In this document: piece by piece, positions 1-64,000 of the stretch
Numbering within the stretch: position 1 is the first letter of the stretch
Layout: each line of letters starts with the position of its first letter
Assembly (NCBI RefSeq): GCF_009834915.1
Contig: NZ_WVHS01000001.1
Span: 930,001 to 994,000, forward strand
Direction: 5' to 3'
DNA: 64,000 bases
DNA from: Hufsiella ginkgonis
GTDB taxonomy: Bacteria > Bacteroidota > Bacteroidia > Sphingobacteriales > Sphingobacteriaceae
Notes under the pieces: generated by a model
What the model saw: only the letters and a program-made list of their open reading frames with translations
Told to the model about the DNA's origin: nothing
Databases searched by the model: none
Translations under genes and position numbers: made by a program

Positions 1-152
1 AAAAAGACAGCAAGCTGTACCTTTGGATCACCGACGATGGGAACCGTATCCCCGTAAAGGCACAGGTAGAGATCCTGCTGGGTTCTGTTACACTGGAGAT
101 CCAGGACGCCACCGGCATGAAATACCCAAGTACCGCAACAGACAAAAAATGA
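1..152 (+). CDS. DUF3108 domain protein, C-terminal fragment
   Basis: The third frame is open from base 3 to a TGA at 150-152 and encodes 49 residues that include LYLWITDDGNRIPVKAQVEI and then LLGSVTLEI. This matches the C-terminus of DUF3108 proteins, exported beta-rich proteins of unknown function in Bacteroidota. The 5' part lies outside the window. Its stop overlaps the start of the next gene (ATGA), so the two are probably translationally coupled. Confidence 0.75.
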   Translation, partial: KDSKLYLWITDDGNRIPVKAQVEILLGSVTLEIQDATGMKYPSTATDKK

Positions 153-709
153 TCGAAGTACAGCATACGCTTGTCCACGAAGACGTGGTTTCCGAAAATT
201 TCGTTTGCAACCTCGATAAATGCAAAGGCGCCTGCTGTGTAGAAGGCGATTCGGGCGCCCCCCTCGAAAAAAGCGAACTACGCGTACTCGAAGAGATCTA
301 CCCGCTGGTAAAGCCCTACATGACGAAAAAAGGAATTGAAACCGTGGAAGAAGCGGGCACCTGGGTAAAAGATTTCGAAGGCGATTATACCACCCCTTGC
401 GTAGATGGCCATAAAGAATGCGCGTACGTAACCTGGGTACACGGCATCAGCAAGTGCGCCATCGAAATCGCGTATGAAGAAGGAAAGGTCGGCTGGAAAA
501 AACCCATCTCCTGCCATTTGTACCCGATCCGGATAACGGCTTATCCAGAATTTGACGTGCTGCACTACGACCGCTGGAACATCTGCAGCCCCGCCTGCTC
601 CTTCGGGAATTCGCTGAAGGTACCCGTTTATAAATTCCTGAAGGAGCCGCTGATCCGCAAATATGGCCAGGATTGGTACAAAGAGCTCGAAGATCACCTG
701 GCCGATTAA
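149..709 (+). CDS. DUF3109 family cysteine-rich protein
   Basis: Encodes 186 aa starting MIEVQHTLVHEDVV. An upstream in-frame extension exists but overlaps the preceding gene in another frame, so the ATG at 149 inside the ATGA overlap is preferred. Conserved cysteine clusters are visible: VCNLDKCKGACCVEGDSGAP near residue 20, TPCVDGHKECAY in the middle, then KCAIE and PISCHLYPIRI. This pattern is typical of DUF3109 (related to YkgJ-type zinc or Fe-S binding proteins). The biochemical function is unknown. No signal peptide is seen, so it is probably cytoplasmic. The four-base overlap with a DUF3108 gene suggests one operon. Confidence 0.85.
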   Translation: MIEVQHTLVHEDVVSENFVCNLDKCKGACCVEGDSGAPLEKSELRVLEEIYPLVKPYMTKKGIETVEEAGTWVKDFEGDYTTPCVDGHKECAYVTWVHGISKCAIEIAYEEGKVGWKKPISCHLYPIRITAYPEFDVLHYDRWNICSPACSFGNSLKVPVYKFLKEPLIRKYGQDWYKELEDHLAD

Positions 710-758
710 GGGGTAGCGGATTCATCGTTTATTAATTGAATTCGTATTTTCGTCGTCA

Positions 759-1622
759 ATGAGCAACATAATCGTATTCGGCGCCGCCGGCCAGTTGGGT
801 CAATGTTTAAAACGGGTATCCGAACAAAGAGGGACAACCCTGGTATTCCCCGCGGAAGCCGAGGCAAATATCCTGGACACAACCTCGCTCGAAGCCGTTT
901 TCGCCAGGTATCAGCCAAAGTTCTGCGTGAATTGCGCAGCCTATACCGCGGTTGATAAGGCAGAGGACGAGGCTGACCTTTCTGCCATGGTAAACGAAAC
1001 CGGTGTGGAGAACATCGCTCGGCTCTGCGCTAAACATGGCACTACGCTTATCCAGATCTCTACAGATTTCGTATTTGAGGGGAACGTGATCAAACTGCTT
1101 ACCGAAGAAGATCCGGCTAACCCCGTAAATGTTTACGGGCTTACCAAGCTTCGCGGGGAGCAGGTGATCGGCAAATACACGTCCACCTACTTCACCATTC
1201 GCACCAGCTGGCTTTATTCCGAATATGGGAACAATTTCGTAAAAACGATGCTTCGCCTGGGGCGCGAAAAGCCTGAGCTTAACATCATCGCCGATCAGGT
1301 AGGCACGCCAACGTACGCCATCGACCTCGCCGGCTGCATCCTGGACGTGATCGCGTCAGGCACTGCCGGATACGGCATCTATCACTATAGTAATGAAGGG
1401 GTTACTTCCTGGTTCGATTTCGCCCGGTCGATATTCGATATTGCAGGCATAACCGTAAAAACAAACCCGGTACCTACCTCCGCCTACGTTACGCGGGCAA
1501 AACGTCCGCAGTTTTCGGTGATGGACAAAACAAAAATTAAAAGTACTTTCGGAATGACGATTCCTTACTGGCGCACCAGCCTCGAGAAATGCGTTGCGAA
1601 TTTAATGGCAAATGAGCTATAA
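759..1622 (+). CDS. rfbD: dTDP-4-dehydrorhamnose reductase
   Basis: Encodes 287 aa of the RmlD family, which reduces dTDP-4-keto-L-rhamnose to dTDP-L-rhamnose with NAD(P)H, the last step of the rhamnose precursor pathway for surface polysaccharide. Visible motifs: Rossmann loop GAAGQLG at residues 8-14, STDFVFEG at 101-108, and the YxxxK catalytic pair Y126/K130 in [11 protein letters not shown]. The length is normal for the family. It is followed after 11 nt by rfbA, so the two form an operon, but rfbB and rfbC are not in this window. The start ATG lies 6 nt after TATTTTCG, a near match to the Bacteroidota -7 element. Confidence 0.93.
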
Positions 1623-1633
1623 AACAGTATAAC

Positions 1634-2527
1634 ATGAAGGGAATTATCCTCGCCGGCGGATCCGGCACCCGCCTCCACCCGCTCACGCTCGCTACCAGTA
1701 AACAAATGATGCCAGTTTACGATAAACCGATGATCTATTACCCGCTGTCGATCCTCATGCTGGCGGGCATCAGGGAAGTACTGATCATTTCTACTCCGCA
1801 TGATTTACCGAACTTCGAAAAATTGCTGGGCGACGGATCACTGTTGGGATGCAAATTCAGCTATGCGGTACAGGAGGTCCCCAATGGACTGGCACAAGCT
1901 TTCGTGATCGGGGCTGATTTTATCGGCACCGACAGCGTGGCGCTGATCCTGGGCGATAATATCTTTTATGGCGACAGCATTTCCAACCTGCTGCAGGATC
2001 TCACCGAGCCGCAAGGTGGTGTAGTGTTCGCTTACCAGGTTTCTGACCCGGAACGCTACGGCGTAGTTGAGTTCGATGAGGATAACAAAGCGATCTCTAT
2101 CGAGGAAAAGCCGTTGGAGCCCAAATCAAATTTCGCTGTTCCAGGCCTGTACTTCTACGACAACAGCGTGGTAGAAATCGCTAAAAACATTCAGCCCTCG
2201 CCGCGCGGCGAATACGAGATCACCGATGTAAATAAGGAATATCTCCGGCAGGGAAAGCTCAAGGTAGGCGTATTAAGCCGTGGAACCGCCTGGCTCGATA
2301 CCGGCACGTTCAATTCGCTGATGCAGGCAGGCCAGTTCGTACAGGTAATTGAAGAGCGCCAGGGGCTTAAGATCGGCTGTATAGAAGAAGTAGCCTATCG
2401 GATGGGGTTCATTACTGCCGAAGAGCTTAAAGCGGTAGCGCTCCCGCTGGTTAAAAGCGGCTACGGGCAATACCTGATCGGGCTGCTGAAAAGGCAAACA
2501 ACAGCCGGTTTAAAGTTGGGAGCTTAA
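1634..2527 (+). CDS. rfbA: Glucose-1-phosphate thymidylyltransferase
   Basis: Encodes 297 aa of the RmlA nucleotidyltransferase family, which makes dTDP-glucose from dTTP and glucose-1-phosphate, the first step of dTDP-rhamnose synthesis. The N-terminus carries the nucleotide-binding signature [11 protein letters not shown] (residues 8-18) and the [17 protein letters not shown] segment; [11 protein letters not shown] lies near residue 107 and [13 protein letters not shown] near 217. It is full length and starts 11 nt after rfbD. Order is rfbD-rfbA, with the other two pathway genes elsewhere. A hairpin-forming repeat overlaps its stop codon. Confidence 0.95.
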
Positions 2528-2550
2528 AGCTAAACTTTCAACTTTAAACC
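2507..2550 (+). repeat. Inverted repeat over the rfbA stop codon
   Basis: GGTTTAAAGTTG (2507-2518) is perfectly complementary to CAACTTTAAACC (2539-2550), with AGCTTAAAGCT in the loop. The left arm is inside the last codons of rfbA. There is no clear poly-T tract, so it may be a weak terminator, an RNA-stabilising hairpin or a dispersed intergenic repeat. Confidence 0.6.
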
Positions 2551-2668
2551 TCTAAACCCTAACCCTTTAACAAGATAGTTACTCACATTTTTTGTTTCCC
2601 CCCTTTTTCTAATTAAGTTTAAAATTTTTTAGTGAGGTAACTTGCTAAAATTTTATGCTTATCCCTTG

Positions 2669-5566
2669 ATGTTACGTGTCGACAGTTCGAAGCCCTGCAA
2701 GTTAGTGTATGCCATTTGTAAGCACGAGTACCTTGGTTTTTTGATCGAACCACATGTGGTTCAGCTAAATCCCGACGGTGATTTCTCGCTTACCTATCAG
2801 CGGCTGTTTTCTAACACCGCCAGGGAATTTCATCGCATGCTCGATGAAAACGACTATAAGCTCATCAAAATACTTGAAGAGACCGAACAGGGACACATCA
2901 TTCGCCGCTTTTATAAAAAGCCCATCAGGCCTTTCGAATTTTTTAGCAAGGTCTTCAATGAGAAGCTGTATGAAGTGATCCGCCCGAAGATCGAGAAAAA
3001 GATCAATGAGGCCATGGTCCTGCTTCGCGACAAAGCACTTTACCTGATGAGTAAAGAAGGGTGGCCCGTGGAACGCGAGGTGCATTTTGCAGCCGAACCG
3101 GCATCGATCCTTTTCCATTTCCGGAGAACGCCCGAGGAAACCCGTTACTTCCCGACCATCAAGTACCAGGGCATGCGTATCGAATTTATGTTTAAAGAAG
3201 CACAGGTGATCAGCAACCTGCCGGCATGGCTGCTGCTGGATGAAGTGCTGTATTACTTCGAAGACGAGGTGGAAGGGAAAAAACTCCAACCATTCCTTAA
3301 TAAACGGTATATCTCTATCCCTAAATCGTCGGAAAAGACTTATTTCGAGAAATTTATTGCACCACTGATCGAGAAACATCATGTGTATGCCGAAGGCTTC
3401 GAGATCAAAACCGAGAAATACCAGGCGTCGCCGGTGTTGAAAGTGCTTTATATACAGGGCGGGACATCGCAACTGCAGCTATATTTCAGGTACGATACGT
3501 ACATTTTCCCTGCCGGGAACGACAAACAGGTTTCCGTGCGTATGGAAAAACGGGGTGATGAGTACGTTTTTCATCGCGTAAAGCGGTCGATGACCTGGGA
3601 AAAAAATAAGATGGATGAGCTTATCGCGATGGGATTAAGGACCTCGGGCACACTGTTCGCCAACCTCGAAGCGGGTCACGATGGCAATACGGAGAGCGAT
3701 GCTTCCTTCAGCGTGATCGATTGGGTGAACGCGCACCACGACGAGCTCTCCGAAAAAGGATTTACCTTCGAACAGCCCGATGGACAGAAGCGTTTCGTGT
3801 TCGGCAACAGCAAGATCGACCTTGAATTCAGGGAGGGGAACGACTGGTTCGACATCCATGCCGTAGTACATTTCGGGCCATACCGCGTGCCTTTTCTCCA
3901 GCTCAAACACCATATCCTGAACCGCATCCGGGAGTTCCAGCTGCCTTCGGGCGAAATTGCAGTGATCCCGGAGCATTGGTTCTCGCAATACGGCAACCTG
4001 ATGAGCTTTAGCGAGGGCGATCAGCACTTAAAGCTAAAGAAACATCATATCGGGCTTATCAGCGATTTTGCCAACAGCGAGCTGGCAGGAATTACCATCG
4101 ACCGCAAATTGCAGCAACTTGCCAACTTTGAAGAGATCGAGGACATCGACGTGCCGCAGCACTTTAACGGCACCCTACGCGCTTACCAGAAAGCGGGCTA
4201 TAACTGGTTTCATTTCCTGAGGACCTACAACTTCGGCGGATGCCTGGCCGATGACATGGGTCTCGGTAAAACCGTGCAAACACTCGCCTTCCTTCAAAAG
4301 ATCAAGGAAGAGAATATTGCGGCGGGCACGGCTAGCACCTCGCTCATCATCATGCCGACTTCGCTTATCTACAACTGGCTGACCGAAGCGCAAAAGTTTG
4401 CTCCCGACCTGAAATTACTGGTACATACCGGCACCTTCAGGAACAAAGACGTAAGCCGGTTTATGGATTATGATATCGTGTTTACCACGTATGGCGTTAC
4501 CCGCGTAGATATCGACCTGATTAGTACGTTATATTTTGGATATGTGATCCTCGACGAAAGTCAGAACATCAAAAACCCGTCATCCAAGGCTTATCACGCA
4601 GTAAAACTGCTTAAGTCGAAACACAAGCTGATCCTGAGCGGCACACCGGTGGAGAACTCCGTAAACGACCTGTGGACACAAATGTCATTTATCAATCCCG
4701 GGTTGCTTGGTAACCAGCATTTCTTCCAGGGAGAGTTCGTTACGCCGATCGAGAAGAAAAAGGACGAGGAAAAAGCGCGCCGCCTGCAGGCCCTCATCAA
4801 GCCTTTTGTGCTGCGGCGCACGAAATCGCAGGTGGCTACCGAGCTGCCTCCTAAAACCGAACAATTGTTCTATTGCCAGATGAGCGAAGAACAAGCCAAG
4901 TATTACGAAGAAGTGAAATCCGAATACCGGAACGAGCTGCTGCGCAGCCTTGAGGACGGCACCTTCAATAAATCGCAGGTACAGGTACTGCAGGGACTGA
5001 TCAGGCTGCGGCAGATCGCCAATCACCCGGGTATGATCGATGAAGGTTACGAAGGCGATTCGGGCAAGTTTGAAAACGTGATACATACCTTGCAAAATGT
5101 GCTTTCGCGCGGTCATAAAGTGCTCGTCTTTTCCCAGTTCGTAAAGCAGCTGAACATTTACCGCAATTATTTCGACCAGGAAAATATTGCGTACGCTTAC
5201 CTCGACGGCTCTACCCGCAACCGCGGCGAGGTGGTAAAGGAGTTCCAGGAAAACGACGGCATCAAGCTGTTCCTGATCTCCATCAAGGCCGGTGGTGTGG
5301 GACTAAACCTTACGGGCGCCGATTACGTGTTCATTCTCGACCCATGGTGGAACCCCGCGGTAGAACAGCAGGCCATTGACCGTACCCATCGCATCGGGCA
5401 AACCCGGAACGTGTTCATCTATAAGTTCATCACCAAAGACAGTGTGGAAGAGAAGATCCTTTCCCTGCAAAACAGGAAACGGGTGGTGGCAGAGTCGCTT
5501 ATCACCACGGAAGAAAGCTTCGTGAAATCGCTATCGGCGGAAGATATCAGGGAGATATTGAATTAG
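2669..5566 (+). CDS. SNF2-family DEAD-like helicase
   Basis: Encodes 965 aa from ATG 2669 (MLRVDSSKP). A TTG at 2642 would add nine residues and cannot be excluded. The N-terminal half (about 520 residues) resembles the SNF2-associated region of Bacteroidota homologues. The ATPase core follows: Walker A in DDMGLGKTVQTLAF near residue 530, Walker B box ILDESQN (DESQ instead of DEAH) near 628, LSGTPVENSVNDLW, then the second lobe with FSQFVKQLNIYR, GGVGLNLTGADYV and DRTHRIGQT. The family uses ATP to translocate on double-stranded DNA, in RNA polymerase recycling, repair or chromosome remodelling; the exact role here is unknown. It converges with the next gene with a one-base gap. Confidence 0.92.
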   Translation: MLRVDSSKPCKLVYAICKHEYLGFLIEPHVVQLNPDGDFSLTYQRLFSNTAREFHRMLDENDYKLIKILEETEQGHIIRRFYKKPIRPFEFFSKVFNEKLYEVIRPKIEKKINEAMVLLRDKALYLMSKEGWPVEREVHFAAEPASILFHFRRTPEETRYFPTIKYQGMRIEFMFKEAQVISNLPAWLLLDEVLYYFEDEVEGKKLQPFLNKRYISIPKSSEKTYFEKFIAPLIEKHHVYAEGFEIKTEKYQASPVLKVLYIQGGTSQLQLYFRYDTYIFPAGNDKQVSVRMEKRGDEYVFHRVKRSMTWEKNKMDELIAMGLRTSGTLFANLEAGHDGNTESDASFSVIDWVNAHHDELSEKGFTFEQPDGQKRFVFGNSKIDLEFREGNDWFDIHAVVHFGPYRVPFLQLKHHILNRIREFQLPSGEIAVIPEHWFSQYGNLMSFSEGDQHLKLKKHHIGLISDFANSELAGITIDRKLQQLANFEEIEDIDVPQHFNGTLRAYQKAGYNWFHFLRTYNFGGCLADDMGLGKTVQTLAFLQKIKEENIAAGTASTSLIIMPTSLIYNWLTEAQKFAPDLKLLVHTGTFRNKDVSRFMDYDIVFTTYGVTRVDIDLISTLYFGYVILDESQNIKNPSSKAYHAVKLLKSKHKLILSGTPVENSVNDLWTQMSFINPGLLGNQHFFQGEFVTPIEKKKDEEKARRLQALIKPFVLRRTKSQVATELPPKTEQLFYCQMSEEQAKYYEEVKSEYRNELLRSLEDGTFNKSQVQVLQGLIRLRQIANHPGMIDEGYEGDSGKFENVIHTLQNVLSRGHKVLVFSQFVKQLNIYRNYFDQENIAYAYLDGSTRNRGEVVKEFQENDGIKLFLISIKAGGVGLNLTGADYVFILDPWWNPAVEQQAIDRTHRIGQTRNVFIYKFITKDSVEEKILSLQNRKRVVAESLITTEESFVKSLSAEDIREILN

Positions 5567-5567
5567 G

Positions 5568-6527
5568 TTATTCCTTCGGCAGGCTTAACACCTCTTCCAC
5601 CCAACCTTTTCCCCACTCCTCCATTTCTTTTTGCGTCCATAGCTCCGGGTAAAAAATGCGTTTCCGGAAGCGTGGCGGCAGGTATTTCTGCCAGTTGGTG
5701 CCTCCCGTGGCCGGGATTTCATGGGGCTGCCGGTGCAGGTAACGCACCGCCGATTTATAGTGTGCCAGCGGCCAGTTCACGTTTACAAACTGGTCAAGCT
5801 TGCGCAGCTCCTCTTCAAGCGCGGTGGTATCGTCGCCCGATTGCCTCAGTATGCTAAACAATGCACGGAAGTTCAGCCTTTCGCACGATTTCGCTAACCC
5901 GATCAGCGTGGCCGCATATTTATGCTCGAACTGTTTTAACGTAAGCGTTTTATTCCCGGTAGCAAGCTCGGTAGCGCCCGACTTCCAGTAGATGAATTCG
6001 AACTGCTCCTCAATCGTGGCATCAGCCATTTCTGCCCGCTTGTCCTGCGCCACCAGGCGGATAAAATCGGTAGCGTAGATCTCGATCATGCGGTATTGCC
6101 CGGATTGGAACCCGCTCGCCGGCAGCAGCGACATCCGGAATTTGAGGAATTGCTCCTTATCCATACCGTCTACCATGATATCAAAGGAGCTTACAAGCGC
6201 CCTGAAATAGGAGTTGATCCGCTTCAGCCTGGCCACGAAGAAATTCATATCAACCGGCCGCTGTGCTACCAGTTGCTTACATTCATGCAATACCAGTTTA
6301 AAATACAGCTCCGTAACCTGGTGATACATAATAAAGATCTCCTCGTCGGGGAAGGGCGTCTTCGGGCTCTGCAGGCTTAGCAGGGTATCCAGGTGAATAT
6401 AGTCCCAATACGTAAGGTAATCTGCATACAGCAAGCCATCCAGGTACGATACCATGTCCTGCCCCATTGCCCCATACTTTTCCTGGAGCTGCTTTAGCTT
6501 TGCCTCAATTTCGGGGGTGATCTCCAT
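5568..6527 (-). CDS. Tryptophan 2,3-dioxygenase family protein
   Basis: Encodes 319 aa with the TDO fold. Family landmarks: YLTYWDYIHLDTLLSLQSPK (residues 37-56), DEEIFIMYHQVTELYFKLVL (61-80), SGFQSGQYRMIE (138-149, Arg146 matching the carboxylate-binding Arg), WPLAHYKS with His256 matching the proximal haem ligand, and TGG at 274-276 matching the amino-group loop. TDO opens the indole ring of tryptophan to give N-formylkynurenine. The His that normally precedes DE in the distal pocket is Pro60 here, and GTGGSSG reads ATGGTNW, so this is a divergent branch and the substrate is not certain. No other kynurenine-pathway genes are nearby. It lies 5 nt after crcB in an apparent operon. Confidence 0.82.
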   Translation of the reverse strand: MEITPEIEAKLKQLQEKYGAMGQDMVSYLDGLLYADYLTYWDYIHLDTLLSLQSPKTPFPDEEIFIMYHQVTELYFKLVLHECKQLVAQRPVDMNFFVARLKRINSYFRALVSSFDIMVDGMDKEQFLKFRMSLLPASGFQSGQYRMIEIYATDFIRLVAQDKRAEMADATIEEQFEFIYWKSGATELATGNKTLTLKQFEHKYAATLIGLAKSCERLNFRALFSILRQSGDDTTALEEELRKLDQFVNVNWPLAHYKSAVRYLHRQPHEIPATGGTNWQKYLPPRFRKRIFYPELWTQKEMEEWGKGWVEEVLSLPKE

Positions 6528-6532
6528 AAGTT

Positions 6533-6904
6533 TCAGAATAATTTCGCTACTAACATGCCCAGGTAAAATGCGGCTACGCTCAGCACGAAATTTAACACGA
6601 TGTTTGCTAAGGCCATCCCGGTCTTCCCCGACGAGAACAGTCCTACCGTTTCGTAAGTAAATGCCGAGTAAGTGCTAAATCCGCCGCAAAAACCGGTGAG
6701 CAATAGTAATTTAGCCGAATCGCTCATGGCCAGTTTTTGCGCAGAAAGGCACACCACGATCCCAAAAACAAAACAGCTCAGGAAATTAGAGGTCAGCGTG
6801 GCCAGCGGAAATACCGGCTTCCATTGCAGGTACGCCTTCCCCACCAGGTAACGGGCGACGCTTCCGGTCCCGCCACCGAAAAAGACGATAATGATGTTTT
6901 TCAT
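6533..6904 (-). CDS. crcB: Fluoride-specific ion channel FluC/CrcB
   Basis: Encodes 123 aa with four hydrophobic segments. CrcB/FluC motifs are present: GGGTGSVARY at residues 10-19, TLTSNFLSCFVFG (the family TN-G segment), and GFCGGFSTYSAF (family GFCGGxTTFSTF). FluC proteins form dual-topology dimers in the inner membrane and export fluoride. It starts its own unit and reads into the TDO-family gene 5 nt downstream. I looked for an upstream fluoride riboswitch in 6905-7019 and did not recognise one. Confidence 0.92.
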   Translation of the reverse strand: MKNIIIVFFGGGTGSVARYLVGKAYLQWKPVFPLATLTSNFLSCFVFGIVVCLSAQKLAMSDSAKLLLLTGFCGGFSTYSAFTYETVGLFSSGKTGMALANIVLNFVLSVAAFYLGMLVAKLF

Positions 6905-7019
6905 TTCTGGCTGGTTATAAGCTAATAGTAATAGCTGTCAGCCGCTTGTAATTGCGACTATGCTCCGGCCAAAAATAAGCACCCGCTAAACGTCATACAA
7001 GAGCTGATCGCTGCCGGCG

Positions 7020-8312
7020 TTAATAAAGCACCCTAAACTTAATCGTATGCTCGATCTTTTTCAGTTCCTTTAACACCTGCTTGTCGTACTCCGCGCTTAC
7101 ATCGGTAATGGCATAGCCGATCTTCGGGTTCGTCATCAGGAACTGGGCGACAATATTTATGTCGTGGTGTGCAAAGATCTGGTTAATGCGCGCCATAATT
7201 CCCGGCACGTTCTGGTGAATATGGATGAGGCGATGCGCGTGATCAACTTTCGGCAGCTGCAGGTTCGGAAAGTTGCCGCTCATATAGCTGTCACCTTTGT
7301 TGATAAAACCCGCCATGCGCACCGGGATAAAACGCGCATTCCTAGGGTTTGATTTCGGATCGTCGAACAGCACGATACCCATCGCCGTACATAATTCATG
7401 CGAAACCCTGTTACGGCTATTACCCAGGTAACCAATCGTTTTGAGCTTTACCGCGCGTGCGAGCTGCCCGTCGGGGACCCGCTCGTCGCTCGCCAGCAGG
7501 AGCATGCCCACATCGGCCACATATTTTTCCTCGAAAGAGGTTTTATGCCGGATGGAAAACCCGTCTTTTTTTAACACCTGGATGGCTTCATCCGGCACAT
7601 TCCCGATAATGAGGCACAAGATCCGGTTCTTGGGGTATGAAATGGCGCGTGGCAGGTTATTCACATACAGGAACTCGTCGAAGCTTGGCGTTACATGGTC
7701 GGCCTTCTCCGCCACCGCTTTGCGCTCGATGTTCTCGGTATACGCAAAAAACTTCCTGATCAGCCCCGACTCTTTCAACTGGAAATCCGAATGCCCGTCG
7801 CCGATGCCATAGATATCGCCGTCCAGGTTCATGCTGCGCAGAAGCTTCACCTTTCCGCCTTCATTCGACAACGGGTTTTCGGCATCATAGCCTATGATCT
7901 TCCCATCCTCGTCGAAAAGGAAGGTATTTGCATAAATATTTTCCTTTTTAATATGGTAAGGCAGCACCACCGGGGTGATAAACTCCTTGAATCCCCCGGA
8001 AACGATCAGCACGTCGTCTGCATGTTTTTCAAAGAAAGTTTTATTGCGCGAGAACGAGGACGATACCTTTTTCTTAAGCCTGCTTACCAGTTGTTTTAGA
8101 TGGTCGCGGTTGGCTTCCAGCAGCTGCACTCTTTTAGTTAAGCTTTCGCGGAAGGAAAGTTTCCCTTCCATGGCGGCATTGGTGAGGTCTTCTATCTGTA
8201 CATAGATCGCTTCCCGGTCCGGGTGTTTTCTTAAGGAAATACGGGCCAGCTCGTCCAGCGCTTCTACCTGGGTAAACGTGCTGTCGAAATCGATGATAAA
8301 GGTTTGCTTCAA
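7020..8312 (-). CDS. Phosphoserine phosphatase fused to SerA remnant and ACT domain
   Basis: Encodes 430 aa with a TTG start (protein MKQTFIIDFDST; no in-frame ATG upstream). Residues 1-215 are a HAD-IB phosphatase with intact motifs: DFDST (8-12), VSGG (104-107) and GDGHSD (171-176), consistent with hydrolysis of phosphoserine in serine synthesis. Residues 228-335 resemble the split substrate-binding domain of phosphoglycerate dehydrogenase SerA (ILCLIIGNVPDEAIQVL, AMGIVLFDDPKSNPRN), and 336-430 match the SerA end and ACT domain (NFPNLQLP, RLIHIHQNVPGI, C-terminal KFRVLY). The SerA NAD-binding Rossmann domain (about 185 residues) is missing and key SerA residues are altered, so it cannot be a dehydrogenase. 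Probably a serine-regulated phosphatase. It lies 33 nt after the epimerase gene. Confidence 0.85.
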   Translation of the reverse strand: MKQTFIIDFDSTFTQVEALDELARISLRKHPDREAIYVQIEDLTNAAMEGKLSFRESLTKRVQLLEANRDHLKQLVSRLKKKVSSSFSRNKTFFEKHADDVLIVSGGFKEFITPVVLPYHIKKENIYANTFLFDEDGKIIGYDAENPLSNEGGKVKLLRSMNLDGDIYGIGDGHSDFQLKESGLIRKFFAYTENIERKAVAEKADHVTPSFDEFLYVNNLPRAISYPKNRILCLIIGNVPDEAIQVLKKDGFSIRHKTSFEEKYVADVGMLLLASDERVPDGQLARAVKLKTIGYLGNSRNRVSHELCTAMGIVLFDDPKSNPRNARFIPVRMAGFINKGDSYMSGNFPNLQLPKVDHAHRLIHIHQNVPGIMARINQIFAHHDINIVAQFLMTNPKIGYAITDVSAEYDKQVLKELKKIEHTIKFRVLY

Positions 8313-8345
8313 GGTATGTAATTGTAGGTGTAAAAATAGGCCGCG

Positions 8346-9266
8346 TTATACCAGTTCAATACAAGTTTCGTTAACCACTTCGCTAACCGGCCGGAAAACA
8401 ATGCCCGGAAGTGCTTCATTGATCTTTTCGGTAGAATACAAATGTTGTTTGGTAAGGCTGTGAACCACGCTCCTGTTCACCAATGCCAGTTTCAGCATCC
8501 ATGGCCTTACCAGGATGGAAGGCGCGCGGTTGCCGAAAATGGCCGCTGCCTGGGTAAAAAGTTCTTTAATAGAAAGTGTGCCTGCATTTAAGATAAAGCG
8601 CTGCCCGGAAATGTCGCTGTTCATTAAGGCGATCATAACACGCGCTACGTCAGCTACGGCAATTAATCCGATACTTCCTCCTGTATAAAAGGAGGTTCCC
8701 CGGCGTGCGGTTTCAAAGATCCTGCCGCTTCCCTTATCGCCGGCAGCTCTCCCGATGATCACCGCCGGATTCACGATCACCGCCGTAAGGCCTTCGGCGA
8801 TACCGCGCCACACTTCCATCTCTCCTTCGTACTTGGAGATCGAGTAACCGTGCTGCAGCCCGGTATATTCCAACAAGTCTTTTTCGGTAACGGCCTGTCC
8901 TGGTTTGCCTTCGCCGATGGCGGCCACCGAGCTCACATGTACCAGCTTGCCGATATTATTTTCGAGGCAAAGATTTACCACGTTCGCCGTTCCTTCCGCA
9001 TTTACCTGGTGCAATCTTTTCCGGTCGGCGGACTTAAATGAGATCATGCCCGCGCAGTGGTAAACCTGCCGCACGCCTTCAAAGGCTGCTTCGAGTGCAA
9101 AATGGTCGAGGATATCCGCCGTCACCCATTCTACCGGTTTTCCCTGTAAAATCTTCGGAATCGCTGAACCTTCGCGCTTTATGGCACGAACCCGGGCACC
9201 ATTCTCAAGCAGCTGATACACAAGCTCCGAACCCAGGAAACCGGTGGCGCCGGTAATTAATATCAT
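8346..9266 (-). CDS. NAD-dependent epimerase/dehydratase family protein
   Basis: Encodes 306 aa of the extended short-chain dehydrogenase superfamily, closest in look to dihydroflavonol reductase or 3-beta-HSD-like proteins. The N-terminal nucleotide-binding loop is GATGFLG (residues 6-12). VSSVAAIGEG (111-120) precedes the catalytic YSISK (Y141, K145), and NPAVIIGRA follows. The substrate cannot be told from sequence. It is the first gene of a leftward pair with the phosphatase-ACT fusion, 33 nt apart. TACTTTTG at 9288-9295 on the same strand is a perfect TAnnTTTG element about 20 nt upstream of the start. Confidence 0.88.
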   Translation of the reverse strand: MILITGATGFLGSELVYQLLENGARVRAIKREGSAIPKILQGKPVEWVTADILDHFALEAAFEGVRQVYHCAGMISFKSADRKRLHQVNAEGTANVVNLCLENNIGKLVHVSSVAAIGEGKPGQAVTEKDLLEYTGLQHGYSISKYEGEMEVWRGIAEGLTAVIVNPAVIIGRAAGDKGSGRIFETARRGTSFYTGGSIGLIAVADVARVMIALMNSDISGQRFILNAGTLSIKELFTQAAAIFGNRAPSILVRPWMLKLALVNRSVVHSLTKQHLYSTEKINEALPGIVFRPVSEVVNETCIELV

Positions 9267-9335
9267 CCTAATTTTTTAAAATGCCTTCAAAAGTAATGGA
9301 TTAAAGTGGATATTTGAACACGTTTACCGATGGCC

Positions 9336-10517
9336 ATGTCCCTGATAGATTTTTTTTCTCCCGTAGATCTGCATAAGATCATGCCCCAGGCAGGGTTCTT
9401 TTCCAGCCAGATGGGGAGCCGGACATACATGTTTGTCGACACGTTTCCCGACCTCGACCATGCAATGGTGGATATCGCCATTTTTGGCGTGGCCGACGAT
9501 CGCAACACCATTGGCAACTCCGGTTGTGCACTCGCCCCCGATCATATCCGCGAACGTTTCTACAGCCTGTACGAAGGACCGTACCTTTCGCGCATCGTCG
9601 ACCTCGGGAACATCCGCGCCGGCAATACCGTGGCCGATACGTATTTTGCGGTAAAAACAGTGGTGGCCGAGCTCGTTAAAATGGACATCCTCCCCATAAT
9701 ACTCGGCGGCGGCCAGGATATTACCTATGCCCAGTATGCGGCGTACGAGTCGCTCGAAACAAAAGCCGATCTCGTAGTGATCGACTCTCATTTCGATCTC
9801 GACGATACTACCGAAACGTCGGTGGAAACTACCTCCGCCTCATACCTCAACAAGATCTTTTTACATGAGCCGAATTTCCTGTTCAATTACAGCAACATCG
9901 GCTACCAGACTTATTTTGTGAGCCAGGACAGCCTGCGCTTCATGGAAAAACTGTATTTCGATGTGCACCGGCTGGGAGATTTTACCGGTAAGATAAGCGC
10001 CACCGAGCCAGTTATCCGCAATGCGAGCCTGGTGAGTTTCGATATTTCGGCCATTCGTTCTGCCGATGCCTGCGGGAATGCGAACGCCACCCCCAACGGA
10101 TTTTACGGCGAAGATGCCTGCCAGATCTGCCGCTACGCGGGAATGAGCGATAAGCTCACCTCTATCGGCTTCTACGAGTTCAATCCCGCTTTTGATCAAA
10201 ATGGCCAGACCGCTATTCTCCTTTCTCAAATGCTCTGGTATTTTATCGACGGGTTTTACAACCGGAAGAAAGATACCCCCCTCACGCCGAAATCGCAATA
10301 CATGATCTACCGGGCTGCTCTCAAAGAAGACTCGCACGAGCTGGTGTTCGTAAAAAGCAAAAAAACCGACCGCTGGTGGCTGCAGGTGCCGTATCCCGCA
10401 GGGACTTCACAGAATGAACGGTTCCACATCGTGCCTTGTACCTACGAGGACTACCAGACCGCCGTATCAGGCGAAATGCCTGATCTTTGGTGGCGAACAT
10501 ACCAGAAGCTGGTTTAA
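9336..10517 (+). CDS. Arginase-fold (ureohydrolase) protein with altered metal site
   Basis: Encodes 393 aa from ATG 9336 (MSLIDFFSP); an ATG two codons upstream (9330) is also possible. The ureohydrolase fold is recognisable: ILGGGQD near residues 122-128, IDSHFDLDD near 149-157, SFDISAI near 234-240 and FYEFNP near 279. In arginase, agmatinase and formimidoylglutamase these motifs are GGGHD, DAHxD and SxDxD and hold two Mn ions. Here the first His is Gln and the last Asp is Ser, so one ligand of each metal is changed. Such proteins are often labelled formimidoylglutamase in Bacteroidota, but the altered site makes enzymatic activity doubtful. No histidine-degradation genes are adjacent. Confidence 0.75.
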   Translation: MSLIDFFSPVDLHKIMPQAGFFSSQMGSRTYMFVDTFPDLDHAMVDIAIFGVADDRNTIGNSGCALAPDHIRERFYSLYEGPYLSRIVDLGNIRAGNTVADTYFAVKTVVAELVKMDILPIILGGGQDITYAQYAAYESLETKADLVVIDSHFDLDDTTETSVETTSASYLNKIFLHEPNFLFNYSNIGYQTYFVSQDSLRFMEKLYFDVHRLGDFTGKISATEPVIRNASLVSFDISAIRSADACGNANATPNGFYGEDACQICRYAGMSDKLTSIGFYEFNPAFDQNGQTAILLSQMLWYFIDGFYNRKKDTPLTPKSQYMIYRAALKEDSHELVFVKSKKTDRWWLQVPYPAGTSQNERFHIVPCTYEDYQTAVSGEMPDLWWRTYQKLV

Positions 10518-10605
10518 GGATACTTTCGGCATATGCCGATCCCCCTTTTAACAATATTTTAACAATTCTACCCTTCATACTACTGATTTTCAAGGAACAG
10601 AACAC

Positions 10606-10613
10606 TATATTTG
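10606..10613 (+). promoter_or_regulatory. TAnnTTTG promoter element of the thioredoxin gene
   Basis: TATATTTG is a perfect Bacteroidota -7 element 31 nt before the start codon at 10645. No good TTTG -33 element is seen at the usual distance. The leader that would follow contains an imperfect hairpin (TATTTGGTTT / AAACCCCAAATA, 10608-10633). Confidence 0.5.
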
Positions 10614-10644
10614 GTTTATTGAAACCCCAAATACTTAATATATT

Positions 10645-11793
10645 ATGAAAAAATTAATTTTAACAGCAGCACTGGCTCTCCCCGTTATGGCCATGGCGCA
10701 GGAAACCTTTACCGTTAGCGGTAAGGTAGGCACCAAAAACGCACCGGTAAAGGCATTCATCTCTTACCGGGTTGGAGCAGATGCTGTTTCTGACTCTGTT
10801 GAAATAGTAAACGGCGCCTATAAGTTTACCGGTACCGCTCCAAAATACACGTCGGCATTTGTTACGGTGAAATACCCGCCTGTTCCGGGAGCTGACCCGA
10901 AAAAACGTACGCCGGCGGATGCGTTCCAGGTATACCTCGATAAAACGATCATCCTCAACTCTGCAGATTCCATTAAAAAATCGACCGTTAGCGGCTCCAA
11001 AGTAAACGAGGAAAATTTCGCGTTTAAAGCGCTGCTCGCTCCTGCAAATGCGGGCATGGCCGCGCTTAACGCGGAATATACCAGCAAAACGCCTGAAGAA
11101 CGCAAAAACCAGGATTTCATCAAGTCGCTGAATGACCGCGCCGGTGTTCTTAACAAACAGACAGCAGACATCAATAAATCCTATTGGGAGTCACATACCA
11201 ATACCTATATCGGGCTTGTGGCTTTCCGTTCAGCTATCGGCTATAACATTAATGATGAAGTGGTGCAGCCGCAGTTCGATAAATTCACCGCCGATATAAA
11301 GGCGACCGAGCTGGGCAAGAACATCAGCAACATGATCGAGGCCGCCCGCAAAACCAAAATAGGCGCCATGGCCATGAATTTCACGCAAAACGACGTGAAC
11401 GATAAACCGGTTAGCCTCTCTGATTTTAAGGGCAAATATGTGTTGGTTGATTTCTGGGCTTCATGGTGCGGCCCGTGCCGTGCAGAAAACCCGAACGTAG
11501 TAGCTACTTATAACGAGTTTAAAGATAAAAATTTCACCGTATTGGGCGTTTCGCTGGATCAGCCGGGAAAGAAAGAAGAATGGCTAAAAGCAATAAAAGA
11601 CGACAACCTGAACTGGACACAGGTTTCTGACCTCCAGTACTGGAATAACGCCGTCGCCAAACAGTGGGGCATTAATGCCATCCCGGCCAGCTTCCTGATC
11701 GATCCTGCAGGCAAGATCATCGGTAAAAACCTCCGCGGCGACGAGCTGAAGAAAAAACTGGCCGAGGTACTGGCTGCACAGGCGCCGAAATAG
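10645..11793 (+). CDS. TlpA-like thioredoxin with DUF4369 N-terminus
   Basis: Encodes 382 aa with a Sec signal peptide (MKKLILTAALALPVMAMAQE). Residues about 22-120 look like the DUF4369 beta-domain, followed by a helical linker, then a TlpA/ResA-like thioredoxin domain with DFWASWCGPCRAEN near residue 270 (CGPC redox pair), GVSLDQPGKKEEW and the cis-Pro loop AIPASFLIDPAG. Such proteins act in the periplasm as membrane-facing disulfide reductases, for example in cytochrome c maturation; the partner here is not known. The gene is monocistronic: a perfect -7 element precedes it and a strong terminator follows. Confidence 0.9.
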   Translation: MKKLILTAALALPVMAMAQETFTVSGKVGTKNAPVKAFISYRVGADAVSDSVEIVNGAYKFTGTAPKYTSAFVTVKYPPVPGADPKKRTPADAFQVYLDKTIILNSADSIKKSTVSGSKVNEENFAFKALLAPANAGMAALNAEYTSKTPEERKNQDFIKSLNDRAGVLNKQTADINKSYWESHTNTYIGLVAFRSAIGYNINDEVVQPQFDKFTADIKATELGKNISNMIEAARKTKIGAMAMNFTQNDVNDKPVSLSDFKGKYVLVDFWASWCGPCRAENPNVVATYNEFKDKNFTVLGVSLDQPGKKEEWLKAIKDDNLNWTQVSDLQYWNNAVAKQWGINAIPASFLIDPAGKIIGKNLRGDELKKKLAEVLAAQAPK

Positions 11794-11843
11794 TTTTGAG
11801 TGATCAGTGCTCAGTTTTAGCGCTCAAAATAATAGACTGGTAT

Positions 11844-11884
11844 AAAAAGAAAGAGGCGGGAATAACACCCGCCTCTTTCTTTTT
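11844..11884 (+). terminator. Rho-independent terminator, possibly bidirectional
   Basis: AAAAAGAAAGAGGCGGG (11844-11860) pairs perfectly with CCCGCCTCTTTCTTTTT (11868-11884) around a 7-nt loop. The T-rich right arm ends the thioredoxin gene; the A-rich left arm would serve purD from the other side. Confidence 0.9.
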
Positions 11885-11956
11885 AACCTGATATCACTAT
11901 TATCTTATACTACACACCCCTCAAGCCGATCATTGGTTACCGAAACTGGTCACTCT

Positions 11957-13231
11957 TTACAACAAATCAAACCCGATATCTGTCCTGAAATAACGCGCGT
12001 CAAAATAGATCCTTCCCGCATCGGCGGTAGCTTTCTGAACGGCGTCGAACAGGGTATCCTGTAAAGAGGTGATGGCCAGCACACGCCCGCCGGAAGTTTT
12101 TACTTCCCCGTTCTCCAGGGTAGCGCCCGCGTAAAATGCATTCGAGTGGCGGAGGTTTTCGACCCCGGTTATTACCTTTCCTTTCAGGTATTCGCCCGGG
12201 TACCCCCCGGCCACGATCATGATGGTAACAGCTGTTTTGGGAGAGATCACCAGGTCTACCTGGTCGAGCGTACCTCCTGCAACCGCCTTAAACAGTTCCG
12301 CAAGGTCGTTCACAATACGGGGCAGTACGCTTTCGGTTTCCGGATCGCCCATGCGCACGTTGTACTCGATCACGTAGGGTTCGCCGTTCACGTTCATCAG
12401 CCCGATAAAGATAAATCCCTTGTAAGGGATATTTTCTTTTGCCAGGCCCTGCATGGTCGGGATCACGATCTTACGCTCTACTTTCTCCAGGAACTCCGGT
12501 CCGGCAAACGGGACCGGCGAGATAGCGCCCATCCCGCCGGTGTTAAGGCCCGTATCGCCTTCGCCGATGCGCTTGTAGTCTTTTGCGGCAGGCAATATCT
12601 TATAATTCTTCCCATCGGTAAGCACGAACACAGATAGCTCGATCCCTTTCAGGAACTCTTCTATCACAACCGTTTTACCGGCTTCCCCGAACTTGGCATC
12701 CTGGAGCATGGCACGCAGCTCAATTTTCGCGTCTTCCGTTGTTTCGCAGATCAGCACGCCCTTGCCGGCCGCCAGCCCATCCGCCTTTAATACTACCGGC
12801 AGCGGATGCCGGTCGAGGTAGGCAAGACCATCCTGGAGGGTACTTTCCGTAAAAGATGCCGAAGCGGCGGTGGGGATCCCGTGGCGTACCATAAACCGCT
12901 TGGAGTAATCTTTACTGCCTTCCAGCTGCGCGGCTTCTTTCTGCGGACCGATCACCGGGATATGGCGCAGCTCCGGCTGGTCGAGGAAAAAATCGTGCAC
13001 GCCTTTTACCAGCGGCTCTTCCGGGCCAACCACCACCATGTTTACCCGGTTATCGAGGGCAAACCTGCCAAGTGCAATGAAATCTGTTGGGCTGATAGCC
13101 ACGTTCGTCCCAAAAACAGCCGTCCCGGCATTACCCGGAGCGATAAACAAATTTGTTACCTGGTCACTTTGCGCGAGTTTCCAGGCGAAGGCGCTCTCCC
13201 TGCCGCCAGAACCGAGAATGAGAATGTTCAT
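11957..13231 (-). CDS. purD: Phosphoribosylamine--glycine ligase
   Basis: Encodes 424 aa (GAR synthetase), which joins glycine to phosphoribosylamine with ATP in purine synthesis. The start is set at MNILILGSGGRESAFAWKL; a longer in-frame extension of 16 residues is unlikely because the promoter element lies inside it. Motifs: GSGGRE at 7-12, VVGPEEPLVKG, ATP-grasp segments LKADGLAAGKGVLI and GMGAISPVP, and GDPETESVLPR. The length is typical. A TATCTTTG element sits only 4 nt upstream of the ATG, suggesting a leaderless or near-leaderless mRNA. Confidence 0.96.
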   Translation of the reverse strand: MNILILGSGGRESAFAWKLAQSDQVTNLFIAPGNAGTAVFGTNVAISPTDFIALGRFALDNRVNMVVVGPEEPLVKGVHDFFLDQPELRHIPVIGPQKEAAQLEGSKDYSKRFMVRHGIPTAASASFTESTLQDGLAYLDRHPLPVVLKADGLAAGKGVLICETTEDAKIELRAMLQDAKFGEAGKTVVIEEFLKGIELSVFVLTDGKNYKILPAAKDYKRIGEGDTGLNTGGMGAISPVPFAGPEFLEKVERKIVIPTMQGLAKENIPYKGFIFIGLMNVNGEPYVIEYNVRMGDPETESVLPRIVNDLAELFKAVAGGTLDQVDLVISPKTAVTIMIVAGGYPGEYLKGKVITGVENLRHSNAFYAGATLENGEVKTSGGRVLAITSLQDTLFDAVQKATADAGRIYFDARYFRTDIGFDLL

Positions 13232-13235
13232 GCGG

Positions 13236-13243
13236 CAAAGATA
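13236..13243 (-). promoter_or_regulatory. TAnnTTTG element 4 nt before purD
   Basis: On the minus strand TATCTTTG is followed by CCGC and the purD ATG. This is a perfect -7 element at a distance that puts the expected transcription start at about the A of ATG. A good -33 TTTG is not seen at 19-21 nt. Confidence 0.5.
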
Positions 13244-13378
13244 GACTTTGCACGAGAACGATTCCTGCTTCTTCGGCAAAAAACGCTAAATTAGCGCCCC
13301 GCACGACCCTGTCAATTTGACTTGTATAGGTTGGTGGCTTAGTTGTTGATGATTAGTGATTTTATTTAACAAAATTCC

Positions 13379-16300
13379 ATGTTAGGTTTCTTAAGCAAGA
13401 TATTCGGTAGCAAATCGGAACGCGATATCAAACATATTCTGCCCCTGGTAGAAAAAACGAAGGAAGTATACGCCAGGCTTTCCGCTCTTTCTAACGATGA
13501 GCTGCGTGATAAAACGCTCGACTTTAAGGCCCGCATCGCGACCGCGCTTGCAGATATCGACCAGGAGATAGCCGGTCTGAAGGCTAAGGCCGAATCTGAT
13601 GAGCTGGATATCCATGAAAAAACCGGCATCTTCGAAGAGGTGGACAGGCTGGGAAAAGACCGCGACAAACAATTGGAAGTGGTGCTTATGGAGATCCTCC
13701 CCGAGGCCTTTGCCGTGGTAAAGGAAACTGCCCGCCGCTTCACCGAAAATAAAACCATCGAAGTTACCGCCTCCCCTTTCGACCGGGAGCTCGCGGCGAA
13801 AAAGGCCAACGTGGTGATCTCCGGCGATAAAGCCATCCACCACAATACCTGGAAAGCAGCCGGCGTAGACGTTACCTGGAACATGGTGCACTACGATGTA
13901 CAGCTGATCGGCGGGGTAGTGCTTCACGAAGGCAAGATCTCTGAAATGGCGACCGGTGAAGGTAAAACGCTCGTGGGTACCTTGCCCGCTTACTTAAACG
14001 CGCTGGCCGGACAAGGCGTACACATCGTTACCGTGAACGACTACCTGGCACGCCGCGACTCTGAATGGAACGGTCCCCTGTTCGAGTTCCACGGACTGAG
14101 CGTAGATTGCATCGATAAGCACGAGCCAAACTCCGAGGCACGCCGCAATGCCTACCTCGCAGACATCACTTTTGGCACGAATAACGAATTTGGCTTCGAC
14201 TACCTGCGTGACAATATGACACTCAGCCCGGAAAGCCTCGTACAACGGAAGCTCCATTTTGCCATGGTAGATGAGGTGGACTCGGTGCTGATCGACGATG
14301 CACGTACCCCGCTCATCATCTCCGGACCTATCCCGCGCGGCGACGAGCACGAATTTTACGACCTTAAACCGCGTATCGAACGTTTAGTAAATGCACAGAA
14401 AAACTATGTGCAGGGCTCGCTTAATAATGCGAAAAAACTGATCACTGATCAAAAGCCAGGCGTAGACGACGGCGGCCTCGCCCTCCTCCGCGCTTACCGC
14501 GGCCTGCCGAAAGCGAAAACGCTCATCAAGTTCCTGAGCGAAACCGGCATGCGCCAGCTGCTCCTTAAAACAGAGAACCACTACATGCAGGACCAGAGCA
14601 AAGAAATGCCGAAAGTAGATTCGGAGCTTTTCTTTGTGATCGACGAAAAAAACAACCAGGTAGAGCTTACCGAAAAAGGGATCGAGCTGATCACCTCTTC
14701 GGGCGAAGATCCGCATTTCTTCGTGATGCCCGATGTGGGCACCGAAATCGCGGAACTGGAAAAATCAGGCTTGTCTACCGAAGAAAAAGTGGCAAAAAAA
14801 GATGCCCTGATGCGCGATTTCTCGATAAAATCTGAACGTATTCACTCGGTAAACCAATTGCTGAAAGCATATACCTTATTCGAAAAAGATGTGGAATACA
14901 TCATCGATGAGGGCAAAATCAAGATCGTAGATGAGCAAACAGGTCGTATTATGGACGGTCGTCGTTATTCTGATGGTTTACATCAGGCGATCGAGGCCAA
15001 GGAAAATGTGAAAGTAGAAGACGCTACCCAGACTTACGCCACCATTACGCTGCAGAACTATTTCCGTATGTACCACAAACTTTGCGGTATGACGGGTACG
15101 GCAGTAACCGAAGCCGGCGAGCTCTGGCAGATCTATAAACTGGACGTGGTAGAGATTCCTACCAACGTAAAAACCCAGCGTAAAGACCAGGAAGACATGG
15201 TGTACCGCACCGTGCGCGAAAAATATAATGCGGTAGCCGATGAGATCACCAAATTGACCCAGGCAGGAAGACCGGTATTGGTAGGTACTACCTCCGTAGA
15301 GATCTCCGAGTTATTGAGCCGCATGCTTAAGCTTCGCGGCATTAAACACAACGTACTGAATGCCAAGCTTCACCAGAAGGAAGCGGATATTGTGGCCGAG
15401 GCCGGACAGGCCGGAACCGTAACCATTGCCACCAACATGGCCGGTCGTGGTACCGATATTAAGCTGGGCCCGAACGTAAAAGAAGCCGGTGGTTTGGCCA
15501 TCGTAGGTACCGAGCGCCACGAATCGCGCCGCGTTGACCGCCAGCTGCGCGGTCGTGCCGGGCGACAGGGCGACCCGGGATCTTCCCAGTTCTTCGTATC
15601 GCTGGAAGATAACCTGATGCGTTTATTCGGATCTGAAAGGATCGCGAACATCATGGTGCGTATGGGCATCGAAGAAGGTGAAGTGATCCAGCATTCGATG
15701 ATCACCAAATCGATCGAGCGCGCGCAGAAAAAAGTAGAAGAAAACAACTTCGGTATCCGCAAGCGCCTGCTGGAATATGATGACGTGATGAACTCGCAAC
15801 GGTCCGTGATCTATTCGCGGCGTAAAAACGCGCTGTTTGGCGATCGCCTGGCCGTTGATATCAACAACACTATTTTCGACGTTACCGAAGACATCGTAAC
15901 CGAATACAAAGAGCAGTCGAATTACGAAGGCTTTGTGCTCGAGATGATCCGGATCTTCTCGGTAGACCCTGAGATCAGGGAAGACGAATTTGCAGGTACT
16001 CAGCTGTCAAAGCTGATCGACCGTACATTCGGGTCGGTAACTGAATTCTACGCGAGAAAATCCGACGGCATTGCCAAGCAAACCTTCCCGGTACTGCAAG
16101 GCGTGATGCGCGAGCGTGGTGATTACGTAGAAAACATCATCGTGCCATTTACTGATGGGATCCGCGGCATACAGGCTAATACCGACCTGAAAAAGGCGGT
16201 AGAAACACAAGGCCGCGAAGTGTTTAAAACCTTTGAGAAAACCGTAGTGCTGGCCCTGATCGATGAGGCCTGGAAAGAACATCTCCGCGAGATGGACGAG

Positions 16301-16687
16301 TTAAAGCAATCCGTTCAAAACGCGGTTTACGAGCAAAAAGATCCGCTGATCGTATACAAGATCGAAGCTTTTGAATTATTCAAACAGCTGCTTGCTACCG
16401 TAAATAAAGATGTGGTAAGTTTCCTCTTTAAGGGAGGGATCCCGGCACAGCAGGCAGAAGACGTAAGAGAAGCACGTCCGCAGCCGCGCCAGGACCTCAG
16501 CAAACTGAAGGTCTCGAAGCCCCAATTGGCTGAACCGTCTGCTCCCGGCCTTCCGCCGATGGAAGATACCCGCGAGCTTCAGAAAACGCAGCCGATCCGG
16601 GTAGAAAATAAAGTGGGCAGAAATGACCTTTGTCCGTGCGGAAGCGGCAAAAAATATAAAAACTGTCATGGAGCAGGCGCGGAATAA
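13379..16687 (+). CDS. secA: Preprotein translocase ATPase SecA
   Basis: Encodes 1102 aa. SecA drives unfolded proteins through SecYEG using ATP. Visible: N-terminal [18 protein letters not shown], Walker A region [16 protein letters not shown] near residue 190, [19 protein letters not shown] near 300, [25 protein letters not shown], the second ATPase lobe [33 protein letters not shown], and the C-terminal zinc motif [14 protein letters not shown]. It is longer than the roughly 900-residue E. coli protein, partly from an insertion around residues 320-470, as is usual in Bacteroidota. It is monocistronic in this context and divergent from purD. Confidence 0.97.
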
Positions 16688-16735
16688 TCGTACAAACACC
16701 TGATTTGTAATTATCCTGCAACAAAAGTTTTAACT

Positions 16736-16753
16736 TATAGGATATTACCTATA
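16736..16753 (+). promoter_or_regulatory. TATAGG-N6-CCTATA palindrome before response regulator
   Basis: TATAGG (16736-16741) and CCTATA (16748-16753) form a perfect 6-bp inverted repeat around ATATTA, 52 nt before the response-regulator ATG. It could be an operator or chance AT-rich symmetry. Confidence 0.3.
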
Positions 16754-16804
16754 TTAGCACGGTTTAGATGAGTGAAGGGGCGTCTGTTTCCAACCACATC
16801 CAGT

Positions 16805-17167
16805 ATGGGGAAAAAAGTTTTTATTGCAGATGACGATCCGGCGATAGTGGACGTAGTGACCATTATACTTGAAGATGCCGGCTATGAAGTGAGTAGCACC
16901 GTACATGGCGAAGACCTGATGGTGCTCAACCATGCCAGTTTGCCTGATCTTTTCCTGCTCGATATCTGGATGTATGGTAAAGACGGGCGCGATATCTGCA
17001 GTCACCTGAAAAATAACGAACGCACCAAACACATTCCGGTGATCATCGTTTCCGCCGTACGTGATGTAGACCGCATTGCCCGCGAATACCATGCAGATGG
17101 TTTCCTGGCTAAGCCATTCGAAATGGATGAGCTGCTTGCACTGATCAGGCACCACCTCCCTGATTAA
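16805..17167 (+). CDS. Single-domain response regulator (CheY-like)
   Basis: Encodes 120 aa consisting only of a receiver domain. Starting at ATG 16805 (MGKKVFIADDDPAIVD) fits the fold; a GTG 11 codons upstream would add a tail not expected in the family. The acidic pocket is D9-D11, the phospho-acceptor D53 lies in FLLDIWMYGKDG, and S83 and K103 (LAKPF) complete the active site. There is no output domain, so it must act by protein-protein contact, as in phosphorelays. No histidine kinase is adjacent. A terminator-like hairpin separates it from the M20 gene. Confidence 0.9.
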   Translation: MGKKVFIADDDPAIVDVVTIILEDAGYEVSSTVHGEDLMVLNHASLPDLFLLDIWMYGKDGRDICSHLKNNERTKHIPVIIVSAVRDVDRIAREYHADGFLAKPFEMDELLALIRHHLPD

Positions 17168-17197
17168 TTTAACTCCCGGATTTCTGTCCTGCAATCT

Positions 17198-17223
17198 GCG
17201 CAAATCGGTAACTTGCGCTTTTT
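17198..17223 (+). terminator. Rho-independent terminator after response regulator
   Basis: GCGCAA (17198-17203) pairs with TTGCGC (17213-17218) across a 9-nt loop and is followed directly by five T (17219-17223). It lies between the response regulator and the M20 peptidase start. Confidence 0.6.
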
Positions 17224-17237
17224 AACCCCTGCCATTT

Positions 17238-18425
17238 ATGTGGAAAGAGAAGATCCAGCACCTTGCTAAAGAAATTGAACCTGAAGTGGTCCGCCTGCGC
17301 CGCCACCTGCATTCGCATCCCGAGCTTTCTTTCAACGAATACGAAACTTCGGCCTTTGTGAAAGCGAAGCTGACGGAGCTTGGCGTTCCGTTCCAGCCCA
17401 TGGCTGATACAGGCGTAGTGGGTCTTATTACCGGCGAACAGCCGTCGGACAGTATCGTCGCCCTGCGTGCCGATATGGATGCGCTGCCCATCCTGGAAGC
17501 CAACGAGGTTCCTTACCGCTCGCAAAACACGGGCGTGATGCATGCCTGCGGGCATGACGTACATACCTCCTCGCTGCTCGGCGTGGCTACCATACTTTCC
17601 GCGATGAAGGACCAATTTGGCGGCACCGTTAAACTGATCTTCCAGCCGGCCGAAGAAAAACTACCGGGAGGCGCCAGCCTGATGATCAAAGAAGGCGTAC
17701 TGGAGAATCCCAAACCCGGTGCGGTGATCGGGCAGCACGTAATGCCGCTGATCGATGCGGGCAAAGTAGGTTTCAGGGAGGGAAAATACATGGCTTCAAC
17801 CGACGAGATCTATGTAACCGTACGCGGCAAGGGCGGGCATGGTGCCCAGCCCCAGCAAAATATCGACCCTGTGCTGATCACCGCGCACATGATCGTAGCG
17901 CTGCAGCAGATCGTTAGCCGCGCCGCAGACCCTAAAATGCCTACCGTGTTGTCTTTTGGAAAAGTGCAGGCCAACGGGGCAACCAACGTGATCCCTAACG
18001 AGGTTTACCTGGAAGGAACTTTTCGCACGATGGACGAAGAATGGCGCGCCGAAGCACACCGCCGAATGAAAAAAATGGCCGAAGGCATTGCTGAAAGTAT
18101 GGGCGGAAGCTGTGAATTCAACATCGTGCGGGGCTACCCGTTCCTGGTGAACGAAGAGAAATTAACCGCGGAAGTACGCAGCTACGCCACAGAATACCTC
18201 GGCGACGAAAACGTCCTGGACCTCGACATCTGGATGGCGGCCGAAGATTTTGCTTATTATTCGCAGGCGGCAGACTCCTGCTTTTACCGGCTTGGCACAC
18301 GCAACGAGGCCAGGGGAATCACCTCATCGGTACATACTCCCACTTTCGATATAGAAGAAAAGGCGCTGGAAACGAGTATTGGCCTGATGTCGTACATTGC
18401 TATCAGGCGATTAGGTAACGCATGA
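17238..18425 (+). CDS. M20 family amidohydrolase/peptidase
   Basis: Encodes 395 aa of the M20D amidohydrolase group (hippurate hydrolase, N-acyl amino acid amidohydrolase). Motifs: RADMDALPI near residue 78, MHACGHDVHTSSLLG near 100 with the metal-binding Cys and His, QPAEEKLPGGASLM near 140 with the catalytic Glu pair, GGHGAQPQ near 200, and AAEDFAYYSQ near 335. The enzymes remove acyl groups from amino acids or indole conjugates; the natural substrate is unknown. No signal peptide is seen, so it is cytoplasmic. Its stop overlaps the start of the next gene (ATGA), indicating coupling. Confidence 0.9.
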   Translation: MWKEKIQHLAKEIEPEVVRLRRHLHSHPELSFNEYETSAFVKAKLTELGVPFQPMADTGVVGLITGEQPSDSIVALRADMDALPILEANEVPYRSQNTGVMHACGHDVHTSSLLGVATILSAMKDQFGGTVKLIFQPAEEKLPGGASLMIKEGVLENPKPGAVIGQHVMPLIDAGKVGFREGKYMASTDEIYVTVRGKGGHGAQPQQNIDPVLITAHMIVALQQIVSRAADPKMPTVLSFGKVQANGATNVIPNEVYLEGTFRTMDEEWRAEAHRRMKKMAEGIAESMGGSCEFNIVRGYPFLVNEEKLTAEVRSYATEYLGDENVLDLDIWMAAEDFAYYSQAADSCFYRLGTRNEARGITSSVHTPTFDIEEKALETSIGLMSYIAIRRLGNA

Positions 18426-19348
18426 AAAAGCTTGCCTTCGTTTTCCTGCTACTGGGCCCCTATGCCGTATTCGCGCAAAACACGCGGTACAACCCCGATA
18501 CGGTAAAAACCATCGTGATGGATCCGCTCGCCATCACCGTTTCGCGCTTAACCGCCGAACGGTTCATCCGGGAGATCCTCTCAGACACCAGTTTTTACGA
18601 CGCTTTCCGCAACATGAAAAAATACCAGTTCACCGCGGAGAACTCGCTCTTCACCTACGATAAAAAGAACCGGGTGGAAGGACGTCTTTATCGTAAGATA
18701 TTACATCACACCCGGGGAAGTAAAGTACAGTATCTCGCCAAAAGCGACAGCGGTAAACTCTTTAAAAAGAATGGCAAATATGACCTGTATACACTGGAAA
18801 TGTTCGATTACATTTTCATGAATGCCTACCAGTCCGATTACTCCGCCACCAGTTCGCCGGTTAAGAAGGGCGACAATAACTCAGGTTATAAAGCAAAATT
18901 AAAAACATTGCTGTTCTCCCCGGGACGGCCCGTTAAAGGGATCCCGCTGATAAGCGGTAAGACGGAGATCTTTACCCCTAACATGCGCCAATATTACGAT
19001 TACCGGTACTACAGCGGCACTTATCTCGACTCTATCCCCGTTTACCGGTTCAAAGTAACACAAAAAGAGGACCTTTCCGGGTGGACAAAAAGCGGGATCA
19101 TGATCAAGGAGCTAACCACCATATTCGATAAACGGAACATGCAGATACTGGGACGATACGTAGACATGAAGTACAGCAACATGCTTTTCGACTTCGATAT
19201 TAAAATGAACATTGAGCTGGGTTATTTCGATGGCGGCGATGTGTTGCTTCCTACGAAAATATCCTACCAGGGTAATTGGGACGTACCCATGAAAAAAGAA
19301 GAACGGGCCAGCTTTTTAATTATGCAGAAAGGCTATAGGAGAGAATAG
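18422..19348 (+). CDS. Secreted protein of unknown function
   Basis: Encodes 308 aa with a clear signal peptide (MKKLAFVFLLLGPYAVFAQ), cleaved before NTRYNPDT. The mature part is rich in Tyr, Lys and Asp, with alternating charged and aromatic strands (YYDYRYYSGTYLDSIPVYRF), suggesting a beta-rich periplasmic or surface protein. I do not recognise a named domain. It overlaps the M20 amidohydrolase by 4 nt, so both are probably made from one mRNA. An inverted repeat starts within its last codons. Confidence 0.8.
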   Translation: MKKLAFVFLLLGPYAVFAQNTRYNPDTVKTIVMDPLAITVSRLTAERFIREILSDTSFYDAFRNMKKYQFTAENSLFTYDKKNRVEGRLYRKILHHTRGSKVQYLAKSDSGKLFKKNGKYDLYTLEMFDYIFMNAYQSDYSATSSPVKKGDNNSGYKAKLKTLLFSPGRPVKGIPLISGKTEIFTPNMRQYYDYRYYSGTYLDSIPVYRFKVTQKEDLSGWTKSGIMIKELTTIFDKRNMQILGRYVDMKYSNMLFDFDIKMNIELGYFDGGDVLLPTKISYQGNWDVPMKKEERASFLIMQKGYRRE

Positions 19349-19390
19349 AAAATAGGGAATAGACAAATCTGTTCTCCATTTTCTATTCTC
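19341..19390 (+). repeat. Inverted repeat over a stop codon, before dnaG
   Basis: GAGAATAGAAAAT (19341-19353) is perfectly complementary to ATTTTCTATTCTC (19378-19390). The left arm spans the stop codon of the preceding gene. The same words recur nearby (GGGAATAG, AATTCTC). It may act as a terminator-like hairpin or be a member of a dispersed repeat class. Confidence 0.6.
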
Positions 19391-19409
19391 AATTCTCTAT
19401 ATAACCAAC

Positions 19410-19417
19410 TAGTTTTG
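19410..19417 (+). promoter_or_regulatory. TAnnTTTG element 4 nt before dnaG
   Basis: TAGTTTTG is followed by TACC and then the dnaG ATG at 19422. The spacing is the same as for purD and prfB and is compatible with leaderless transcription. No TTTG is found 19-21 nt further upstream. Confidence 0.45.
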
Positions 19418-19421
19418 TACC

Positions 19422-21374
19422 ATGATCCCTAAGGAAACCAAAGAACGCATCATCGAAACCGCCCGGATTGAGGAAGTGGTGGCTGACTTTGTGAACCTTA
19501 AGCGGCGGGGCACGAGCCTGATCGGTTTATGCCCGTTCCATAACGAGAAAACCCCCTCTTTTAACGTTTCGGTGGCTAAGGGGATCTATAAGTGCTTCGG
19601 CTGCGGCAAAGGCGGTGATTCCGTTCAATTTGTAATGGATCACGAAAAATATTCGTATCCCGAAGCCCTTAAATACCTGGCCAACAAGTACAACATTACC
19701 ATCGAGGAGGAAGAGCTCAGCCCGGAACAGCTTATCGCCGACGATCGCCGCGAACGCCTCTACACCCTCTCGGCACGTGCCGGGAAGTTCTTCCAGGAAA
19801 CGATGTGGGAAACGGAAGAAGGCAAAAGCATCGGTCTCAGCTATTTTAAGGAACGCGGTTTCCGCGACGACATTATCCGCAAATTCGAGCTCGGCTATTC
19901 GCCCGACGACTGGGACGCCCTGAGCGGCAAAGTGATTGCGGAAGGCTTTAAAGAAGACGTGCTCGAAGCAACCGGGCTTGCCATCCGTAACGACAAAGGT
20001 AAACTCTACGACCGCTTTCGCGGGAGGGTGATGTTCCCGATCCATAATTTCACCGGTCGGCTGATCGGCTTTGGCGGCAGAACGCTGAAAACGGAGAAAA
20101 GTGTTCCCAAATATGTCAACTCTCCCGAAAGCGACATCTATCATAAGTCGAACGTACTGTACGGCCTGTTCTTTGCACGCAAGGCGATCCGCGACGAGGA
20201 CAATTGCTTCCTGGTGGAAGGATACGCCGACGTTCTGTCTGTACACCAGGCAGGCGTAGAAAACGTAGTGGCTTCTTCGGGAACATCCTTAACGACCGAG
20301 CAGATCAGGCTGATAGGCCGCTTTACCAGGAACATTACCATCCTGTATGATGGCGACGCCGCGGGGATCAAAGCGTCACTCCGCGGGTTAGACATGATCC
20401 TGGAAGAAGGGCTGAACGTAAAAGTGGTATTGTTTGCAGACGGGCACGATCCCGATTCGTACGTAAAGCAGTATGGCGGACCGGCGCTTAAGACTTATAT
20501 CGAGCGCAACCTCCAGGATTTTATCCTCTTCAAAACAACCATGCTGCTCAAATATGCCGGTAACGACCCCATTAAACGTGCCGGTGTGATCAGGGATATC
20601 GTAGAAAGTATCGCGAAAATACCGGACGGGATCAAGGCCTCTGTTTTCGTTAGGGAGTGCAGCTCTCTGATGCAGATCGAAGAGCGGGTACTTATTTCGG
20701 AGCTCAACAAGATCCGCCTGGCCAAAAGCAAAAAAACAGATCAGTCATCCGCCCGGAAAAACCCCGATTTCTCCGATTACCCCGGGCAGCTGCACCCGCC
20801 GGATGAACCCTTACCACCCTTCGCCCCCGCGGAAGAAAAAAAAGACACAGATGAGTTCCAGGAAAAAGAGATCATACGCCTGCTGCTCAACTACGGCCAC
20901 GAGCTGGTGCATTGGGATGGCATTACCGATACCTACATTGCGCCTTACGTAATCGCCAACCTTGGCGATGTGGTATTCGAGCACCCGGAAAGTATTAAAG
21001 TGATCGAAGAGTACCGGCAGCGGCTGGAAAAGGGAGAGCTGCCCAACGAGCAGGATTTTATCAGGCACGAGGATAGAAATATTTCTGAGCTTGCCATCGC
21101 GCTGGTTTCTTCGCCCTACACCTTAAGCGAAAACTGGTATGCCAAACGCAAGATTTACGTACGTAACGAGAAAGAAAATCTCCGTGCAACCATTCTTGGC
21201 GGTATCTTCCACCTTAAAAAACGAAAGGTCGACCGCATGCTGAATATCATACGGGCAGAAATCCAGCAGGAAACTGACGCCGATAACCAGGCTATCCTCA
21301 TGCAGCGCTACCTGCGGGTTAAAGAGGTAGAAAAGGGCATTTCGAACTTCCTGGGTTCGGTCATTATAAAATAA
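19422..21374 (+). CDS. dnaG: DNA primase
   Basis: Encodes 650 aa. DnaG makes RNA primers for replication. The N-terminal CHC2 zinc finger is CPFHNEKTPSF followed by YKCFGCGKGGD (residues about 37-66). The RNA polymerase core includes YFKERGFRDDIIRKFELGYS, RGRVMFPIHN, GRLIGFGGR and KYVNSPESDIYHKSNVLYGL; the TOPRIM metal site is LVEGYADVLS and TILYDGDAAGIKASLRGLD. The C-terminal third is the helicase-binding region. The length is usual. Confidence 0.96.
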   Translation: MIPKETKERIIETARIEEVVADFVNLKRRGTSLIGLCPFHNEKTPSFNVSVAKGIYKCFGCGKGGDSVQFVMDHEKYSYPEALKYLANKYNITIEEEELSPEQLIADDRRERLYTLSARAGKFFQETMWETEEGKSIGLSYFKERGFRDDIIRKFELGYSPDDWDALSGKVIAEGFKEDVLEATGLAIRNDKGKLYDRFRGRVMFPIHNFTGRLIGFGGRTLKTEKSVPKYVNSPESDIYHKSNVLYGLFFARKAIRDEDNCFLVEGYADVLSVHQAGVENVVASSGTSLTTEQIRLIGRFTRNITILYDGDAAGIKASLRGLDMILEEGLNVKVVLFADGHDPDSYVKQYGGPALKTYIERNLQDFILFKTTMLLKYAGNDPIKRAGVIRDIVESIAKIPDGIKASVFVRECSSLMQIEERVLISELNKIRLAKSKKTDQSSARKNPDFSDYPGQLHPPDEPLPPFAPAEEKKDTDEFQEKEIIRLLLNYGHELVHWDGITDTYIAPYVIANLGDVVFEHPESIKVIEEYRQRLEKGELPNEQDFIRHEDRNISELAIALVSSPYTLSENWYAKRKIYVRNEKENLRATILGGIFHLKKRKVDRMLNIIRAEIQQETDADNQAILMQRYLRVKEVEKGISNFLGSVIIK

Positions 21375-21434
21375 CTAAATAAAAATTTAACTAAAAGTTA
21401 TTTTTTAGTACCTTCCCCGATCAAAAGGAAGCGG

Positions 21435-21800
21435 ATGGCAGCACATAACGACTTAGGAAGAAAAGGCGAGGAAATCGCGAAAGACTATCTCGGCTCGAAG
21501 GGGTACAAGGTAATTTGCCGGAACTGGCGCCGCAGCCAGGCGGAAGTCGACCTCATCGCCGAATTCGGTCAGCGCTTTATATTTATCGAAGTAAAAACAC
21601 GCACCGGGACATTCTTTGGCGAACCGGAAACGTTCGTAGGCGCCGCAAAGCAACGAAATATGCAGTTCGCAGCCGAAAAATTCATCGAAATAAGAGATCA
21701 CCAGGGGGAGATTCGGTTCGACATCATTTCTATTTTGTTCGGGAGCTACGGAAGTTATAACTTGCGGCATATTGAAGATGCGTTCTGGCCTGGATTCTAG
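21435..21800 (+). CDS. YraN family (UPF0102) nuclease-fold protein
   Basis: Encodes 121 aa. The Holliday-junction-resolvase-like pattern is clear: DLGRKGEEIAKDYLGSKGYK at the start, then RRSQAEVDLIAEFGQRFIFI and EVKTRTG, giving the E/D/EVK active-site set of the PD-(D/E)XK fold. The family is widespread and conserved, but its role is not established. It is cytoplasmic and follows dnaG by 60 nt. Confidence 0.92.
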   Translation: MAAHNDLGRKGEEIAKDYLGSKGYKVICRNWRRSQAEVDLIAEFGQRFIFIEVKTRTGTFFGEPETFVGAAKQRNMQFAAEKFIEIRDHQGEIRFDIISILFGSYGSYNLRHIEDAFWPGF

Positions 21801-21916
21801 CGGACAGCAGTGAGCTATCAGCTATGCCCGGCACCCCTTATTTGAAATTAACAGGTTAATTAATACAAACATGCTGAAAGCTGATGGCTATAGCCGACAG
21901 CTGGTAGCTGACGATC
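21801..21916 (+). repeat. Intergenic region with AGCTATCAGC / AGCTGATGGC words
   Basis: This spacer holds AGCTATCAGCT (21813-21823) and its near-complement AGCTGATGGCT (21879-21889), plus related words (GGCTATAGCC, CAGCTGGTAGCTGAC). The same 10-mers occur in other gaps: AGCTATCAGC at 54522-54531 and AGCTGATGGC at 31479-31488. Function unknown; a dispersed repeat or a loose hairpin. Confidence 0.45.
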
Positions 21917-22969
21917 ATGAAAAAGACACTACTTCTCTTACTGTCCGCCGCACTTCTCGCGTCATGCGATCCTCATAAAAGCGGGGATGAAGCCACTATC
22001 CTGTTCCCGGAGGCCGGAGCAAGAGTGCATACGGGAGAGGAGCTGCTGATTGACGTGGACTTTAAAGACCTGAAACCCGATTCCGTTGTTTACCTGCTGG
22101 ATAACGCCGTAATCGCGCGCAAAACAGACACTACTGCCGTCAGGGTGCCCACGGCCGGCCTTCCGATGGGTTATCGCTTAATCACCGCAAAGGTGTATTC
22201 CGGGGCGGCACCGTTAGAGCTTACTTCGAATATCGTGCTGCTTGCCGCGAAGGCGCCCGCCTTTATCAATTTCCAGGTGGTGAAAACTTTCCCGCATGAT
22301 ACCTCTTCGTATGTAGAAGGACTGGAATATCACGACGGCCGGTTATATGAAAGTGACGGAGGCAAGGATTCAACCTTCCATGGCGGCTCGAGCCTGCGCC
22401 TGGTAGATTTAACAACCGGGAAGGTGCTAAAAAAGATACAGCTTAACACCATGTTCATGGAAGGTATTACGGTAATAGGCGATAAGATCGTGCAGCTTAC
22501 TTACCAGGAAAAGCTGATGTTTATATACGATAAGAACAGTTTCAAGAAACTCTCGGAGCTTCCTTACACGCTGAGCAACGAAGGCTGGGGATTAACTTCC
22601 GACGGAAAACACATCCTGGCCAGTGACGGCTCCTCCACCGTCCGCTTCCTTAATAAAAACACTTACCAGCAGGAAGGATCGATTGATGTTTACGATGAAA
22701 ACGGCGCGGTTAACTCCGTAAATGAGCTGGAGTATATTGACGGGATGCTCTATGCCAATCTCTATAACCCAAGCGGCCAGGTCCTGGTGATCGATCCCGC
22801 CACGGGCGAAGTAAAAAACAAGATCGACCTCAGCACCTTGTGGCCGCAGGCTCACCGCGGCGACCTTGACTACGTAGCGAATGGCATAGCCTGGGACCAG
22901 GCCGGAAAACGACTGTTTGTAACCGGCAAACTCTGGGATAAACTATACGAGATAAAGCTGCTGAAGTAG
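21917..22969 (+). CDS. Glutaminyl-peptide cyclotransferase lipoprotein
   Basis: Encodes 350 aa. It has a lipoprotein signal peptide with lipobox LLASC (Cys17), followed by an N-terminal beta domain (residues about 25-110) and a glutamine cyclotransferase beta-propeller: YVEGLEYHDGRLYES, SSLRLVDLTTGKVLK, MEGITVIGDKIVQLTYQE, NEGWGLTSDGKHILASDGSS, VNELEYIDGMLYANLYNPSG and KNKIDLSTLWP. The family converts N-terminal Gln to pyroglutamate; in Bacteroidota many exported proteins carry this end after signal cleavage. It converges with pgi. Confidence 0.9.
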   Translation: MKKTLLLLLSAALLASCDPHKSGDEATILFPEAGARVHTGEELLIDVDFKDLKPDSVVYLLDNAVIARKTDTTAVRVPTAGLPMGYRLITAKVYSGAAPLELTSNIVLLAAKAPAFINFQVVKTFPHDTSSYVEGLEYHDGRLYESDGGKDSTFHGGSSLRLVDLTTGKVLKKIQLNTMFMEGITVIGDKIVQLTYQEKLMFIYDKNSFKKLSELPYTLSNEGWGLTSDGKHILASDGSSTVRFLNKNTYQQEGSIDVYDENGAVNSVNELEYIDGMLYANLYNPSGQVLVIDPATGEVKNKIDLSTLWPQAHRGDLDYVANGIAWDQAGKRLFVTGKLWDKLYEIKLLK

Positions 22970-23005
22970 CGTTTCAATAGGTCTTCTCCGCAACAACCAG
23001 ACACG

Positions 23006-24655
23006 CTACGCCTTCCAGCTTTTATAGAGGTTAATGAGCGCATTGGTAGAATTATCGTGCGAGTGCACCGGCCCATCTGCCTTTAGTTCCGGTAAAATTT
23101 TATTGGCGAGCTGTTTACCGAGCTCAACTCCCCATTGATCAAAGCTAAAAATGTTCCAGATGATTCCCTGGACGAAGATCTTATGCTCGTAAAACGCGAT
23201 CAATGTACCGAGCGTTCTTGGCGTGATCTTTTTTACCAGGATCGAATTGGTGGGGCGGTTGCCTTCGAACACCTTAAACGGCGCCAGGGAAGCGATCTCT
23301 TCTGCCGACTTGCCGGCTTTTACCAATTCATCCACTACCTCACTTCTTGTTTTACCGTTCATCAGCGCTTCCGCCTGGGCGAAAAAGTTCGACATCAATA
23401 ATTCGTGGTGCTGCCCGATCGGGTTATGTGACTGCGCCGGTGCGATAAAGTCGGCCGGGATCAGTTTGGTCCCCTGGTGAATAAGCTGGTAGAACGCGTG
23501 TTGACCGTTAGTGCCAGGTTCGCCCCAGATCACCGGGCCTGTTTGATACGTTACATGATCGCCGTTACGGTCGACCGACTTCCCGTTACTCTCCATATCT
23601 CCCTGCTGGAAATAGGCGGCAAAACGGTGCATATACTGGTCGTAAGGCAGGATCACATGGCTTTCTGCCGCGAAGAAATTATTGTACCATATGCCCAGTA
23701 AAGCCAGGATAACCGGCGCATTCTTTTCAAAACTTGTTTCCTGGAAATGTTTATCGGCAGCATGTGCGCCGCCGAGCAGCGCCTTAAAGTTATCGAACCC
23801 GATAGCGAGACAGATCGACAGGCCGATGGCGCTCCACAACGAGTACCGGCCGCCTACCCAGTCCCAGAACCCGAACATATTGGCCGCATCGATGCCAAAC
23901 TCGGTCACCGCTTTTTCATTGGTGGAAAGCGCCGCAAAATGGAGGGCGATATCTTTTTGCCCGGCGCCATGCCCCAGGAACCAGTTGCGGGCAGTATGTG
24001 CATTCGCCATTGTTTCCTGCGTGGTAAAGGTTTTGGAAGCTACCAGGAACAGCGTAGTTTCCGGGTCAGTTTTCTTTAGCGTTTCCGCGATATGTGAGCC
24101 ATCTACGTTAGAAACAAAATGCAGTTTCAGGCGGGTGCCGTAAGATTTCAGGGCTTCGGTAACCATTACCGGGCCGAGGTCGGATCCTCCGATACCGATA
24201 TTTACCACATCGGTGATCTGTTTCCCGGTATGTCCTTTCCATTCGCCGGAGATTACAGAATTAGAGAACTGTTCCATCTGCGCCAGTACCCGGTTCACCT
24301 CGGGCATCACATCCTGGCCGTCTACCATCACCGGCGTATTACTTTGATTTCTCAGGGCGGTATGCAGCACCTGCCGCCCCTCTGTTTCATTGATCTTTTC
24401 GCCGGAAAACATGGCGGTGATCGCCTCTTTTAACCCACATTCGTTGGCAAGCCCGACAAGCAGCGTACGGGTTGTTTCGTTGATGCGGTTCTTTGAATAG
24501 TCAAGCAGGATCTCTTCAAAATGGATCGAAAACTTATTGAACCGGTCCGGATCTTCACTAAACAGGTCGTGAATATGGCTTTCGGCGATATCGGCAAAAT
24601 GCTCGGAAAGCGAAAGATAAGCGTCGGTTTCGGTGAAGTTGATACGGGGAAGCAT
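23006..24655 (-). CDS. pgi: Glucose-6-phosphate isomerase
   Basis: Encodes 549 aa of the classical (E. coli-type) Pgi that interconverts glucose-6-phosphate and fructose-6-phosphate. Family signatures: [17 protein letters not shown] near residue 152, [15 protein letters not shown] near 267, the catalytic-Glu segment ESNGKSVDR near 356, [13 protein letters not shown] near 383, and [15 protein letters not shown] near 508. The start [16 protein letters not shown] is normal. TATCTTCG lies about 25 nt upstream as a near-consensus -7 element. Confidence 0.97.
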
Positions 24656-24711
24656 AGCGATTCTATTTGGTCACGAAGATAATGTTCTTCACGATTAGAA
24701 AGCCCATCAAC

Positions 24712-24747
24712 AAAAAAAGTGTGCCGCTTATGCCACACACTTTTTTA
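24712..24747 (-). terminator. Bidirectional rho-independent terminator
   Basis: AAAAAAGTGTG (24713-24723) pairs with CACACTTTTTT (24736-24746) around a 12-nt loop. It lies downstream of the LruC gene on the minus strand and upstream of pgi, so it insulates the two leftward genes. Confidence 0.85.
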
Positions 24748-24770
24748 AATGTTCACGATAGCCGGTTACC

Positions 24771-26822
24771 TCACTTGTAAATATATTTAGTATCACGGTA
24801 ACCACCTGCGGTATTGCTGTACCAGTCGGCATAGGCCGAGCCGCCCGATTTAATCCAGTCGTTAAAATGCAGGTACGCCTTCGAGATGCTGGTACCTTCT
24901 GTTACATAATCATATGCTTCGGCGAAGCTCAGCGCCCAGGGCTGGTTCTGCCTGCCCAGGTAGGTTTTGCCGGTAAGCGGGTTATAGTCATCGTCGCCCG
25001 AGTTAAACAGCTTATTATCCGCTACCGAGGTAGGCGGCGTACCTGGCAAATGCACCTCTATTCCTCTTTTTACATTACTGATAATAAACGGGTTGAACGG
25101 AGCCTCGCCCAAAGCCGACTGCGTAATAGGCGATACGAAAGTTACCACCACAACTGCGGTTGTACCGGATACCTTACCTTTGTCAGGATTGGTATTGATC
25201 AGCGTAGTGCCCGCCAGCGGTTTAATCAGGTTCTTATAATTGTCGAAAGGAATGATTACCGCGTTCGCCTGTTCCGCCTCGCAGCCGTTGCCCAGGTGCC
25301 TGGTGTACCCGGAGGTGACGCTCTGCCCGCTAACCCTGGCAACCTGCGCCGGTGCAAACGGGAACTGTACCCCAAAACCGTCGTCATAGGCCGCACCGGC
25401 CGCCACCACGCTGTACTCGCCGGTAAGCTCGATAACGTCATTTTTGGCATTGCTCACAAAGGTGTACCGATAGTTCACCACCACGTCATTAAGGTCATAA
25501 TCGCCGTTGTTTGGCCAAAGGTCTTCGAACGCCAGGGTCGCCCAGCTGTCTTTTGAAGGGAAATACGTGATAAAAGCTTTAGCTATATCCGAAGGAAATT
25601 CGTCGAAAATGTCTGCTACGCCGTCGTTATCAAAATCAGCGTTCGAGGGCTCATCTACCGTGGCCACGTTATCCGGCCCAATGGCCGATGCCGGGTTTGC
25701 CGAGCAATAGAACACTACGTCGTTAAAGTCCTGGTCTGCTTCCGGGTTGCTGCGCTTCGATCCGGCAAAGCCGAACATCCAACGATTATCGCCTTTGTCG
25801 TTTAATAACACAGAATGTCTTTTAAGCAATTCGTCTGTTTCTGGGTTCAGGGCGTCGCTCGAATAATATTTCTGTACCGCAGGATTTACTTTTTTGCCAT
25901 CCCAACCATTTTCAAAAAGTACGAAGCCGATGGAAACACCCGCATCAAAGCTGCCAAGCTTTACTCTATCGCCCGAGATCATCTCGCCACCCGATCCTTT
26001 GCCCGAAGCATTGGGGAACACGTAAAATACTTCTTTAATATCGTCGGCGGTTTTAGGCGCACTCCCGGTGGGATAAGTGTAAAACCCGATCGTGTTCAGG
26101 TTCTCAGAACCTTCGGATACGAAGGTCACCCAGATATCCGATTTCTCCCTGATCGTCAGGGTGTTCACCGTCGTTTTCTTCAGGTCGTCGGGGTGACGAA
26201 CGGCTACGTCTTTATCTTCCGGCAACGAGATATTTGAGTTCAGCAGGAACTCCCCGCTGATCGCCTCCAGCGTGGCATCGCGGTTGCTCTCAGGCCTTCC
26301 GTTCTCGCTGTAGGTGCTCAGGTAAGTGTATTTGGCTTCAGCGATGGTGGCAGGACCGGCTGCGCTCAATATTTTATTTCCCTGCGCTTTAAGTACCACG
26401 TTTCCGCTCATCCCGGTGGGCCCGCCAATGACGCAGGAAACCACGCTATTATTAAGATACACCTTTACGTTTTGGCTTAATCCCACATAAGCCGGGTCAA
26501 CCACCAGCGTATCCATATAAGCAGGCAAATTAAACGATCCCTTTACGAAACCATTGCCATCGCTGATCCCCTTAAACAAAGGCTTCGCATGTTTCTTGTC
26601 TTTCACACCGTACAATTTCACCGGAACGCCTTTAATCCCGATTCCGGTGTTTGTTAGCAGGCGGATATTGAGCTCCGCTTTTTTGGAAGTTGCATAAGTA
26701 AATCCATCGGGTGCTTTGGCAAGGATACCGTTATTTTTGGCATCCGGCGTTTCCGATTTCCGGCAAGAGGCCGCGGCAAATAAGCAAGTAATAATTACCA
26801 GGGAGTAAAAAAATGATCTCAT
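24771..26822 (-). CDS. LruC domain lipoprotein
   Basis: Encodes 683 aa. The signal peptide ends in a lipobox (FAAASC, Cys20), so it is a lipoprotein, probably surface exposed. The N-terminal third has a beta-sandwich look (residues 45-130, GIKGVPVKLYGVKDKKH). RWMFGFAGSKRSNPEAD followed by QDFNDVVFYC (about 345-372) resembles DUF4114, a Ca-binding-like DFND motif. DFDNDGVADIFDEFPSD (about 393-410) is a calcium-loop-like linker, and the C-terminus is an LruC domain (LAFEDLWPNNGDYDLNDVVV, VVVVTFVSPITQ). LruC was first described in Leptospira lipoproteins; its function is unknown. The gene is monocistronic. Confidence 0.88.
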   Translation of the reverse strand: MRSFFYSLVIITCLFAAASCRKSETPDAKNNGILAKAPDGFTYATSKKAELNIRLLTNTGIGIKGVPVKLYGVKDKKHAKPLFKGISDGNGFVKGSFNLPAYMDTLVVDPAYVGLSQNVKVYLNNSVVSCVIGGPTGMSGNVVLKAQGNKILSAAGPATIAEAKYTYLSTYSENGRPESNRDATLEAISGEFLLNSNISLPEDKDVAVRHPDDLKKTTVNTLTIREKSDIWVTFVSEGSENLNTIGFYTYPTGSAPKTADDIKEVFYVFPNASGKGSGGEMISGDRVKLGSFDAGVSIGFVLFENGWDGKKVNPAVQKYYSSDALNPETDELLKRHSVLLNDKGDNRWMFGFAGSKRSNPEADQDFNDVVFYCSANPASAIGPDNVATVDEPSNADFDNDGVADIFDEFPSDIAKAFITYFPSKDSWATLAFEDLWPNNGDYDLNDVVVNYRYTFVSNAKNDVIELTGEYSVVAAGAAYDDGFGVQFPFAPAQVARVSGQSVTSGYTRHLGNGCEAEQANAVIIPFDNYKNLIKPLAGTTLINTNPDKGKVSGTTAVVVVTFVSPITQSALGEAPFNPFIISNVKRGIEVHLPGTPPTSVADNKLFNSGDDDYNPLTGKTYLGRQNQPWALSFAEAYDYVTEGTSISKAYLHFNDWIKSGGSAYADWYSNTAGGYRDTKYIYK

Positions 26823-27229
26823 TCTTAATATAAATTAAACGCGGATATCAGTATCTGATCATCACATGATACTAAAGTCGTTCCAAACAGTAAAAATGAT
26901 CTTTTAATTCAATTCAGCAAGGTTTAATTAGCTATTAGTACTAACACGGGCCCGCTTTGCGGGAAAATCGGGGAGAAATGACACAGGGGAATTATGGGGC
27001 GGGGAAAAAACTTGGCAGGAAGCATGAAGTGTAGGATAATCAGGCAACGGGTTAGGATTAATTGATCATAATTGAGTAACGGCGCATTTCCTTAAAGATT
27101 GAGTTTGCCTGCTAATTAACGGAATGAAGAACTGCGGTGGGCTCGCGAATAGCTGAATAAACTGGATACACAAATCGCTGTGCGTAAATATTAGCGTCGC
27201 TGGAAACGGCCAAAAGCCATTGTCTTTAT
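26823..27229. other. Largest intergenic gap; no gene seen
   Basis: Divergent spacer between the LruC gene and prfB. No open frame has a plausible product and no tRNA or known riboswitch was recognised. The left 120 nt are AT-rich and should hold the LruC promoter. A short hairpin CCCGC-TTT-GCGGG lies at 26951-26963. TTAATTGATCATAATTGAG near 27060 is AT-rich with a TGATCA palindrome. Confidence 0.6.
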
Positions 27230-27237
27230 TAACTTTG
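27230..27237 (+). promoter_or_regulatory. TAnnTTTG element 4 nt before prfB
   Basis: TAACTTTG is followed by CGCC and the prfB ATG at 27242, the same spacing as at purD and dnaG. No -33 TTTG is visible at the usual distance. Confidence 0.45.
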
Positions 27238-27241
27238 CGCC

Positions 27242-28319
27242 ATGACTAAAGAACAATTAGCAGATTTAAGGGACAGATCGGCGGCCCTGAGGAGGCATCT
27301 TTGACATCGAAACCAAACTCGATGAGCTGCACCAGGAAGAAGAGCTTACATTAACTCCTACCTTTTGGGACCATCCTAAAAACGCCGAAAAGGTATTACA
27401 CTCCATTAAAAGCAAAAAGGTTTGGACGGAAGGGATCAAGCAGGTAGACGCTGCGGTGGAAGATACTGCCGTGATGTTCGAATTCTACCAATCCGGCGAT
27501 GCCACAGAACAGGAGCTAAAAGAACAATACGAAGCGGCCCGCACGATACTCGGCGAACTGGAGTTTAAAAACATGCTTAGTTCTGAAGAGGATCAGCTAA
27601 ATGCGGTATTGCAGATCACCGCGGGCGCGGGCGGAACGGAAAGCTGCGACTGGGCGGCCATGCTGATGCGCATGTACATTATGTGGGGCGAGAAAAACGG
27701 CTGTAAAGTAACCGAGCAGGATCTGCAGGAAGGCGACGTCGCCGGCGTAAAGTCAGTTACCCTCCAGTTTGAGGGCGAATTCGCCTACGGGTACCTGAAA
27801 GGCGAAAACGGTGTACACCGGCTGGTGCGGATCTCGCCTTTTGATGCCAATGCCAAGCGACACACGTCATTTGCGTCCGTTTACGTATACCCGCTGGTTG
27901 ACGATACGATCGAGATCGAGGTGAACCCGGCTGATATCGAATTCGAAACCTTCCGCTCAGGCGGCGCCGGCGGTCAGAACGTGAATAAAGTAGAAACGGC
28001 TGTGAGGCTTTATCACAAACCTTCGGGCATTATTATTAAGAACCAGGAATCGCGGTCGCAGCTGCAGAATAAGGAGAATGCCATCCGCCTGCTTAAGTCA
28101 CAGCTTTACGAAGCCGAGCTGCGCAAGCGCATGGAAACCAGCGCCGCAATCGAGGGCAATAAAAAGAAGATCGAATGGGGATCGCAGATACGCAATTACG
28201 TGCTTCACCCGTACAAGCTGGTAAAGGACCTGCGTACAAACCACGAAACGTCAAACGCACAAGCGGTACTTGACGGTGATCTGAACGAGTTCCTGAAAGC
28301 GTACCTTATGGAATTTTAA
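27242..28319 (+). CDS. prfB: Peptide chain release factor 2 (programmed +1 frameshift)
   Basis: Translated as a join of 27242-27301 and 27303-28319, giving 358 aa, the normal RF2 length. The zero frame reads 20 codons ([20 protein letters not shown]) and meets an in-frame TGA at 27302-27304; skipping T27302 continues with [16 protein letters not shown]2 releases peptides at UGA and UAA. The catalytic GGQ is in [20 protein letters not shown] near residue 238; [16 protein letters not shown] holds the stop-recognition region neighbourhood, and an SPF-type motif is seen at RISPFDA. The frameshift makes synthesis self-limiting because abundant RF2 terminates at UGA. Confidence 0.96.
27290..27305 (+). 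promoter_or_regulatory. RF2 programmed +1 frameshift signal
   Basis: AGGAGG (27290-27295), CAT, then the slippery CTT followed by TGA and C (27299-27305). This is the classical arrangement: an internal Shine-Dalgarno 3 nt before CTT-TGA-C, with the ribosome shifting from CTT to TTT. The organism therefore relies on an anti-Shine-Dalgarno contact here although most starts in the window show no strong Shine-Dalgarno. Confidence 0.93.
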
Positions 28320-28329
28320 CGTTTAACGC

Positions 28330-28360
28330 AGTAGGTTCGGCGTGAGACGCGGAACCTACT
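28330..28360. terminator. Hairpin between convergent prfB and M28 gene
   Basis: AGTAGGTTC (28330-28338) pairs with GAACCTACT (28352-28360) around a GC-rich loop, flanked on both sides by CGTTTAAC. There is no T-tract. It lies between two convergent genes and may end both transcripts or be a repeat element. Confidence 0.5.
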
Positions 28361-28369
28361 ACGTTTAAC

Positions 28370-29719
28370 TTACTGCCTTCCCGGCCTCGGAATAACCACC
28401 AGGCTCTCGTGCCCTTCCGCATCAACAGACTGCACGCCAAAAAAGTAGTTGTCCTTCGAGTAATTCAGGGTCGCTGCGGGCTCCGTTACAAAGAATTTCT
28501 TCTCCCAAAAGGCGCTGGTAGTTTCGCGCATCACCACATAATACCCGGCCGGTTTTTCGCCTGCCGGCGCTTCCCATTTAATGGAGGTTTTATTGGTAAG
28601 ACCAGCGGTGAGCATGGTTACGTTAACAGGCTCGCGCGGCGCCAGCGCCAGGCTCGCTAAGGTGGCGAGGTTCATCCGGGCTACTTTTTGAGTGTAATTA
28701 TAATCTACAAAATCGGGCAGGTCACCGTAGTCTACGCCATTTTCTTTGCGGAGGGTCTGGTGCTGCCGTTCAAAGTTTTCGTTCATTTCGGTTACCCGGA
28801 TGGCCGCAAAACCTTGCTGCGAAAACGGGGTATGATCGCCGCCGCGCAGGTAGCGGTCTTTTCGATAGATCAGTTTCACGTTCAGCTGGTCCACGTAGCG
28901 TTCGCCAACTTCTTTCATATAACGGGCAAACTGCCGGGCGGCGCCGTCGTTCTCCGAGCCGATACTCGACCGGGCGGTCGCCTGTTGTGGTGTTTCCACT
29001 GCCGAAGTACCCTCACTAAACACGCGCACGCTGCTGTTGTCTTTCAGGTCCGTTTCCATCCCGTACGAGTTTCCAACAATATCGTTCGTGATCATGCCGG
29101 CTACGTTCCAACCCGCTGCCCTGGCCCGCTTGGCCAGGTTCTGGGCGCCGTACAGACCTTGCTCTTCGGCCACCATGGCCACGAATATCAGCGTACAATT
29201 ATAGGTTCCCTTGCTCATCACACGCGCCAGCTCCATCGCGGTAGCCGTACCGGAAGCATCGTCATTGGCGCCGGGGGCGGTAATTTTTGCGTCCATCACA
29301 TCGCTGGCGCGCGAATCGTAATGCCCCGAAACAATAAACACGCGATCATCGGCCGGGTTGGAACCGGGGAGGATGGCCAGTACGTTCTTCATCGGCGTTG
29401 GATTGGGCATGCGGTTGCCGGCCGGTACCACGAACGAGTCGAACTCCACCTTCAGCTTACCGCCCGAGGCTTTAGCGTACGTCTCCAGCTCGGATTTTAT
29501 CCAGTTTCTTGCCGCCCCGATCCCTGTTTTCGCATCCAGCGTATCGCTCAGGCTGTGGCGTGTCTGGAAGCTTACCAGCTTACGCACAATGGCCTCGATG
29601 TTCTTTGCCGACACTTCGTCGACCATCTTTTTGACATATGGGTCCTGTTTAATAATGTCCTGCGCGTGGATGTTAAGCGACAAGAAAAATGCGGGAATAA
29701 GTAGCTTAAAACGTTTCAT
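28370..29719 (-). CDS. Secreted M28 family zinc peptidase with C-terminal beta domain
   Basis: Encodes 449 aa starting MKRFKLLIPAFFLSLNIHAQ, a signal peptide; longer in-frame starts lack one. The M28 aminopeptidase core shows the two-zinc set: SGHYDSRASDVMD, GANDDASGTATAMELARVM, VAMVAEEQGLYGAQ (catalytic Glu and ligand), and RGGDHTPFSQQGFAAIRVTE. The last 85 residues (VNVTMLTAGLTNKTSIKWEA and following) look like a fibronectin III-type domain. It probably trims peptides in the periplasm or outside the cell. It is divergent from another M28 gene. Confidence 0.9.
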   Translation of the reverse strand: MKRFKLLIPAFFLSLNIHAQDIIKQDPYVKKMVDEVSAKNIEAIVRKLVSFQTRHSLSDTLDAKTGIGAARNWIKSELETYAKASGGKLKVEFDSFVVPAGNRMPNPTPMKNVLAILPGSNPADDRVFIVSGHYDSRASDVMDAKITAPGANDDASGTATAMELARVMSKGTYNCTLIFVAMVAEEQGLYGAQNLAKRARAAGWNVAGMITNDIVGNSYGMETDLKDNSSVRVFSEGTSAVETPQQATARSSIGSENDGAARQFARYMKEVGERYVDQLNVKLIYRKDRYLRGGDHTPFSQQGFAAIRVTEMNENFERQHQTLRKENGVDYGDLPDFVDYNYTQKVARMNLATLASLALAPREPVNVTMLTAGLTNKTSIKWEAPAGEKPAGYYVVMRETTSAFWEKKFFVTEPAATLNYSKDNYFFGVQSVDAEGHESLVVIPRPGRQ

Positions 29720-29815
29720 ATCTAAATATGCATTAAACTGGCGCATTTTATATCCCATTAAGCTGCTGTAACAACTTTGTTAAGCAAATGGAAGCTGATT
29801 GAGGGGTCAAATTGA

Positions 29816-29823
29816 TAAGTTTG
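29816..29823 (+). promoter_or_regulatory. TAnnTTTG promoter element of the second M28 gene
   Basis: TAAGTTTG is a perfect -7 element 29 nt before the start codon at 29853. A -33 TTTG at the usual spacing is not seen. Confidence 0.45.
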
Positions 29824-29852
29824 ATCATCATAACATTTAAACATTAGAGGAA

Positions 29853-31475
29853 ATGAAAAAAAACTTACTCTTTTCTGCATTCTTCGCAATAGGTGCGGTG
29901 TCGCCGCTATTTGCGCAAGAATCTTTTGACGCAGCCGCGGTCCAAAAGATCCGCGACGAAGGAATGAACCGTTCGAAAGTAATGGAAACGGCGTTCACCC
30001 TTACCGACGTAACGGGTCCCCGTTTATCCGGTTCGCCCGGTCTGCGTAAAGCGCAGGAACAGGTAGCCGCACAGATGAAGGCGATGGGCCTGCAGAACGT
30101 GAAGATCGAACCATGGGGCGAATTTGGCAAAGGCTGGCAGATCGACAAGTCGTACACCGCCATGACGGCTCCTTATTATGATGCGCTCATCGCCTACCCT
30201 AAGGCATGGTCGGGCAGCACCAAAGGGGCGGTAAAGGGCGAAGTAGTGATTGTTAAGGCCGACTCCCTGCCTGATCTCGAGAAATATAAAGGCAAACTAA
30301 AAGGAAAGTTTGTAATCTATGATTCACAGACTACACAGGCCGCAGGTGACATTTTCCAGGCAGACGGAAGCCGCAACACTGATGCGCGTTTAGCCGAAAT
30401 GGCTGCTACACAACCCGTAACTCCGGGTGCAGGCCCGGGGGGAAGACCAGGCGCGGGACGTCCGGGTGGTCGCGGCGGCGCTTTTGCAGCCATGGCTTTC
30501 CGTCCGAAACTGGCGGAATTTTTAGCTTCTGAAGGTGTCGGCCTCATCATCAACATGGGTCGCGGCACCGATGGAACTTTATTTACCAGCAACGGTAACT
30601 CGAGGGCAAAGGATGCGCCAAAGGCAGGCCCTGAAGTAGAAATGTCGGGCGAAGATTACCTGCGTTTACTTCGCCTGGTGAAATCGGGCGCCAAAGTAGA
30701 AATGGAAGCCGATATTAAAACGAGCTTCTACACCAAAGACCTGCAGGAATACAACGTAGTAGGCGAAATCCCCGGCAGCGACCCAACCCTGGGCAGCGAA
30801 CTGGTGATGCTGGGCGCTCACTTTGATTCCTGGCATTCAGGCACCGGCGCAACCGACAATGCCGCCGGAAGCGCCGTGATGATGGAGGCCATGCGCATTA
30901 TCCAGGCTACCGGCCTGAAGCCGAAACGTACCATTCGCATTGCCTTATGGAGCGGCGAAGAACAAGGCCTGCTGGGCTCCAGGGGTTACGTTACCAACCA
31001 TTTCGCCAGCACGGCAGACATGGTGCTGAAACCGGAGCATTCCAAGCTTTCCGCTTATTATAACCTGGACAATGGTACCGGCAAGATCCGCGGCGTTTAC
31101 CTGCAGGGCAACGCAGCAGCAGGGCCGATCTTCCGGTCGTGGCTGGCACCGTTCAACGACCTGGGCGCAACCACTGTAACCATCAGCAATACTGGCGGTA
31201 CCGACCACCAGTCATATGACGCGGTTGGCCTGCCCGGCTTCCAGTTTATACAGGATGGCATGGACTATAACACACGCACCCACCACAGCAACCAGGATAC
31301 TTACGACCGGTTAAGCGCCGACGACCTTAAGCAGGCAGCTACCATTATTGCCGCTTTTGCCTATAACACTTCGCAGCGCACAGAGAAAATCCCGCGCAAA
31401 GCATTACCGGCCGCAAGACCGCCGCAAACTCCGGGAGGAGCAGGCGCCGCAGGAACCGCTCCTGCAAGGAATTAA
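29853..31475 (+). CDS. Secreted M28 family peptidase with PA domain
   Basis: Encodes 540 aa with signal peptide MKKNLLFSAFFAIGAVSPLFAQ. Residues about 100-290 form a protease-associated (PA) insert; within it residues about 190-212 are a low-complexity Gly/Pro/Arg stretch (GPGGRPGAGRPGGRGGAF). The M28 catalytic part has GAHFDSWHSGTGATDNAAGS, ALWSGEEQGLLGSRGYV and GTDHQSYDAVGLPGFQFIQD. The C-terminal 25 residues are Ala/Pro/Gly rich. It resembles glutamate carboxypeptidase II or aminopeptidase-like exported peptidases; specificity is unknown. A strong terminator follows. Confidence 0.92.
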   Translation: MKKNLLFSAFFAIGAVSPLFAQESFDAAAVQKIRDEGMNRSKVMETAFTLTDVTGPRLSGSPGLRKAQEQVAAQMKAMGLQNVKIEPWGEFGKGWQIDKSYTAMTAPYYDALIAYPKAWSGSTKGAVKGEVVIVKADSLPDLEKYKGKLKGKFVIYDSQTTQAAGDIFQADGSRNTDARLAEMAATQPVTPGAGPGGRPGAGRPGGRGGAFAAMAFRPKLAEFLASEGVGLIINMGRGTDGTLFTSNGNSRAKDAPKAGPEVEMSGEDYLRLLRLVKSGAKVEMEADIKTSFYTKDLQEYNVVGEIPGSDPTLGSELVMLGAHFDSWHSGTGATDNAAGSAVMMEAMRIIQATGLKPKRTIRIALWSGEEQGLLGSRGYVTNHFASTADMVLKPEHSKLSAYYNLDNGTGKIRGVYLQGNAAAGPIFRSWLAPFNDLGATTVTISNTGGTDHQSYDAVGLPGFQFIQDGMDYNTRTHHSNQDTYDRLSADDLKQAATIIAAFAYNTSQRTEKIPRKALPAARPPQTPGGAGAAGTAPARN

Positions 31476-31518
31476 ATTAGCTGATGGCCGATAGCCGATA
31501 GCCAAAAAACTAACTCTT

Positions 31519-31556
31519 AAAGCCGGTAGCTCCTTAGCTGCCGGCTTTTTTATTTT
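31519..31556 (+). terminator. Rho-independent terminator
   Basis: AAAGCCGGTAGCT (31519-31531) pairs with AGCTGCCGGCTTT (31536-31548) with one G-T pair and a CCTT loop, followed by TTTATTTT. It ends the M28 gene. The 35 nt before it carry the repeat words AGCTGATGGC and CCGATAGCCGATAGCC. Confidence 0.9.
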
Positions 31557-31574
31557 AGCTATTTTTATCGCAGA

Positions 31575-32645
31575 ATGGCAACTACAGAAATCCTGGCTCA
31601 TCAGGCGATCGCCTTACTTACCCAATTGATCGCCACACCCTCGTTCAGTAAAGAAGAGGACCAGACCGCACAACTTATTGAGCGGTTCCTGCAGGAAAGT
31701 GGCGTACTTACCCACCGGCTTATCCACAATATATGGGCCCGCAACCGCTATTTTGATGCCTCGAAGCCTACTATTCTTCTTAACTCGCACCACGATACCG
31801 TAAAGCCGAACCCGGGGTATACCAAAGACCCTTTCAACCCGGTAATAGAGGATGGCAAGCTCTACGGCCTGGGCAGCAACGACGCCGGCGGGTGCCTGGT
31901 ATCGCTTATAGCCGCCTTTTTGAACTTCTTCCAGCGCCGGGACCTTGCGTATAACCTCGTGCTTGCCGCCACGGCCGAAGAAGAGATCTCCGGTAAGAAC
32001 GGCATCGAGTTATTGGTTCCGCAGCTGGGCGCGCTCGACTTCGCCATTGTAGGCGAACCTACGGGTATGCACCTGGCAATTGCCGAAAAAGGCCTCATGG
32101 TGCTCGATTGCACAAGTTACGGCACCGCAGGCCACGCAGCCAGGGAAGAAGGCGACAACGCCATTTACAAAGCGATTAAGGACATTGAGTGGTTCCGCAC
32201 ATACCGGTTCCCGCGGGAATCGGAAAGTTTCGGCCCGGTGAAAATGTCGGTAACCATTATCCAGGCCGGAACGCAGCACAACGTGGTGCCGGCTACGTGC
32301 AGCTTTACGGTGGATGTTCGGGTTACCGATGCTTACCGCAACGAAGAGGTCCTGGAGATCATCCGCTCAAACGTTTCCTGCGAAGTAAAACCCAGGTCGA
32401 CCAGGCTTAAGCCCTCATCGATCTCCAGGGACCACCCTATAGTACTTTCGGGACTGAAACTCGGAAGGGAAACCTACGGCTCTCCCACTACCTCAGACCA
32501 GGCGCTGCTGGATATTCCTTCGCTAAAGGTCGGTCCCGGCGATTCGGCAAGGTCGCATAGCGCGGACGAATACATCCATATTGCCGAAATAGAAGAGGGG
32601 ATTAAACTTTATATCCGGTTGCTGGAACCATTGTTAAACGCGTAG
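31575..32645 (+). CDS. M20 family deacylase, ArgE/acetylornithine deacetylase-like
   Basis: Encodes 356 aa without a signal peptide. M20 motifs: LLNSHHDTVKPNPGYT near residue 73 (first metal ligands), GLGSNDAGGCLVSLIAAFL near 97, ATAEEEISGKNGIE near 137 (catalytic Glu pair), GEPTGMHLAIAEKGLMVLDC near 162, and the dimerisation-domain HNVVPATCSFTVDVRV. Homologues in Bacteroidota are annotated as acetylornithine deacetylase, removing the N-acyl group from ornithine or citrulline derivatives in arginine synthesis; argH is present elsewhere in the window (60923). The acyl group (acetyl or succinyl) cannot be told. Confidence 0.82.
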   Translation: MATTEILAHQAIALLTQLIATPSFSKEEDQTAQLIERFLQESGVLTHRLIHNIWARNRYFDASKPTILLNSHHDTVKPNPGYTKDPFNPVIEDGKLYGLGSNDAGGCLVSLIAAFLNFFQRRDLAYNLVLAATAEEEISGKNGIELLVPQLGALDFAIVGEPTGMHLAIAEKGLMVLDCTSYGTAGHAAREEGDNAIYKAIKDIEWFRTYRFPRESESFGPVKMSVTIIQAGTQHNVVPATCSFTVDVRVTDAYRNEEVLEIIRSNVSCEVKPRSTRLKPSSISRDHPIVLSGLKLGRETYGSPTTSDQALLDIPSLKVGPGDSARSHSADEYIHIAEIEEGIKLYIRLLEPLLNA

Positions 32646-32753
32646 AAGCGCCTGTTGTAACCTGCTGCTAAAAACACGCCAGCAACCCGAATTCGCCTTG
32701 CTGCGCGATGAACACCACCGGCGGTACTTTCCTGCCAAACCTTACCGCCCGTA

Positions 32754-33818
32754 TTAGGTCGTTTTTGCCGGATGCAGTCGCTTTCTCAGCCTGCCGAGCG
32801 GCTTCTCCACGGTGTAGTAGCACAGCATGGAAAGCAGCGCCGAGATCACCACCGCGCCCACGTAAAATTTCACCAGCTGCCCGCTGAGCAGGAACGAAGC
32901 CAGGGCCGTAAATACCAGGCTGTGGAACAGGTAAATGGAATAACTCAGCTTACCGATATACACGAGCGGTTTCGCCGAAAGCATGTTATTTAACCATTGA
33001 TACCTTTCAGACTGAACTATTGCCGGTATCAGCACGAACAATGCGCCCCCTTGCAGCGAAAACCGGATGGTATTCCTGAAAGTCTCGTTCCTGATCACCA
33101 GCGTTGCCATCATCACCAACAACGCGGTTATAAAAAGCCACGGGCTGGAAATCACGGGTAAGATCTTTTTCGAACGGTCATGGTAAAGCAGCACGCTGGC
33201 CAGGCATCCGTAAAGGATGGAATCAAACCGGGTATGCGTGGGGTTATAACAATAAAGCATGGCCCGCTCGGGATCATCGTACATCGCATTCCCGATATAC
33301 CTTAACACCAGCGGCACCGCCAGCAAAAGACCGATGGCGATGGTCAGCTTACGCGGCGACCTGGCCAGCAGCAGGAAAATAAACGGAAATACCAGGTAAA
33401 AATGTTCCTCGACCGCCAGCGACCAAAGGAACAGCAATACCTGTTTACTCTCCGTGCTGTAAAAATTATAGTAATTTACGTAGTAAAACAATGCGGCATA
33501 CAGTTCCTGCCACGTAAAAGGCAAACCGGTAACCAGGATATAAACCACCAGGAAGCAAAGCATGAACAGCAGCGGCGGGTACAGCCTGAGCAACCGGCGG
33601 GCGTAAAACAATTTAAGGTCTACATGGCTGCGCTGCGCGTATTCGGCGAGCAATAAGTTAGTAATAAGGTACCCGCTGATAAAGAAGAACACGGTAACGC
33701 CTAGTCCGCCGGGCACGATCTTGTCGAACCCCAGGTGCGCCAGGAATACAAGCATAATAGATAGGGCCCTTAAACCATCGAGGGCGGGGATGTAGGAAGC
33801 GTTTGCCGTTTTTGCCAT
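32754..33818 (-). CDS. Acyltransferase 3 family membrane protein
   Basis: Encodes 354 aa, an integral membrane protein with about ten hydrophobic segments. The family start is clear: YIPALDGLRALSIMLVFLAH (catalytic His in the FLAH segment) then GGLGVTVFFFISGYLIT, YARRLLRLYPPLLFM and WSLAVEEHFYLVFPFIF. Proteins of this type (OafA/YrhL) transfer acyl groups, often acetyl, onto surface polysaccharide sugars. There is no C-terminal SGNH domain. It is not close to the rhamnose genes; the acceptor is unknown. Confidence 0.92.
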   Translation of the reverse strand: MAKTANASYIPALDGLRALSIMLVFLAHLGFDKIVPGGLGVTVFFFISGYLITNLLLAEYAQRSHVDLKLFYARRLLRLYPPLLFMLCFLVVYILVTGLPFTWQELYAALFYYVNYYNFYSTESKQVLLFLWSLAVEEHFYLVFPFIFLLLARSPRKLTIAIGLLLAVPLVLRYIGNAMYDDPERAMLYCYNPTHTRFDSILYGCLASVLLYHDRSKKILPVISSPWLFITALLVMMATLVIRNETFRNTIRFSLQGGALFVLIPAIVQSERYQWLNNMLSAKPLVYIGKLSYSIYLFHSLVFTALASFLLSGQLVKFYVGAVVISALLSMLCYYTVEKPLGRLRKRLHPAKTT

Positions 33819-34004
33819 GCGAAATATCTCCGAATATAGGATAACTGCGGGGTGTGCACAAGTGGCTTACACCGGATCGCAGATCATGTTGTTGAACCGT
33901 TTTTGCGCGCTCCGTAATCCCAAAATCATAAAACACCGGAACAGCCCATACTGGCCAACAATTGCCCGTGATTGCTGATTATTGTGTGAAACTATTGTTT
34001 TAAA

Positions 34005-34799
34005 ATGGATCTTCAACTACAAAATAAGACCGCGTTCGTAAGCGGTTCTACCGCCGGTATCGGCTATGCCATTGCCAAACAACTGCTGCAGGAGGGCGCA
34101 ACTGTGGTGATTAACGGGCGCACCGCCGAAAGGATCGATGCCGCCATCGCCCGGCTACAGGCAGAGATCCCGGGCGCCGATGTTTCGGGCATAGCCGCTG
34201 ACTTTTCGAATGCGGAAGAGATCTCGCGGCTGCTGCAGCAACTCCCCGAGACAGACATCCTGGTGAACAATGCCGGTATCTTCGAGCCCACGCCGTTCAC
34301 CGATATTCCCGATGCAGACTGGTTTCGTTTCTTTGAAGTGAACGTGATGAGCGGCGTGCGGCTCTCCCGGCATTACCTGCCCGGCATGCTGCGGAGGAAC
34401 TGGGGACGGATCATTTTTATCTCCAGCGAATCTGCCATCCAGGTGCCCGAAGAAATGATCCACTACGGGATGACAAAAACGGCACAGCTTTCTGTAAGCC
34501 GCGGACTGGCCGAGCTTACCAAGAAAACCAATGTTACCGTTAACTCTGTACTCCCAGGGCCTACACGCTCCGAAGGCGTAGGCGGCTTCCTGGAAAACCT
34601 CGCCCGGGCCGGCAACAAAACCGCGGAACAAGTGGAAGGCGAATTCTTCCAGACGGCCCGCCCTACTTCCATTATCCGGCGGTTCCTGGAAGTCGATGAG
34701 ATTGCGAACCTGGTTGCATACGTGGCCAGCCCGCTGTCGTCGGCTACTAATGGTGCTGCGCTGCGTGCGGATGGGGGATTGGTGAAAACAATCGTATAA
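34005..34799 (+). CDS. SDR family oxidoreductase
   Basis: Encodes 264 aa, a classical short-chain dehydrogenase. NAD(P)-binding motif GSTAGIGYA (residues 14-22), NNAGIFEP near 88, catalytic Ser in FISSESAIQVP near 143, and the active-site YGMTK near 157. The C-terminal GGFLENLARAGNKTAEQVEGEF segment and the ending LRADGGLVKTIV are typical of 3-oxoacyl-ACP reductase-like SDRs. The substrate is unknown. It is flanked by spacers on both sides and looks monocistronic. Confidence 0.9.
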   Translation: MDLQLQNKTAFVSGSTAGIGYAIAKQLLQEGATVVINGRTAERIDAAIARLQAEIPGADVSGIAADFSNAEEISRLLQQLPETDILVNNAGIFEPTPFTDIPDADWFRFFEVNVMSGVRLSRHYLPGMLRRNWGRIIFISSESAIQVPEEMIHYGMTKTAQLSVSRGLAELTKKTNVTVNSVLPGPTRSEGVGGFLENLARAGNKTAEQVEGEFFQTARPTSIIRRFLEVDEIANLVAYVASPLSSATNGAALRADGGLVKTIV

Positions 34800-35054
34800 G
34801 GATAATATCCCCTATTCCCAGGCGCTGCGAGATAGCCGGATCGTCGCCCATCGCGCATCTTCATCTCGACGGCAGGTGACGGCGTTTCGGTTTACGGAAG
34901 GTTTGTGACCGGGCTGCAAAAGTGCATAGCAACAGCTAAGTTTACATATATTCTGATGATAATCGTCCCATGTTTTCCATAAGATCTTCTCCACGTTTTT
35001 AGAATAAATCTGTAACAATTTACCTTTTGCTGCCGTCAAACCGACCTTACTTCT

Positions 35055-35062
35055 TATTTTTA
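35055..35062 (+). promoter_or_regulatory. Near-consensus -7 element 4 nt before permease start
   Basis: TATTTTTA differs from TAnnTTTG only at the last base and is followed by TACC and the ATG at 35067, the same spacing as at dnaG. TTTG at 35026-35029 is upstream at a rather long 25-nt spacer. Confidence 0.3.
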
Positions 35063-35066
35063 TACC

Positions 35067-36314
35067 ATGGCCGTACAAATGAGCTTTCCTGAAAATATCA
35101 AGTTATCGCTGCAATCCATCAGCAGCAATAAATTGAGAACGTTTTTAACCGCGCTCATTATCGCCATCGGTCTTACCGCGCTGGTAGGGATCCTCACCTG
35201 TATCGACGCCATCGAGAACTCCATCACCGATGCGTTCTCCAGTATGGGCGCCAACTCGTTCACCATCCGCAACCGCGGAACGGGTATCCGCATCGGCGGA
35301 AGCGGCCAGCAGCCTAAACGCTGGAAGGCGATCAAATACCAGGACGCCATGGCTTTCAAGGAGAATTTCAAGTACCCTTCGCGGGTTTCTGTAAACGTAT
35401 TCGCCTCATTCGGCGGAACGGTTAAATACGGCAACCAGAAGACCAATCCAAATATCGCCGTACTTGGCGGAGATGATAATTTTGTATTTACGGGTGGCTA
35501 TAAGCTTGCCGAAGGCAGGAACTTTTCGGCATCCGAGCTCGAGTTCGGCAGTAACGTGGTCATCATCGGCTACGAGTTGAAAAACACGCTGTTCCCCAAG
35601 ATCAGCCCGATCGATAAGATCATCAACATAGGCGGCGATAAATACCGGGTAGTTGGCCAGTTCGCCGAAAAAGGGTCGAGCATGGGTCCGGGCGGCGGCG
35701 ATAAGATCTGCCTCATTCCCCTGGTAAAGGCACGTACCATCATCAGCAATCCCAACCCCTCTTACACCATCGCGGTAATTTCTGATGATGCGGCAAAGTC
35801 TGACATCGCCGCGGGCGAAGCCACTTCCGTTTTCAGGAACATCCGCGGGTTAAAGGCCGGTAAAGAGAACAACTTCGAGATCACTAAAAGCGACGCCATT
35901 GCGCAAACCATGGTTTCCCAGCTCAATGCCGTCAGGATAGGTGGTATCGTGATCGCGGCGGTAACGCTGATCGGCGCCGCCATCGCGCTCATGAACATCA
36001 TGATCGTATCGGTAACCGAACGCACCCGCGAGATCGGCATCCGCAAAGCGATCGGCGCCACACCGAAAGTGATCAGGCGCCAGTTCCTTTTCGAGGCCAT
36101 CGTGATCTGCCTCATCGGCGGGTTTGCCGGCATCCTGCTGGGAATTACGGCAGGCAACCTGCTTTCCTTCGGGATGGGCGGCTCCTTTATCATGCCGTGG
36201 GTATCAACCATTATGGGGCTGATCATTTGCGTAGGGGTTGGATTGGTTTCCGGGATCTACCCGGCATTGAAGGCTGCCAAACTGGACCCGATAGAATCGT
36301 TGCGGTACGAGTAA
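35067..36314 (+). CDS. MacB/FtsX-type ABC transporter permease
   Basis: Encodes 415 aa. One N-terminal transmembrane segment (RTFLTALIIAIGLTALVGIL, residues about 24-43) is followed by a MacB periplasmic core domain (about 50-270) and three C-terminal membrane segments of the FtsX domain, with TERTREIGIRKAIGATPKVI before the second and ending PALKAAKLDPIESLRYE. Such permeases pair with a MacB/LolD-like ATPase to drive efflux or lipoprotein trafficking by mechanotransmission. No ATPase gene is adjacent. A second Met at residue 5 is an alternative start. Confidence 0.92.
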   Translation: MAVQMSFPENIKLSLQSISSNKLRTFLTALIIAIGLTALVGILTCIDAIENSITDAFSSMGANSFTIRNRGTGIRIGGSGQQPKRWKAIKYQDAMAFKENFKYPSRVSVNVFASFGGTVKYGNQKTNPNIAVLGGDDNFVFTGGYKLAEGRNFSASELEFGSNVVIIGYELKNTLFPKISPIDKIINIGGDKYRVVGQFAEKGSSMGPGGGDKICLIPLVKARTIISNPNPSYTIAVISDDAAKSDIAAGEATSVFRNIRGLKAGKENNFEITKSDAIAQTMVSQLNAVRIGGIVIAAVTLIGAAIALMNIMIVSVTERTREIGIRKAIGATPKVIRRQFLFEAIVICLIGGFAGILLGITAGNLLSFGMGGSFIMPWVSTIMGLIICVGVGLVSGIYPALKAAKLDPIESLRYE

Positions 36315-36326
36315 ACTGCGCCGTGC

Positions 36327-37361
36327 TTAGCTAACGGCTACCACCTTGTTTTTAATGATCATCTCCGTATCCAGCACCCGGGTCTGGAAATCCGTTACGG
36401 GCCTTTTGCTTTCGATCAGCTCGATAAGAAGACTGGTGGCGATCTGCCCCATCTCAAACGCCGGCTGACGCACAGACGTAAGCGACGTAGCGAAAAGCTC
36501 CGTGAGGTTCGAATTGGTAAAGCCGGTGATCTTGATACTGGATGCCACCGCCGGATCCGATTTCTTCAGCGCCAGCAGGCAACCGGTGGTAAGCTTATCA
36601 TTTGCGGCAAAAATAGAATCCGGCTGGTTTTCGAGTTCTATCAGCGAGTTCACCGCCCGCTCCATCTCATCCTGGATCATGCCCCCATGATTACAGTACT
36701 GTACGTACTCTTCCCGGAAGGGAATGTGATACTTCCTGAGCGCCTCCTTATAGCCGTCCAGGCGCTCCTTGGTGATAGAAAGGTGCGCCGACGCGGTAAG
36801 ATGTGCAATGTTCCTGCAGCCCGAATTAATGAGATATTCGGTGGCGTCAAAAGCGCCTTTAAAATTGTTAGCGATCACCTTATGGGTATAGATGTCGTTA
36901 GTCACCCGGTCGAAAAACACGATGGGAAGCCCTTTGTCATGCAGCTCCTTAAAATGCGAGATATCGTTCGTTTCCGAAGAAAGCGAAACCAGCAGACCGT
37001 CTACCGAGCGCGAGGCCAGGTGCTTCAGGTTGATGACCTCCCGCCCCGCCGACTCATGGCTTTGCGTGATGATGACGTGGTAACCGCTGTTATAAGCGAT
37101 GGATTCGATGCCGTTAATGGCCTGCGAAAAAAAGTTGTTGGCAATCTCGCAAACGATCACCCCGATGGAGTGACTGCGCCGCTCTTTCAGGCTCAATGCG
37201 ATGGGGTTGGGCTGGTAGTTGATCTTTTCCGCGTACTCCAATACAATACGCCGGGTTTCGGCACTGATCTCGTACCCGTCCCTCAGCGCCCTGGAAACAG
37301 TTGAGGTAGACAGACCCAGCGCCTTCGCGATATCTTTTATGGTGATCGGCTCAAACTTCAT
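36327..37361 (-). CDS. LacI family transcriptional regulator
   Basis: Encodes 344 aa. The N-terminal helix-turn-helix and hinge are TIKDIAKALGLSTSTVSRAL (residues 8-27) and NYQPNPIALSLK; the rest is a periplasmic-binding-protein-like sensor domain (SIGVIVCEIANNFFSQAING, ESVRQPAF-type segment TSLTSVRQPAFEMG). It is divergent from the pectin PUL and is the only regulator next to it; no HTCS or sigma/anti-sigma pair is present. It probably senses a galacturonate-derived sugar and binds the palindrome at 37435-37450. It converges with the ABC permease with a 12-nt gap. Confidence 0.93.
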   Translation of the reverse strand: MKFEPITIKDIAKALGLSTSTVSRALRDGYEISAETRRIVLEYAEKINYQPNPIALSLKERRSHSIGVIVCEIANNFFSQAINGIESIAYNSGYHVIITQSHESAGREVINLKHLASRSVDGLLVSLSSETNDISHFKELHDKGLPIVFFDRVTNDIYTHKVIANNFKGAFDATEYLINSGCRNIAHLTASAHLSITKERLDGYKEALRKYHIPFREEYVQYCNHGGMIQDEMERAVNSLIELENQPDSIFAANDKLTTGCLLALKKSDPAVASSIKITGFTNSNLTELFATSLTSVRQPAFEMGQIATSLLIELIESKRPVTDFQTRVLDTEMIIKNKVVAVS

Positions 37362-37404
37362 CTTCCCGCAAGGTAACTAAATTTAAAGTGGCGTACAAGA
37401 GCCG

Positions 37405-37433
37405 TCCTGTACAGTTATGTCCATCCTGTACTG
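37405..37433 (+). repeat. TCCTGTACnG direct repeats in the lacI-susC gap
   Basis: TCCTGTACAG (37405-37414) and TCCTGTACTG (37424-37433) start 19 nt apart, about two helical turns. The first contains the palindrome CTGTACAG. A further CGTAC is at 37392. They are candidates for a second regulator site beside the LacI-like palindrome. Confidence 0.4.
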
Positions 37434-37434
37434 T

Positions 37435-37450
37435 CCGGCAACGTTCCCGG
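37435..37450 (+). promoter_or_regulatory. Candidate LacI-family operator
   Basis: CCGGCAACGTTCCCGG is a 16-bp palindrome with a single mismatched pair (positions 5 and 12) and a central CG, the layout of LacI/PurR operators. It lies 74 nt before the lacI start and about 180 nt before susC. A half copy (CCGGCAACG) is repeated at 37447-37455 and runs into GCAACGATTGC. Confidence 0.55.
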
Positions 37451-37630
37451 CAACGATTGCACAAATTTTTAAGGCGGTACAACACCCCATTAAAGCATTT
37501 TTATAATAAACTTGCTATACAATTTACACTAACCATTATACTATTTTACCTAAAGGTCAGTTATTTTCATGTAAGTGTGAGAGATGCTGCTGACCAGAAC
37601 ATTAATAACCAATTTAAAACAATACCAGAC

Positions 37631-40600
37631 ATGAAGAGAATTCTACTTCTTTTATCTGTGTTACTTTGCGGCCTTTTTTCGGTCAGGGCGCAAACGAGAC
37701 AGATAACAGGGAAAGTGACAGACAAGGCAGACGGGCAGCCGGTTATCGGCGCCAGTGTAACAGTAAAGGGCGCTACACAAGGTGCAAGTACGGGCGTTGA
37801 CGGTACTTTCCGGCTAACCGCGGCTACCGCCGGAAACGTGGTGCTCGTAGTTAAATATATCGGCTACAAAGAACTGGAAGTAACGGTTCCGACGAGCCAA
37901 ACGGTAGTTAATGTAGCCATTTCAGAGGAATCGGTTATGCTGAACGAAGTAGTGGCCGTGGGTTACGCTACCGTGAACCGCAGGGACCTTACCGGTTCCG
38001 TGTCGTCGGTGTCGGCTAAACAACTCAAAGATATCCCGATCAACTCTACCGCCGAAGCATTGGCAGGCCGCCTTGCAGGGGTCCAGGTAACCGGCACCGA
38101 GGGCACGCCGAACGCCGAATTCCAGATCAGGGTGCGCGGCGGCGGCTCCATTACACAAGACAACTCGCCGTTATACGTGGTTGACGGTATCCAGGTACAA
38201 AACGCTTTGTCGGTACTCTCGCCACAAGATATCGAGAGCATCGACGTGTTGAAAGACGCCTCTTCTACAGCAATTTATGGCGCACGCGGCGCTAACGGTG
38301 TCGTGATCATCACCACCAAGGGCGGCAAGGAAATGAAGTCGACCGTTACTTACAACGGGCTTGCCGGGATCCGCCGCCTGGCAAACAAGCTGGAAGTGCA
38401 GGACCCTTACCAGTTCGTGCTTTACCAGTACGAACGCAGCCGAGCAAGCAGCGCCGACCAAACGTCGTTTTTAAACACCTACGGTGATTTTGGTGATATC
38501 GACCTGTACAAAAGCGTTGCTTTCGCCGACTGGCAGGACAAGCTGCTGGGCGATAATGCGCTGATGCAAACCCACAACCTCGGCCTCACTGGCGGAACAG
38601 CTACTACCACTTTTAACCTGAGCGTAACATCGAATAACGAAGACGGCGTGCTTATGGGGTCCGGCTTCGACCGTAAACTGGTGAACTTTAAATTCGATCA
38701 CAAGGTGAATGACAAGCTGCGTGCCGGGTTTAACGCCCGTTATAACAACACCATCGTGGACGGGGCAGGAACTTCCGATCCGGGCTCGGCATCACTGAAC
38801 AGGTTACGCCAGGTAGTAAAATACCGCCCACTGCTGGTTAACGGGCAGGATGACAGCGCTTACGACCCCGCCTACGCGTTAGAAACCAACAGCAACAGCT
38901 TATCGCTCGTAAACCCGATCCTGCTAAACCAGGCGGAATATAAAAAAACCACCAGCGGAATTGCCAATTTCAACGCGTACTTCTCCCTGAAAGTGCTGAA
39001 GGAACTCACCTTTAAAAGCACCCTGGGTTATGATGTGACCAACCGCCGCGACAACGTATTTAACGACTCCATTACCAACGAGTCGAAGCTGAACGGTTCC
39101 GGGCAACCTATGGCCTCTATCAGCACGGTTAACCGCCGCACCATCAACAACTCGAACGTGCTTTCTTACACCAATTCCGGCTCAAAGTCCGACTTTGCCA
39201 AGATGCATAAGATCGACGCCTTGCTCGGGCAGGAGATCCTGGATGATAAAGACAAGACCTACTATCTCCAGAACCGCCTGTTTCCCTTCGGCATTTCGCC
39301 GGAAAGGGCATTCGCAAATATGTCGCTCGGCACTACGCCTGCGGGCGGAAGTACCTCTACCGAATCACCGCATGTACGCACGGCATCGTTCTTTAGCCGG
39401 GTGAACTACGCGTACAACAGCAAGTACCTGTTATCGCTGTCGTTAAGGGCCGATGGGTCCACCAAGTTTTCCAAAGGCAACCAATGGGGGTATTTCCCGT
39501 CGGGCTCGTTCGCATGGCGCATAACCGACGAGAAATTTATGGAAGGACTGAAAACGACGGTTAACGACCTTAAGCTTCGCGTAAGCTACGGCGAAGCCGG
39601 TAACAACCGCATCAGGGACTTCCTGTACCTGTCGCAATTCACGCCTTCCGCTTATTATGACATTAATAACCAGCTGATCACCACCTTTAACTCACCAACG
39701 CTATCCAACAACTCGTTGAAATGGGAGACAACCATTTCTAAAAACCTGGGCCTCGACGCGGGGTTCCTCAACAACCGTGTTCAAATCTCGATAGATGCTT
39801 ACAAGAACAAGACGCGCGACCTGCTGGTAGATGTAGCCATTCCAACTACCTCGGGTTATACTACCCAGATCCAGAACGTAGGCTCCACCAGTAATAAGGG
39901 ACTGGAATTCCAGTTAAACGGTACCCCCGTGGCTACCAAAAACTTCCAGTGGACCGCCAACTTCAACATATCATTCAATAAAAATAAGATCGAAAGCCTG
40001 GGGCAATACCAGAAATCTTTCCTTCAATCGTCAGGCTTCGGCGGCTCTACCGTGCCGGCGGATTACCAGGTGATCGTAGGCCAGGCGGTAGGTAAGATCT
40101 ACGGCATGGTGACCGACGGTTTTTACACCATCGACGACTTTACCTATAACGCGGGCGTTTATACACTTAAACCGGGAGTGGCCAACAACAGCTCCATCAC
40201 GGCAGTGGCCCCGAAACCAGGTGTATTAAAATTCAAAGACCTTAACAGCGACGGGCTGGTGGACCTCGACCACGACCGCCAGATCATCGGCGATGCCAAT
40301 CCGAATTTCCTGGGCGGGCTAAACCAATCGTTCACTTATAAGAACTGGGACCTGAGCGCGTTTGTGAACTTCCAGGTAGGGAACGACGTGCTGAATGCCA
40401 ACAAGCTCGAGTTTACCAACGGCTACCAGCCTAACTCGAACATGCTGGCCGTCATGAACGGCCGCTGGCGGAACGTGAACGACCAGGGCGTGGTAGTTAC
40501 CGACCCCACAGCGCTGGCTGCACTCAACGCGAACGCCACCATCTGGTCGCCGCTTACCAGCTTCAGCTCGTTTTATGTACACTCCTGGGCGGTGGAGGAC

Positions 40601-40849
40601 GCCTCTTTCCTCCGCATTAACAACCTCACCCTGGGGTATACGGTTCCGACTTCATTGTTAACCAAAATAAAAGTGAGCCGCTTAAGAGTTTACGGTACGG
40701 TAAATAACCTGGCAGTGATCACCAATTATTCGGGTTACGATCCCGAAGTGAGCACCCGCCGCAGCACCGGCCTTACACCGGGCGTGGACTATTCCGCTTA
40801 TCCCCGGAGCCGGGCGTTTATCTTCGGCGTCAATTTATCCCTGCAGTAA
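37631..40849 (+). CDS. SusC/RagA family TonB-linked outer membrane protein
   Basis: Encodes 1072 aa from ATG 37631 (MKRILLLLSVLLCGLFSVRA, a signal peptide); the frame is open further upstream, but that extension lacks any family sequence. After the signal come a carboxypeptidase-regulatory-like domain (ITGKVTDKADGQPVIGASVT, residues about 26-100), a plug with VGYATVNRRDLTGSVSSVS, GRLAGVQVTG and PLYVVDGIQ, and a C-terminal beta-barrel ending in RAFIFGVNLSLQ. SusC proteins import oligosaccharides across the outer membrane with SusD as lid. It heads the pectin locus, 21 nt before susD, opposite a LacI regulator. Confidence 0.96.
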   Translation: MKRILLLLSVLLCGLFSVRAQTRQITGKVTDKADGQPVIGASVTVKGATQGASTGVDGTFRLTAATAGNVVLVVKYIGYKELEVTVPTSQTVVNVAISEESVMLNEVVAVGYATVNRRDLTGSVSSVSAKQLKDIPINSTAEALAGRLAGVQVTGTEGTPNAEFQIRVRGGGSITQDNSPLYVVDGIQVQNALSVLSPQDIESIDVLKDASSTAIYGARGANGVVIITTKGGKEMKSTVTYNGLAGIRRLANKLEVQDPYQFVLYQYERSRASSADQTSFLNTYGDFGDIDLYKSVAFADWQDKLLGDNALMQTHNLGLTGGTATTTFNLSVTSNNEDGVLMGSGFDRKLVNFKFDHKVNDKLRAGFNARYNNTIVDGAGTSDPGSASLNRLRQVVKYRPLLVNGQDDSAYDPAYALETNSNSLSLVNPILLNQAEYKKTTSGIANFNAYFSLKVLKELTFKSTLGYDVTNRRDNVFNDSITNESKLNGSGQPMASISTVNRRTINNSNVLSYTNSGSKSDFAKMHKIDALLGQEILDDKDKTYYLQNRLFPFGISPERAFANMSLGTTPAGGSTSTESPHVRTASFFSRVNYAYNSKYLLSLSLRADGSTKFSKGNQWGYFPSGSFAWRITDEKFMEGLKTTVNDLKLRVSYGEAGNNRIRDFLYLSQFTPSAYYDINNQLITTFNSPTLSNNSLKWETTISKNLGLDAGFLNNRVQISIDAYKNKTRDLLVDVAIPTTSGYTTQIQNVGSTSNKGLEFQLNGTPVATKNFQWTANFNISFNKNKIESLGQYQKSFLQSSGFGGSTVPADYQVIVGQAVGKIYGMVTDGFYTIDDFTYNAGVYTLKPGVANNSSITAVAPKPGVLKFKDLNSDGLVDLDHDRQIIGDANPNFLGGLNQSFTYKNWDLSAFVNFQVGNDVLNANKLEFTNGYQPNSNMLAVMNGRWRNVNDQGVVVTDPTALAALNANATIWSPLTSFSSFYVHSWAVEDASFLRINNLTLGYTVPTSLLTKIKVSRLRVYGTVNNLAVITNYSGYDPEVSTRRSTGLTPGVDYSAYPRSRAFIFGVNLSLQ

Positions 40850-40870
40850 AACCAGTTAACGATTAAAGAC

Positions 40871-42697
40871 ATGAAAACACCAATTTTTAAAAGATATACC
40901 GGCACGTTACTGATTGCCATCGCAATGATGGGTATCACCGCCTGTCAGAAATACCTGGAGGTTTCGCCGATCTCCTCGTTCGGCCCGGACTATACGTTCA
41001 ACAGCGTAACCAACGCGCAAAAAGCGGTATTGGGCGCTTATGCCGCCCTCACGGGCGATGCTGGTTACGGTATCCGTTTAAGTATGTACTACCCGTACGA
41101 CAACGACGAGATGATGGGCCAGGGCGCCACCCCATACCCGGATGGCGAACGCCGCGACATCGCCCATTACAACACGCAGCCATCCAATTCGCAGTTAGCG
41201 GGACCGTTCAACCAGCTTTACCACGGTATCGAAATGGCCAACCTGTGTATTTACTACATTCCAAAAATGGAACAGTATACAAGCGGCTCGGCGAGCGACC
41301 AAAAAGCGTTGAAGCGCCTTTATGGCGAAGCGCTCGCCCTGCGTGCCCAGTTTTATTTTGAAGTGATCCGCAACTGGGGCGATGTTCCCGCGAGCTTCCA
41401 GCCATCGAGCTTTGAGAGCGATCTCTTTAAGGCCCGCACCAACCGCGATACCATTTACAACCGGGTACTCGCCGACCTCGCCACTGCAAGCAACCTCGTT
41501 CCATGGAAAACTGAAGACCCATCGGTTACCAACGAGCGCATAAACCAGGGCGGCGTACGTGCGTTACGGGCCAGGATCGCTTTATTCCGTGGCGGCTTTT
41601 CACTGAGACAGAGCAAAACGATGGAACGTCCCGCCGACTATAAAACCTATTACCAGATCGCCAAAGACGAATGCGCAGCCATTATGGCCCGCAATGACCA
41701 TAGGCTGAATGCCAGCTACCAGGCGGTATTTAAAGACGCGCTGGACGCACATGCCAAAGACCCGGCAGGAGAAATTATCTGGGAGGTGGGCATGACCGGC
41801 GGGAGCAGCGGCGTAGGCGACAGCAAACTGGGTTACTACAACGGCCCGAGATTGAACGGAGCAACCGGGAACGGCGCGCTGACGATCCTACCTAGCTATT
41901 TTTACTCCTTCGACCCGAACGATACCCGCAGGGATGTTACCTGCGCTCCGTACAACATCAGCTCCGCCGGCATTATCCAGCCGCGTACGCTGGTGACCAT
42001 GGTCGACGGGAAATTCAGGCGCGACTGGATCTCCAACCCGTCTGTGCTAACCTCTACGGCCCAGTATTTCGGGATTAACTGGCCGGTGATACGCTATTCG
42101 GACGTACTGCTGATGTTTGCCGAGGCCGACAACGAATTGGCCGGCGCTCCCTCCGCTGCGGCTAAAGCGGCCTTCGAACAGGTAAGAACACGTGGATTCG
42201 GCGGTAACGCCACGCTGATAGGCACCACACCTGCCGATAAGACTGGTTTCTTTAACGCGATCGTAAAGGAAAGAGCGTTCGAATTCGGCGCTGAAGGAAT
42301 CCGCAAGTACGACCTTATTCGCTGGAACCTGCTTAAAACCAAACTCGATGAAGCGAAAGCTCAAATGGCGGAGATGGCAAAACCAGTTGCCGACCGTATT
42401 TTACCGTACAAGAATTACCCGCTGAACATGTATTTCCAGGCGAATGCTACTTCGGTGGTGCCGCTTAATTCTTACTATCAGCCGGAACCGGCCACCGCGC
42501 CTGCAAATTCCGTTACGGTAGCCTGGGTCACTGCACCTACGGTATCGGGCACCACTACTACCCCGAGCACCATCACGAGTACGCTGCTTACCTATTTTGC
42601 CATCAACTTTACACCTAATAAGAGCGAGCTGCTCCCGCTTCCGCAGCAAACCGTTGAAGCGAACCCCATCCTTGGCGGCCAATGGTACGGCTATTAA
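40871..42697 (+). CDS. SusD/RagB family nutrient-binding lipoprotein
   Basis: Encodes 608 aa. A signal peptide with lipobox GITAC (Cys25) precedes QKYLEVSPISSFGPDYTFNS, the typical SusD N-terminus. The helical TPR-like scaffold and the C-terminal features WPVIRYSDVLLMFAEADNEL, ERAFEFGAEGIRKYDLIRWN and NPILGGQWYGY are standard. It binds glycan at the cell surface and caps the SusC barrel. It is next to susC and 6 nt before the DUF5123-like lipoprotein gene, consistent with one transcript. Confidence 0.96.
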   Translation: MKTPIFKRYTGTLLIAIAMMGITACQKYLEVSPISSFGPDYTFNSVTNAQKAVLGAYAALTGDAGYGIRLSMYYPYDNDEMMGQGATPYPDGERRDIAHYNTQPSNSQLAGPFNQLYHGIEMANLCIYYIPKMEQYTSGSASDQKALKRLYGEALALRAQFYFEVIRNWGDVPASFQPSSFESDLFKARTNRDTIYNRVLADLATASNLVPWKTEDPSVTNERINQGGVRALRARIALFRGGFSLRQSKTMERPADYKTYYQIAKDECAAIMARNDHRLNASYQAVFKDALDAHAKDPAGEIIWEVGMTGGSSGVGDSKLGYYNGPRLNGATGNGALTILPSYFYSFDPNDTRRDVTCAPYNISSAGIIQPRTLVTMVDGKFRRDWISNPSVLTSTAQYFGINWPVIRYSDVLLMFAEADNELAGAPSAAAKAAFEQVRTRGFGGNATLIGTTPADKTGFFNAIVKERAFEFGAEGIRKYDLIRWNLLKTKLDEAKAQMAEMAKPVADRILPYKNYPLNMYFQANATSVVPLNSYYQPEPATAPANSVTVAWVTAPTVSGTTTTPSTITSTLLTYFAINFTPNKSELLPLPQQTVEANPILGGQWYGY

Positions 42698-42703
42698 CCT
42701 GAT

Positions 42704-44326
42704 ATGAACATGAACAGCATGAACACAATAGTTACAACCGGCAAGCGGATCGTCCTTCCGCTGCTGCTTATTATCCTGGCGATCGCGTCCTGTACAAAGG
42801 ACGAAGACGATACCACCACGCTGCCGAGGCTATTCAGGCCCGGGGCCATAAAGATCACCACTGCGGATACGCAGGTAAAACTGGAATGGAACGCTTCCCT
42901 GTTTACCACCCCTAAAGCGGTGAAATACACGGTAGAAGTGTACAAAGATCCCGCATTTACCGGTACGCCCGACTTTACCGGCGTTACCGATACATCAGGA
43001 TTGGTAATAACCGATGCCAAGCTTTCTATCAAGCAAAAGTATTATGCACGCGTAAAAGCGAACGCCACCGACGTATCCGCCGAATCGGCATGGGTAGCAA
43101 GCGCAGACTTCACCATCCCGGGGATCCAGCTGTTTTCTGCGGTGCTGGCCAGCGAGATCATCGACGGCGCGGCCATCCTCCGCTGGAAGGTTACGCCGGG
43201 AATTACCAGGCTGGTACTTACCCCGCAACCCGGCACCGCGAAAGACATAGCGCTGGTTGCCGCAGATATTGCCGCCGGCCGGAAACTGGTGGATAACCTC
43301 GTGCCAAACACCACGTACATTGCGGAACTTTTTATCGGTACTAAAACCCAGGGAACGGTTACCTTTAAAACGAAGGTATCTACCATCTCCGGCAATATCG
43401 TCGATCTGCGCGCCATTACCAACCGTCCGAACGTCCTGGCGGATACGCTGCCGAAGATCCCTTCCGGAAGTACCGTGATCCTGAAAAGAGGACTTACCTA
43501 CAATATCCCGGTAGCTCAAAACCTTGATCGCACCGTAGTGATCCAGAGTGGCGACGACCTGCTGACGCCAACCATGGCCACTATCTCCATGGTGTCGAAC
43601 TTTAACATCTCCGCCAGCAGCTCCATCGATTCCATCGTGTTCAGGAACGTAACGCTGCGCAGCGACGGCTACGCATCCAAATATGTTTTCAACGTAAGCA
43701 ATGCCTGTACCGTCGGAAAGCTGAGCTTCCAGTCGTGCAACGCCGCGGTGTTCAGGGGTATTGTCAGGCTGCAAACCGCGGTGATCAACATGACCGATTT
43801 CGTGGTCAATAACTGCATCGTAGACAGCCTCTCTAACTATGGCCTGATCACGGTAGATAACGTGAACTGTAAAGTGAACAACTTCGTGCTCACCAATAGT
43901 ACTTTTTACAAGTGCGAGAAGATCATTACCAGCCGCCAGAACGCGGTGACCGTAAACATTGCCAACTGTACCTTTAACGAAACGCCCTGGGGCAACGGCG
44001 CCAACTACCTGGTCGACTTTAGCACATCGGGAACGAATAACGTAACCGGGGGCATCAAGATCAGCAACAGCATTATGGGCCCCGGCTGGCTCAATGCGGG
44101 AAGCACCGTGGTGCGCGGGCTTCGTTACGGTACCGCAGTGGTAGACGTAACAGGGACTTACAATACGTCCGACTACTCGGCGACCGCCAATACGATTCCG
44201 AACATGACGTTGTACAACAAGCTGTCGACAGAGCTGTTCACCGATCCGGCCAACGGAAACTTTAAGATTAAAGACACGGCTTTCCCGGGCAAGAGCAGCA
44301 CCGGGGATCCGAGATGGAGATTATAA
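42704..44326 (+). CDS. Surface lipoprotein with FN3 and DUF4957/DUF5123-like beta-helix
   Basis: Encodes 540 aa. The lipobox is LAIASC (Cys30). Residues about 45-130 and 135-225 resemble fibronectin III repeats (VKLEWNASLF, QKYYARVKA; AILRWKVTPG, NTTYIAELF). From about 235 the sequence becomes a right-handed beta-helix like those of pectin-associated DUF4957/DUF5123 proteins (GSTVILKRGLTYNIP, VFRNVTLRSDG, VNNCIVDSLSNYGLITV, FTDPANGNFKIKD). It is probably a surface pectin-binding protein, or a divergent lyase. Its TAA shares one base with the next ATG (TAATG). Confidence 0.8.
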   Translation: MNMNSMNTIVTTGKRIVLPLLLIILAIASCTKDEDDTTTLPRLFRPGAIKITTADTQVKLEWNASLFTTPKAVKYTVEVYKDPAFTGTPDFTGVTDTSGLVITDAKLSIKQKYYARVKANATDVSAESAWVASADFTIPGIQLFSAVLASEIIDGAAILRWKVTPGITRLVLTPQPGTAKDIALVAADIAAGRKLVDNLVPNTTYIAELFIGTKTQGTVTFKTKVSTISGNIVDLRAITNRPNVLADTLPKIPSGSTVILKRGLTYNIPVAQNLDRTVVIQSGDDLLTPTMATISMVSNFNISASSSIDSIVFRNVTLRSDGYASKYVFNVSNACTVGKLSFQSCNAAVFRGIVRLQTAVINMTDFVVNNCIVDSLSNYGLITVDNVNCKVNNFVLTNSTFYKCEKIITSRQNAVTVNIANCTFNETPWGNGANYLVDFSTSGTNNVTGGIKISNSIMGPGWLNAGSTVVRGLRYGTAVVDVTGTYNTSDYSATANTIPNMTLYNKLSTELFTDPANGNFKIKDTAFPGKSSTGDPRWRL

Positions 44327-45747
44327 TGAAACGATCGCTATTGATCCTTATTCCTTTTATTGCCTTAAACGCCTGTGCGGTGCCGAAGAACCGGCCCGCA
44401 CAAGTACTTAAAGCGGATACCCTTCCCATTGCGTTCCCCGGTGCGGAAGGCTTCGGTAAATATACTACCGGCGGCCGCGGCGGTCGGGTGGTTCGGGTAA
44501 CCAACCTTGCCGATGCAGGACCGGGGAGCTTCCGGGAAGCCGTGAGTCTGAAAGTCCCGCGGATCGTGGTATTCACCGTGTCGGGGACCATTCACCTGGA
44601 AACGCCGCTGACCATCAGGGGTAACATCACCATCGCAGGCCAGTCTGCACCGGGTGATGGCATCTGCCTGGCGGACCACCCTGTGAGCCTCGGGGGCGAC
44701 AATATCATTGTGCGTTTCCTGCGCTTCCGCATGGGCGATAAAAACCAGAAAAAAGGAATGGTAGACGGAAGCGGCAGCGACGATGCCTTTGGCGGCACAC
44801 GCCGGAAGAACATCGTAGTAGACCACTGCAGCGTGTCGTGGAGCACCGATGAGCTGATGAGCATTTACGCGGGCGACAGTACCTCGGTACAGTGGAACAT
44901 CCTGTCGGAGCCGCTCAACTACTCCTACCATTTTGAAACGGGCGACAAGGGCTTCGAGAAACATGGTTATGGCGGGATTTGGGGCGGCAGGCATGCCTCG
45001 TTCCATCACAACCTCATTGCGCACTGTAATAGCCGCACACCCCGGTTTGACGGGATCCGCAATGCACCGGCCGAAAATGTTGACCTCAGTAACAACGTGA
45101 TCTACAACTGGGGCTCCAACAACGTGTACGCAGGCGAAGGAGGTAACTACAACATCGTAAATAATTACTATAGGTACGGCCCTTCGACAAACGAAAAAGT
45201 GCGGAAACGTATCGCAAACCCCTATAAGCTGGACCAAAAAATCCCCTACGGTAAATTCTTTATCGAAGGCAACTACGCCGATGGATTCCCGGATGTGACG
45301 GCAAATAACTGGAAAGGCGTAGACATGGAAAAAGGCACCGAAGCAGATGCCGTTAATGCAAAGGCAACTACTCCTTTCCCCTCGGAAGAACTCACTGCGC
45401 AGCCTGCGGCGGAAGCTTACGAACTGGTACTCCGGTTTGCAGGTGCCATTTTCCCTAAACGCGACACGCTGGACCAGCGGATCATAAACGACGTAAAAAA
45501 CCGCAGCGGCCGTTTCATAGACGTGCAGGGCGGATTCGCACACGGCACTGCTTATGAGAAAACTGTAAATGCGTGGCCTGCCCTCAAATCCATTCCGGCG
45601 CCCATAGATACCGACCAGGACGGAATGCCGGATGATTGGGAAAAAGCCCGCAAACTAGACCCGACAGTAAATGACAGTCAAGGGTTTTCATTAAATAAGA
45701 AATACACTAATATTGAGCTGTACCTTAACCAATTGATAAAGCCATAA
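44326..45747 (+). CDS. Pectate lyase, PL1 family lipoprotein
   Basis: Encodes 473 aa from ATG 44326 (MKRSLLILIPFIALNAC), giving a lipobox at Cys17; an in-frame ATG four codons upstream is less good. The parallel beta-helix lyase is evident: FPGAEGFGKYTTGGRGGRVV, GSFREAVSLKVPRIVVFTVS, DNIIVRFLRFRMGDK, VDHCSVSWSTDELMSI, WGGRHASFHHNLIAHCNSRT (with PRFDG following) and NNVIYNWGSNNVYAGEGG. These enzymes cleave polygalacturonan by beta-elimination using Ca. The C-terminus has a calcium-loop motif DTDQDGMPDDWEKA. It is translationally coupled to the preceding gene. Confidence 0.92.
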   Translation: MKRSLLILIPFIALNACAVPKNRPAQVLKADTLPIAFPGAEGFGKYTTGGRGGRVVRVTNLADAGPGSFREAVSLKVPRIVVFTVSGTIHLETPLTIRGNITIAGQSAPGDGICLADHPVSLGGDNIIVRFLRFRMGDKNQKKGMVDGSGSDDAFGGTRRKNIVVDHCSVSWSTDELMSIYAGDSTSVQWNILSEPLNYSYHFETGDKGFEKHGYGGIWGGRHASFHHNLIAHCNSRTPRFDGIRNAPAENVDLSNNVIYNWGSNNVYAGEGGNYNIVNNYYRYGPSTNEKVRKRIANPYKLDQKIPYGKFFIEGNYADGFPDVTANNWKGVDMEKGTEADAVNAKATTPFPSEELTAQPAAEAYELVLRFAGAIFPKRDTLDQRIINDVKNRSGRFIDVQGGFAHGTAYEKTVNAWPALKSIPAPIDTDQDGMPDDWEKARKLDPTVNDSQGFSLNKKYTNIELYLNQLIKP

Positions 45748-45794
45748 CATACGCATGGATGGCGCATCGTTAGCAAAAAAAAGGGGAAACCCAC

Positions 45795-46559
45795 ATGAAA
45801 AAGCTTAACTTATTACTGGGCTCCTTACTTGGCATGTTGGTGTTATGGGCGTTCGCGCCGGCGGAAGACAAACTAAAGATCTACCTGATCGGCGACTCTA
45901 CCATGGCCAACAAGCAGCTGCGGGCGCTCCCGGAAACCGGCTGGGGAATGCCCTTCAGTAATTTCTTCGACGGATCGGTAACGGTTGACAACCGCGCCCA
46001 GAACGGACGAAGCACCAAATCGTTTATGGCCGAGAACCGCTGGAAACCGGTGGTGGACAGCCTGCAGCCTGGCGACATAGTGCTGGTACAGTTCGGACAT
46101 AACGACGAGGTAAAAACCAAAGCCACTTACACTACTGAAGAGGAATTTAAAGCCTACCTCCATAAATACGTGAGCGATGCACGCTCGAAAAAAGCGCTCC
46201 CGGTATTGATCACCCCCGTGGCGCGGCGCAACTTCGACGGCAACGGCAAGATAGCCGGTACACACGAGGTATACGCGGAGATCGTGCGGACCGTAGCACG
46301 CGAGAACAATGTGCCCCTCATAGACCTCGACCAGGAGAGCCAGGCACTATTGCAGTCCTTCGGCGTAGAAAACTCGAAATTACTGTATAACCACCTGCTG
46401 CCCGGCGAACACCCCAACTACCCGGACGGCAAGGAAGACAATACACATTTCAGCGAACTGGGCGCCCGCAAAATGGCGCAGATCGTACTGGCCGACCTGG
46501 TGAAGCTAAACGTTGGCAACATCAGTGCGCACGTTTACAAACCGCCAGTAAAGAAATAA
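45795..46559 (+). CDS. Rhamnogalacturonan acetylesterase-like SGNH hydrolase (CE12)
   Basis: Encodes 254 aa with an N-terminal hydrophobic export signal. SGNH blocks: IGDSTMAN (block I, catalytic Ser, near residue 32), NRAQNGRSTKSFM (Gly block, near 66), FGHNDEVK (Asn block, near 97) and EDNTHFSELGA (Asp and His, near 214). This matches carbohydrate esterase family 12, which removes acetyl groups from rhamnogalacturonan. The gene follows the pectate lyase by 47 nt, fitting stepwise de-esterification in the locus. Confidence 0.9.
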   Translation: MKKLNLLLGSLLGMLVLWAFAPAEDKLKIYLIGDSTMANKQLRALPETGWGMPFSNFFDGSVTVDNRAQNGRSTKSFMAENRWKPVVDSLQPGDIVLVQFGHNDEVKTKATYTTEEEFKAYLHKYVSDARSKKALPVLITPVARRNFDGNGKIAGTHEVYAEIVRTVARENNVPLIDLDQESQALLQSFGVENSKLLYNHLLPGEHPNYPDGKEDNTHFSELGARKMAQIVLADLVKLNVGNISAHVYKPPVKK

Positions 46560-46565
46560 AGAAGT

Positions 46566-46601
46566 CTTTGCGGCTCTTTGCGTGAGTCCCTTTTCGCAAA
46601 G
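46566..46601 (+). repeat. CTTTGCG repeat hairpin
   Basis: CTTTGCG occurs at 46566-46572 and 46576-46582, and the complement CGCAAAG at 46595-46601, giving a perfect 7-bp stem with a 12-nt loop between the CE12 and CE8 genes. It has no T-tract after it. It may reduce or modulate readthrough inside the operon, or be a dispersed repeat. Confidence 0.45.
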
Positions 46602-46627
46602 GCGTGAAGAAAACCCATTTAGTAACA

Positions 46628-47629
46628 ATGAAAAAATTACTTGCATTTTTACTGCTTACCTTCTCTCCGTTTGCCGGTAGCGCACAGCAAGCCACCTATC
46701 CATCCACCTTAACGGTTGCACAGGACGGCAGCGGAAACTACAAAACCATCCAGGAAGCGGTCAACTCCACGCGCGACCTTGGAGCCAAAGTGGTGAAGAT
46801 CTTCATAAAAAATGGTACTTACCACGAAAAGCTGATCATTCCTTCGTGGAAAACCGCCATCTCGCTGGTGGGGGAAGACAAGGAAAAAACCATCATTACC
46901 GGCGACGATTACTCCGGCAAGAACGTACCGGGAGGAAAAGATGCCTACGGCCGCGATAAGTTTAACACCTATACATCCTATACCATGCTGGTACAGGGTA
47001 ACGACTTTTCGGCCGAGAACTTAACCATCCGAAATACCGCCGGGCGGGTTGGACAGGCAGTGGCGCTGCATGTGGAGGGCGACCGTTGCCGGGTCACCAA
47101 TTGCCTGATACTTGGCAACCAGGATACGCTTTACCTGGCGTCGGCCAATAGCAGGCAGCTGTACACCAATTGTTACATAGAAGGTACCACCGACTTTATC
47201 TTCGGGGAAGCGACCGTGATTTTCCGGGGATGCACCATTAAGAGTCTCACAGACTCGTACGTTACCGCTGCCGCCACCACGCCGCAGCAGCGGTACGGGT
47301 TCGTGTTTTTCGACTGTAAACTGGTAGCCGATCCTTCCGTAAAAAGGGCTTTCCTGGGAAGGCCCTGGCGTCCGTATGCAAAAACTGTATTCATTAACAC
47401 CGAGATGGGCAGCCACATCCTGCCCCAGGGTTGGGATCCCTGGAAAGGTGATGCCATGTTTCCCGACAAGGAAAAAACCGCATTCTACGCCGAATATGGC
47501 AGTACCGGCGCCGGCGCGGGCCATACGCGTGTAACATGGGCGAAGCGGCTGACAAAAAGAGAAGTGAAATCCTTGTATACCTGGTCGAAAATCTTCTCTA
47601 AACCGAACACATGGGACATCGTTCAATAA
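46628..47629 (+). CDS. Pectin methylesterase (CE8)
   Basis: Encodes 333 aa from ATG 46628 (MKKLLAFLLLTFSPFAGSAQ, signal peptide); a GTG eight codons upstream is less likely. Family motifs: VAQDGSGNYKTIQEAV near residue 31, ALHVEGDRCRVTNCLILGNQ then DTLYL (first catalytic Asp), TDFIFGEATVIF (nucleophile Asp), YGFVFFDCKLV, and FLGRPWRPYAKTVFIN (catalytic Arg). It hydrolyses methyl esters of homogalacturonan so that lyases can act. Its stop lies 19 nt inside the GH43 gene. Confidence 0.95.
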   Translation: MKKLLAFLLLTFSPFAGSAQQATYPSTLTVAQDGSGNYKTIQEAVNSTRDLGAKVVKIFIKNGTYHEKLIIPSWKTAISLVGEDKEKTIITGDDYSGKNVPGGKDAYGRDKFNTYTSYTMLVQGNDFSAENLTIRNTAGRVGQAVALHVEGDRCRVTNCLILGNQDTLYLASANSRQLYTNCYIEGTTDFIFGEATVIFRGCTIKSLTDSYVTAAATTPQQRYGFVFFDCKLVADPSVKRAFLGRPWRPYAKTVFINTEMGSHILPQGWDPWKGDAMFPDKEKTAFYAEYGSTGAGAGHTRVTWAKRLTKREVKSLYTWSKIFSKPNTWDIVQ

Positions 47630-49245
47630 CATTTCCGGTCCTGCTGGTCCTGCTTGGCATTAGCGCCATCGCGCAGCAAAAGGTGTCGCAGGTTTGGGTA
47701 GCCGACCAGGGGAACGGAACTTACAAAAACCCGGTGCTGCACGCTGATTATTCAGACCCGGACGCGATCCGCGCAGGCGACGATTTTTACCTGGTCTCTT
47801 CCAGTTTTGAAGACATTCCCGGGCTGCCAATACTGCACTCCAAAGACCTGGTGAACTGGACGATTATCGGCTATGCCCTGAAACGGCAGCCGCCATTCGA
47901 GGTATTTGCAAAGCCACAACATGGCAACGGGGTTTGGGCGCCTGCTATTCGTTACCATAACGGCGAGTTTTATATTTATTACCCGGATCCGGACTATGGT
48001 ATTTACCTCGTGAAAGCTGCCAACCCGGCAGGCCCGTGGAGCGAACCGGTACTGGTAGAGGCGGGTAAAGGACTGATCGACCCCTGTCCCCTTTGGGATG
48101 ACGACGGCAAAACCTACCTCGTACATGCCTACGCCGGCAGCCGTGCAGGCATCAAAAGCATCATCGTGGTAAAACGGATGAATGCGGCAGGTACCACGGT
48201 GCTGGATGAAGGCAAGCTGGTATATGACGGTCACGACACCGACCCAACTATTGAGGGACCGAAAGCTTATAAAAAGAACGGCTATTATTACCTGTTCGCG
48301 CCGGCCGGCGGTGTGGCTACAGGCTGGCAGCTGGTGCTCCGCTCAAAAAACATCTACGGTCCTTACGAACGTAAAGTAGTGATGGACCAGGGAAAATCAC
48401 CAGTAAACGGCCCGCACCAGGGCGCCTGGGTGACCACCCAAACGGGTGAAGACTGGTTCCTGCACTTCCAGGATAAGGGCGCCTATGGCAGGATCTTGCA
48501 TCTCAATCCCATGAAATGGGTGAATAACTGGCCCGTGATAGGCATCGATAAAGACGGCGACGGCGTAGGAGAACCCGTGCTTACTTATAAGAAACCCAAT
48601 GTGGGCAAAACCTACCCGGTTGCCACGCCGCCAGAAAGCGATGAATTCGACGGAAACACGCCGGGGCTGCAATGGCAATGGATGGCCAACGCCAAAGCAA
48701 CCTGGGCGTTCAGCAACCCGGCCAAAGGACAACTAAGGTTATTTTCTGACAAGATACCGGAGGGCGCTAAAAACCTTTGGTGGACACCCAATGTGCTGCT
48801 CCAGAAATTTCCCGCCGGGGAGTTCATGGTGACCACGAAACTTACCTTTACCCCCAATCCGAAGCTAGAGAACGAAAAATCCGGCCTGGTGGTAATGGGC
48901 TACAGCTACGCCGGCGTTTCGCTTAAGAGCAAAAAAGACGGTATTTACCTGGTTTACACGCATTGCAAAGACGCGGACGGCGGCAAGCCTGAAAACGAAT
49001 CGACGCTTGGGAAAATAACGGTTCCCACCGTTTGGTTCAGGGTTAAAGTAACCGCCGGTGCAGCATGCCGCTTCAGCTACAGCACGGATGGCACGCAATT
49101 TACCGATGCCGGCGACGAGTTTACGGCAGAGACCGGCCGCTGGACCGGCGCCAAAGTGGGATTGTTTTGCACACGCGAAACCCAGATCAACGATTCCGGT
49201 TACGCTGACGTAGATTGGTTCAGGGTAGAACCAGTGAGATTTTAA
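47611..49245 (+). CDS. Glycoside hydrolase family 43 protein
   Basis: Encodes 544 aa with signal peptide MGHRSITFPVLLVLLGISAIA. The five-bladed propeller shows the three acidic catalytic sites: ADYSDPDAIR (residues 45-53), LIDPCPLWDDDG near 151, and PTIEGPKAYKKNGYYYLFAP near 210. The C-terminal 190 residues form a beta-sandwich like the GH43 xylosidase C-terminal domain. Family members are arabinofuranosidases, xylosidases or galactosidases; in this context removal of arabinan or galactan side chains of pectin is likely. Its start overlaps the CE8 gene by 19 nt. Confidence 0.9.
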   Translation: MGHRSITFPVLLVLLGISAIAQQKVSQVWVADQGNGTYKNPVLHADYSDPDAIRAGDDFYLVSSSFEDIPGLPILHSKDLVNWTIIGYALKRQPPFEVFAKPQHGNGVWAPAIRYHNGEFYIYYPDPDYGIYLVKAANPAGPWSEPVLVEAGKGLIDPCPLWDDDGKTYLVHAYAGSRAGIKSIIVVKRMNAAGTTVLDEGKLVYDGHDTDPTIEGPKAYKKNGYYYLFAPAGGVATGWQLVLRSKNIYGPYERKVVMDQGKSPVNGPHQGAWVTTQTGEDWFLHFQDKGAYGRILHLNPMKWVNNWPVIGIDKDGDGVGEPVLTYKKPNVGKTYPVATPPESDEFDGNTPGLQWQWMANAKATWAFSNPAKGQLRLFSDKIPEGAKNLWWTPNVLLQKFPAGEFMVTTKLTFTPNPKLENEKSGLVVMGYSYAGVSLKSKKDGIYLVYTHCKDADGGKPENESTLGKITVPTVWFRVKVTAGAACRFSYSTDGTQFTDAGDEFTAETGRWTGAKVGLFCTRETQINDSGYADVDWFRVEPVRF

Positions 49246-49351
49246 CGTCTTCCTGTACAAATCCGGCAATACTGAAAATCGATCGGTCATAAATGGTAAC
49301 TTTAGCTATATTTATGTGTCATCGATTAGCTAACCATCGCCAGATTCCTGT

Positions 49352-52045
49352 ATGTATCTTCGTTCTGTCGTTAAAGGCGTTTGCCTGCTGTTTTTAACCG
49401 CTGCCGGTTCACCCGCATTTTCGCAGGCGCTTACCAAGCCCGCAGATAACCGTTTTACCAAAGTGGTGCTCGTGCAGCGCCTGGAAGAGCCGATGCAATT
49501 CCAGGTAATGAAGGACGGGCGCGTAATATACGCCGAGCGCAAGGGCAAGATAAAGGTTTACGATCCGGCTACCGGGCAGCTTACGCTGGTGGCACAATTC
49601 CCGGTGAGCACCACCTATAAGAACAAGCAGAGAGAAGTTACCGAGGGCGAGGACGGCTTGCAGGGTATCATTCTCGACCCGGACTACGATACCAATCACT
49701 GGTTGTATATTTATTATTCCCTTGCGGGAAACGATCCCAAAAATGTGCTGGTGCGTTACGAATGGTATGGGAAGGAGCTGATAGCCGGCTCGCGGAAAGT
49801 AATGCTCGAAGTGGTCACCCAACGCGAGGAATGCTGCCACGTTGGCGGGGGAATGCTTTTCGATAAGCATAAGAACCTGTTCCTGACCACCGGCGATAAT
49901 ACGTTTTCCCGTGCCTCGGATGGTTACACGCCGCTGGATGAGCAGCCGGGACAGTCGCCGCGCGATGCGCAGAAGTCCTCTGGAAATACCAATGACCTTC
50001 GGGGGAAGATCCTCCGCATTCACCCCGAGCCCGACGGCACCTACAGCATCCCGGAAGGCAACCTTTTCCCAAAGGAAGAGCCGCTTACCCGGCCGGAAAT
50101 ATATACGATGGGTAACCGTAATCCCTGGCGGCCAAGCATCGACAGCAAAACCGGCTGGCTTTACTGGGGGGAAGTAGGACCCGACGGTTCCGACGAAGAC
50201 ATGGAGAAACGCGGTCCCCGTTCACACGACGAATTTAACCTGGCGAAAAAACCGGGCAATTATGGCTGGCCTTATTTCGTAGGGAACAACAAACCATACG
50301 TAGATTACGATTTCGCGACAAAAACTTCCGGCAAACCGTTCGATCCGGCGCAACCCGTGAACGATTCACCAAACAATACAGGCAGGAAAGCGCTTCCGCC
50401 GGCAGTTCCGGCCCTGGTGTGGTACTCGAAGAACATTATGCCCGAGTTTCCGCTGATGGAAAGTGGCGGCAACAGTGCTGTAGGCGGGCCCGTCTTCCGC
50501 GCCGGCGACTTCGGGAACGCCAGGCGCGTGTACCCTGCCTATTACGAAGGAAAATGGTTCATTACCGATTGGGTACGCGGATGGCTCAACGTAGTGGAAG
50601 TGGATGAACAGGGAAACTACAGGGGAATGGAACGCTTTCTCCCCGGCTTGCACCTGAAGGGGCCCATCGATATGAAATTCGGTCCCGAAGGCGATCTGTA
50701 CGTGCTCGAATACGGGAACGGCTATTTTAAAGATAACCCGGAGGCAGAGCTGATCCGCATCGAATACAACGGCGGCAACCGCAAGCCTGAAGTGCAGGCG
50801 GCGGCAACCAAAACGGCGGGCGCGGTTCCCTTAAAAATCAGTTTGTCTGCCGCAGGCACAAAAGATTACGACGAAGGGGATTCACTGCGGTACGAATGGA
50901 AGATCACGCGGAACGGCGCGGCTTTCAAAACCATGAAGCAGGCCACGCCGTCTGTTACCTTCACCGCTCCGGGAACCTACAGGGCTACGCTAACGGTTAC
51001 CGATAGCAAAGGCGCAAAGAACAGCAAGTCGGTGGAGATAAAAGCGGGAAACGAGCCGCCAGTGGTTGGCTTAAAGATCACGTCGGGCAACTCCCGCTTC
51101 TTCTTTCCTGGCAAAACGATCACCTATGCCGTAAGCGTTACCGACAAAGAAGATGGCAGCCTGGCCAACAAGCGCATAATGCCTGCACAAGTATCGGTAA
51201 GCGCGAATTATCTCTCGGAGGGCTACAATCCCACCGTGATCGCCCAGCAACAATTAAGTTTTGATGCCGCGGCCCAACATGCCGGCGCGCGCTCGATGAT
51301 CAATAAAAGCGATTGTAAGGCCTGTCACCAAACCACCGGTAAATCGCTCGGGCCGGCATTCACCGCTGTGGCGCTTAGGTACAGGAACGATGCCGCCGCG
51401 GTGGAAAAGCTGGCGAAGAAAGTGATTTCCGGCGGCTCAGGGGTGTGGGGCGATGCACAAATGCCTGCACATCCCGCCTTATCCGCGAGTAACGCGCAAG
51501 CCATCGTTAAGTATGTGTTGAGCCTCGGAACGCCCGCCAAAGTGGTACGTTCCCTGCCGGTTACCGGCGCCTATACCACCAATATCCCACAGGGGGAAGG
51601 CACCGAAGGCAGCTTTATTATCCGCGCCGCTTACACTGACCGGGGAGCGAAAACGATCTCTGCACAAACCGGCGAAAAGGTCGTCGTACTTCAACCGCCA
51701 GTGCTTAAACCGTCGAAAGCAGACGAGGCCGGTGGATTTACCTTTAACGCCGACAGCACGCTGGCTACCGTACGCGATGCAGGCGGTTATCTTAAATTCA
51801 GCAAGCTCGACCTTACCGGGATAGGGTCCATCGCAGTCATCACCGAGGCAGGCTCCCGGCAGGCAACAGGGAAAATGATCGAGGTACGTTCGGGATCGCC
51901 GGAAGGGCCGTTATTGGGAACGATCGATGCGAAACAGGGATCACCGGGCACGGCCATTACCGGGAACCTGGGAACCGCGGATCTTTATCTTGTTTTTCCG
52001 GGCCCGATGAGGATAAGATCTGTCCGTTTAGGACCGGCGCACTAG
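49352..52045 (+). CDS. PQQ-dependent sugar dehydrogenase with PKD, cytochrome c and CBM6-like domains
   Basis: Encodes 897 aa with a signal peptide (cleavage near AFSQA). Residues 27-475 are a soluble-glucose-dehydrogenase (Gdh/HHIP) propeller (GEDGLQGIILDPDYD, HVGGGMLFDKHKNLFLTTGD, MGNRNPWRPSIDSKTGWLYW, GPEGDLYVLEYG). A PKD domain follows (about 485-565), then a cytochrome c module with haem motif CKACH near residue 656 and a Met ligand in AQMPAHP near 705, and a C-terminal carbohydrate-binding-like module (about 785-897). It would oxidise a sugar and pass electrons to its own haem. It lies 106 nt after GH43 and is probably, not certainly, in the pectin locus. No PQQ synthesis genes are in the window. 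Confidence 0.88.
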   Translation: MYLRSVVKGVCLLFLTAAGSPAFSQALTKPADNRFTKVVLVQRLEEPMQFQVMKDGRVIYAERKGKIKVYDPATGQLTLVAQFPVSTTYKNKQREVTEGEDGLQGIILDPDYDTNHWLYIYYSLAGNDPKNVLVRYEWYGKELIAGSRKVMLEVVTQREECCHVGGGMLFDKHKNLFLTTGDNTFSRASDGYTPLDEQPGQSPRDAQKSSGNTNDLRGKILRIHPEPDGTYSIPEGNLFPKEEPLTRPEIYTMGNRNPWRPSIDSKTGWLYWGEVGPDGSDEDMEKRGPRSHDEFNLAKKPGNYGWPYFVGNNKPYVDYDFATKTSGKPFDPAQPVNDSPNNTGRKALPPAVPALVWYSKNIMPEFPLMESGGNSAVGGPVFRAGDFGNARRVYPAYYEGKWFITDWVRGWLNVVEVDEQGNYRGMERFLPGLHLKGPIDMKFGPEGDLYVLEYGNGYFKDNPEAELIRIEYNGGNRKPEVQAAATKTAGAVPLKISLSAAGTKDYDEGDSLRYEWKITRNGAAFKTMKQATPSVTFTAPGTYRATLTVTDSKGAKNSKSVEIKAGNEPPVVGLKITSGNSRFFFPGKTITYAVSVTDKEDGSLANKRIMPAQVSVSANYLSEGYNPTVIAQQQLSFDAAAQHAGARSMINKSDCKACHQTTGKSLGPAFTAVALRYRNDAAAVEKLAKKVISGGSGVWGDAQMPAHPALSASNAQAIVKYVLSLGTPAKVVRSLPVTGAYTTNIPQGEGTEGSFIIRAAYTDRGAKTISAQTGEKVVVLQPPVLKPSKADEAGGFTFNADSTLATVRDAGGYLKFSKLDLTGIGSIAVITEAGSRQATGKMIEVRSGSPEGPLLGTIDAKQGSPGTAITGNLGTADLYLVFPGPMRIRSVRLGPAH

Positions 52046-52066
52046 CGGCACGAACCTTGCCTAAGG

Positions 52067-52558
52067 CTATTTAACCCGCTTATAAACCGGGAGCAGGTTA
52101 TCTGCCAGGCATGATTCGGCGGGGCCACAAACATAAATGAGCTTAAGCCCGCGACCCTGATCTGAAAACTGAATGGTGACTGGCTTCCGCGTAAGCGGAG
52201 CGACGGTAATAATCGGAATTAATTTATCAATTGGAGCATACGGCTCTTTTGAACCGTCGTTTATAAGTTGAGCGAGGTTACTGTAGGACAGCTGGTCTCC
52301 TTTTACCTTGTAATTGCCGGTGGTAAGCGAGGTATAGCCCAGCAGATCACCGGATTTAGCTACCACGGAAGTCGTCTCTTTAAACGTACCGTCCTGGTTA
52401 AAAAGAAGCTCGCTTCTGTGCACGCTTCCATCGCTGCCCAGTTCCGCGTTATCATATGACCACTTACCTGCAAGGTTCGATTGATAATCTGACTCTTTAT
52501 CGCATGCAGTTAAAAGCATAAAGGGCAATAACAAGATGAGGATGATCTTCGGTTTCAT
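52067..52558 (-). CDS. Small lipocalin-like lipoprotein
   Basis: Encodes 163 aa. The signal peptide has lipobox LLTAC (Cys19). The mature part begins DKESDYQSNLAGKWSYDNAE, with alternating beta strands (SELLFNQDGTFKETTSV, GNYKVKGDQLSYSNL), the look of the lipocalin-like or DUF5004-type lipoproteins common in Bacteroidota. The function is unknown. It converges with the PQQ dehydrogenase gene across 21 nt and stands alone. Confidence 0.8.
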   Translation of the reverse strand: MKPKIILILLLPFMLLTACDKESDYQSNLAGKWSYDNAELGSDGSVHRSELLFNQDGTFKETTSVVAKSGDLLGYTSLTTGNYKVKGDQLSYSNLAQLINDGSKEPYAPIDKLIPIITVAPLTRKPVTIQFSDQGRGLKLIYVCGPAESCLADNLLPVYKRVK

Positions 52559-52650
52559 TTCGTATTATAATGTCGTTAGTGATCGTTTTAGAATCTATAC
52601 GCCGCTTTTTTCAAAATGAAACAGTTAACGAAAATTATCCAGGGATGAGA

Positions 52651-53430
52651 TTAGCCCGGTTCCCCGTCATGCAGCTCCACCAGTACCGGGCAATGGTCTG
52701 AATGCTTCGCTTCCGGCAGGATTACGGATCTTTTCAGTCTTGATTCCAACGGGCCGGACACCAGGCAATAGTCGATGCGCCACCCCAGGTTCTTGCTGCG
52801 TGCATTAAAGCGGAAGCTCCACCAGGTATAATGATGCGGCTCCGCATTAAAATACCGGAACGAGTCGATAAACCCCGAGTTCATAAAGCTCTCCATCCAT
52901 GCGCGCTCTTCCGGCAGGAAGCCTGAGGAATTGGCATTCGATTTAGGGTTATGGATATCGATCGCGCGGTGACAGATGTTGTAATCTCCGCAGATAATAA
53001 GATTCGGGTAGGCCACTTTAAGCTTATCGATATAGTTCCTGAAATCATCCAGGAAAGCGTATTTAAATCCCTGGCGGTGCTCGCCGCTGGATCCGGATGG
53101 AAAATAAGCGCTCATTACCGAAAAACCGTCGAAGTCTGCGCGGATGATGCGGCCTTCCTTATCGTAGTCGTTAACGCCGCAGCCGTATTCCACGTATTTG
53201 GGAGTGCGCCGGGTCAGGATGGCGGTGCCGCTGTACCCTTTTTTCTCTGCCGGGTACCAGTAATGTTCGTAGCCAAGCGCTTCGAGCAATGGAAGATCGG
53301 TGAGCTGCTCGGGCGACGCCTTAATTTCCTGCAGGCAAACGATATCAGCATCGGCCGCCTTCAGCCATTCCAGCCAGTTCTTGCTCAGCGCAGAGCGGAT
53401 GCCGTTCACATTGTAGGTTATGATCTTCAT
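52651..53430 (-). CDS. xth: Exodeoxyribonuclease III
   Basis: Encodes 259 aa of the ExoIII/APE1 family, which cuts DNA 5' to abasic sites in base-excision repair. Motifs in order: MKIITYNVNGIRSALSK, VCLQEIKAS (metal-binding Glu near residue 36), GRIIRADFDGFSVMSAYFPS, LIICGDYNICHRAIDIHNPK (near 148-167), GWRIDYCLVS and SDHCPVLVEL (catalytic His near 248). The length is normal. Its ATG shares a base with the stop of the upstream cyclophilin gene (TAATG), so the two are coupled. Confidence 0.95.
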   Translation of the reverse strand: MKIITYNVNGIRSALSKNWLEWLKAADADIVCLQEIKASPEQLTDLPLLEALGYEHYWYPAEKKGYSGTAILTRRTPKYVEYGCGVNDYDKEGRIIRADFDGFSVMSAYFPSGSSGEHRQGFKYAFLDDFRNYIDKLKVAYPNLIICGDYNICHRAIDIHNPKSNANSSGFLPEERAWMESFMNSGFIDSFRYFNAEPHHYTWWSFRFNARSKNLGWRIDYCLVSGPLESRLKRSVILPEAKHSDHCPVLVELHDGEPG

Positions 53431-54158
53431 TATTTGGCAGGGCTCATCACCAGCTTGCTTTTGAGAGGATCGTTACGCATCGCTTTTTCCAATTTCTTCG
53501 CTTCTTTCTTCTTCAGGATGGTTACGGTCATCTTTACATCTTCCAGCGGCCGGTTCTGCGGATCTGTTTTCACGGCCGCCACCGCATCCACCATTTCAAG
53601 GCCCTGCACGATCTCGCCGTAAACGGTATAACCCATGTCGAGGTGCGGAATGCCGCCAAGGGTTTTGTACACTTCGCGTTTCCACACAGGGATCTTTTGC
53701 CCCTGAAGCCTGGCTACCTCGAGGCGGTCGAGCTCTTCATCCGTAAAAGTCTTACCCTGCGCGAGGTAGAACTGGCAGGAGCTGGAAGCCTTTTCGGGGT
53801 TATTATCCCTTGCCGCGGCAAGCACGCCTTTTTTATGGAACAGGCTGTCGCGAAACTCCGCATCTACCTTGTATCCCAGGTCGCCGTTGCCCAGCAATTG
53901 CCCGGGTTTGGCGTTCTTCGAATCCACATCGCCGCCCTGGATCATAAATCCCTGGATCACCCGGTGAAACAAAGTACCGTCGTAAGTATGGTTTTTGGCA
54001 AGCTTCAGGAAATTATCACGATGCTTGGGGGTCTGGTTATAAAGCATGACCACGCACTCGCCTTTGCCGGTTTTAATGCGGACATAACTATGGGTTGGTT
54101 TTTTTGCGGAAGCCGACAAAGCAAGTGTCAGCATGAATAAGGCCAGGATCTGTTTCAT
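53430..54158 (-). CDS. Peptidyl-prolyl cis-trans isomerase, cyclophilin type
   Basis: Encodes 242 aa with signal peptide MKQILALFMLTLALSASA. The cyclophilin fold shows YNQTPKHRDNFLKLAKNHTY, the catalytic-Arg segment GTLFHRVIQGFMIQGGD near residue 80, and GKTFTDEELDRL with an insert of about 40 residues before GGIPHLDMGYTVYGEIVQGL. It would assist folding in the periplasm. The C-terminus is Lys-rich (TVTILKKKEAKKLEKAM). The gene reads into xth with a one-base overlap and follows a small unknown gene by 15 nt. Confidence 0.93.
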   Translation of the reverse strand: MKQILALFMLTLALSASAKKPTHSYVRIKTGKGECVVMLYNQTPKHRDNFLKLAKNHTYDGTLFHRVIQGFMIQGGDVDSKNAKPGQLLGNGDLGYKVDAEFRDSLFHKKGVLAAARDNNPEKASSSCQFYLAQGKTFTDEELDRLEVARLQGQKIPVWKREVYKTLGGIPHLDMGYTVYGEIVQGLEMVDAVAAVKTDPQNRPLEDVKMTVTILKKKEAKKLEKAMRNDPLKSKLVMSPAK

Positions 54159-54173
54159 GAAACGGGTTAAAAA

Positions 54174-54512
54174 CTAAATATCTTCAAAGTAACTTACAAT
54201 CAATGATTTCATCAACATTTCCTGTTCAAGTAAGGTGTAATTGGGCAAAGTTTTTACACGTTTCCAATGCGGCCAACCGTCCTGGTCAACACCCTCGAGC
54301 TCATAAAAACCCAATTCACTGAACAGCCGGCAGTTAGCGATGTGCATCAGCTCTTCTTTCTGCCGCTTGCTAAATTTTCTTGGTCCTTTGCCAAGTTCCT
54401 GCACGCCGATCAGGAACAGCATCACCTTAATGTCGGGGATATCGGTATCAAACTCGGTAGCGATACGTTCCTGTAAGGCTTTCCATTTAGTGTTTACTTC
54501 TGAGGGAGTCAT
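54174..54512 (-). CDS. Conserved hypothetical protein
   Basis: Encodes 112 aa without a signal peptide or membrane segment. It is mostly helical, with DIPDIKVMLFLIGVQELGKG, RKFSKRQKEELMHIANCRLF and GWPHWKRVKTLPNYTLLEQE. I recognise it only as a small protein of Bacteroidota type without a named domain. It sits first in a leftward set with the cyclophilin and xth genes (15-nt gap), so it is probably co-transcribed. Confidence 0.75.
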   Translation of the reverse strand: MTPSEVNTKWKALQERIATEFDTDIPDIKVMLFLIGVQELGKGPRKFSKRQKEELMHIANCRLFSELGFYELEGVDQDGWPHWKRVKTLPNYTLLEQEMLMKSLIVSYFEDI

Positions 54513-54521
54513 TTATTTTTA

Positions 54522-54600
54522 AGCTATCAGCCACCAGTTGCCGGCCATCAGCCCTGTTATAGCCGTAAAGGAGCTGAGGGTTGATAGCAGGCTGCTGATA
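54522..54600. repeat. Intergenic AGCTATCAGC-type repeat words
   Basis: GCTATCA (54523-54529) and TGATAGC (54582-54588) are perfect complements, and AGCTATCAGC (54522-54531) is identical to a word at 21813. Other related words are GCCATCAGCC and GGCTGCTGATA. The element lies between divergent genes; no function is apparent. Confidence 0.4.
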
Positions 54601-54665
54601 ACTCCCCAAATGTATGAGTATTGCCATTGTTACACTTTGATGCGTTAACTTTTTTTCATTTACGT

Positions 54666-54673
54666 TACTTTTG
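54666..54673 (+). promoter_or_regulatory. TAnnTTTG element 5 nt before small Cys/His protein
   Basis: TACTTTTG is a perfect -7 element followed by CGAAG and the ATG at 54679. This is one more case with almost no room for a leader. TTTG at 54636-54639 is upstream at a 26-nt spacer. Confidence 0.45.
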
Positions 54674-54678
54674 CGAAG

Positions 54679-55026
54679 ATGGCTCATCCAGGAAGATCAT
54701 ACGGCAAACTTATCAGCGCAATGCTGCTGCTGTGTTTTTCGGTGACGGTACTGCCGCTCGACCTGCTGCACAAGCACAAGGCGCAGCCGGTTTGCCAGGA
54801 GGCGGCCATGGGAAAGCAGGCGGCCTGCCATCATAAGCTGCACGTTTCAGCCCGCACTCCTTACTGCTGGGTGTGTGCCATTCATTACGACAAAGCGTTC
54901 CTGGGAACCGCCGTTTACGCAACTACCGTTACTGCTGTTACCGCTCCAGTTTTTACGGAGATCCACCTGGACGGCTTTTTTACAAAGCTGATCGCCACTT
55001 CGCTTAGGGGTCCTCCTTTGGCTTAA
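54679..55026 (+). CDS. Small Cys/His-rich membrane or exported protein
   Basis: Encodes 115 aa. A hydrophobic segment (residues 11-28) is followed by a cluster of possible metal ligands: H31, H33, C39, C50, H51, H52, H55, C63, C66 and H69, including ACHHKLH and CWVCAIH. A second weakly hydrophobic segment spans about 74-92. The layout recalls the small CxxC/His proteins (for example DUF2946-like) found beside metal-linked TonB receptors in other phyla, but I do not recognise the family. It is 77 nt upstream of a TonB-dependent receptor on the same strand. Confidence 0.7.
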   Translation: MAHPGRSYGKLISAMLLLCFSVTVLPLDLLHKHKAQPVCQEAAMGKQAACHHKLHVSARTPYCWVCAIHYDKAFLGTAVYATTVTAVTAPVFTEIHLDGFFTKLIATSLRGPPLA

Positions 55027-55103
55027 CATTTTCCGCACCCTTTTTAATTTTTGGGGAATGTTCCTGTAAAGGAATGCCCCGGTATTTTACTTATTCAATC
55101 CAT

Positions 55104-57419
55104 ATGAAACTAAAATCCATAGGATGTATCGCTGTACTGGTGATGCTTATCCACTATATATCTTTCGCGGCCCTGCCGAACTATTCCGGTAAAGTAACCG
55201 ATGCGAACACGAAGGACGCCCTGATAGGCGCCACTGTAACCATTCCCGATCTTCGGATCTCGGTATCAACCGACGTAAATGGCGAGTTTACCTTCAAAAA
55301 TGTACCGGTAAAGGGAAAGTTCCTGGTACAGGTTTCTTACGTAGGCTACAAGACCCTCACCGCACAGGTAGATGTTGCAGGCATCGGTCCGGCCGATTTT
55401 GCACTGCAGCCCACTACCATTGAAGCACACGAAGTGGTGGTTACCGGTTCGGGGTTTAGTTCCGATACCCGGCGCACGAGCGCATCGGTGAGCGTGGTTT
55501 CCAAGGCCGACCTGATCACCAGGCCGTCATCAAACTTAATTGACGCGGTGGCGAAAGTTCCCGGGGTTTCACAGATCACTACCGGCAACGGAATTTCCAA
55601 GCCGGTGATCCGCGGCCTCAGCTATAATCGCGTGGTAACCATGGCCGGCGGCGTAAAACAGGAAGGACAGCAATGGGGCGACGAACATGGTATCGAGATC
55701 GACCAGTTTGGCGCCGAGAAGGTAGAAGTGCTGCGTGGTGCTTCCAGCCTCCTTTACGGCTCGGATGCGCTGGGCGGCGTGATCAACGTGATCGATCCCC
55801 TACCCGCACCCGAGGGCACACTTAAAGGCGAATTCATTACCAATTACAGCACCAACAATGGGCAATCGGCCTCCTCCCTCATGCTCTCCGGTAATAACAA
55901 TGGCTTTGTTTACCGCGCAAGGGGCACCTATAAAAATGCTTATTCGTTTAAAACCCCTGATGGATATTTTCCTAATTCAGGACTCAATGAAACGGATCTG
56001 AGCGGGCAGATCGGTCTTAATAAATCGTGGGGCTTTGCACACCTCGATGTTTCGTCGTTCCGTACAAAGCTGGGATTTTATGAGCCGGCCACCAACGCCT
56101 CCGGCGAGTTTGTAGACGATAACGGCGATACCTTCAGCGACTCACAGCTAAAAGACCGTTCCCTGGCCTACCCCATGCAGGATATCCGGCACTATAAAGC
56201 CGTGCTCTCAAGCAACCTGTTACTGGGTTCCGGGAGCCTGAAATCCACCATCGGCTACCAGCACAACCAGCGCCGCGAACTGTCGGAGCCGGCCGCCGAC
56301 CCGGAATTGTTCCTCGATCTTAACACCTACAGCTACGATGTTAAGTATTACTTCAAAGAGAAGAACGGCTGGGAGCCATTACTTGGCACATCCGGGCAGT
56401 TCCAGAGAAGCGACAATACCAGGGGCGAAGAAGCCCTTATCCCAAGCTACCAGGCCGATAGCTTTGGCGCACTGTTCTATATAAAGAAATCGTGGACCAC
56501 CAATACATTTAACACCGGGATCCGCGTAGACACCCGCAAGATCACCGGCCGCGGCCTCAATGACGGCGCCACACCGGTATTCACCTCTTTCGATAACAGC
56601 TTCACAAACCTTAGCGGCGCATTGGGCTTTACCCACGAGTTTTCTGAAAAAGTAGGCTTCAAAGTAAATGCCGGCACCGCTTTCCGCGCACCGAACATCG
56701 CCGAGCTCTCCAGCAATGGCGTGCACGAGGGAGCATTCCGGTACGAGATCGGCAACCAGGATTTGAAACCGGAGCGAAGCTACCAGCTGGACGCTTCCCT
56801 TTCCTACGACACGGAACCCCTCAACCTCAGTTTCGGCGGGTTTGTTAATTATGTGAACGATTTCATTTTCTACCGCAACACCAATGGCGAAACGATCGTT
56901 TCGGGTGGCGACGTTTACCCGGTATTCCGCTTCCTGCAGGATAACGCCTTTTTCAGGGGGCTGGAGGCGTCGCTCACGCTGCATCCGTCGAAATCCATCC
57001 ATTTCGAAAACACCTTTGGATACACGGTGGCCACCAACAAAACTACCGGCAACCCGGTCCCGTTTATCCCGGCCGCTTCGCTCCGGAACGAGCTGCGGTT
57101 CGAGCCCGCGTCGGCAAGCAAAAAGTTCACGAAAACCTATCTTTCCGTCGGACTCGACAACTATTTTAAACAAACACGGGTCGATGATTTTGAGACTACC
57201 ACAAGCGGCTATTCGCTCGTAAGCGCCGGCCTTGGCACCACCGTAAAGCTGGGCAAAAACCCGCTCACCCTGTATGCGTCGGCCCGGAACCTGCTGGATA
57301 AAAAATATTACGATCACTTAAGCCGGTTCAAGCCAGGCAGGCTCGATGAAACGGATCCATCATTCGGCATCTATAATCCCGGCCGGAACGTAACAATGGG
57401 CGTATACCTCAGTTTTTAA
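55104..57419 (+). CDS. TonB-dependent receptor, possibly for metal uptake
   Basis: Encodes 771 aa from ATG 55104 (MKLKSIGCIAVLVMLIHYIS, signal peptide); an ATG ten codons upstream is less likely. A carboxypeptidase-regulatory-like domain (YSGKVTDANTKDALIGATVT) precedes the plug (SNLIDAVAKVPGVSQITTGN, KVEVLRGASSLLYGSDALGG), and the barrel ends GRNVTMGVYLSF. The plug segment GGVKQEGQQWGDEHGIEIDQ resembles the PDHA-type segment of zinc receptors such as ZnuD, so a metal substrate is plausible. It is not SusC-like and has no SusD partner. A strong hairpin follows. Confidence 0.9.
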   Translation: MKLKSIGCIAVLVMLIHYISFAALPNYSGKVTDANTKDALIGATVTIPDLRISVSTDVNGEFTFKNVPVKGKFLVQVSYVGYKTLTAQVDVAGIGPADFALQPTTIEAHEVVVTGSGFSSDTRRTSASVSVVSKADLITRPSSNLIDAVAKVPGVSQITTGNGISKPVIRGLSYNRVVTMAGGVKQEGQQWGDEHGIEIDQFGAEKVEVLRGASSLLYGSDALGGVINVIDPLPAPEGTLKGEFITNYSTNNGQSASSLMLSGNNNGFVYRARGTYKNAYSFKTPDGYFPNSGLNETDLSGQIGLNKSWGFAHLDVSSFRTKLGFYEPATNASGEFVDDNGDTFSDSQLKDRSLAYPMQDIRHYKAVLSSNLLLGSGSLKSTIGYQHNQRRELSEPAADPELFLDLNTYSYDVKYYFKEKNGWEPLLGTSGQFQRSDNTRGEEALIPSYQADSFGALFYIKKSWTTNTFNTGIRVDTRKITGRGLNDGATPVFTSFDNSFTNLSGALGFTHEFSEKVGFKVNAGTAFRAPNIAELSSNGVHEGAFRYEIGNQDLKPERSYQLDASLSYDTEPLNLSFGGFVNYVNDFIFYRNTNGETIVSGGDVYPVFRFLQDNAFFRGLEASLTLHPSKSIHFENTFGYTVATNKTTGNPVPFIPAASLRNELRFEPASASKKFTKTYLSVGLDNYFKQTRVDDFETTTSGYSLVSAGLGTTVKLGKNPLTLYASARNLLDKKYYDHLSRFKPGRLDETDPSFGIYNPGRNVTMGVYLSF

Positions 57420-57444
57420 GATCCGACGCCCGGACAGCAAGGAG

Positions 57445-57486
57445 GCCGGAAGCGCGATGCATTACCCTATGCATCCGCCCCGGCCC
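57445..57486 (+). terminator. Long hairpin after the TonB receptor gene
   Basis: GGCCGG (57445-57450) and CCGGCC (57481-57486) enclose a second perfect stem GATGCAT (57457-57463) / ATGCATC (57470-57476) with a 6-nt loop. The following CTTCTTTA is only weakly T-rich, so termination is likely but not certain. Confidence 0.65.
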
Positions 57487-57540
57487 TTCTTTACGTGGTA
57501 AACTATTCTGTAACCTGCGTGTTTTGATGGTATCGTTATT

Positions 57541-58554
57541 ATGGATATCAAGGATAATCAAGCACTATCGGCCCCCGCGCCCGGTATTGCAACCCCTTCG
57601 CGCGCAGCGCATACCTGGTTTATCAGCAGCTATACTTTCCTGGCGCTGGGCTGTATTGTGTTTTATTTTATTTTGCGGCTGGACATCCTGAGCCTGGAGA
57701 AGCGTTATACAACGATGTTCGCTAAAATCTCGCTCACCGGTTTTTTCGTGTTTCTTGTCCTCGTGCTTTCTAAACTGGCCGAGAAACTGATCGACAAGAA
57801 TACTCATTCGCTGTCTGTGCGCTACAACATGGTGCGGGTAGTGTGGCTGGTCACCATCCTGCTGATCTTCTTTATCCTCGTTTCTTTCTTCAACTCGAAC
57901 TGGTATACCGCGGCGGTATCGCTGGGATTGATCTCGCTCATCCTGGGCTTTGCCCTGCAAACGCCTATCGCCTCGCTGATCGGCTGGCTTTACATCGTGA
58001 TCCGCTCCCCGTACAAAGTTGGCGACCGGATCCAATTGAGCGATTTTACCGGCGATGTGGTGGAGATCGGGTACCTCGACACCACTTTGTGGGAGTTCGC
58101 CGGCAATTACATGACGAACGACCTCCCCAGCGGGCGGCTCATCCGTTTTCCTAACAGCCTTGTTTTCCAGGGGCAGGTATATAACTATTCCTGGAACAAA
58201 TTCCCGTATATCTGGAACGAAATCCCGTTTCACGTGGCCTACGAAAGCGATCTCGGCTACATCGAGCAGGCAGTTCGCCGAATCGCCAAAGAAGAGATGG
58301 GCAATGAAATGGAGGCGCGTGTAAAAGAGCTCCGCCAAATGATCGAGCAGACGCCTGTCGACGAGCTTGAAATTAGAGAATACCCTTTCGTGCAGTTCCG
58401 CACAAACGCCAACACATGGGTGGAAGTACTGCTGATCTACCTCGTGGAGCCCAAGCTCTCCGGGTCGGTACGAAGCAGGCTCATCAAACGCGTGTTACAG
58501 GAGCTCGGCAAGGAACCCGACAAGGCGATGTTCCCGAAAACGAATGCGAGGTAG
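57541..58554 (+). CDS. Mechanosensitive ion channel family protein (MscS-like)
   Basis: Encodes 337 aa. Four hydrophobic segments are visible at about residues 28-48, 60-80, 98-120 and 124-152, the last being the pore helix region SLGLISLILGFALQTPIASL, followed by the MscS beta-domain (SPYKVGDRIQLSDFTGDVVE, IGYLDTTLWE, IRFPNSLVF). The soluble C-terminal part contains a charged helix (EEMGNEMEARVKELRQMIEQ). MscS channels release solutes on membrane tension. It is preceded by a hairpin terminator, so it probably has its own promoter. Confidence 0.93.
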   Translation: MDIKDNQALSAPAPGIATPSRAAHTWFISSYTFLALGCIVFYFILRLDILSLEKRYTTMFAKISLTGFFVFLVLVLSKLAEKLIDKNTHSLSVRYNMVRVVWLVTILLIFFILVSFFNSNWYTAAVSLGLISLILGFALQTPIASLIGWLYIVIRSPYKVGDRIQLSDFTGDVVEIGYLDTTLWEFAGNYMTNDLPSGRLIRFPNSLVFQGQVYNYSWNKFPYIWNEIPFHVAYESDLGYIEQAVRRIAKEEMGNEMEARVKELRQMIEQTPVDELEIREYPFVQFRTNANTWVEVLLIYLVEPKLSGSVRSRLIKRVLQELGKEPDKAMFPKTNAR

Positions 58555-58604
58555 GGTTGAGGGACAGGGTTGAAAGTTTGGACTTCAGGCCCTAAAGCTC
58601 CCTG

Positions 58605-58632
58605 AAATAAATCCGGCTGGTTTCAAAGCCGG
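58605..58632 (-). terminator. Terminator of the leftward argH-side operon
   Basis: On the minus strand CCGGCT (58632-58627) pairs with AGCCGG (58618-58613) across an 8-nt loop and is followed by ATTTATTT. It lies just after the stop of the 58639 gene. Confidence 0.6.
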
Positions 58633-58638
58633 CAAGCG

Positions 58639-59625
58639 TTAGAGCCTGAACCACTTCAGCACGCTTCCGGGATGTTCATCAGTGATCATAAACACCCCTT
58701 TCCTGTACAGCAGAATTCCCTCCCAGTTTTCGCATTGAAAGGTGATCCCGCGTACTTTCTTCCAGCTTACCCGCTGGTTTTTTACGGTAAGGCGGACAAT
58801 CCGGGTATAGCATGTTTGCCGCAGGCTCTTGCCGTGCAGGGCGGGATCATCGGGGATGCTGTCGTTCCCGATGTACTCGCCATATTCTTTACCGCCCTTA
58901 TAGTGTAAGTTGATGCCATACAGGCCATTCTTCTTCCCATCGGTGGTCACATCGGTAATGCGGTACATCAGCGGATCGAGCGGGTACGAGGTAACGGAAG
59001 TGGTAAGAGAGGTATCGATCACCAGTGCACGGGGCTGCGCATCCGGCTTGTTGTATTCAAAAAAAGCGACCAGTTTCCGTTCGGATGGCAGCCAGGTCAT
59101 ACTCTCGAAACCAGCGTTACTTAACCGCTTGAATTTTGGCAGGGTGAGTATCCTTGCGGGATCGAGCACGATAGACGTACCGTATAGGGTGCCGCCAACC
59201 AGGTAACAGTCACCATTTTCGGCGCCTGACTCGATGGCGAAAAAGATGCGGTCGCCCACCACGGCCGTCGCCTCGAAACCCTCGTAGGTCGACCCGATCT
59301 TTTGTTTAACCTGGCCAAGGTTCGCAAGTTTATAGGCGACAGCTTCACGGATTGCCGAGTGATCGCTGATCGCCTGGTCAAGCAACCCATCGGCTATGCC
59401 ATAGATCTCATCTCCAAAACGGTCGGGGTATTGCGGCACCAGCAGGAGAACATCCCGGTAATGAGCCAGCGACGAAAACTCCAGCTTGCTGCTTCTCAAT
59501 TTTTCGGGCAGCAGCACTTCCAGGCCATCGTCTGCCACGGGAACCCTGTATCGGTGGCTGCCGCAGCATAGCTGAACCAGCGCAACAATCACCAATAGGG
59601 AAACCTGGAGGGTCCGGTTCCGCAT
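58639..59625 (-). CDS. Lipoprotein, probable beta-propeller of unknown function
   Basis: Encodes 328 aa. The N-terminal export signal ends in a Cys pair (VQLCCGS, residues 18-23), so it is probably a lipoprotein. The body has recurring strand segments such as YEGFEATAVVGDRIFFAIES, GFESMTWLPSERKLVAFFEY, GLYGINLHYKG and WEGILLYRKGVFMITDEHPG, which resemble phytase-like esterase or NHL-type propellers, but I cannot name the family with confidence. It starts one base after the aminotransferase stop, so it is co-transcribed with that gene. Confidence 0.75.
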   Translation of the reverse strand: MRNRTLQVSLLVIVALVQLCCGSHRYRVPVADDGLEVLLPEKLRSSKLEFSSLAHYRDVLLLVPQYPDRFGDEIYGIADGLLDQAISDHSAIREAVAYKLANLGQVKQKIGSTYEGFEATAVVGDRIFFAIESGAENGDCYLVGGTLYGTSIVLDPARILTLPKFKRLSNAGFESMTWLPSERKLVAFFEYNKPDAQPRALVIDTSLTTSVTSYPLDPLMYRITDVTTDGKKNGLYGINLHYKGGKEYGEYIGNDSIPDDPALHGKSLRQTCYTRIVRLTVKNQRVSWKKVRGITFQCENWEGILLYRKGVFMITDEHPGSVLKWFRL

Positions 59626-59626
59626 G

Positions 59627-60883
59627 TTAGCGCAGCTGGCCCAGGGCCTCCCTGATCCGTGGTATAATGGCTTCGATATCGGCCAGGGTACTGGCGCCCA
59701 CGGAAGCGCGGAACCAGTTCATTTCCGGACCTGTACCGAATGCCGAAAATGGCACCAGCGCCAGGCCGGCTTTCTTGATCAGGTAGAAGTTAATGTCGGC
59801 GCTATCTTTAAGAACGGTTCCTTCCGGGGTGGTTTTACCGGGATAGTCAAGCTTAAGTGTAAGGTAAATGGCGCCCATCGGCTCGATGGCATCCACCGCA
59901 AAACCTTCTTCTTTTAGCTGTTTGAATCCTTTATAGAGGGCTTCCAGGCTTTTCTGAATATTATTCTTCATCTCCGAAAGGAAGTTGTCGACTTCGGTAT
60001 GCTGCTTCAGGAACTCAGACATGGCCACTTGTTCCGCCTTAGGCGCCCAGGCGCCCATATGGCCCACGATGGAGCGCATGCTGGCGATGATCTTTTCGGG
60101 ACCGAATCCCCAGCCCACCCGCACGCCGGTAGCGGCAAAGCATTTGGAGGCGCCGTCGATATACAGCACGTATTCCTTCAGCTCAGGGCGAAGTGAAACG
60201 GGGTCGTAATGTTTGTGGCTGCCAAACGTAAGCATGGCATAGATCTGGTCGTACAAAAGATACAACGGCTTCTCACCGGCTTTGCGGCCTTTATTTTCTT
60301 CGATCACCAGGTCGCAGATCTCCTCGAGGTTCGCCTTAGAGAACATAGTACCTGTGGGGTTGAGCGGAGAGCACAGCGCAAGTAAAGCAGCCCCGCTTAA
60401 ATGTGGCTTAAGCTCGGCTGCGGTAGGCATGAAATTGTTTTCGGCACGCGTATCTACCGCGACGCCCTGCGCACCGGTAAGGTCGCAGTAATGGTTATTA
60501 TTCCAGGACGGTGCGGGAAAAACCACCTTATCGCCCGGGTCGACCAACGCAAGGAAAGTGGCATAAATGATCGGACGGGAACCACTGGAGATCAGCACCT
60601 CGTTAGGCTTCAGCTCCAGCCCGTGGCGGGTCTTTAAAAAACCGGCTACGCTCTCGCGCAGGCTGAGCAACCCGTCTGCCGGCGGATAATTGGTCTGGTG
60701 CGCATCATACGCGTTTTTTATGCCGGCTGTTAATGCGTCGGGGATCGGGTAGATCGCCGAATCGAAGTCGCCGATGGTGAGGTTGGCAATTTGGGCGCCG
60801 TTTCTTTTTAACTCGTTGATCTCACCGGCGATCTTGATGATCTCCGATCCTTTTAAATTTTGCGCCAGTACGGATAAGCTCAT
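59627..60883 (-). CDS. PLP-dependent aminotransferase class I/II
   Basis: Encodes 418 aa of fold-type I aminotransferases (aspartate aminotransferase superfamily). Motifs: NLTIGDFDSAIYPIPDAL near residue 34, YPPADGLLSLRESVAGFL near 65, CSPLNPTGTMFSK near 170 (cofactor and substrate Asn), YDQIYAMLTF near 210, and the Schiff-base Lys in DGASKCFAATGVRVGWGFGP near 243. The C-terminal Arg site is WFRASVGAS. The substrate is uncertain; aspartate, aromatic amino acids or related. It has its own good promoter overlapping the end of argH and reads into a lipoprotein gene. Confidence 0.9.
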   Translation of the reverse strand: MSLSVLAQNLKGSEIIKIAGEINELKRNGAQIANLTIGDFDSAIYPIPDALTAGIKNAYDAHQTNYPPADGLLSLRESVAGFLKTRHGLELKPNEVLISSGSRPIIYATFLALVDPGDKVVFPAPSWNNNHYCDLTGAQGVAVDTRAENNFMPTAAELKPHLSGAALLALCSPLNPTGTMFSKANLEEICDLVIEENKGRKAGEKPLYLLYDQIYAMLTFGSHKHYDPVSLRPELKEYVLYIDGASKCFAATGVRVGWGFGPEKIIASMRSIVGHMGAWAPKAEQVAMSEFLKQHTEVDNFLSEMKNNIQKSLEALYKGFKQLKEEGFAVDAIEPMGAIYLTLKLDYPGKTTPEGTVLKDSADINFYLIKKAGLALVPFSAFGTGPEMNWFRASVGASTLADIEAIIPRIREALGQLR

Positions 60884-60903
60884 TCCCTTATTAGATTAGT
60901 TTT

Positions 60904-60934
60904 CAAAGATAGGTTAATGTGGTCACTCTGCAAG
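60904..60934 (-). promoter_or_regulatory. Bacteroidota promoter of the aminotransferase gene
   Basis: On the minus strand CTTG, a 19-nt spacer and TATCTTTG match TTTG-N19-TAnnTTTG with one mismatch. It ends 20 nt before the aminotransferase ATG, and its -33 box lies within the last codons of argH. It is the best complete promoter in the window. Confidence 0.65.
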
Positions 60935-62257
60935 CAGCGATGCGATGGCGGTATCCACTTTCGCGAAATTAAAGCCCGCCACCACGTTGTTAAAGGCTTC
61001 GCGGATCTCTGCATTGCGCAGGTCGCCGATACTGCCTTCGTGGGTATGTTTGATCTCTGCAGGCATTTTAAAAATTCCCTCCTCAATCTCGCGGCCGACG
61101 TTTCTATAGGCCTCGCGGAAAGGGACGCCGTTTAATACCTGCTCGTTTACCGCCTCCACGCTAAAGAGGTAGAGGTACTTCGGATCGTCGAGAATATGAT
61201 CCTTTACCACGATATACTGCAGCATAAAGTCCATAATTTCCAGGCAATCCGTAAGCGATTGGAACGACGGGAACAAGTTCTCCTTCAGCAGCTGCAGGTC
61301 GCGGTGATAACCGGATGGCAGGTTGGTGGTCATCAGGGCGATCTCGTTAGGCAATGCCTGGATCTTGTTGCACCTCGACCGGATCAGCTCGAACACGTCC
61401 GGGTTCTTTTTATGGGGCATAATGCTCGAACCGGTGGTCAGTTCCTCGGGAAAGCTGATAAAGCCAAAATTCTGGTTAATAAAGAGGCATACATCCATCG
61501 CGAATTTCGCAAGCGTTGCCGCAACAGACGACATGGCCTGGGCCACGATCCGTTCGGTTTTACCGCGGCCCATTTGCGCGTATACCACGTTATAGTTAAG
61601 CGATTCGAAACCTAGCAGCATGGCGGTCATCGTCCGGTTTAACGGGAACGAAGAGCCGTAACCTGCCGCCGAGCCCAACGGGTTTTTGTTGCAGATCTTC
61701 CAGGCGGCCAGCATCAGCTCCATGTCGTCGGCCAGGCTTTCCGCGTATGCGCCGAACCAAAGCCCGAAAGACGACGGCATGGCAATCTGCAAATGGGTAT
61801 ATCCCGGCAAAAGCTTATGCTGATGTTCCTCACTAAGGGTGATCAGGCGATTAAAAAGCTGCGTAGTTAACTCCACCATTACACGGATCTGGCTCCTGAA
61901 GAAAAGCTTAAGGTCTACCAGTACCTGGTCATTACGCGAACGGCCGCTATGGATCTTTTTCCCGGCTTCGCCGATACGCTCGGTAAGCATGAACTCTACC
62001 TGCGAATGCACGTCTTCCACTCCTTCGGCAATGGAGAAATTCCCGGCAGCAATTTCGCGATAGATGGCTTTCAGCTCCTGCTGGACCAGCTGCAGGTCTG
62101 CTGCCGTAAGCAAGCCTATCGACTCCAGCATCCGGGTATGCGCCAGCGAACCAAGTACATCAAAGGCGGCCATCTGCTCGTCGAGCTCGCGGTCTTTACC
62201 TACGGTGAAGGTCTCTACCTGTTTGGAAACGTCTTTATCTTTCTGCCAGATCTTCAT
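60923..62257 (-). CDS. argH: Argininosuccinate lyase
   Basis: Encodes 444 aa. ArgH splits argininosuccinate into arginine and fumarate, the last step of arginine synthesis. The fumarase/aspartase superfamily signature is TTGSSIMPHKKNPDVFEL near residue 275; other conserved parts are EDVHSQVEFML, GRSRNDQVLVDLKLFFR near 105, PGYTHLQIAMPSSFG near 153 and NPLGSAAGYGSSFPLNR near 190. It is slightly shorter than the usual 455-470 residues but complete. No other arg genes are adjacent except the aminotransferase of unknown substrate 39 nt downstream. Confidence 0.95.
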   Translation of the reverse strand: MKIWQKDKDVSKQVETFTVGKDRELDEQMAAFDVLGSLAHTRMLESIGLLTAADLQLVQQELKAIYREIAAGNFSIAEGVEDVHSQVEFMLTERIGEAGKKIHSGRSRNDQVLVDLKLFFRSQIRVMVELTTQLFNRLITLSEEHQHKLLPGYTHLQIAMPSSFGLWFGAYAESLADDMELMLAAWKICNKNPLGSAAGYGSSFPLNRTMTAMLLGFESLNYNVVYAQMGRGKTERIVAQAMSSVAATLAKFAMDVCLFINQNFGFISFPEELTTGSSIMPHKKNPDVFELIRSRCNKIQALPNEIALMTTNLPSGYHRDLQLLKENLFPSFQSLTDCLEIMDFMLQYIVVKDHILDDPKYLYLFSVEAVNEQVLNGVPFREAYRNVGREIEEGIFKMPAEIKHTHEGSIGDLRNAEIREAFNNVVAGFNFAKVDTAIASLLAE

Positions 62258-62458
62258 AACGGTTGCTTGTGGTTAAGAAAAGGCAAAGATGAAAAATTAT
62301 ATCTTAATCGCCCCTCCCGGTAACGATCGGTAAAGTAATTGATGCTTATAATACCGGTTCGCCGGATGCGCCGCCATGTCCTTCGAAGTGAAATGTCACA
62401 TTCATTCGAACTGGCATTATCTTCCTGAAATAAAAATACCGGATAAAATATTCGTTAT

Positions 62459-62492
62459 TACGAAATATTCGTATATTTACGATATATTCGTA
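62459..62492 (+). promoter_or_regulatory. Two tandem TACGA-N5-TCGTA palindromes
   Basis: TACGAAATATTCGTA (62459-62473) and TACGATATATTCGTA (62478-62492) have identical perfect arms and start 19 nt apart, with a further half site TTCGT at 62451-62455. They end 20 nt before the start of the CBM9-like gene. Such spacing suits cooperative binding of a dimeric repressor (PadR, MarR or TetR type) over the promoter. Confidence 0.6.
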
Positions 62493-62512
62493 TTAAACTT
62501 AATCTTACAGTG

Positions 62513-63292
62513 ATGAACCTGCTAAAAAGCTCCCTGACAGTGGTACTCGTGCTGCTTATTCACCCGGACCTTCACGCCCAGAAACTCCCCGGCGAACAAA
62601 AAGACGGGCTATATGCCCCCACCAACGTAAAAGCCGATGGTAAAGCGATAGAATGGGGCAACACTTTCCAGGCCTTTAACCGCGCCACCCAGATTTTTTA
62701 TACGATGGCCAACGACGACGAAAACCTTTACCTGGTGATCCAGGCCGACCAGGAGCCGACCATCGCGAAGATCCTGAGCGGCGGCATCACCCTTTCTATA
62801 AAAAGCCGGGTAAATGACAAAAAAACACCCCCGCTTACGCTGATGTACCCCATCATATCCTATCTCGACAAATACACCATTACCACGCCGTTGAGGGAGA
62901 TCACGAATGTTGAAAAAATGATGACCAAAGTTAACGAGCGATTGCCGCTTGTAGCCAAGCAGATCCGGATCTCCGGGTTCAGTGAAATCACCGACCCCGA
63001 CATCTCCATTTATAATGAGCTGGGAATTAAGGCGGTATCGCAGGTGGATGCCAGGCGCGCCTATACGTACGAACTGCAGCTCCCGGTGAAGTATTTCCGG
63101 CACCTGGTTGACGGGAAGGGCGCGTTCGACTACAACGTGACGCTGAACGGAGTGGTAGACCCACCCGGAACCGTAGTGGTTGGCGGCAGACCGGCTGGCA
63201 GCCCTCCCATCACCGGCAGCGACGGCGTACCGGTATTCGACATGTTTAGCCCGACGGATTTTACCGCTACGTATATCCTGGTGAAAAAGTAG
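62513..63292 (+). CDS. Secreted CBM9-like domain protein
   Basis: Encodes 259 aa from ATG 62513; a GTG one codon earlier is possible. Signal peptide MNLLKSSLTVVLVLLIHPDL ends near HAQ. The segment VKADGKAIEWGNTFQAFNRA followed by IFYTMANDDENLYLVIQADQ is typical of CBM9-like or DOMON-type beta-sandwiches, here without an attached enzyme. A central part (residues about 110-160) with KMMTKVNERLPLVAKQIRIS is helical. The function is unknown. It sits behind two tandem palindromes, so it is probably under a specific repressor. Confidence 0.75.
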   Translation: MNLLKSSLTVVLVLLIHPDLHAQKLPGEQKDGLYAPTNVKADGKAIEWGNTFQAFNRATQIFYTMANDDENLYLVIQADQEPTIAKILSGGITLSIKSRVNDKKTPPLTLMYPIISYLDKYTITTPLREITNVEKMMTKVNERLPLVAKQIRISGFSEITDPDISIYNELGIKAVSQVDARRAYTYELQLPVKYFRHLVDGKGAFDYNVTLNGVVDPPGTVVVGGRPAGSPPITGSDGVPVFDMFSPTDFTATYILVKK

Positions 63293-63403
63293 TATTGACG
63301 GGCCCTCGCTCCTTTCCGGATCCTAAGTATTTCCTGCCAAATTCTCGGTCGCTATTGGCGACAGCGCCGATTTGCCGCATGTTTGTGTCGTAATCGTCAC
63401 CAC

Positions 63404-64000
63404 ATGCGCGTAAAGCTTAAATCGATCCAGGATCTTATCGTCCCACCGTTGCGGGACAGGGCCGGTCAACCGGCCGCATGGTGGCTGATGTGCATCGTGT
63501 TTTTAGCAGCCGTTTCGCCGGCATGGGCGCAAACCGGCAACGGCAACAAATTCGGGAACTCCTTTTTTTTCGATATCGTGGTTACCAACAAACGTACCAT
63601 GGTGAAAGAGCCCGTGTACCTGCCGGTAAGCGATACCGCTGTTTACCGGGTCTTCGACCGGTTTAAGAGCCATGGTAACGACGGGTTCCTGCATACCGAG
63701 CCGAAAAGCCCGGTGTTGCTGGGGGTGAAGCTCAACCCCTCGCTGGTTAAGTACTTCTCCGCCTCGGTCCAGTCTATTTCCAAAGAGTACCAGGTATTTG
63801 TGATCTCCGACAGTTCAGACGCCGTGCTTGTGGCCCTCGGCATTAACCGGGAAAATGCCGGCGACTTCAGGTACCATGTAGTAGAAAATGACAGCATTGA
63901 ACGGATACGCTGGTCGCCGATACCACGCCTGGAGAAAAACTATGGGGCTAAACAGCCTTATGGTTTCCTCGGAAAATACAATGCGCCAGGAAAACGCCTT
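63404..64000 (+). CDS. Exported protein, N-terminal part (runs off the window)
   Basis: A frame from ATG 63404 stays open to the last base (199 codons) with no stop. It starts MRVKLKSIQDLIVPPLRDRA, then has a hydrophobic signal WWLMCIVFLAAVSPAWA followed by QTGNGNKFG. The mature part is beta-rich (SFFFDIVVTNKRTMVKEPVY, EYQVFVISDSSDAVLVALGI). It may be the sensor part of a membrane histidine kinase, but nothing visible proves this. A small hairpin (GTCGC/GCGAC, 63348-63362) precedes it. Confidence 0.7.
   Translation, partial: MRVKLKSIQDLIVPPLRDRAGQPAAWWLMCIVFLAAVSPAWAQTGNGNKFGNSFFFDIVVTNKRTMVKEPVYLPVSDTAVYRVFDRFKSHGNDGFLHTEPKSPVLLGVKLNPSLVKYFSASVQSISKEYQVFVISDSSDAVLVALGINRENAGDFRYHVVENDSIERIRWSPIPRLEKNYGAKQPYGFLGKYNAPGKRL

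Follow-up and report, generated by a model that had tools for sequence, protein, structure and literature searches.

The type II PGDH of E. coli, SerA, is described in (PMC6300728) as having Arg60, Lys141', Arg240, and His292 in its active site, and as binding L-serine through residues 344, 346, and 364. Serine binding is said in the same source to rotate the unit formed by the substrate-binding domain (SBD) and the ACT domain against the NAD domain. Type III PGDH, as presented there, consists of the SBD and the NAD domain and has no ACT domain. A different arrangement is found in SerB2 of Mycobacterium tuberculosis (ACT-ACT-HAD), in which two ACT domains precede the phosphatase; according to the sections of (PMC10564941) dealing with this enzyme, serine inhibits it partially and mainly competitively, with a Ki of ~22 µM. 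A bifunctional enzyme that joins the first two steps of serine synthesis, rather than SerA and SerB, appears in part of (PMC2705460). Our full-text search of open-licence papers turned up none dealing with a HAD-SerA fusion or with the shortened form described here, and the GapMind work may already assign such a gene as SerB in a supplement.

The window analyzed here is a stretch of 64,000 nucleotides from Hufsiella ginkgonis, a member of the Sphingobacteriaceae (contig NZ_WVHS01000001.1, positions 930,001–994,000 of the forward strand; positions below are counted from the first letter of the window). It encodes a 430-amino acid protein, T430, which is composed of a HAD-IB phosphatase domain, an SBD without the NAD domain, and a SerA-type ACT domain. 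The coding sequence starts with a TTG codon (8310–8312) and is present in one copy in its own genome (5.2 Mb, 25 contigs, 99.99% complete). T430 and its homologues are referred to as short forms, and the full-length HAD-SerA fusions of Bacteroidota as long forms. The features of the locus are as follows.

7020..8312, minus strand: coding sequence of T430, a HAD phosphatase joined to a NAD-less SerA (list of open reading frames)
7653..8312, minus strand: HAD-IB phosphatase domain, residues 1–220 (Pfam HAD and TIGR01488 above cut-off; model matches 3kd3 and human PSP)
8283..8291, minus strand: HAD motif I, Asp8-Phe9-Asp10 (Asp8 and Asp10 in 107/107 short and 18/18 long forms)
7632..7652, minus strand: linker, residues 221–227, of a sequence common to the full-length fusions (alignment; low model confidence)
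7338..7631, minus strand: first part of the SerA SBD, residues 228–325 (PF00389, alignment, and model)
7491..7493, minus strand: Ala274, aligned with Arg60 of E. coli SerA, the substrate-binding Arg being gone (alignment; Arg in 0/107)
7337..7338, minus strand: junction at the absent NAD-binding domain, at about residue 325/326 (22 versus 214–215 residues from E. coli column 105 to column 320)
7293..7337, minus strand: closing helix of the SBD after the lost domain, residues 326–340 (model helix 325–339; alignment)
7023..7238, minus strand: ACT domain, residues 359–430 (Pfam ACT_AHAS_ss at 362–425; model)
7155..7217, minus strand: span containing His366, Asn368, and Asn386, equivalent to E. 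coli SerA 344, 346, and 364, which bind L-serine there (His/Asn/Asn in 107/107 short and 18/18 long forms)

Profile searches identified both ends of the protein. Pfam HAD (residues 6–179, E 7.1e-9) and ACT_AHAS_ss (residues 362–425, E 3.9e-14) matched above cut-off, and the SerA-type SBD model 2-Hacid_dh (residues 234–325, E 1.4e-4, 22 bits) narrowly missed its cut-off (24.6). None of the five Pfam matches of T430 is to PF02826, the NAD domain. The NCBIfam model TIGR01488 places the protein in the HAD-IB group (64 bits, cut-off 45). T430 matches the NCBIfam SerA model NF008759 twice (E 5.9e-44), the stronger stretch covering the last 104 model positions, but the score of 150.4 bits is far below the full-enzyme cut-off of 404. 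The SerB equivalog model TIGR00338 gave 65.5 bits and its cut-off of 144.15 was missed, a shortfall that says little because only seven of 14 control genomes reach that cut-off. Full-enzyme profile cut-offs overlook both the SerA and the SerB parts of this protein.

The three-dimensional model agrees with this domain composition. An AlphaFold model of T430 was built on an alignment (A1) of 43 homologues, taken from a set of 80 loci, and has a mean pLDDT of 82.6 and a pTM of 0.55, with low-confidence stretches at residues 193–196 and 221–227. The best solved relatives are the HAD phosphoserine phosphatase-like protein 3kd3 for the front of T430 (Z 20.5, 3.2 Å, 211 residues) and SerA chains for the end; the front likewise superimposes on human PSP (6hyy; Z 20.4, 2.6 Å, 203 residues). 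Residues 227–430 superimpose on residues 7–410 of E. coli SerA (1sc6_D; Z 26.7, 1.9 Å, 202 residues, 29% identity), leaving out the NAD domain alone. The original prediction, made from the DNA letters and their reading frames, held that the two ends of SerA are joined here with the whole Rossmann domain missing, and the superposition bears this out. In the model, the SBD and ACT domain retain their mutual SerA arrangement, with the chain closing over the absent NAD domain. T430 thus has the SBD and ACT folds of SerA by structural superposition, but is no SerA by the defining feature of that enzyme, as it is without the NAD-binding domain that bears the catalytic Arg and His. The placement of the HAD domain relative to the SerA parts is arbitrary in the model, as reflected in its pTM; TM-scores from Foldseek against whole SerA chains are low for this reason (0.22–0.26 for most top rows), and a second aligner settled the match. 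Single-sequence searches of the middle region against PDB sequences gave only weak stretch scores (8.9 and 13.2 bits). Despite these scores, a chance likeness of the middle region to SerA was ruled out by the alignment to the long fusions along with the model.

The extent of the deletion was defined by aligning 107 distinct short forms (window included, drawn from 122 loci after removal of exact repeats and re-fetched copies of the window) with 18 full-length fusions (L130–L147) and E. coli SerA. T430 follows the SBD to about residue 325, jumps the NAD domain, and re-enters at the closing helix. The interval bounded by E. coli columns 105 and 320 is 22 residues long in 100 of the 107 short forms (21 in three and 18 in four), compared with 215 in E. 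coli SerA and 215 (11/18) or 214 (7/18) in long forms. About 193 residues are therefore missing from T430, and the length is equal in 100 of the 107 distinct homologues. The columns of Lys141, Arg240, His292, and Glu269, the last of which we take to be an active-site residue, are missing in 107/107 short forms. Long forms (18/18 examined) keep the NAD domain and all four of these residues together with Arg60, and should therefore have both activities. The Arg60 column holds Arg in 18/18 long forms as opposed to none of the 107 short forms, in keeping with the earlier proposal that the SerA substrate residues (RSRT, IGTNQ) are changed. The two forms have the same order of HAD, linker, SBD, and ACT domain, common linker residues, and the same serine-site residues.

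The phosphatase domain is intact, as had been predicted for the open reading frame at 7020–8312. All 107 short forms keep Asp8, Asp10, Glu17, Arg61, Ser105, Gly106, Lys154, Asp172, Ser175, and Asp176, and 18/18 long forms keep Asp8, Asp10, Glu17, Arg61, Ser105, Lys154, Asp172, and Asp176. Asp8 and Asp10 of motif I are presumably the nucleophile and general acid. Glu17 and Arg61 align with Glu29 and Arg65 of human PSP, and their equivalents in PSPs are, we assume, substrate-binding residues. The two forms differ at the motif II residue following Ser (residue 106 of T430), which is Gly in 107/107 short forms and in only two of 18 long forms, the others having Asn (8), Cys (4), Ser (3), or Ala (1). 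This difference may bear on the efficiency of the phosphatase.

Mean identity in the HAD domain is 0.78 among short forms, 0.54 among long forms, and 0.52 between the two. The corresponding values are 0.60, 0.68, and 0.28 for the first part of the SBD, and 0.74, 0.67, and 0.61 for the ACT domain. Because between-form identity is lowest in the SBD, this domain altered most, relative to the phosphatase, after the loss. Median dN/dS values are 0.011 for HAD, 0.040 for SBD, and 0.010 for ACT, as calculated from 46 non-independent pairs picked by synonymous divergence, with dS taken over all domains.

Long forms of about 630 residues had been expected to occur in Bacteroidota, and they do, with open frames of 627–687 residues. 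The shared linker residues and a joint tree indicate that the HAD, linker, and SerA parts of T430 descend in common with the HAD-SerA fusions. The tree was calculated from 52 rows (30 short forms, 18 long forms, and four split pairs as outgroup), with the NAD columns excluded. Short forms constitute one clade (bootstrap/SH-aLRT 100/100), which adjoins two long forms of family f47 (94/92) within other long forms (97/90). The tree favors an origin of the short form from within the long forms but does not prove it, as an AU test did not reject the grouping of all long forms in one clade (p 0.166; p 0.158 without the longest outgroup row). Under either tree, the absence of the NAD domain is the derived state, because the outgroup and the long forms have it. 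In one outgroup genome (L162, G506:C92:13200-17500), the frames of a HAD protein (235 amino acids) and an ACT-bearing SerA (412 amino acids) overlap on one strand, which is possibly the pre-fusion state.

Within the phylum, 395 genomes were sampled. Among the matches listed, the short form occurs in 12 genomes (11 of its own family and one of f2) and the long form in 25 (families f4, f8, f9, f10, and f47); at least six genomes have a related stand-alone HAD domain (G371, G429, G418, G426, G484, and G506). All nine f4 genomes with a long form also have a relative of the ACT-less SerA of H. ginkgonis (see below), at 45–60% identity, and the 16 genomes of f8, f9, f10, and f47 with a long form have no match above 39% to that SerA. 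A redundant SerA beside an intact fusion, as in f4, is a state that would allow harmless loss of the dehydrogenase half.

The short form is nearly universal in the Sphingobacteriaceae. Homologues of T430 occur in 141 of 151 sampled family genomes and 22 of 25 genera (132/138 among high-quality genomes), and, with the window itself excluded, are 63–85% identical to T430. The order sample has the short form in 61/61. None of the homologue matches in the 141 family genomes has an internal stop, and 140 cover nearly the full length, with the exception (G084) beginning at residue 94; this ruled out gene decay or an assembly artefact. Loci in named genomes (80 kept of 454) come from Pedobacter, Mucilaginibacter, Sphingobacterium, Daejeonella, Solitalea, Pelobium, Niabella, and others. 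In 49 of 80 homologues a start codon seemed to be lacking at the expected place, but a wider look gave ordinary starts in 81/81, the window included. Most of these are ATG two codons upstream; in 17/81, the window among them, the first start codon met upstream is a TTG. The carriage in 141/151 genomes, the invariant residues, and the median dN/dS of 0.01–0.04 argue that the gene is not decaying; T430 is an old single-copy protein under strong purifying selection. Of the earlier proposal that T430 derives from a fusion whose dehydrogenase decayed, descent from the fusion is upheld by the alignment and tree, and decay does not extend to the gene as it stands today.

Outside the family, the short form occurs in six of 195 genomes of the Chitinophagaceae (f2), a family that includes Niabella-like carriers; the six (L186–L190 and L129) fall in two genera. 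Its patchy presence there and identity of up to 72% to the window suggest that it reached this family by lateral transfer. The same 195 genomes have one stand-alone HAD and one long form, the latter (G607:C22:13191-14177) containing one in-frame TAA.

The ten family genomes in which T430 was not found belong to genera g11 (six), g24 (two), g25 (one), and g19 (one). serA is kept in nine of these and serC in nine, and a TIGR00338 search of the ten found nothing above cut-off. The six g11 genomes (G010, G032, G048, G059, G069, and G079) are all small and keep serA and serC with no TIGR00338 match. Either another phosphatase is in use in these genomes, or the gene is dispensable there, or it was missed in incomplete genomes. 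The idea that T430 is the only phosphoserine phosphatase is weakened, because T430-less genomes keep serA and serC.

A separate serA, which was to be sought in the genome, was found. Four proteins of the H. ginkgonis genome strongly match PF02826, and one of them (at L005) is a 322-amino acid SerA located between a DUF1015-like gene and serC (names by inspection). It has no ACT match by Pfam, and its make-up is that of type III PGDH; this make-up and that of the short form complement each other (NAD without ACT as opposed to ACT without NAD). Close matches to this SerA occur in 144 of the 151 family genomes (E 1e-60). None was found in the six f2 carriers, their best match having 35–38% identity and an open frame of 389–424 amino acids; in one of them (G412), a 384-amino acid SerA adjoins serC and has a C-terminal extension that weakly matches ACT (17.3 bits, cut-off 27). 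The argument that feedback moved because SerA has no sensor does not cover these six, as they have no close ACT-less SerA. Around T430 itself, no adjoining serine genes were seen, and genomic context gives no functional support. An epimerase match occurs in the flanks of 74/80 loci and is the immediate upstream neighbor, in the same orientation, in only 27/80. An Rfam search of window positions 1–20000 found no family above its gathering score.

Taken together, we favor T430 being a phosphoserine phosphatase controlled by serine via the regulatory half inherited from SerA, with a probability of about 0.65. The long form of ~630 residues would have arisen in an ancestor by fusion of a serB-like gene to serA. 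In the line leading to the Sphingobacteriaceae, the NAD domain would have been deleted once, ending dehydrogenase activity and leaving an SBD still able to fold and an intact ACT domain. Going by its residues and lineage, the HAD domain very probably takes phosphoserine as its substrate, cleavage of which is the last step of serine synthesis. The ligand of the ACT domain is in good likelihood serine, judging from the invariant serine-site residues. T430 has the SBD and ACT folds of E. coli SerA, their mutual placement, and the serine-binding His/Asn/Asn, the differences being the missing NAD domain, the lost substrate residues, and the phosphatase in front. As in E. coli SerA, two subunits would pair through their ACT domains, with L-serine at that interface. 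As the SBD-ACT unit is tied to a phosphatase here, the movement described for E. coli SerA could act on the HAD domain instead, which is the step of the mechanism to which we attach the least weight. Such a serine-driven shift would probably lower phosphatase activity, so that the effect of serine would be inhibition. The separate, ACT-less SerA would make the first intermediate, and serine feedback would fall on the last step rather than the first. In its working, T430 as predicted resembles SerB2, which likewise joins a HAD phosphoserine phosphatase to ACT domains at which serine acts, as described in the relevant sections of (PMC10564941). Its single ACT domain lies behind the phosphatase and is joined to it via the SBD, and because domain order and attachment differ in this way, regulation of T430, if real, arose separately from that of SerB2.

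It is less probable, though the strongest of the other explanations, that the phosphatase is real and the SerA remnant is merely a structural or dimerizing tail from which serine regulation has been lost. The added regulatory domains of PGDH are reported in (PMC6300728) to be not always functional. The hinge of E. coli SerA, Gly336-Gly337, is not retained in short forms (Gly in 18/107 and 5/107), and the SBD is strongly diverged (28% identity to long forms versus 60% among short forms). Against a mere tail stand the invariance of the serine-site trio in 107/107 and the constraint on the ACT domain, whose dN/dS (0.010) is about that of the phosphatase (0.011).

T430 is unlikely to regulate the separate ACT-less SerA as its partner, or to dock on it, lending its serine sensor as a subunit. 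Both proteins are indeed encoded in 135 of the 151 family genomes, and Pfam gives that SerA no ACT domain. However, no close relative of this SerA accompanies the short form in the six Chitinophagaceae, nor a close match to it in six family genomes, although four of these are <90% complete and one is 92% complete. The NAD-NAD contact between SerA subunits would also be unable to form, as the NAD domain is gone.

That the HAD domain acts on another small phosphorylated amine, such as histidinol phosphate, is very improbable: annotated phosphoserine phosphatases of four bacteria are proposed in part of (PMC5764234) to be histidinol-phosphate phosphatases, and T430 misses the SerB equivalog cut-off, but the ancestor's fusion with SerA and the retention of an ACT domain of the serine type point to serine synthesis, T430 is the best TIGR00338 match in its own genome (68.7 bits, next match 22.1 bits) with no better serB candidate there, and Table 1 of GapMind has no serine gap for its Pedobacter strain, the main text naming no gene (PMC7311316).

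Within the preferred reading of a serine-controlled phosphatase, a new role for the SBD was considered because this domain is under selection (dN/dS 0.040, 60% identity among short forms). Its altered, non-SerA pocket could conceivably accept another metabolite besides serine, such as a phosphate ester of the pathway, and with a serine-binding ACT domain would then make a two-input gate on the last serine step. This is a doubtful extension; if true, its control logic would be one found in neither SerA nor SerB2.

The short form is a natural case in which a catalytic core was lost by internal domain deletion and the allosteric half probably persists as the controller of a fused enzyme. If serine inhibits the phosphatase, feedback would have moved from the first committed to the last step of serine synthesis across a bacterial family. 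The carriers are a family of environmental bacteria, in which T430 probably serves as the phosphatase for the last serine step, its tail probably letting serine turn it down.
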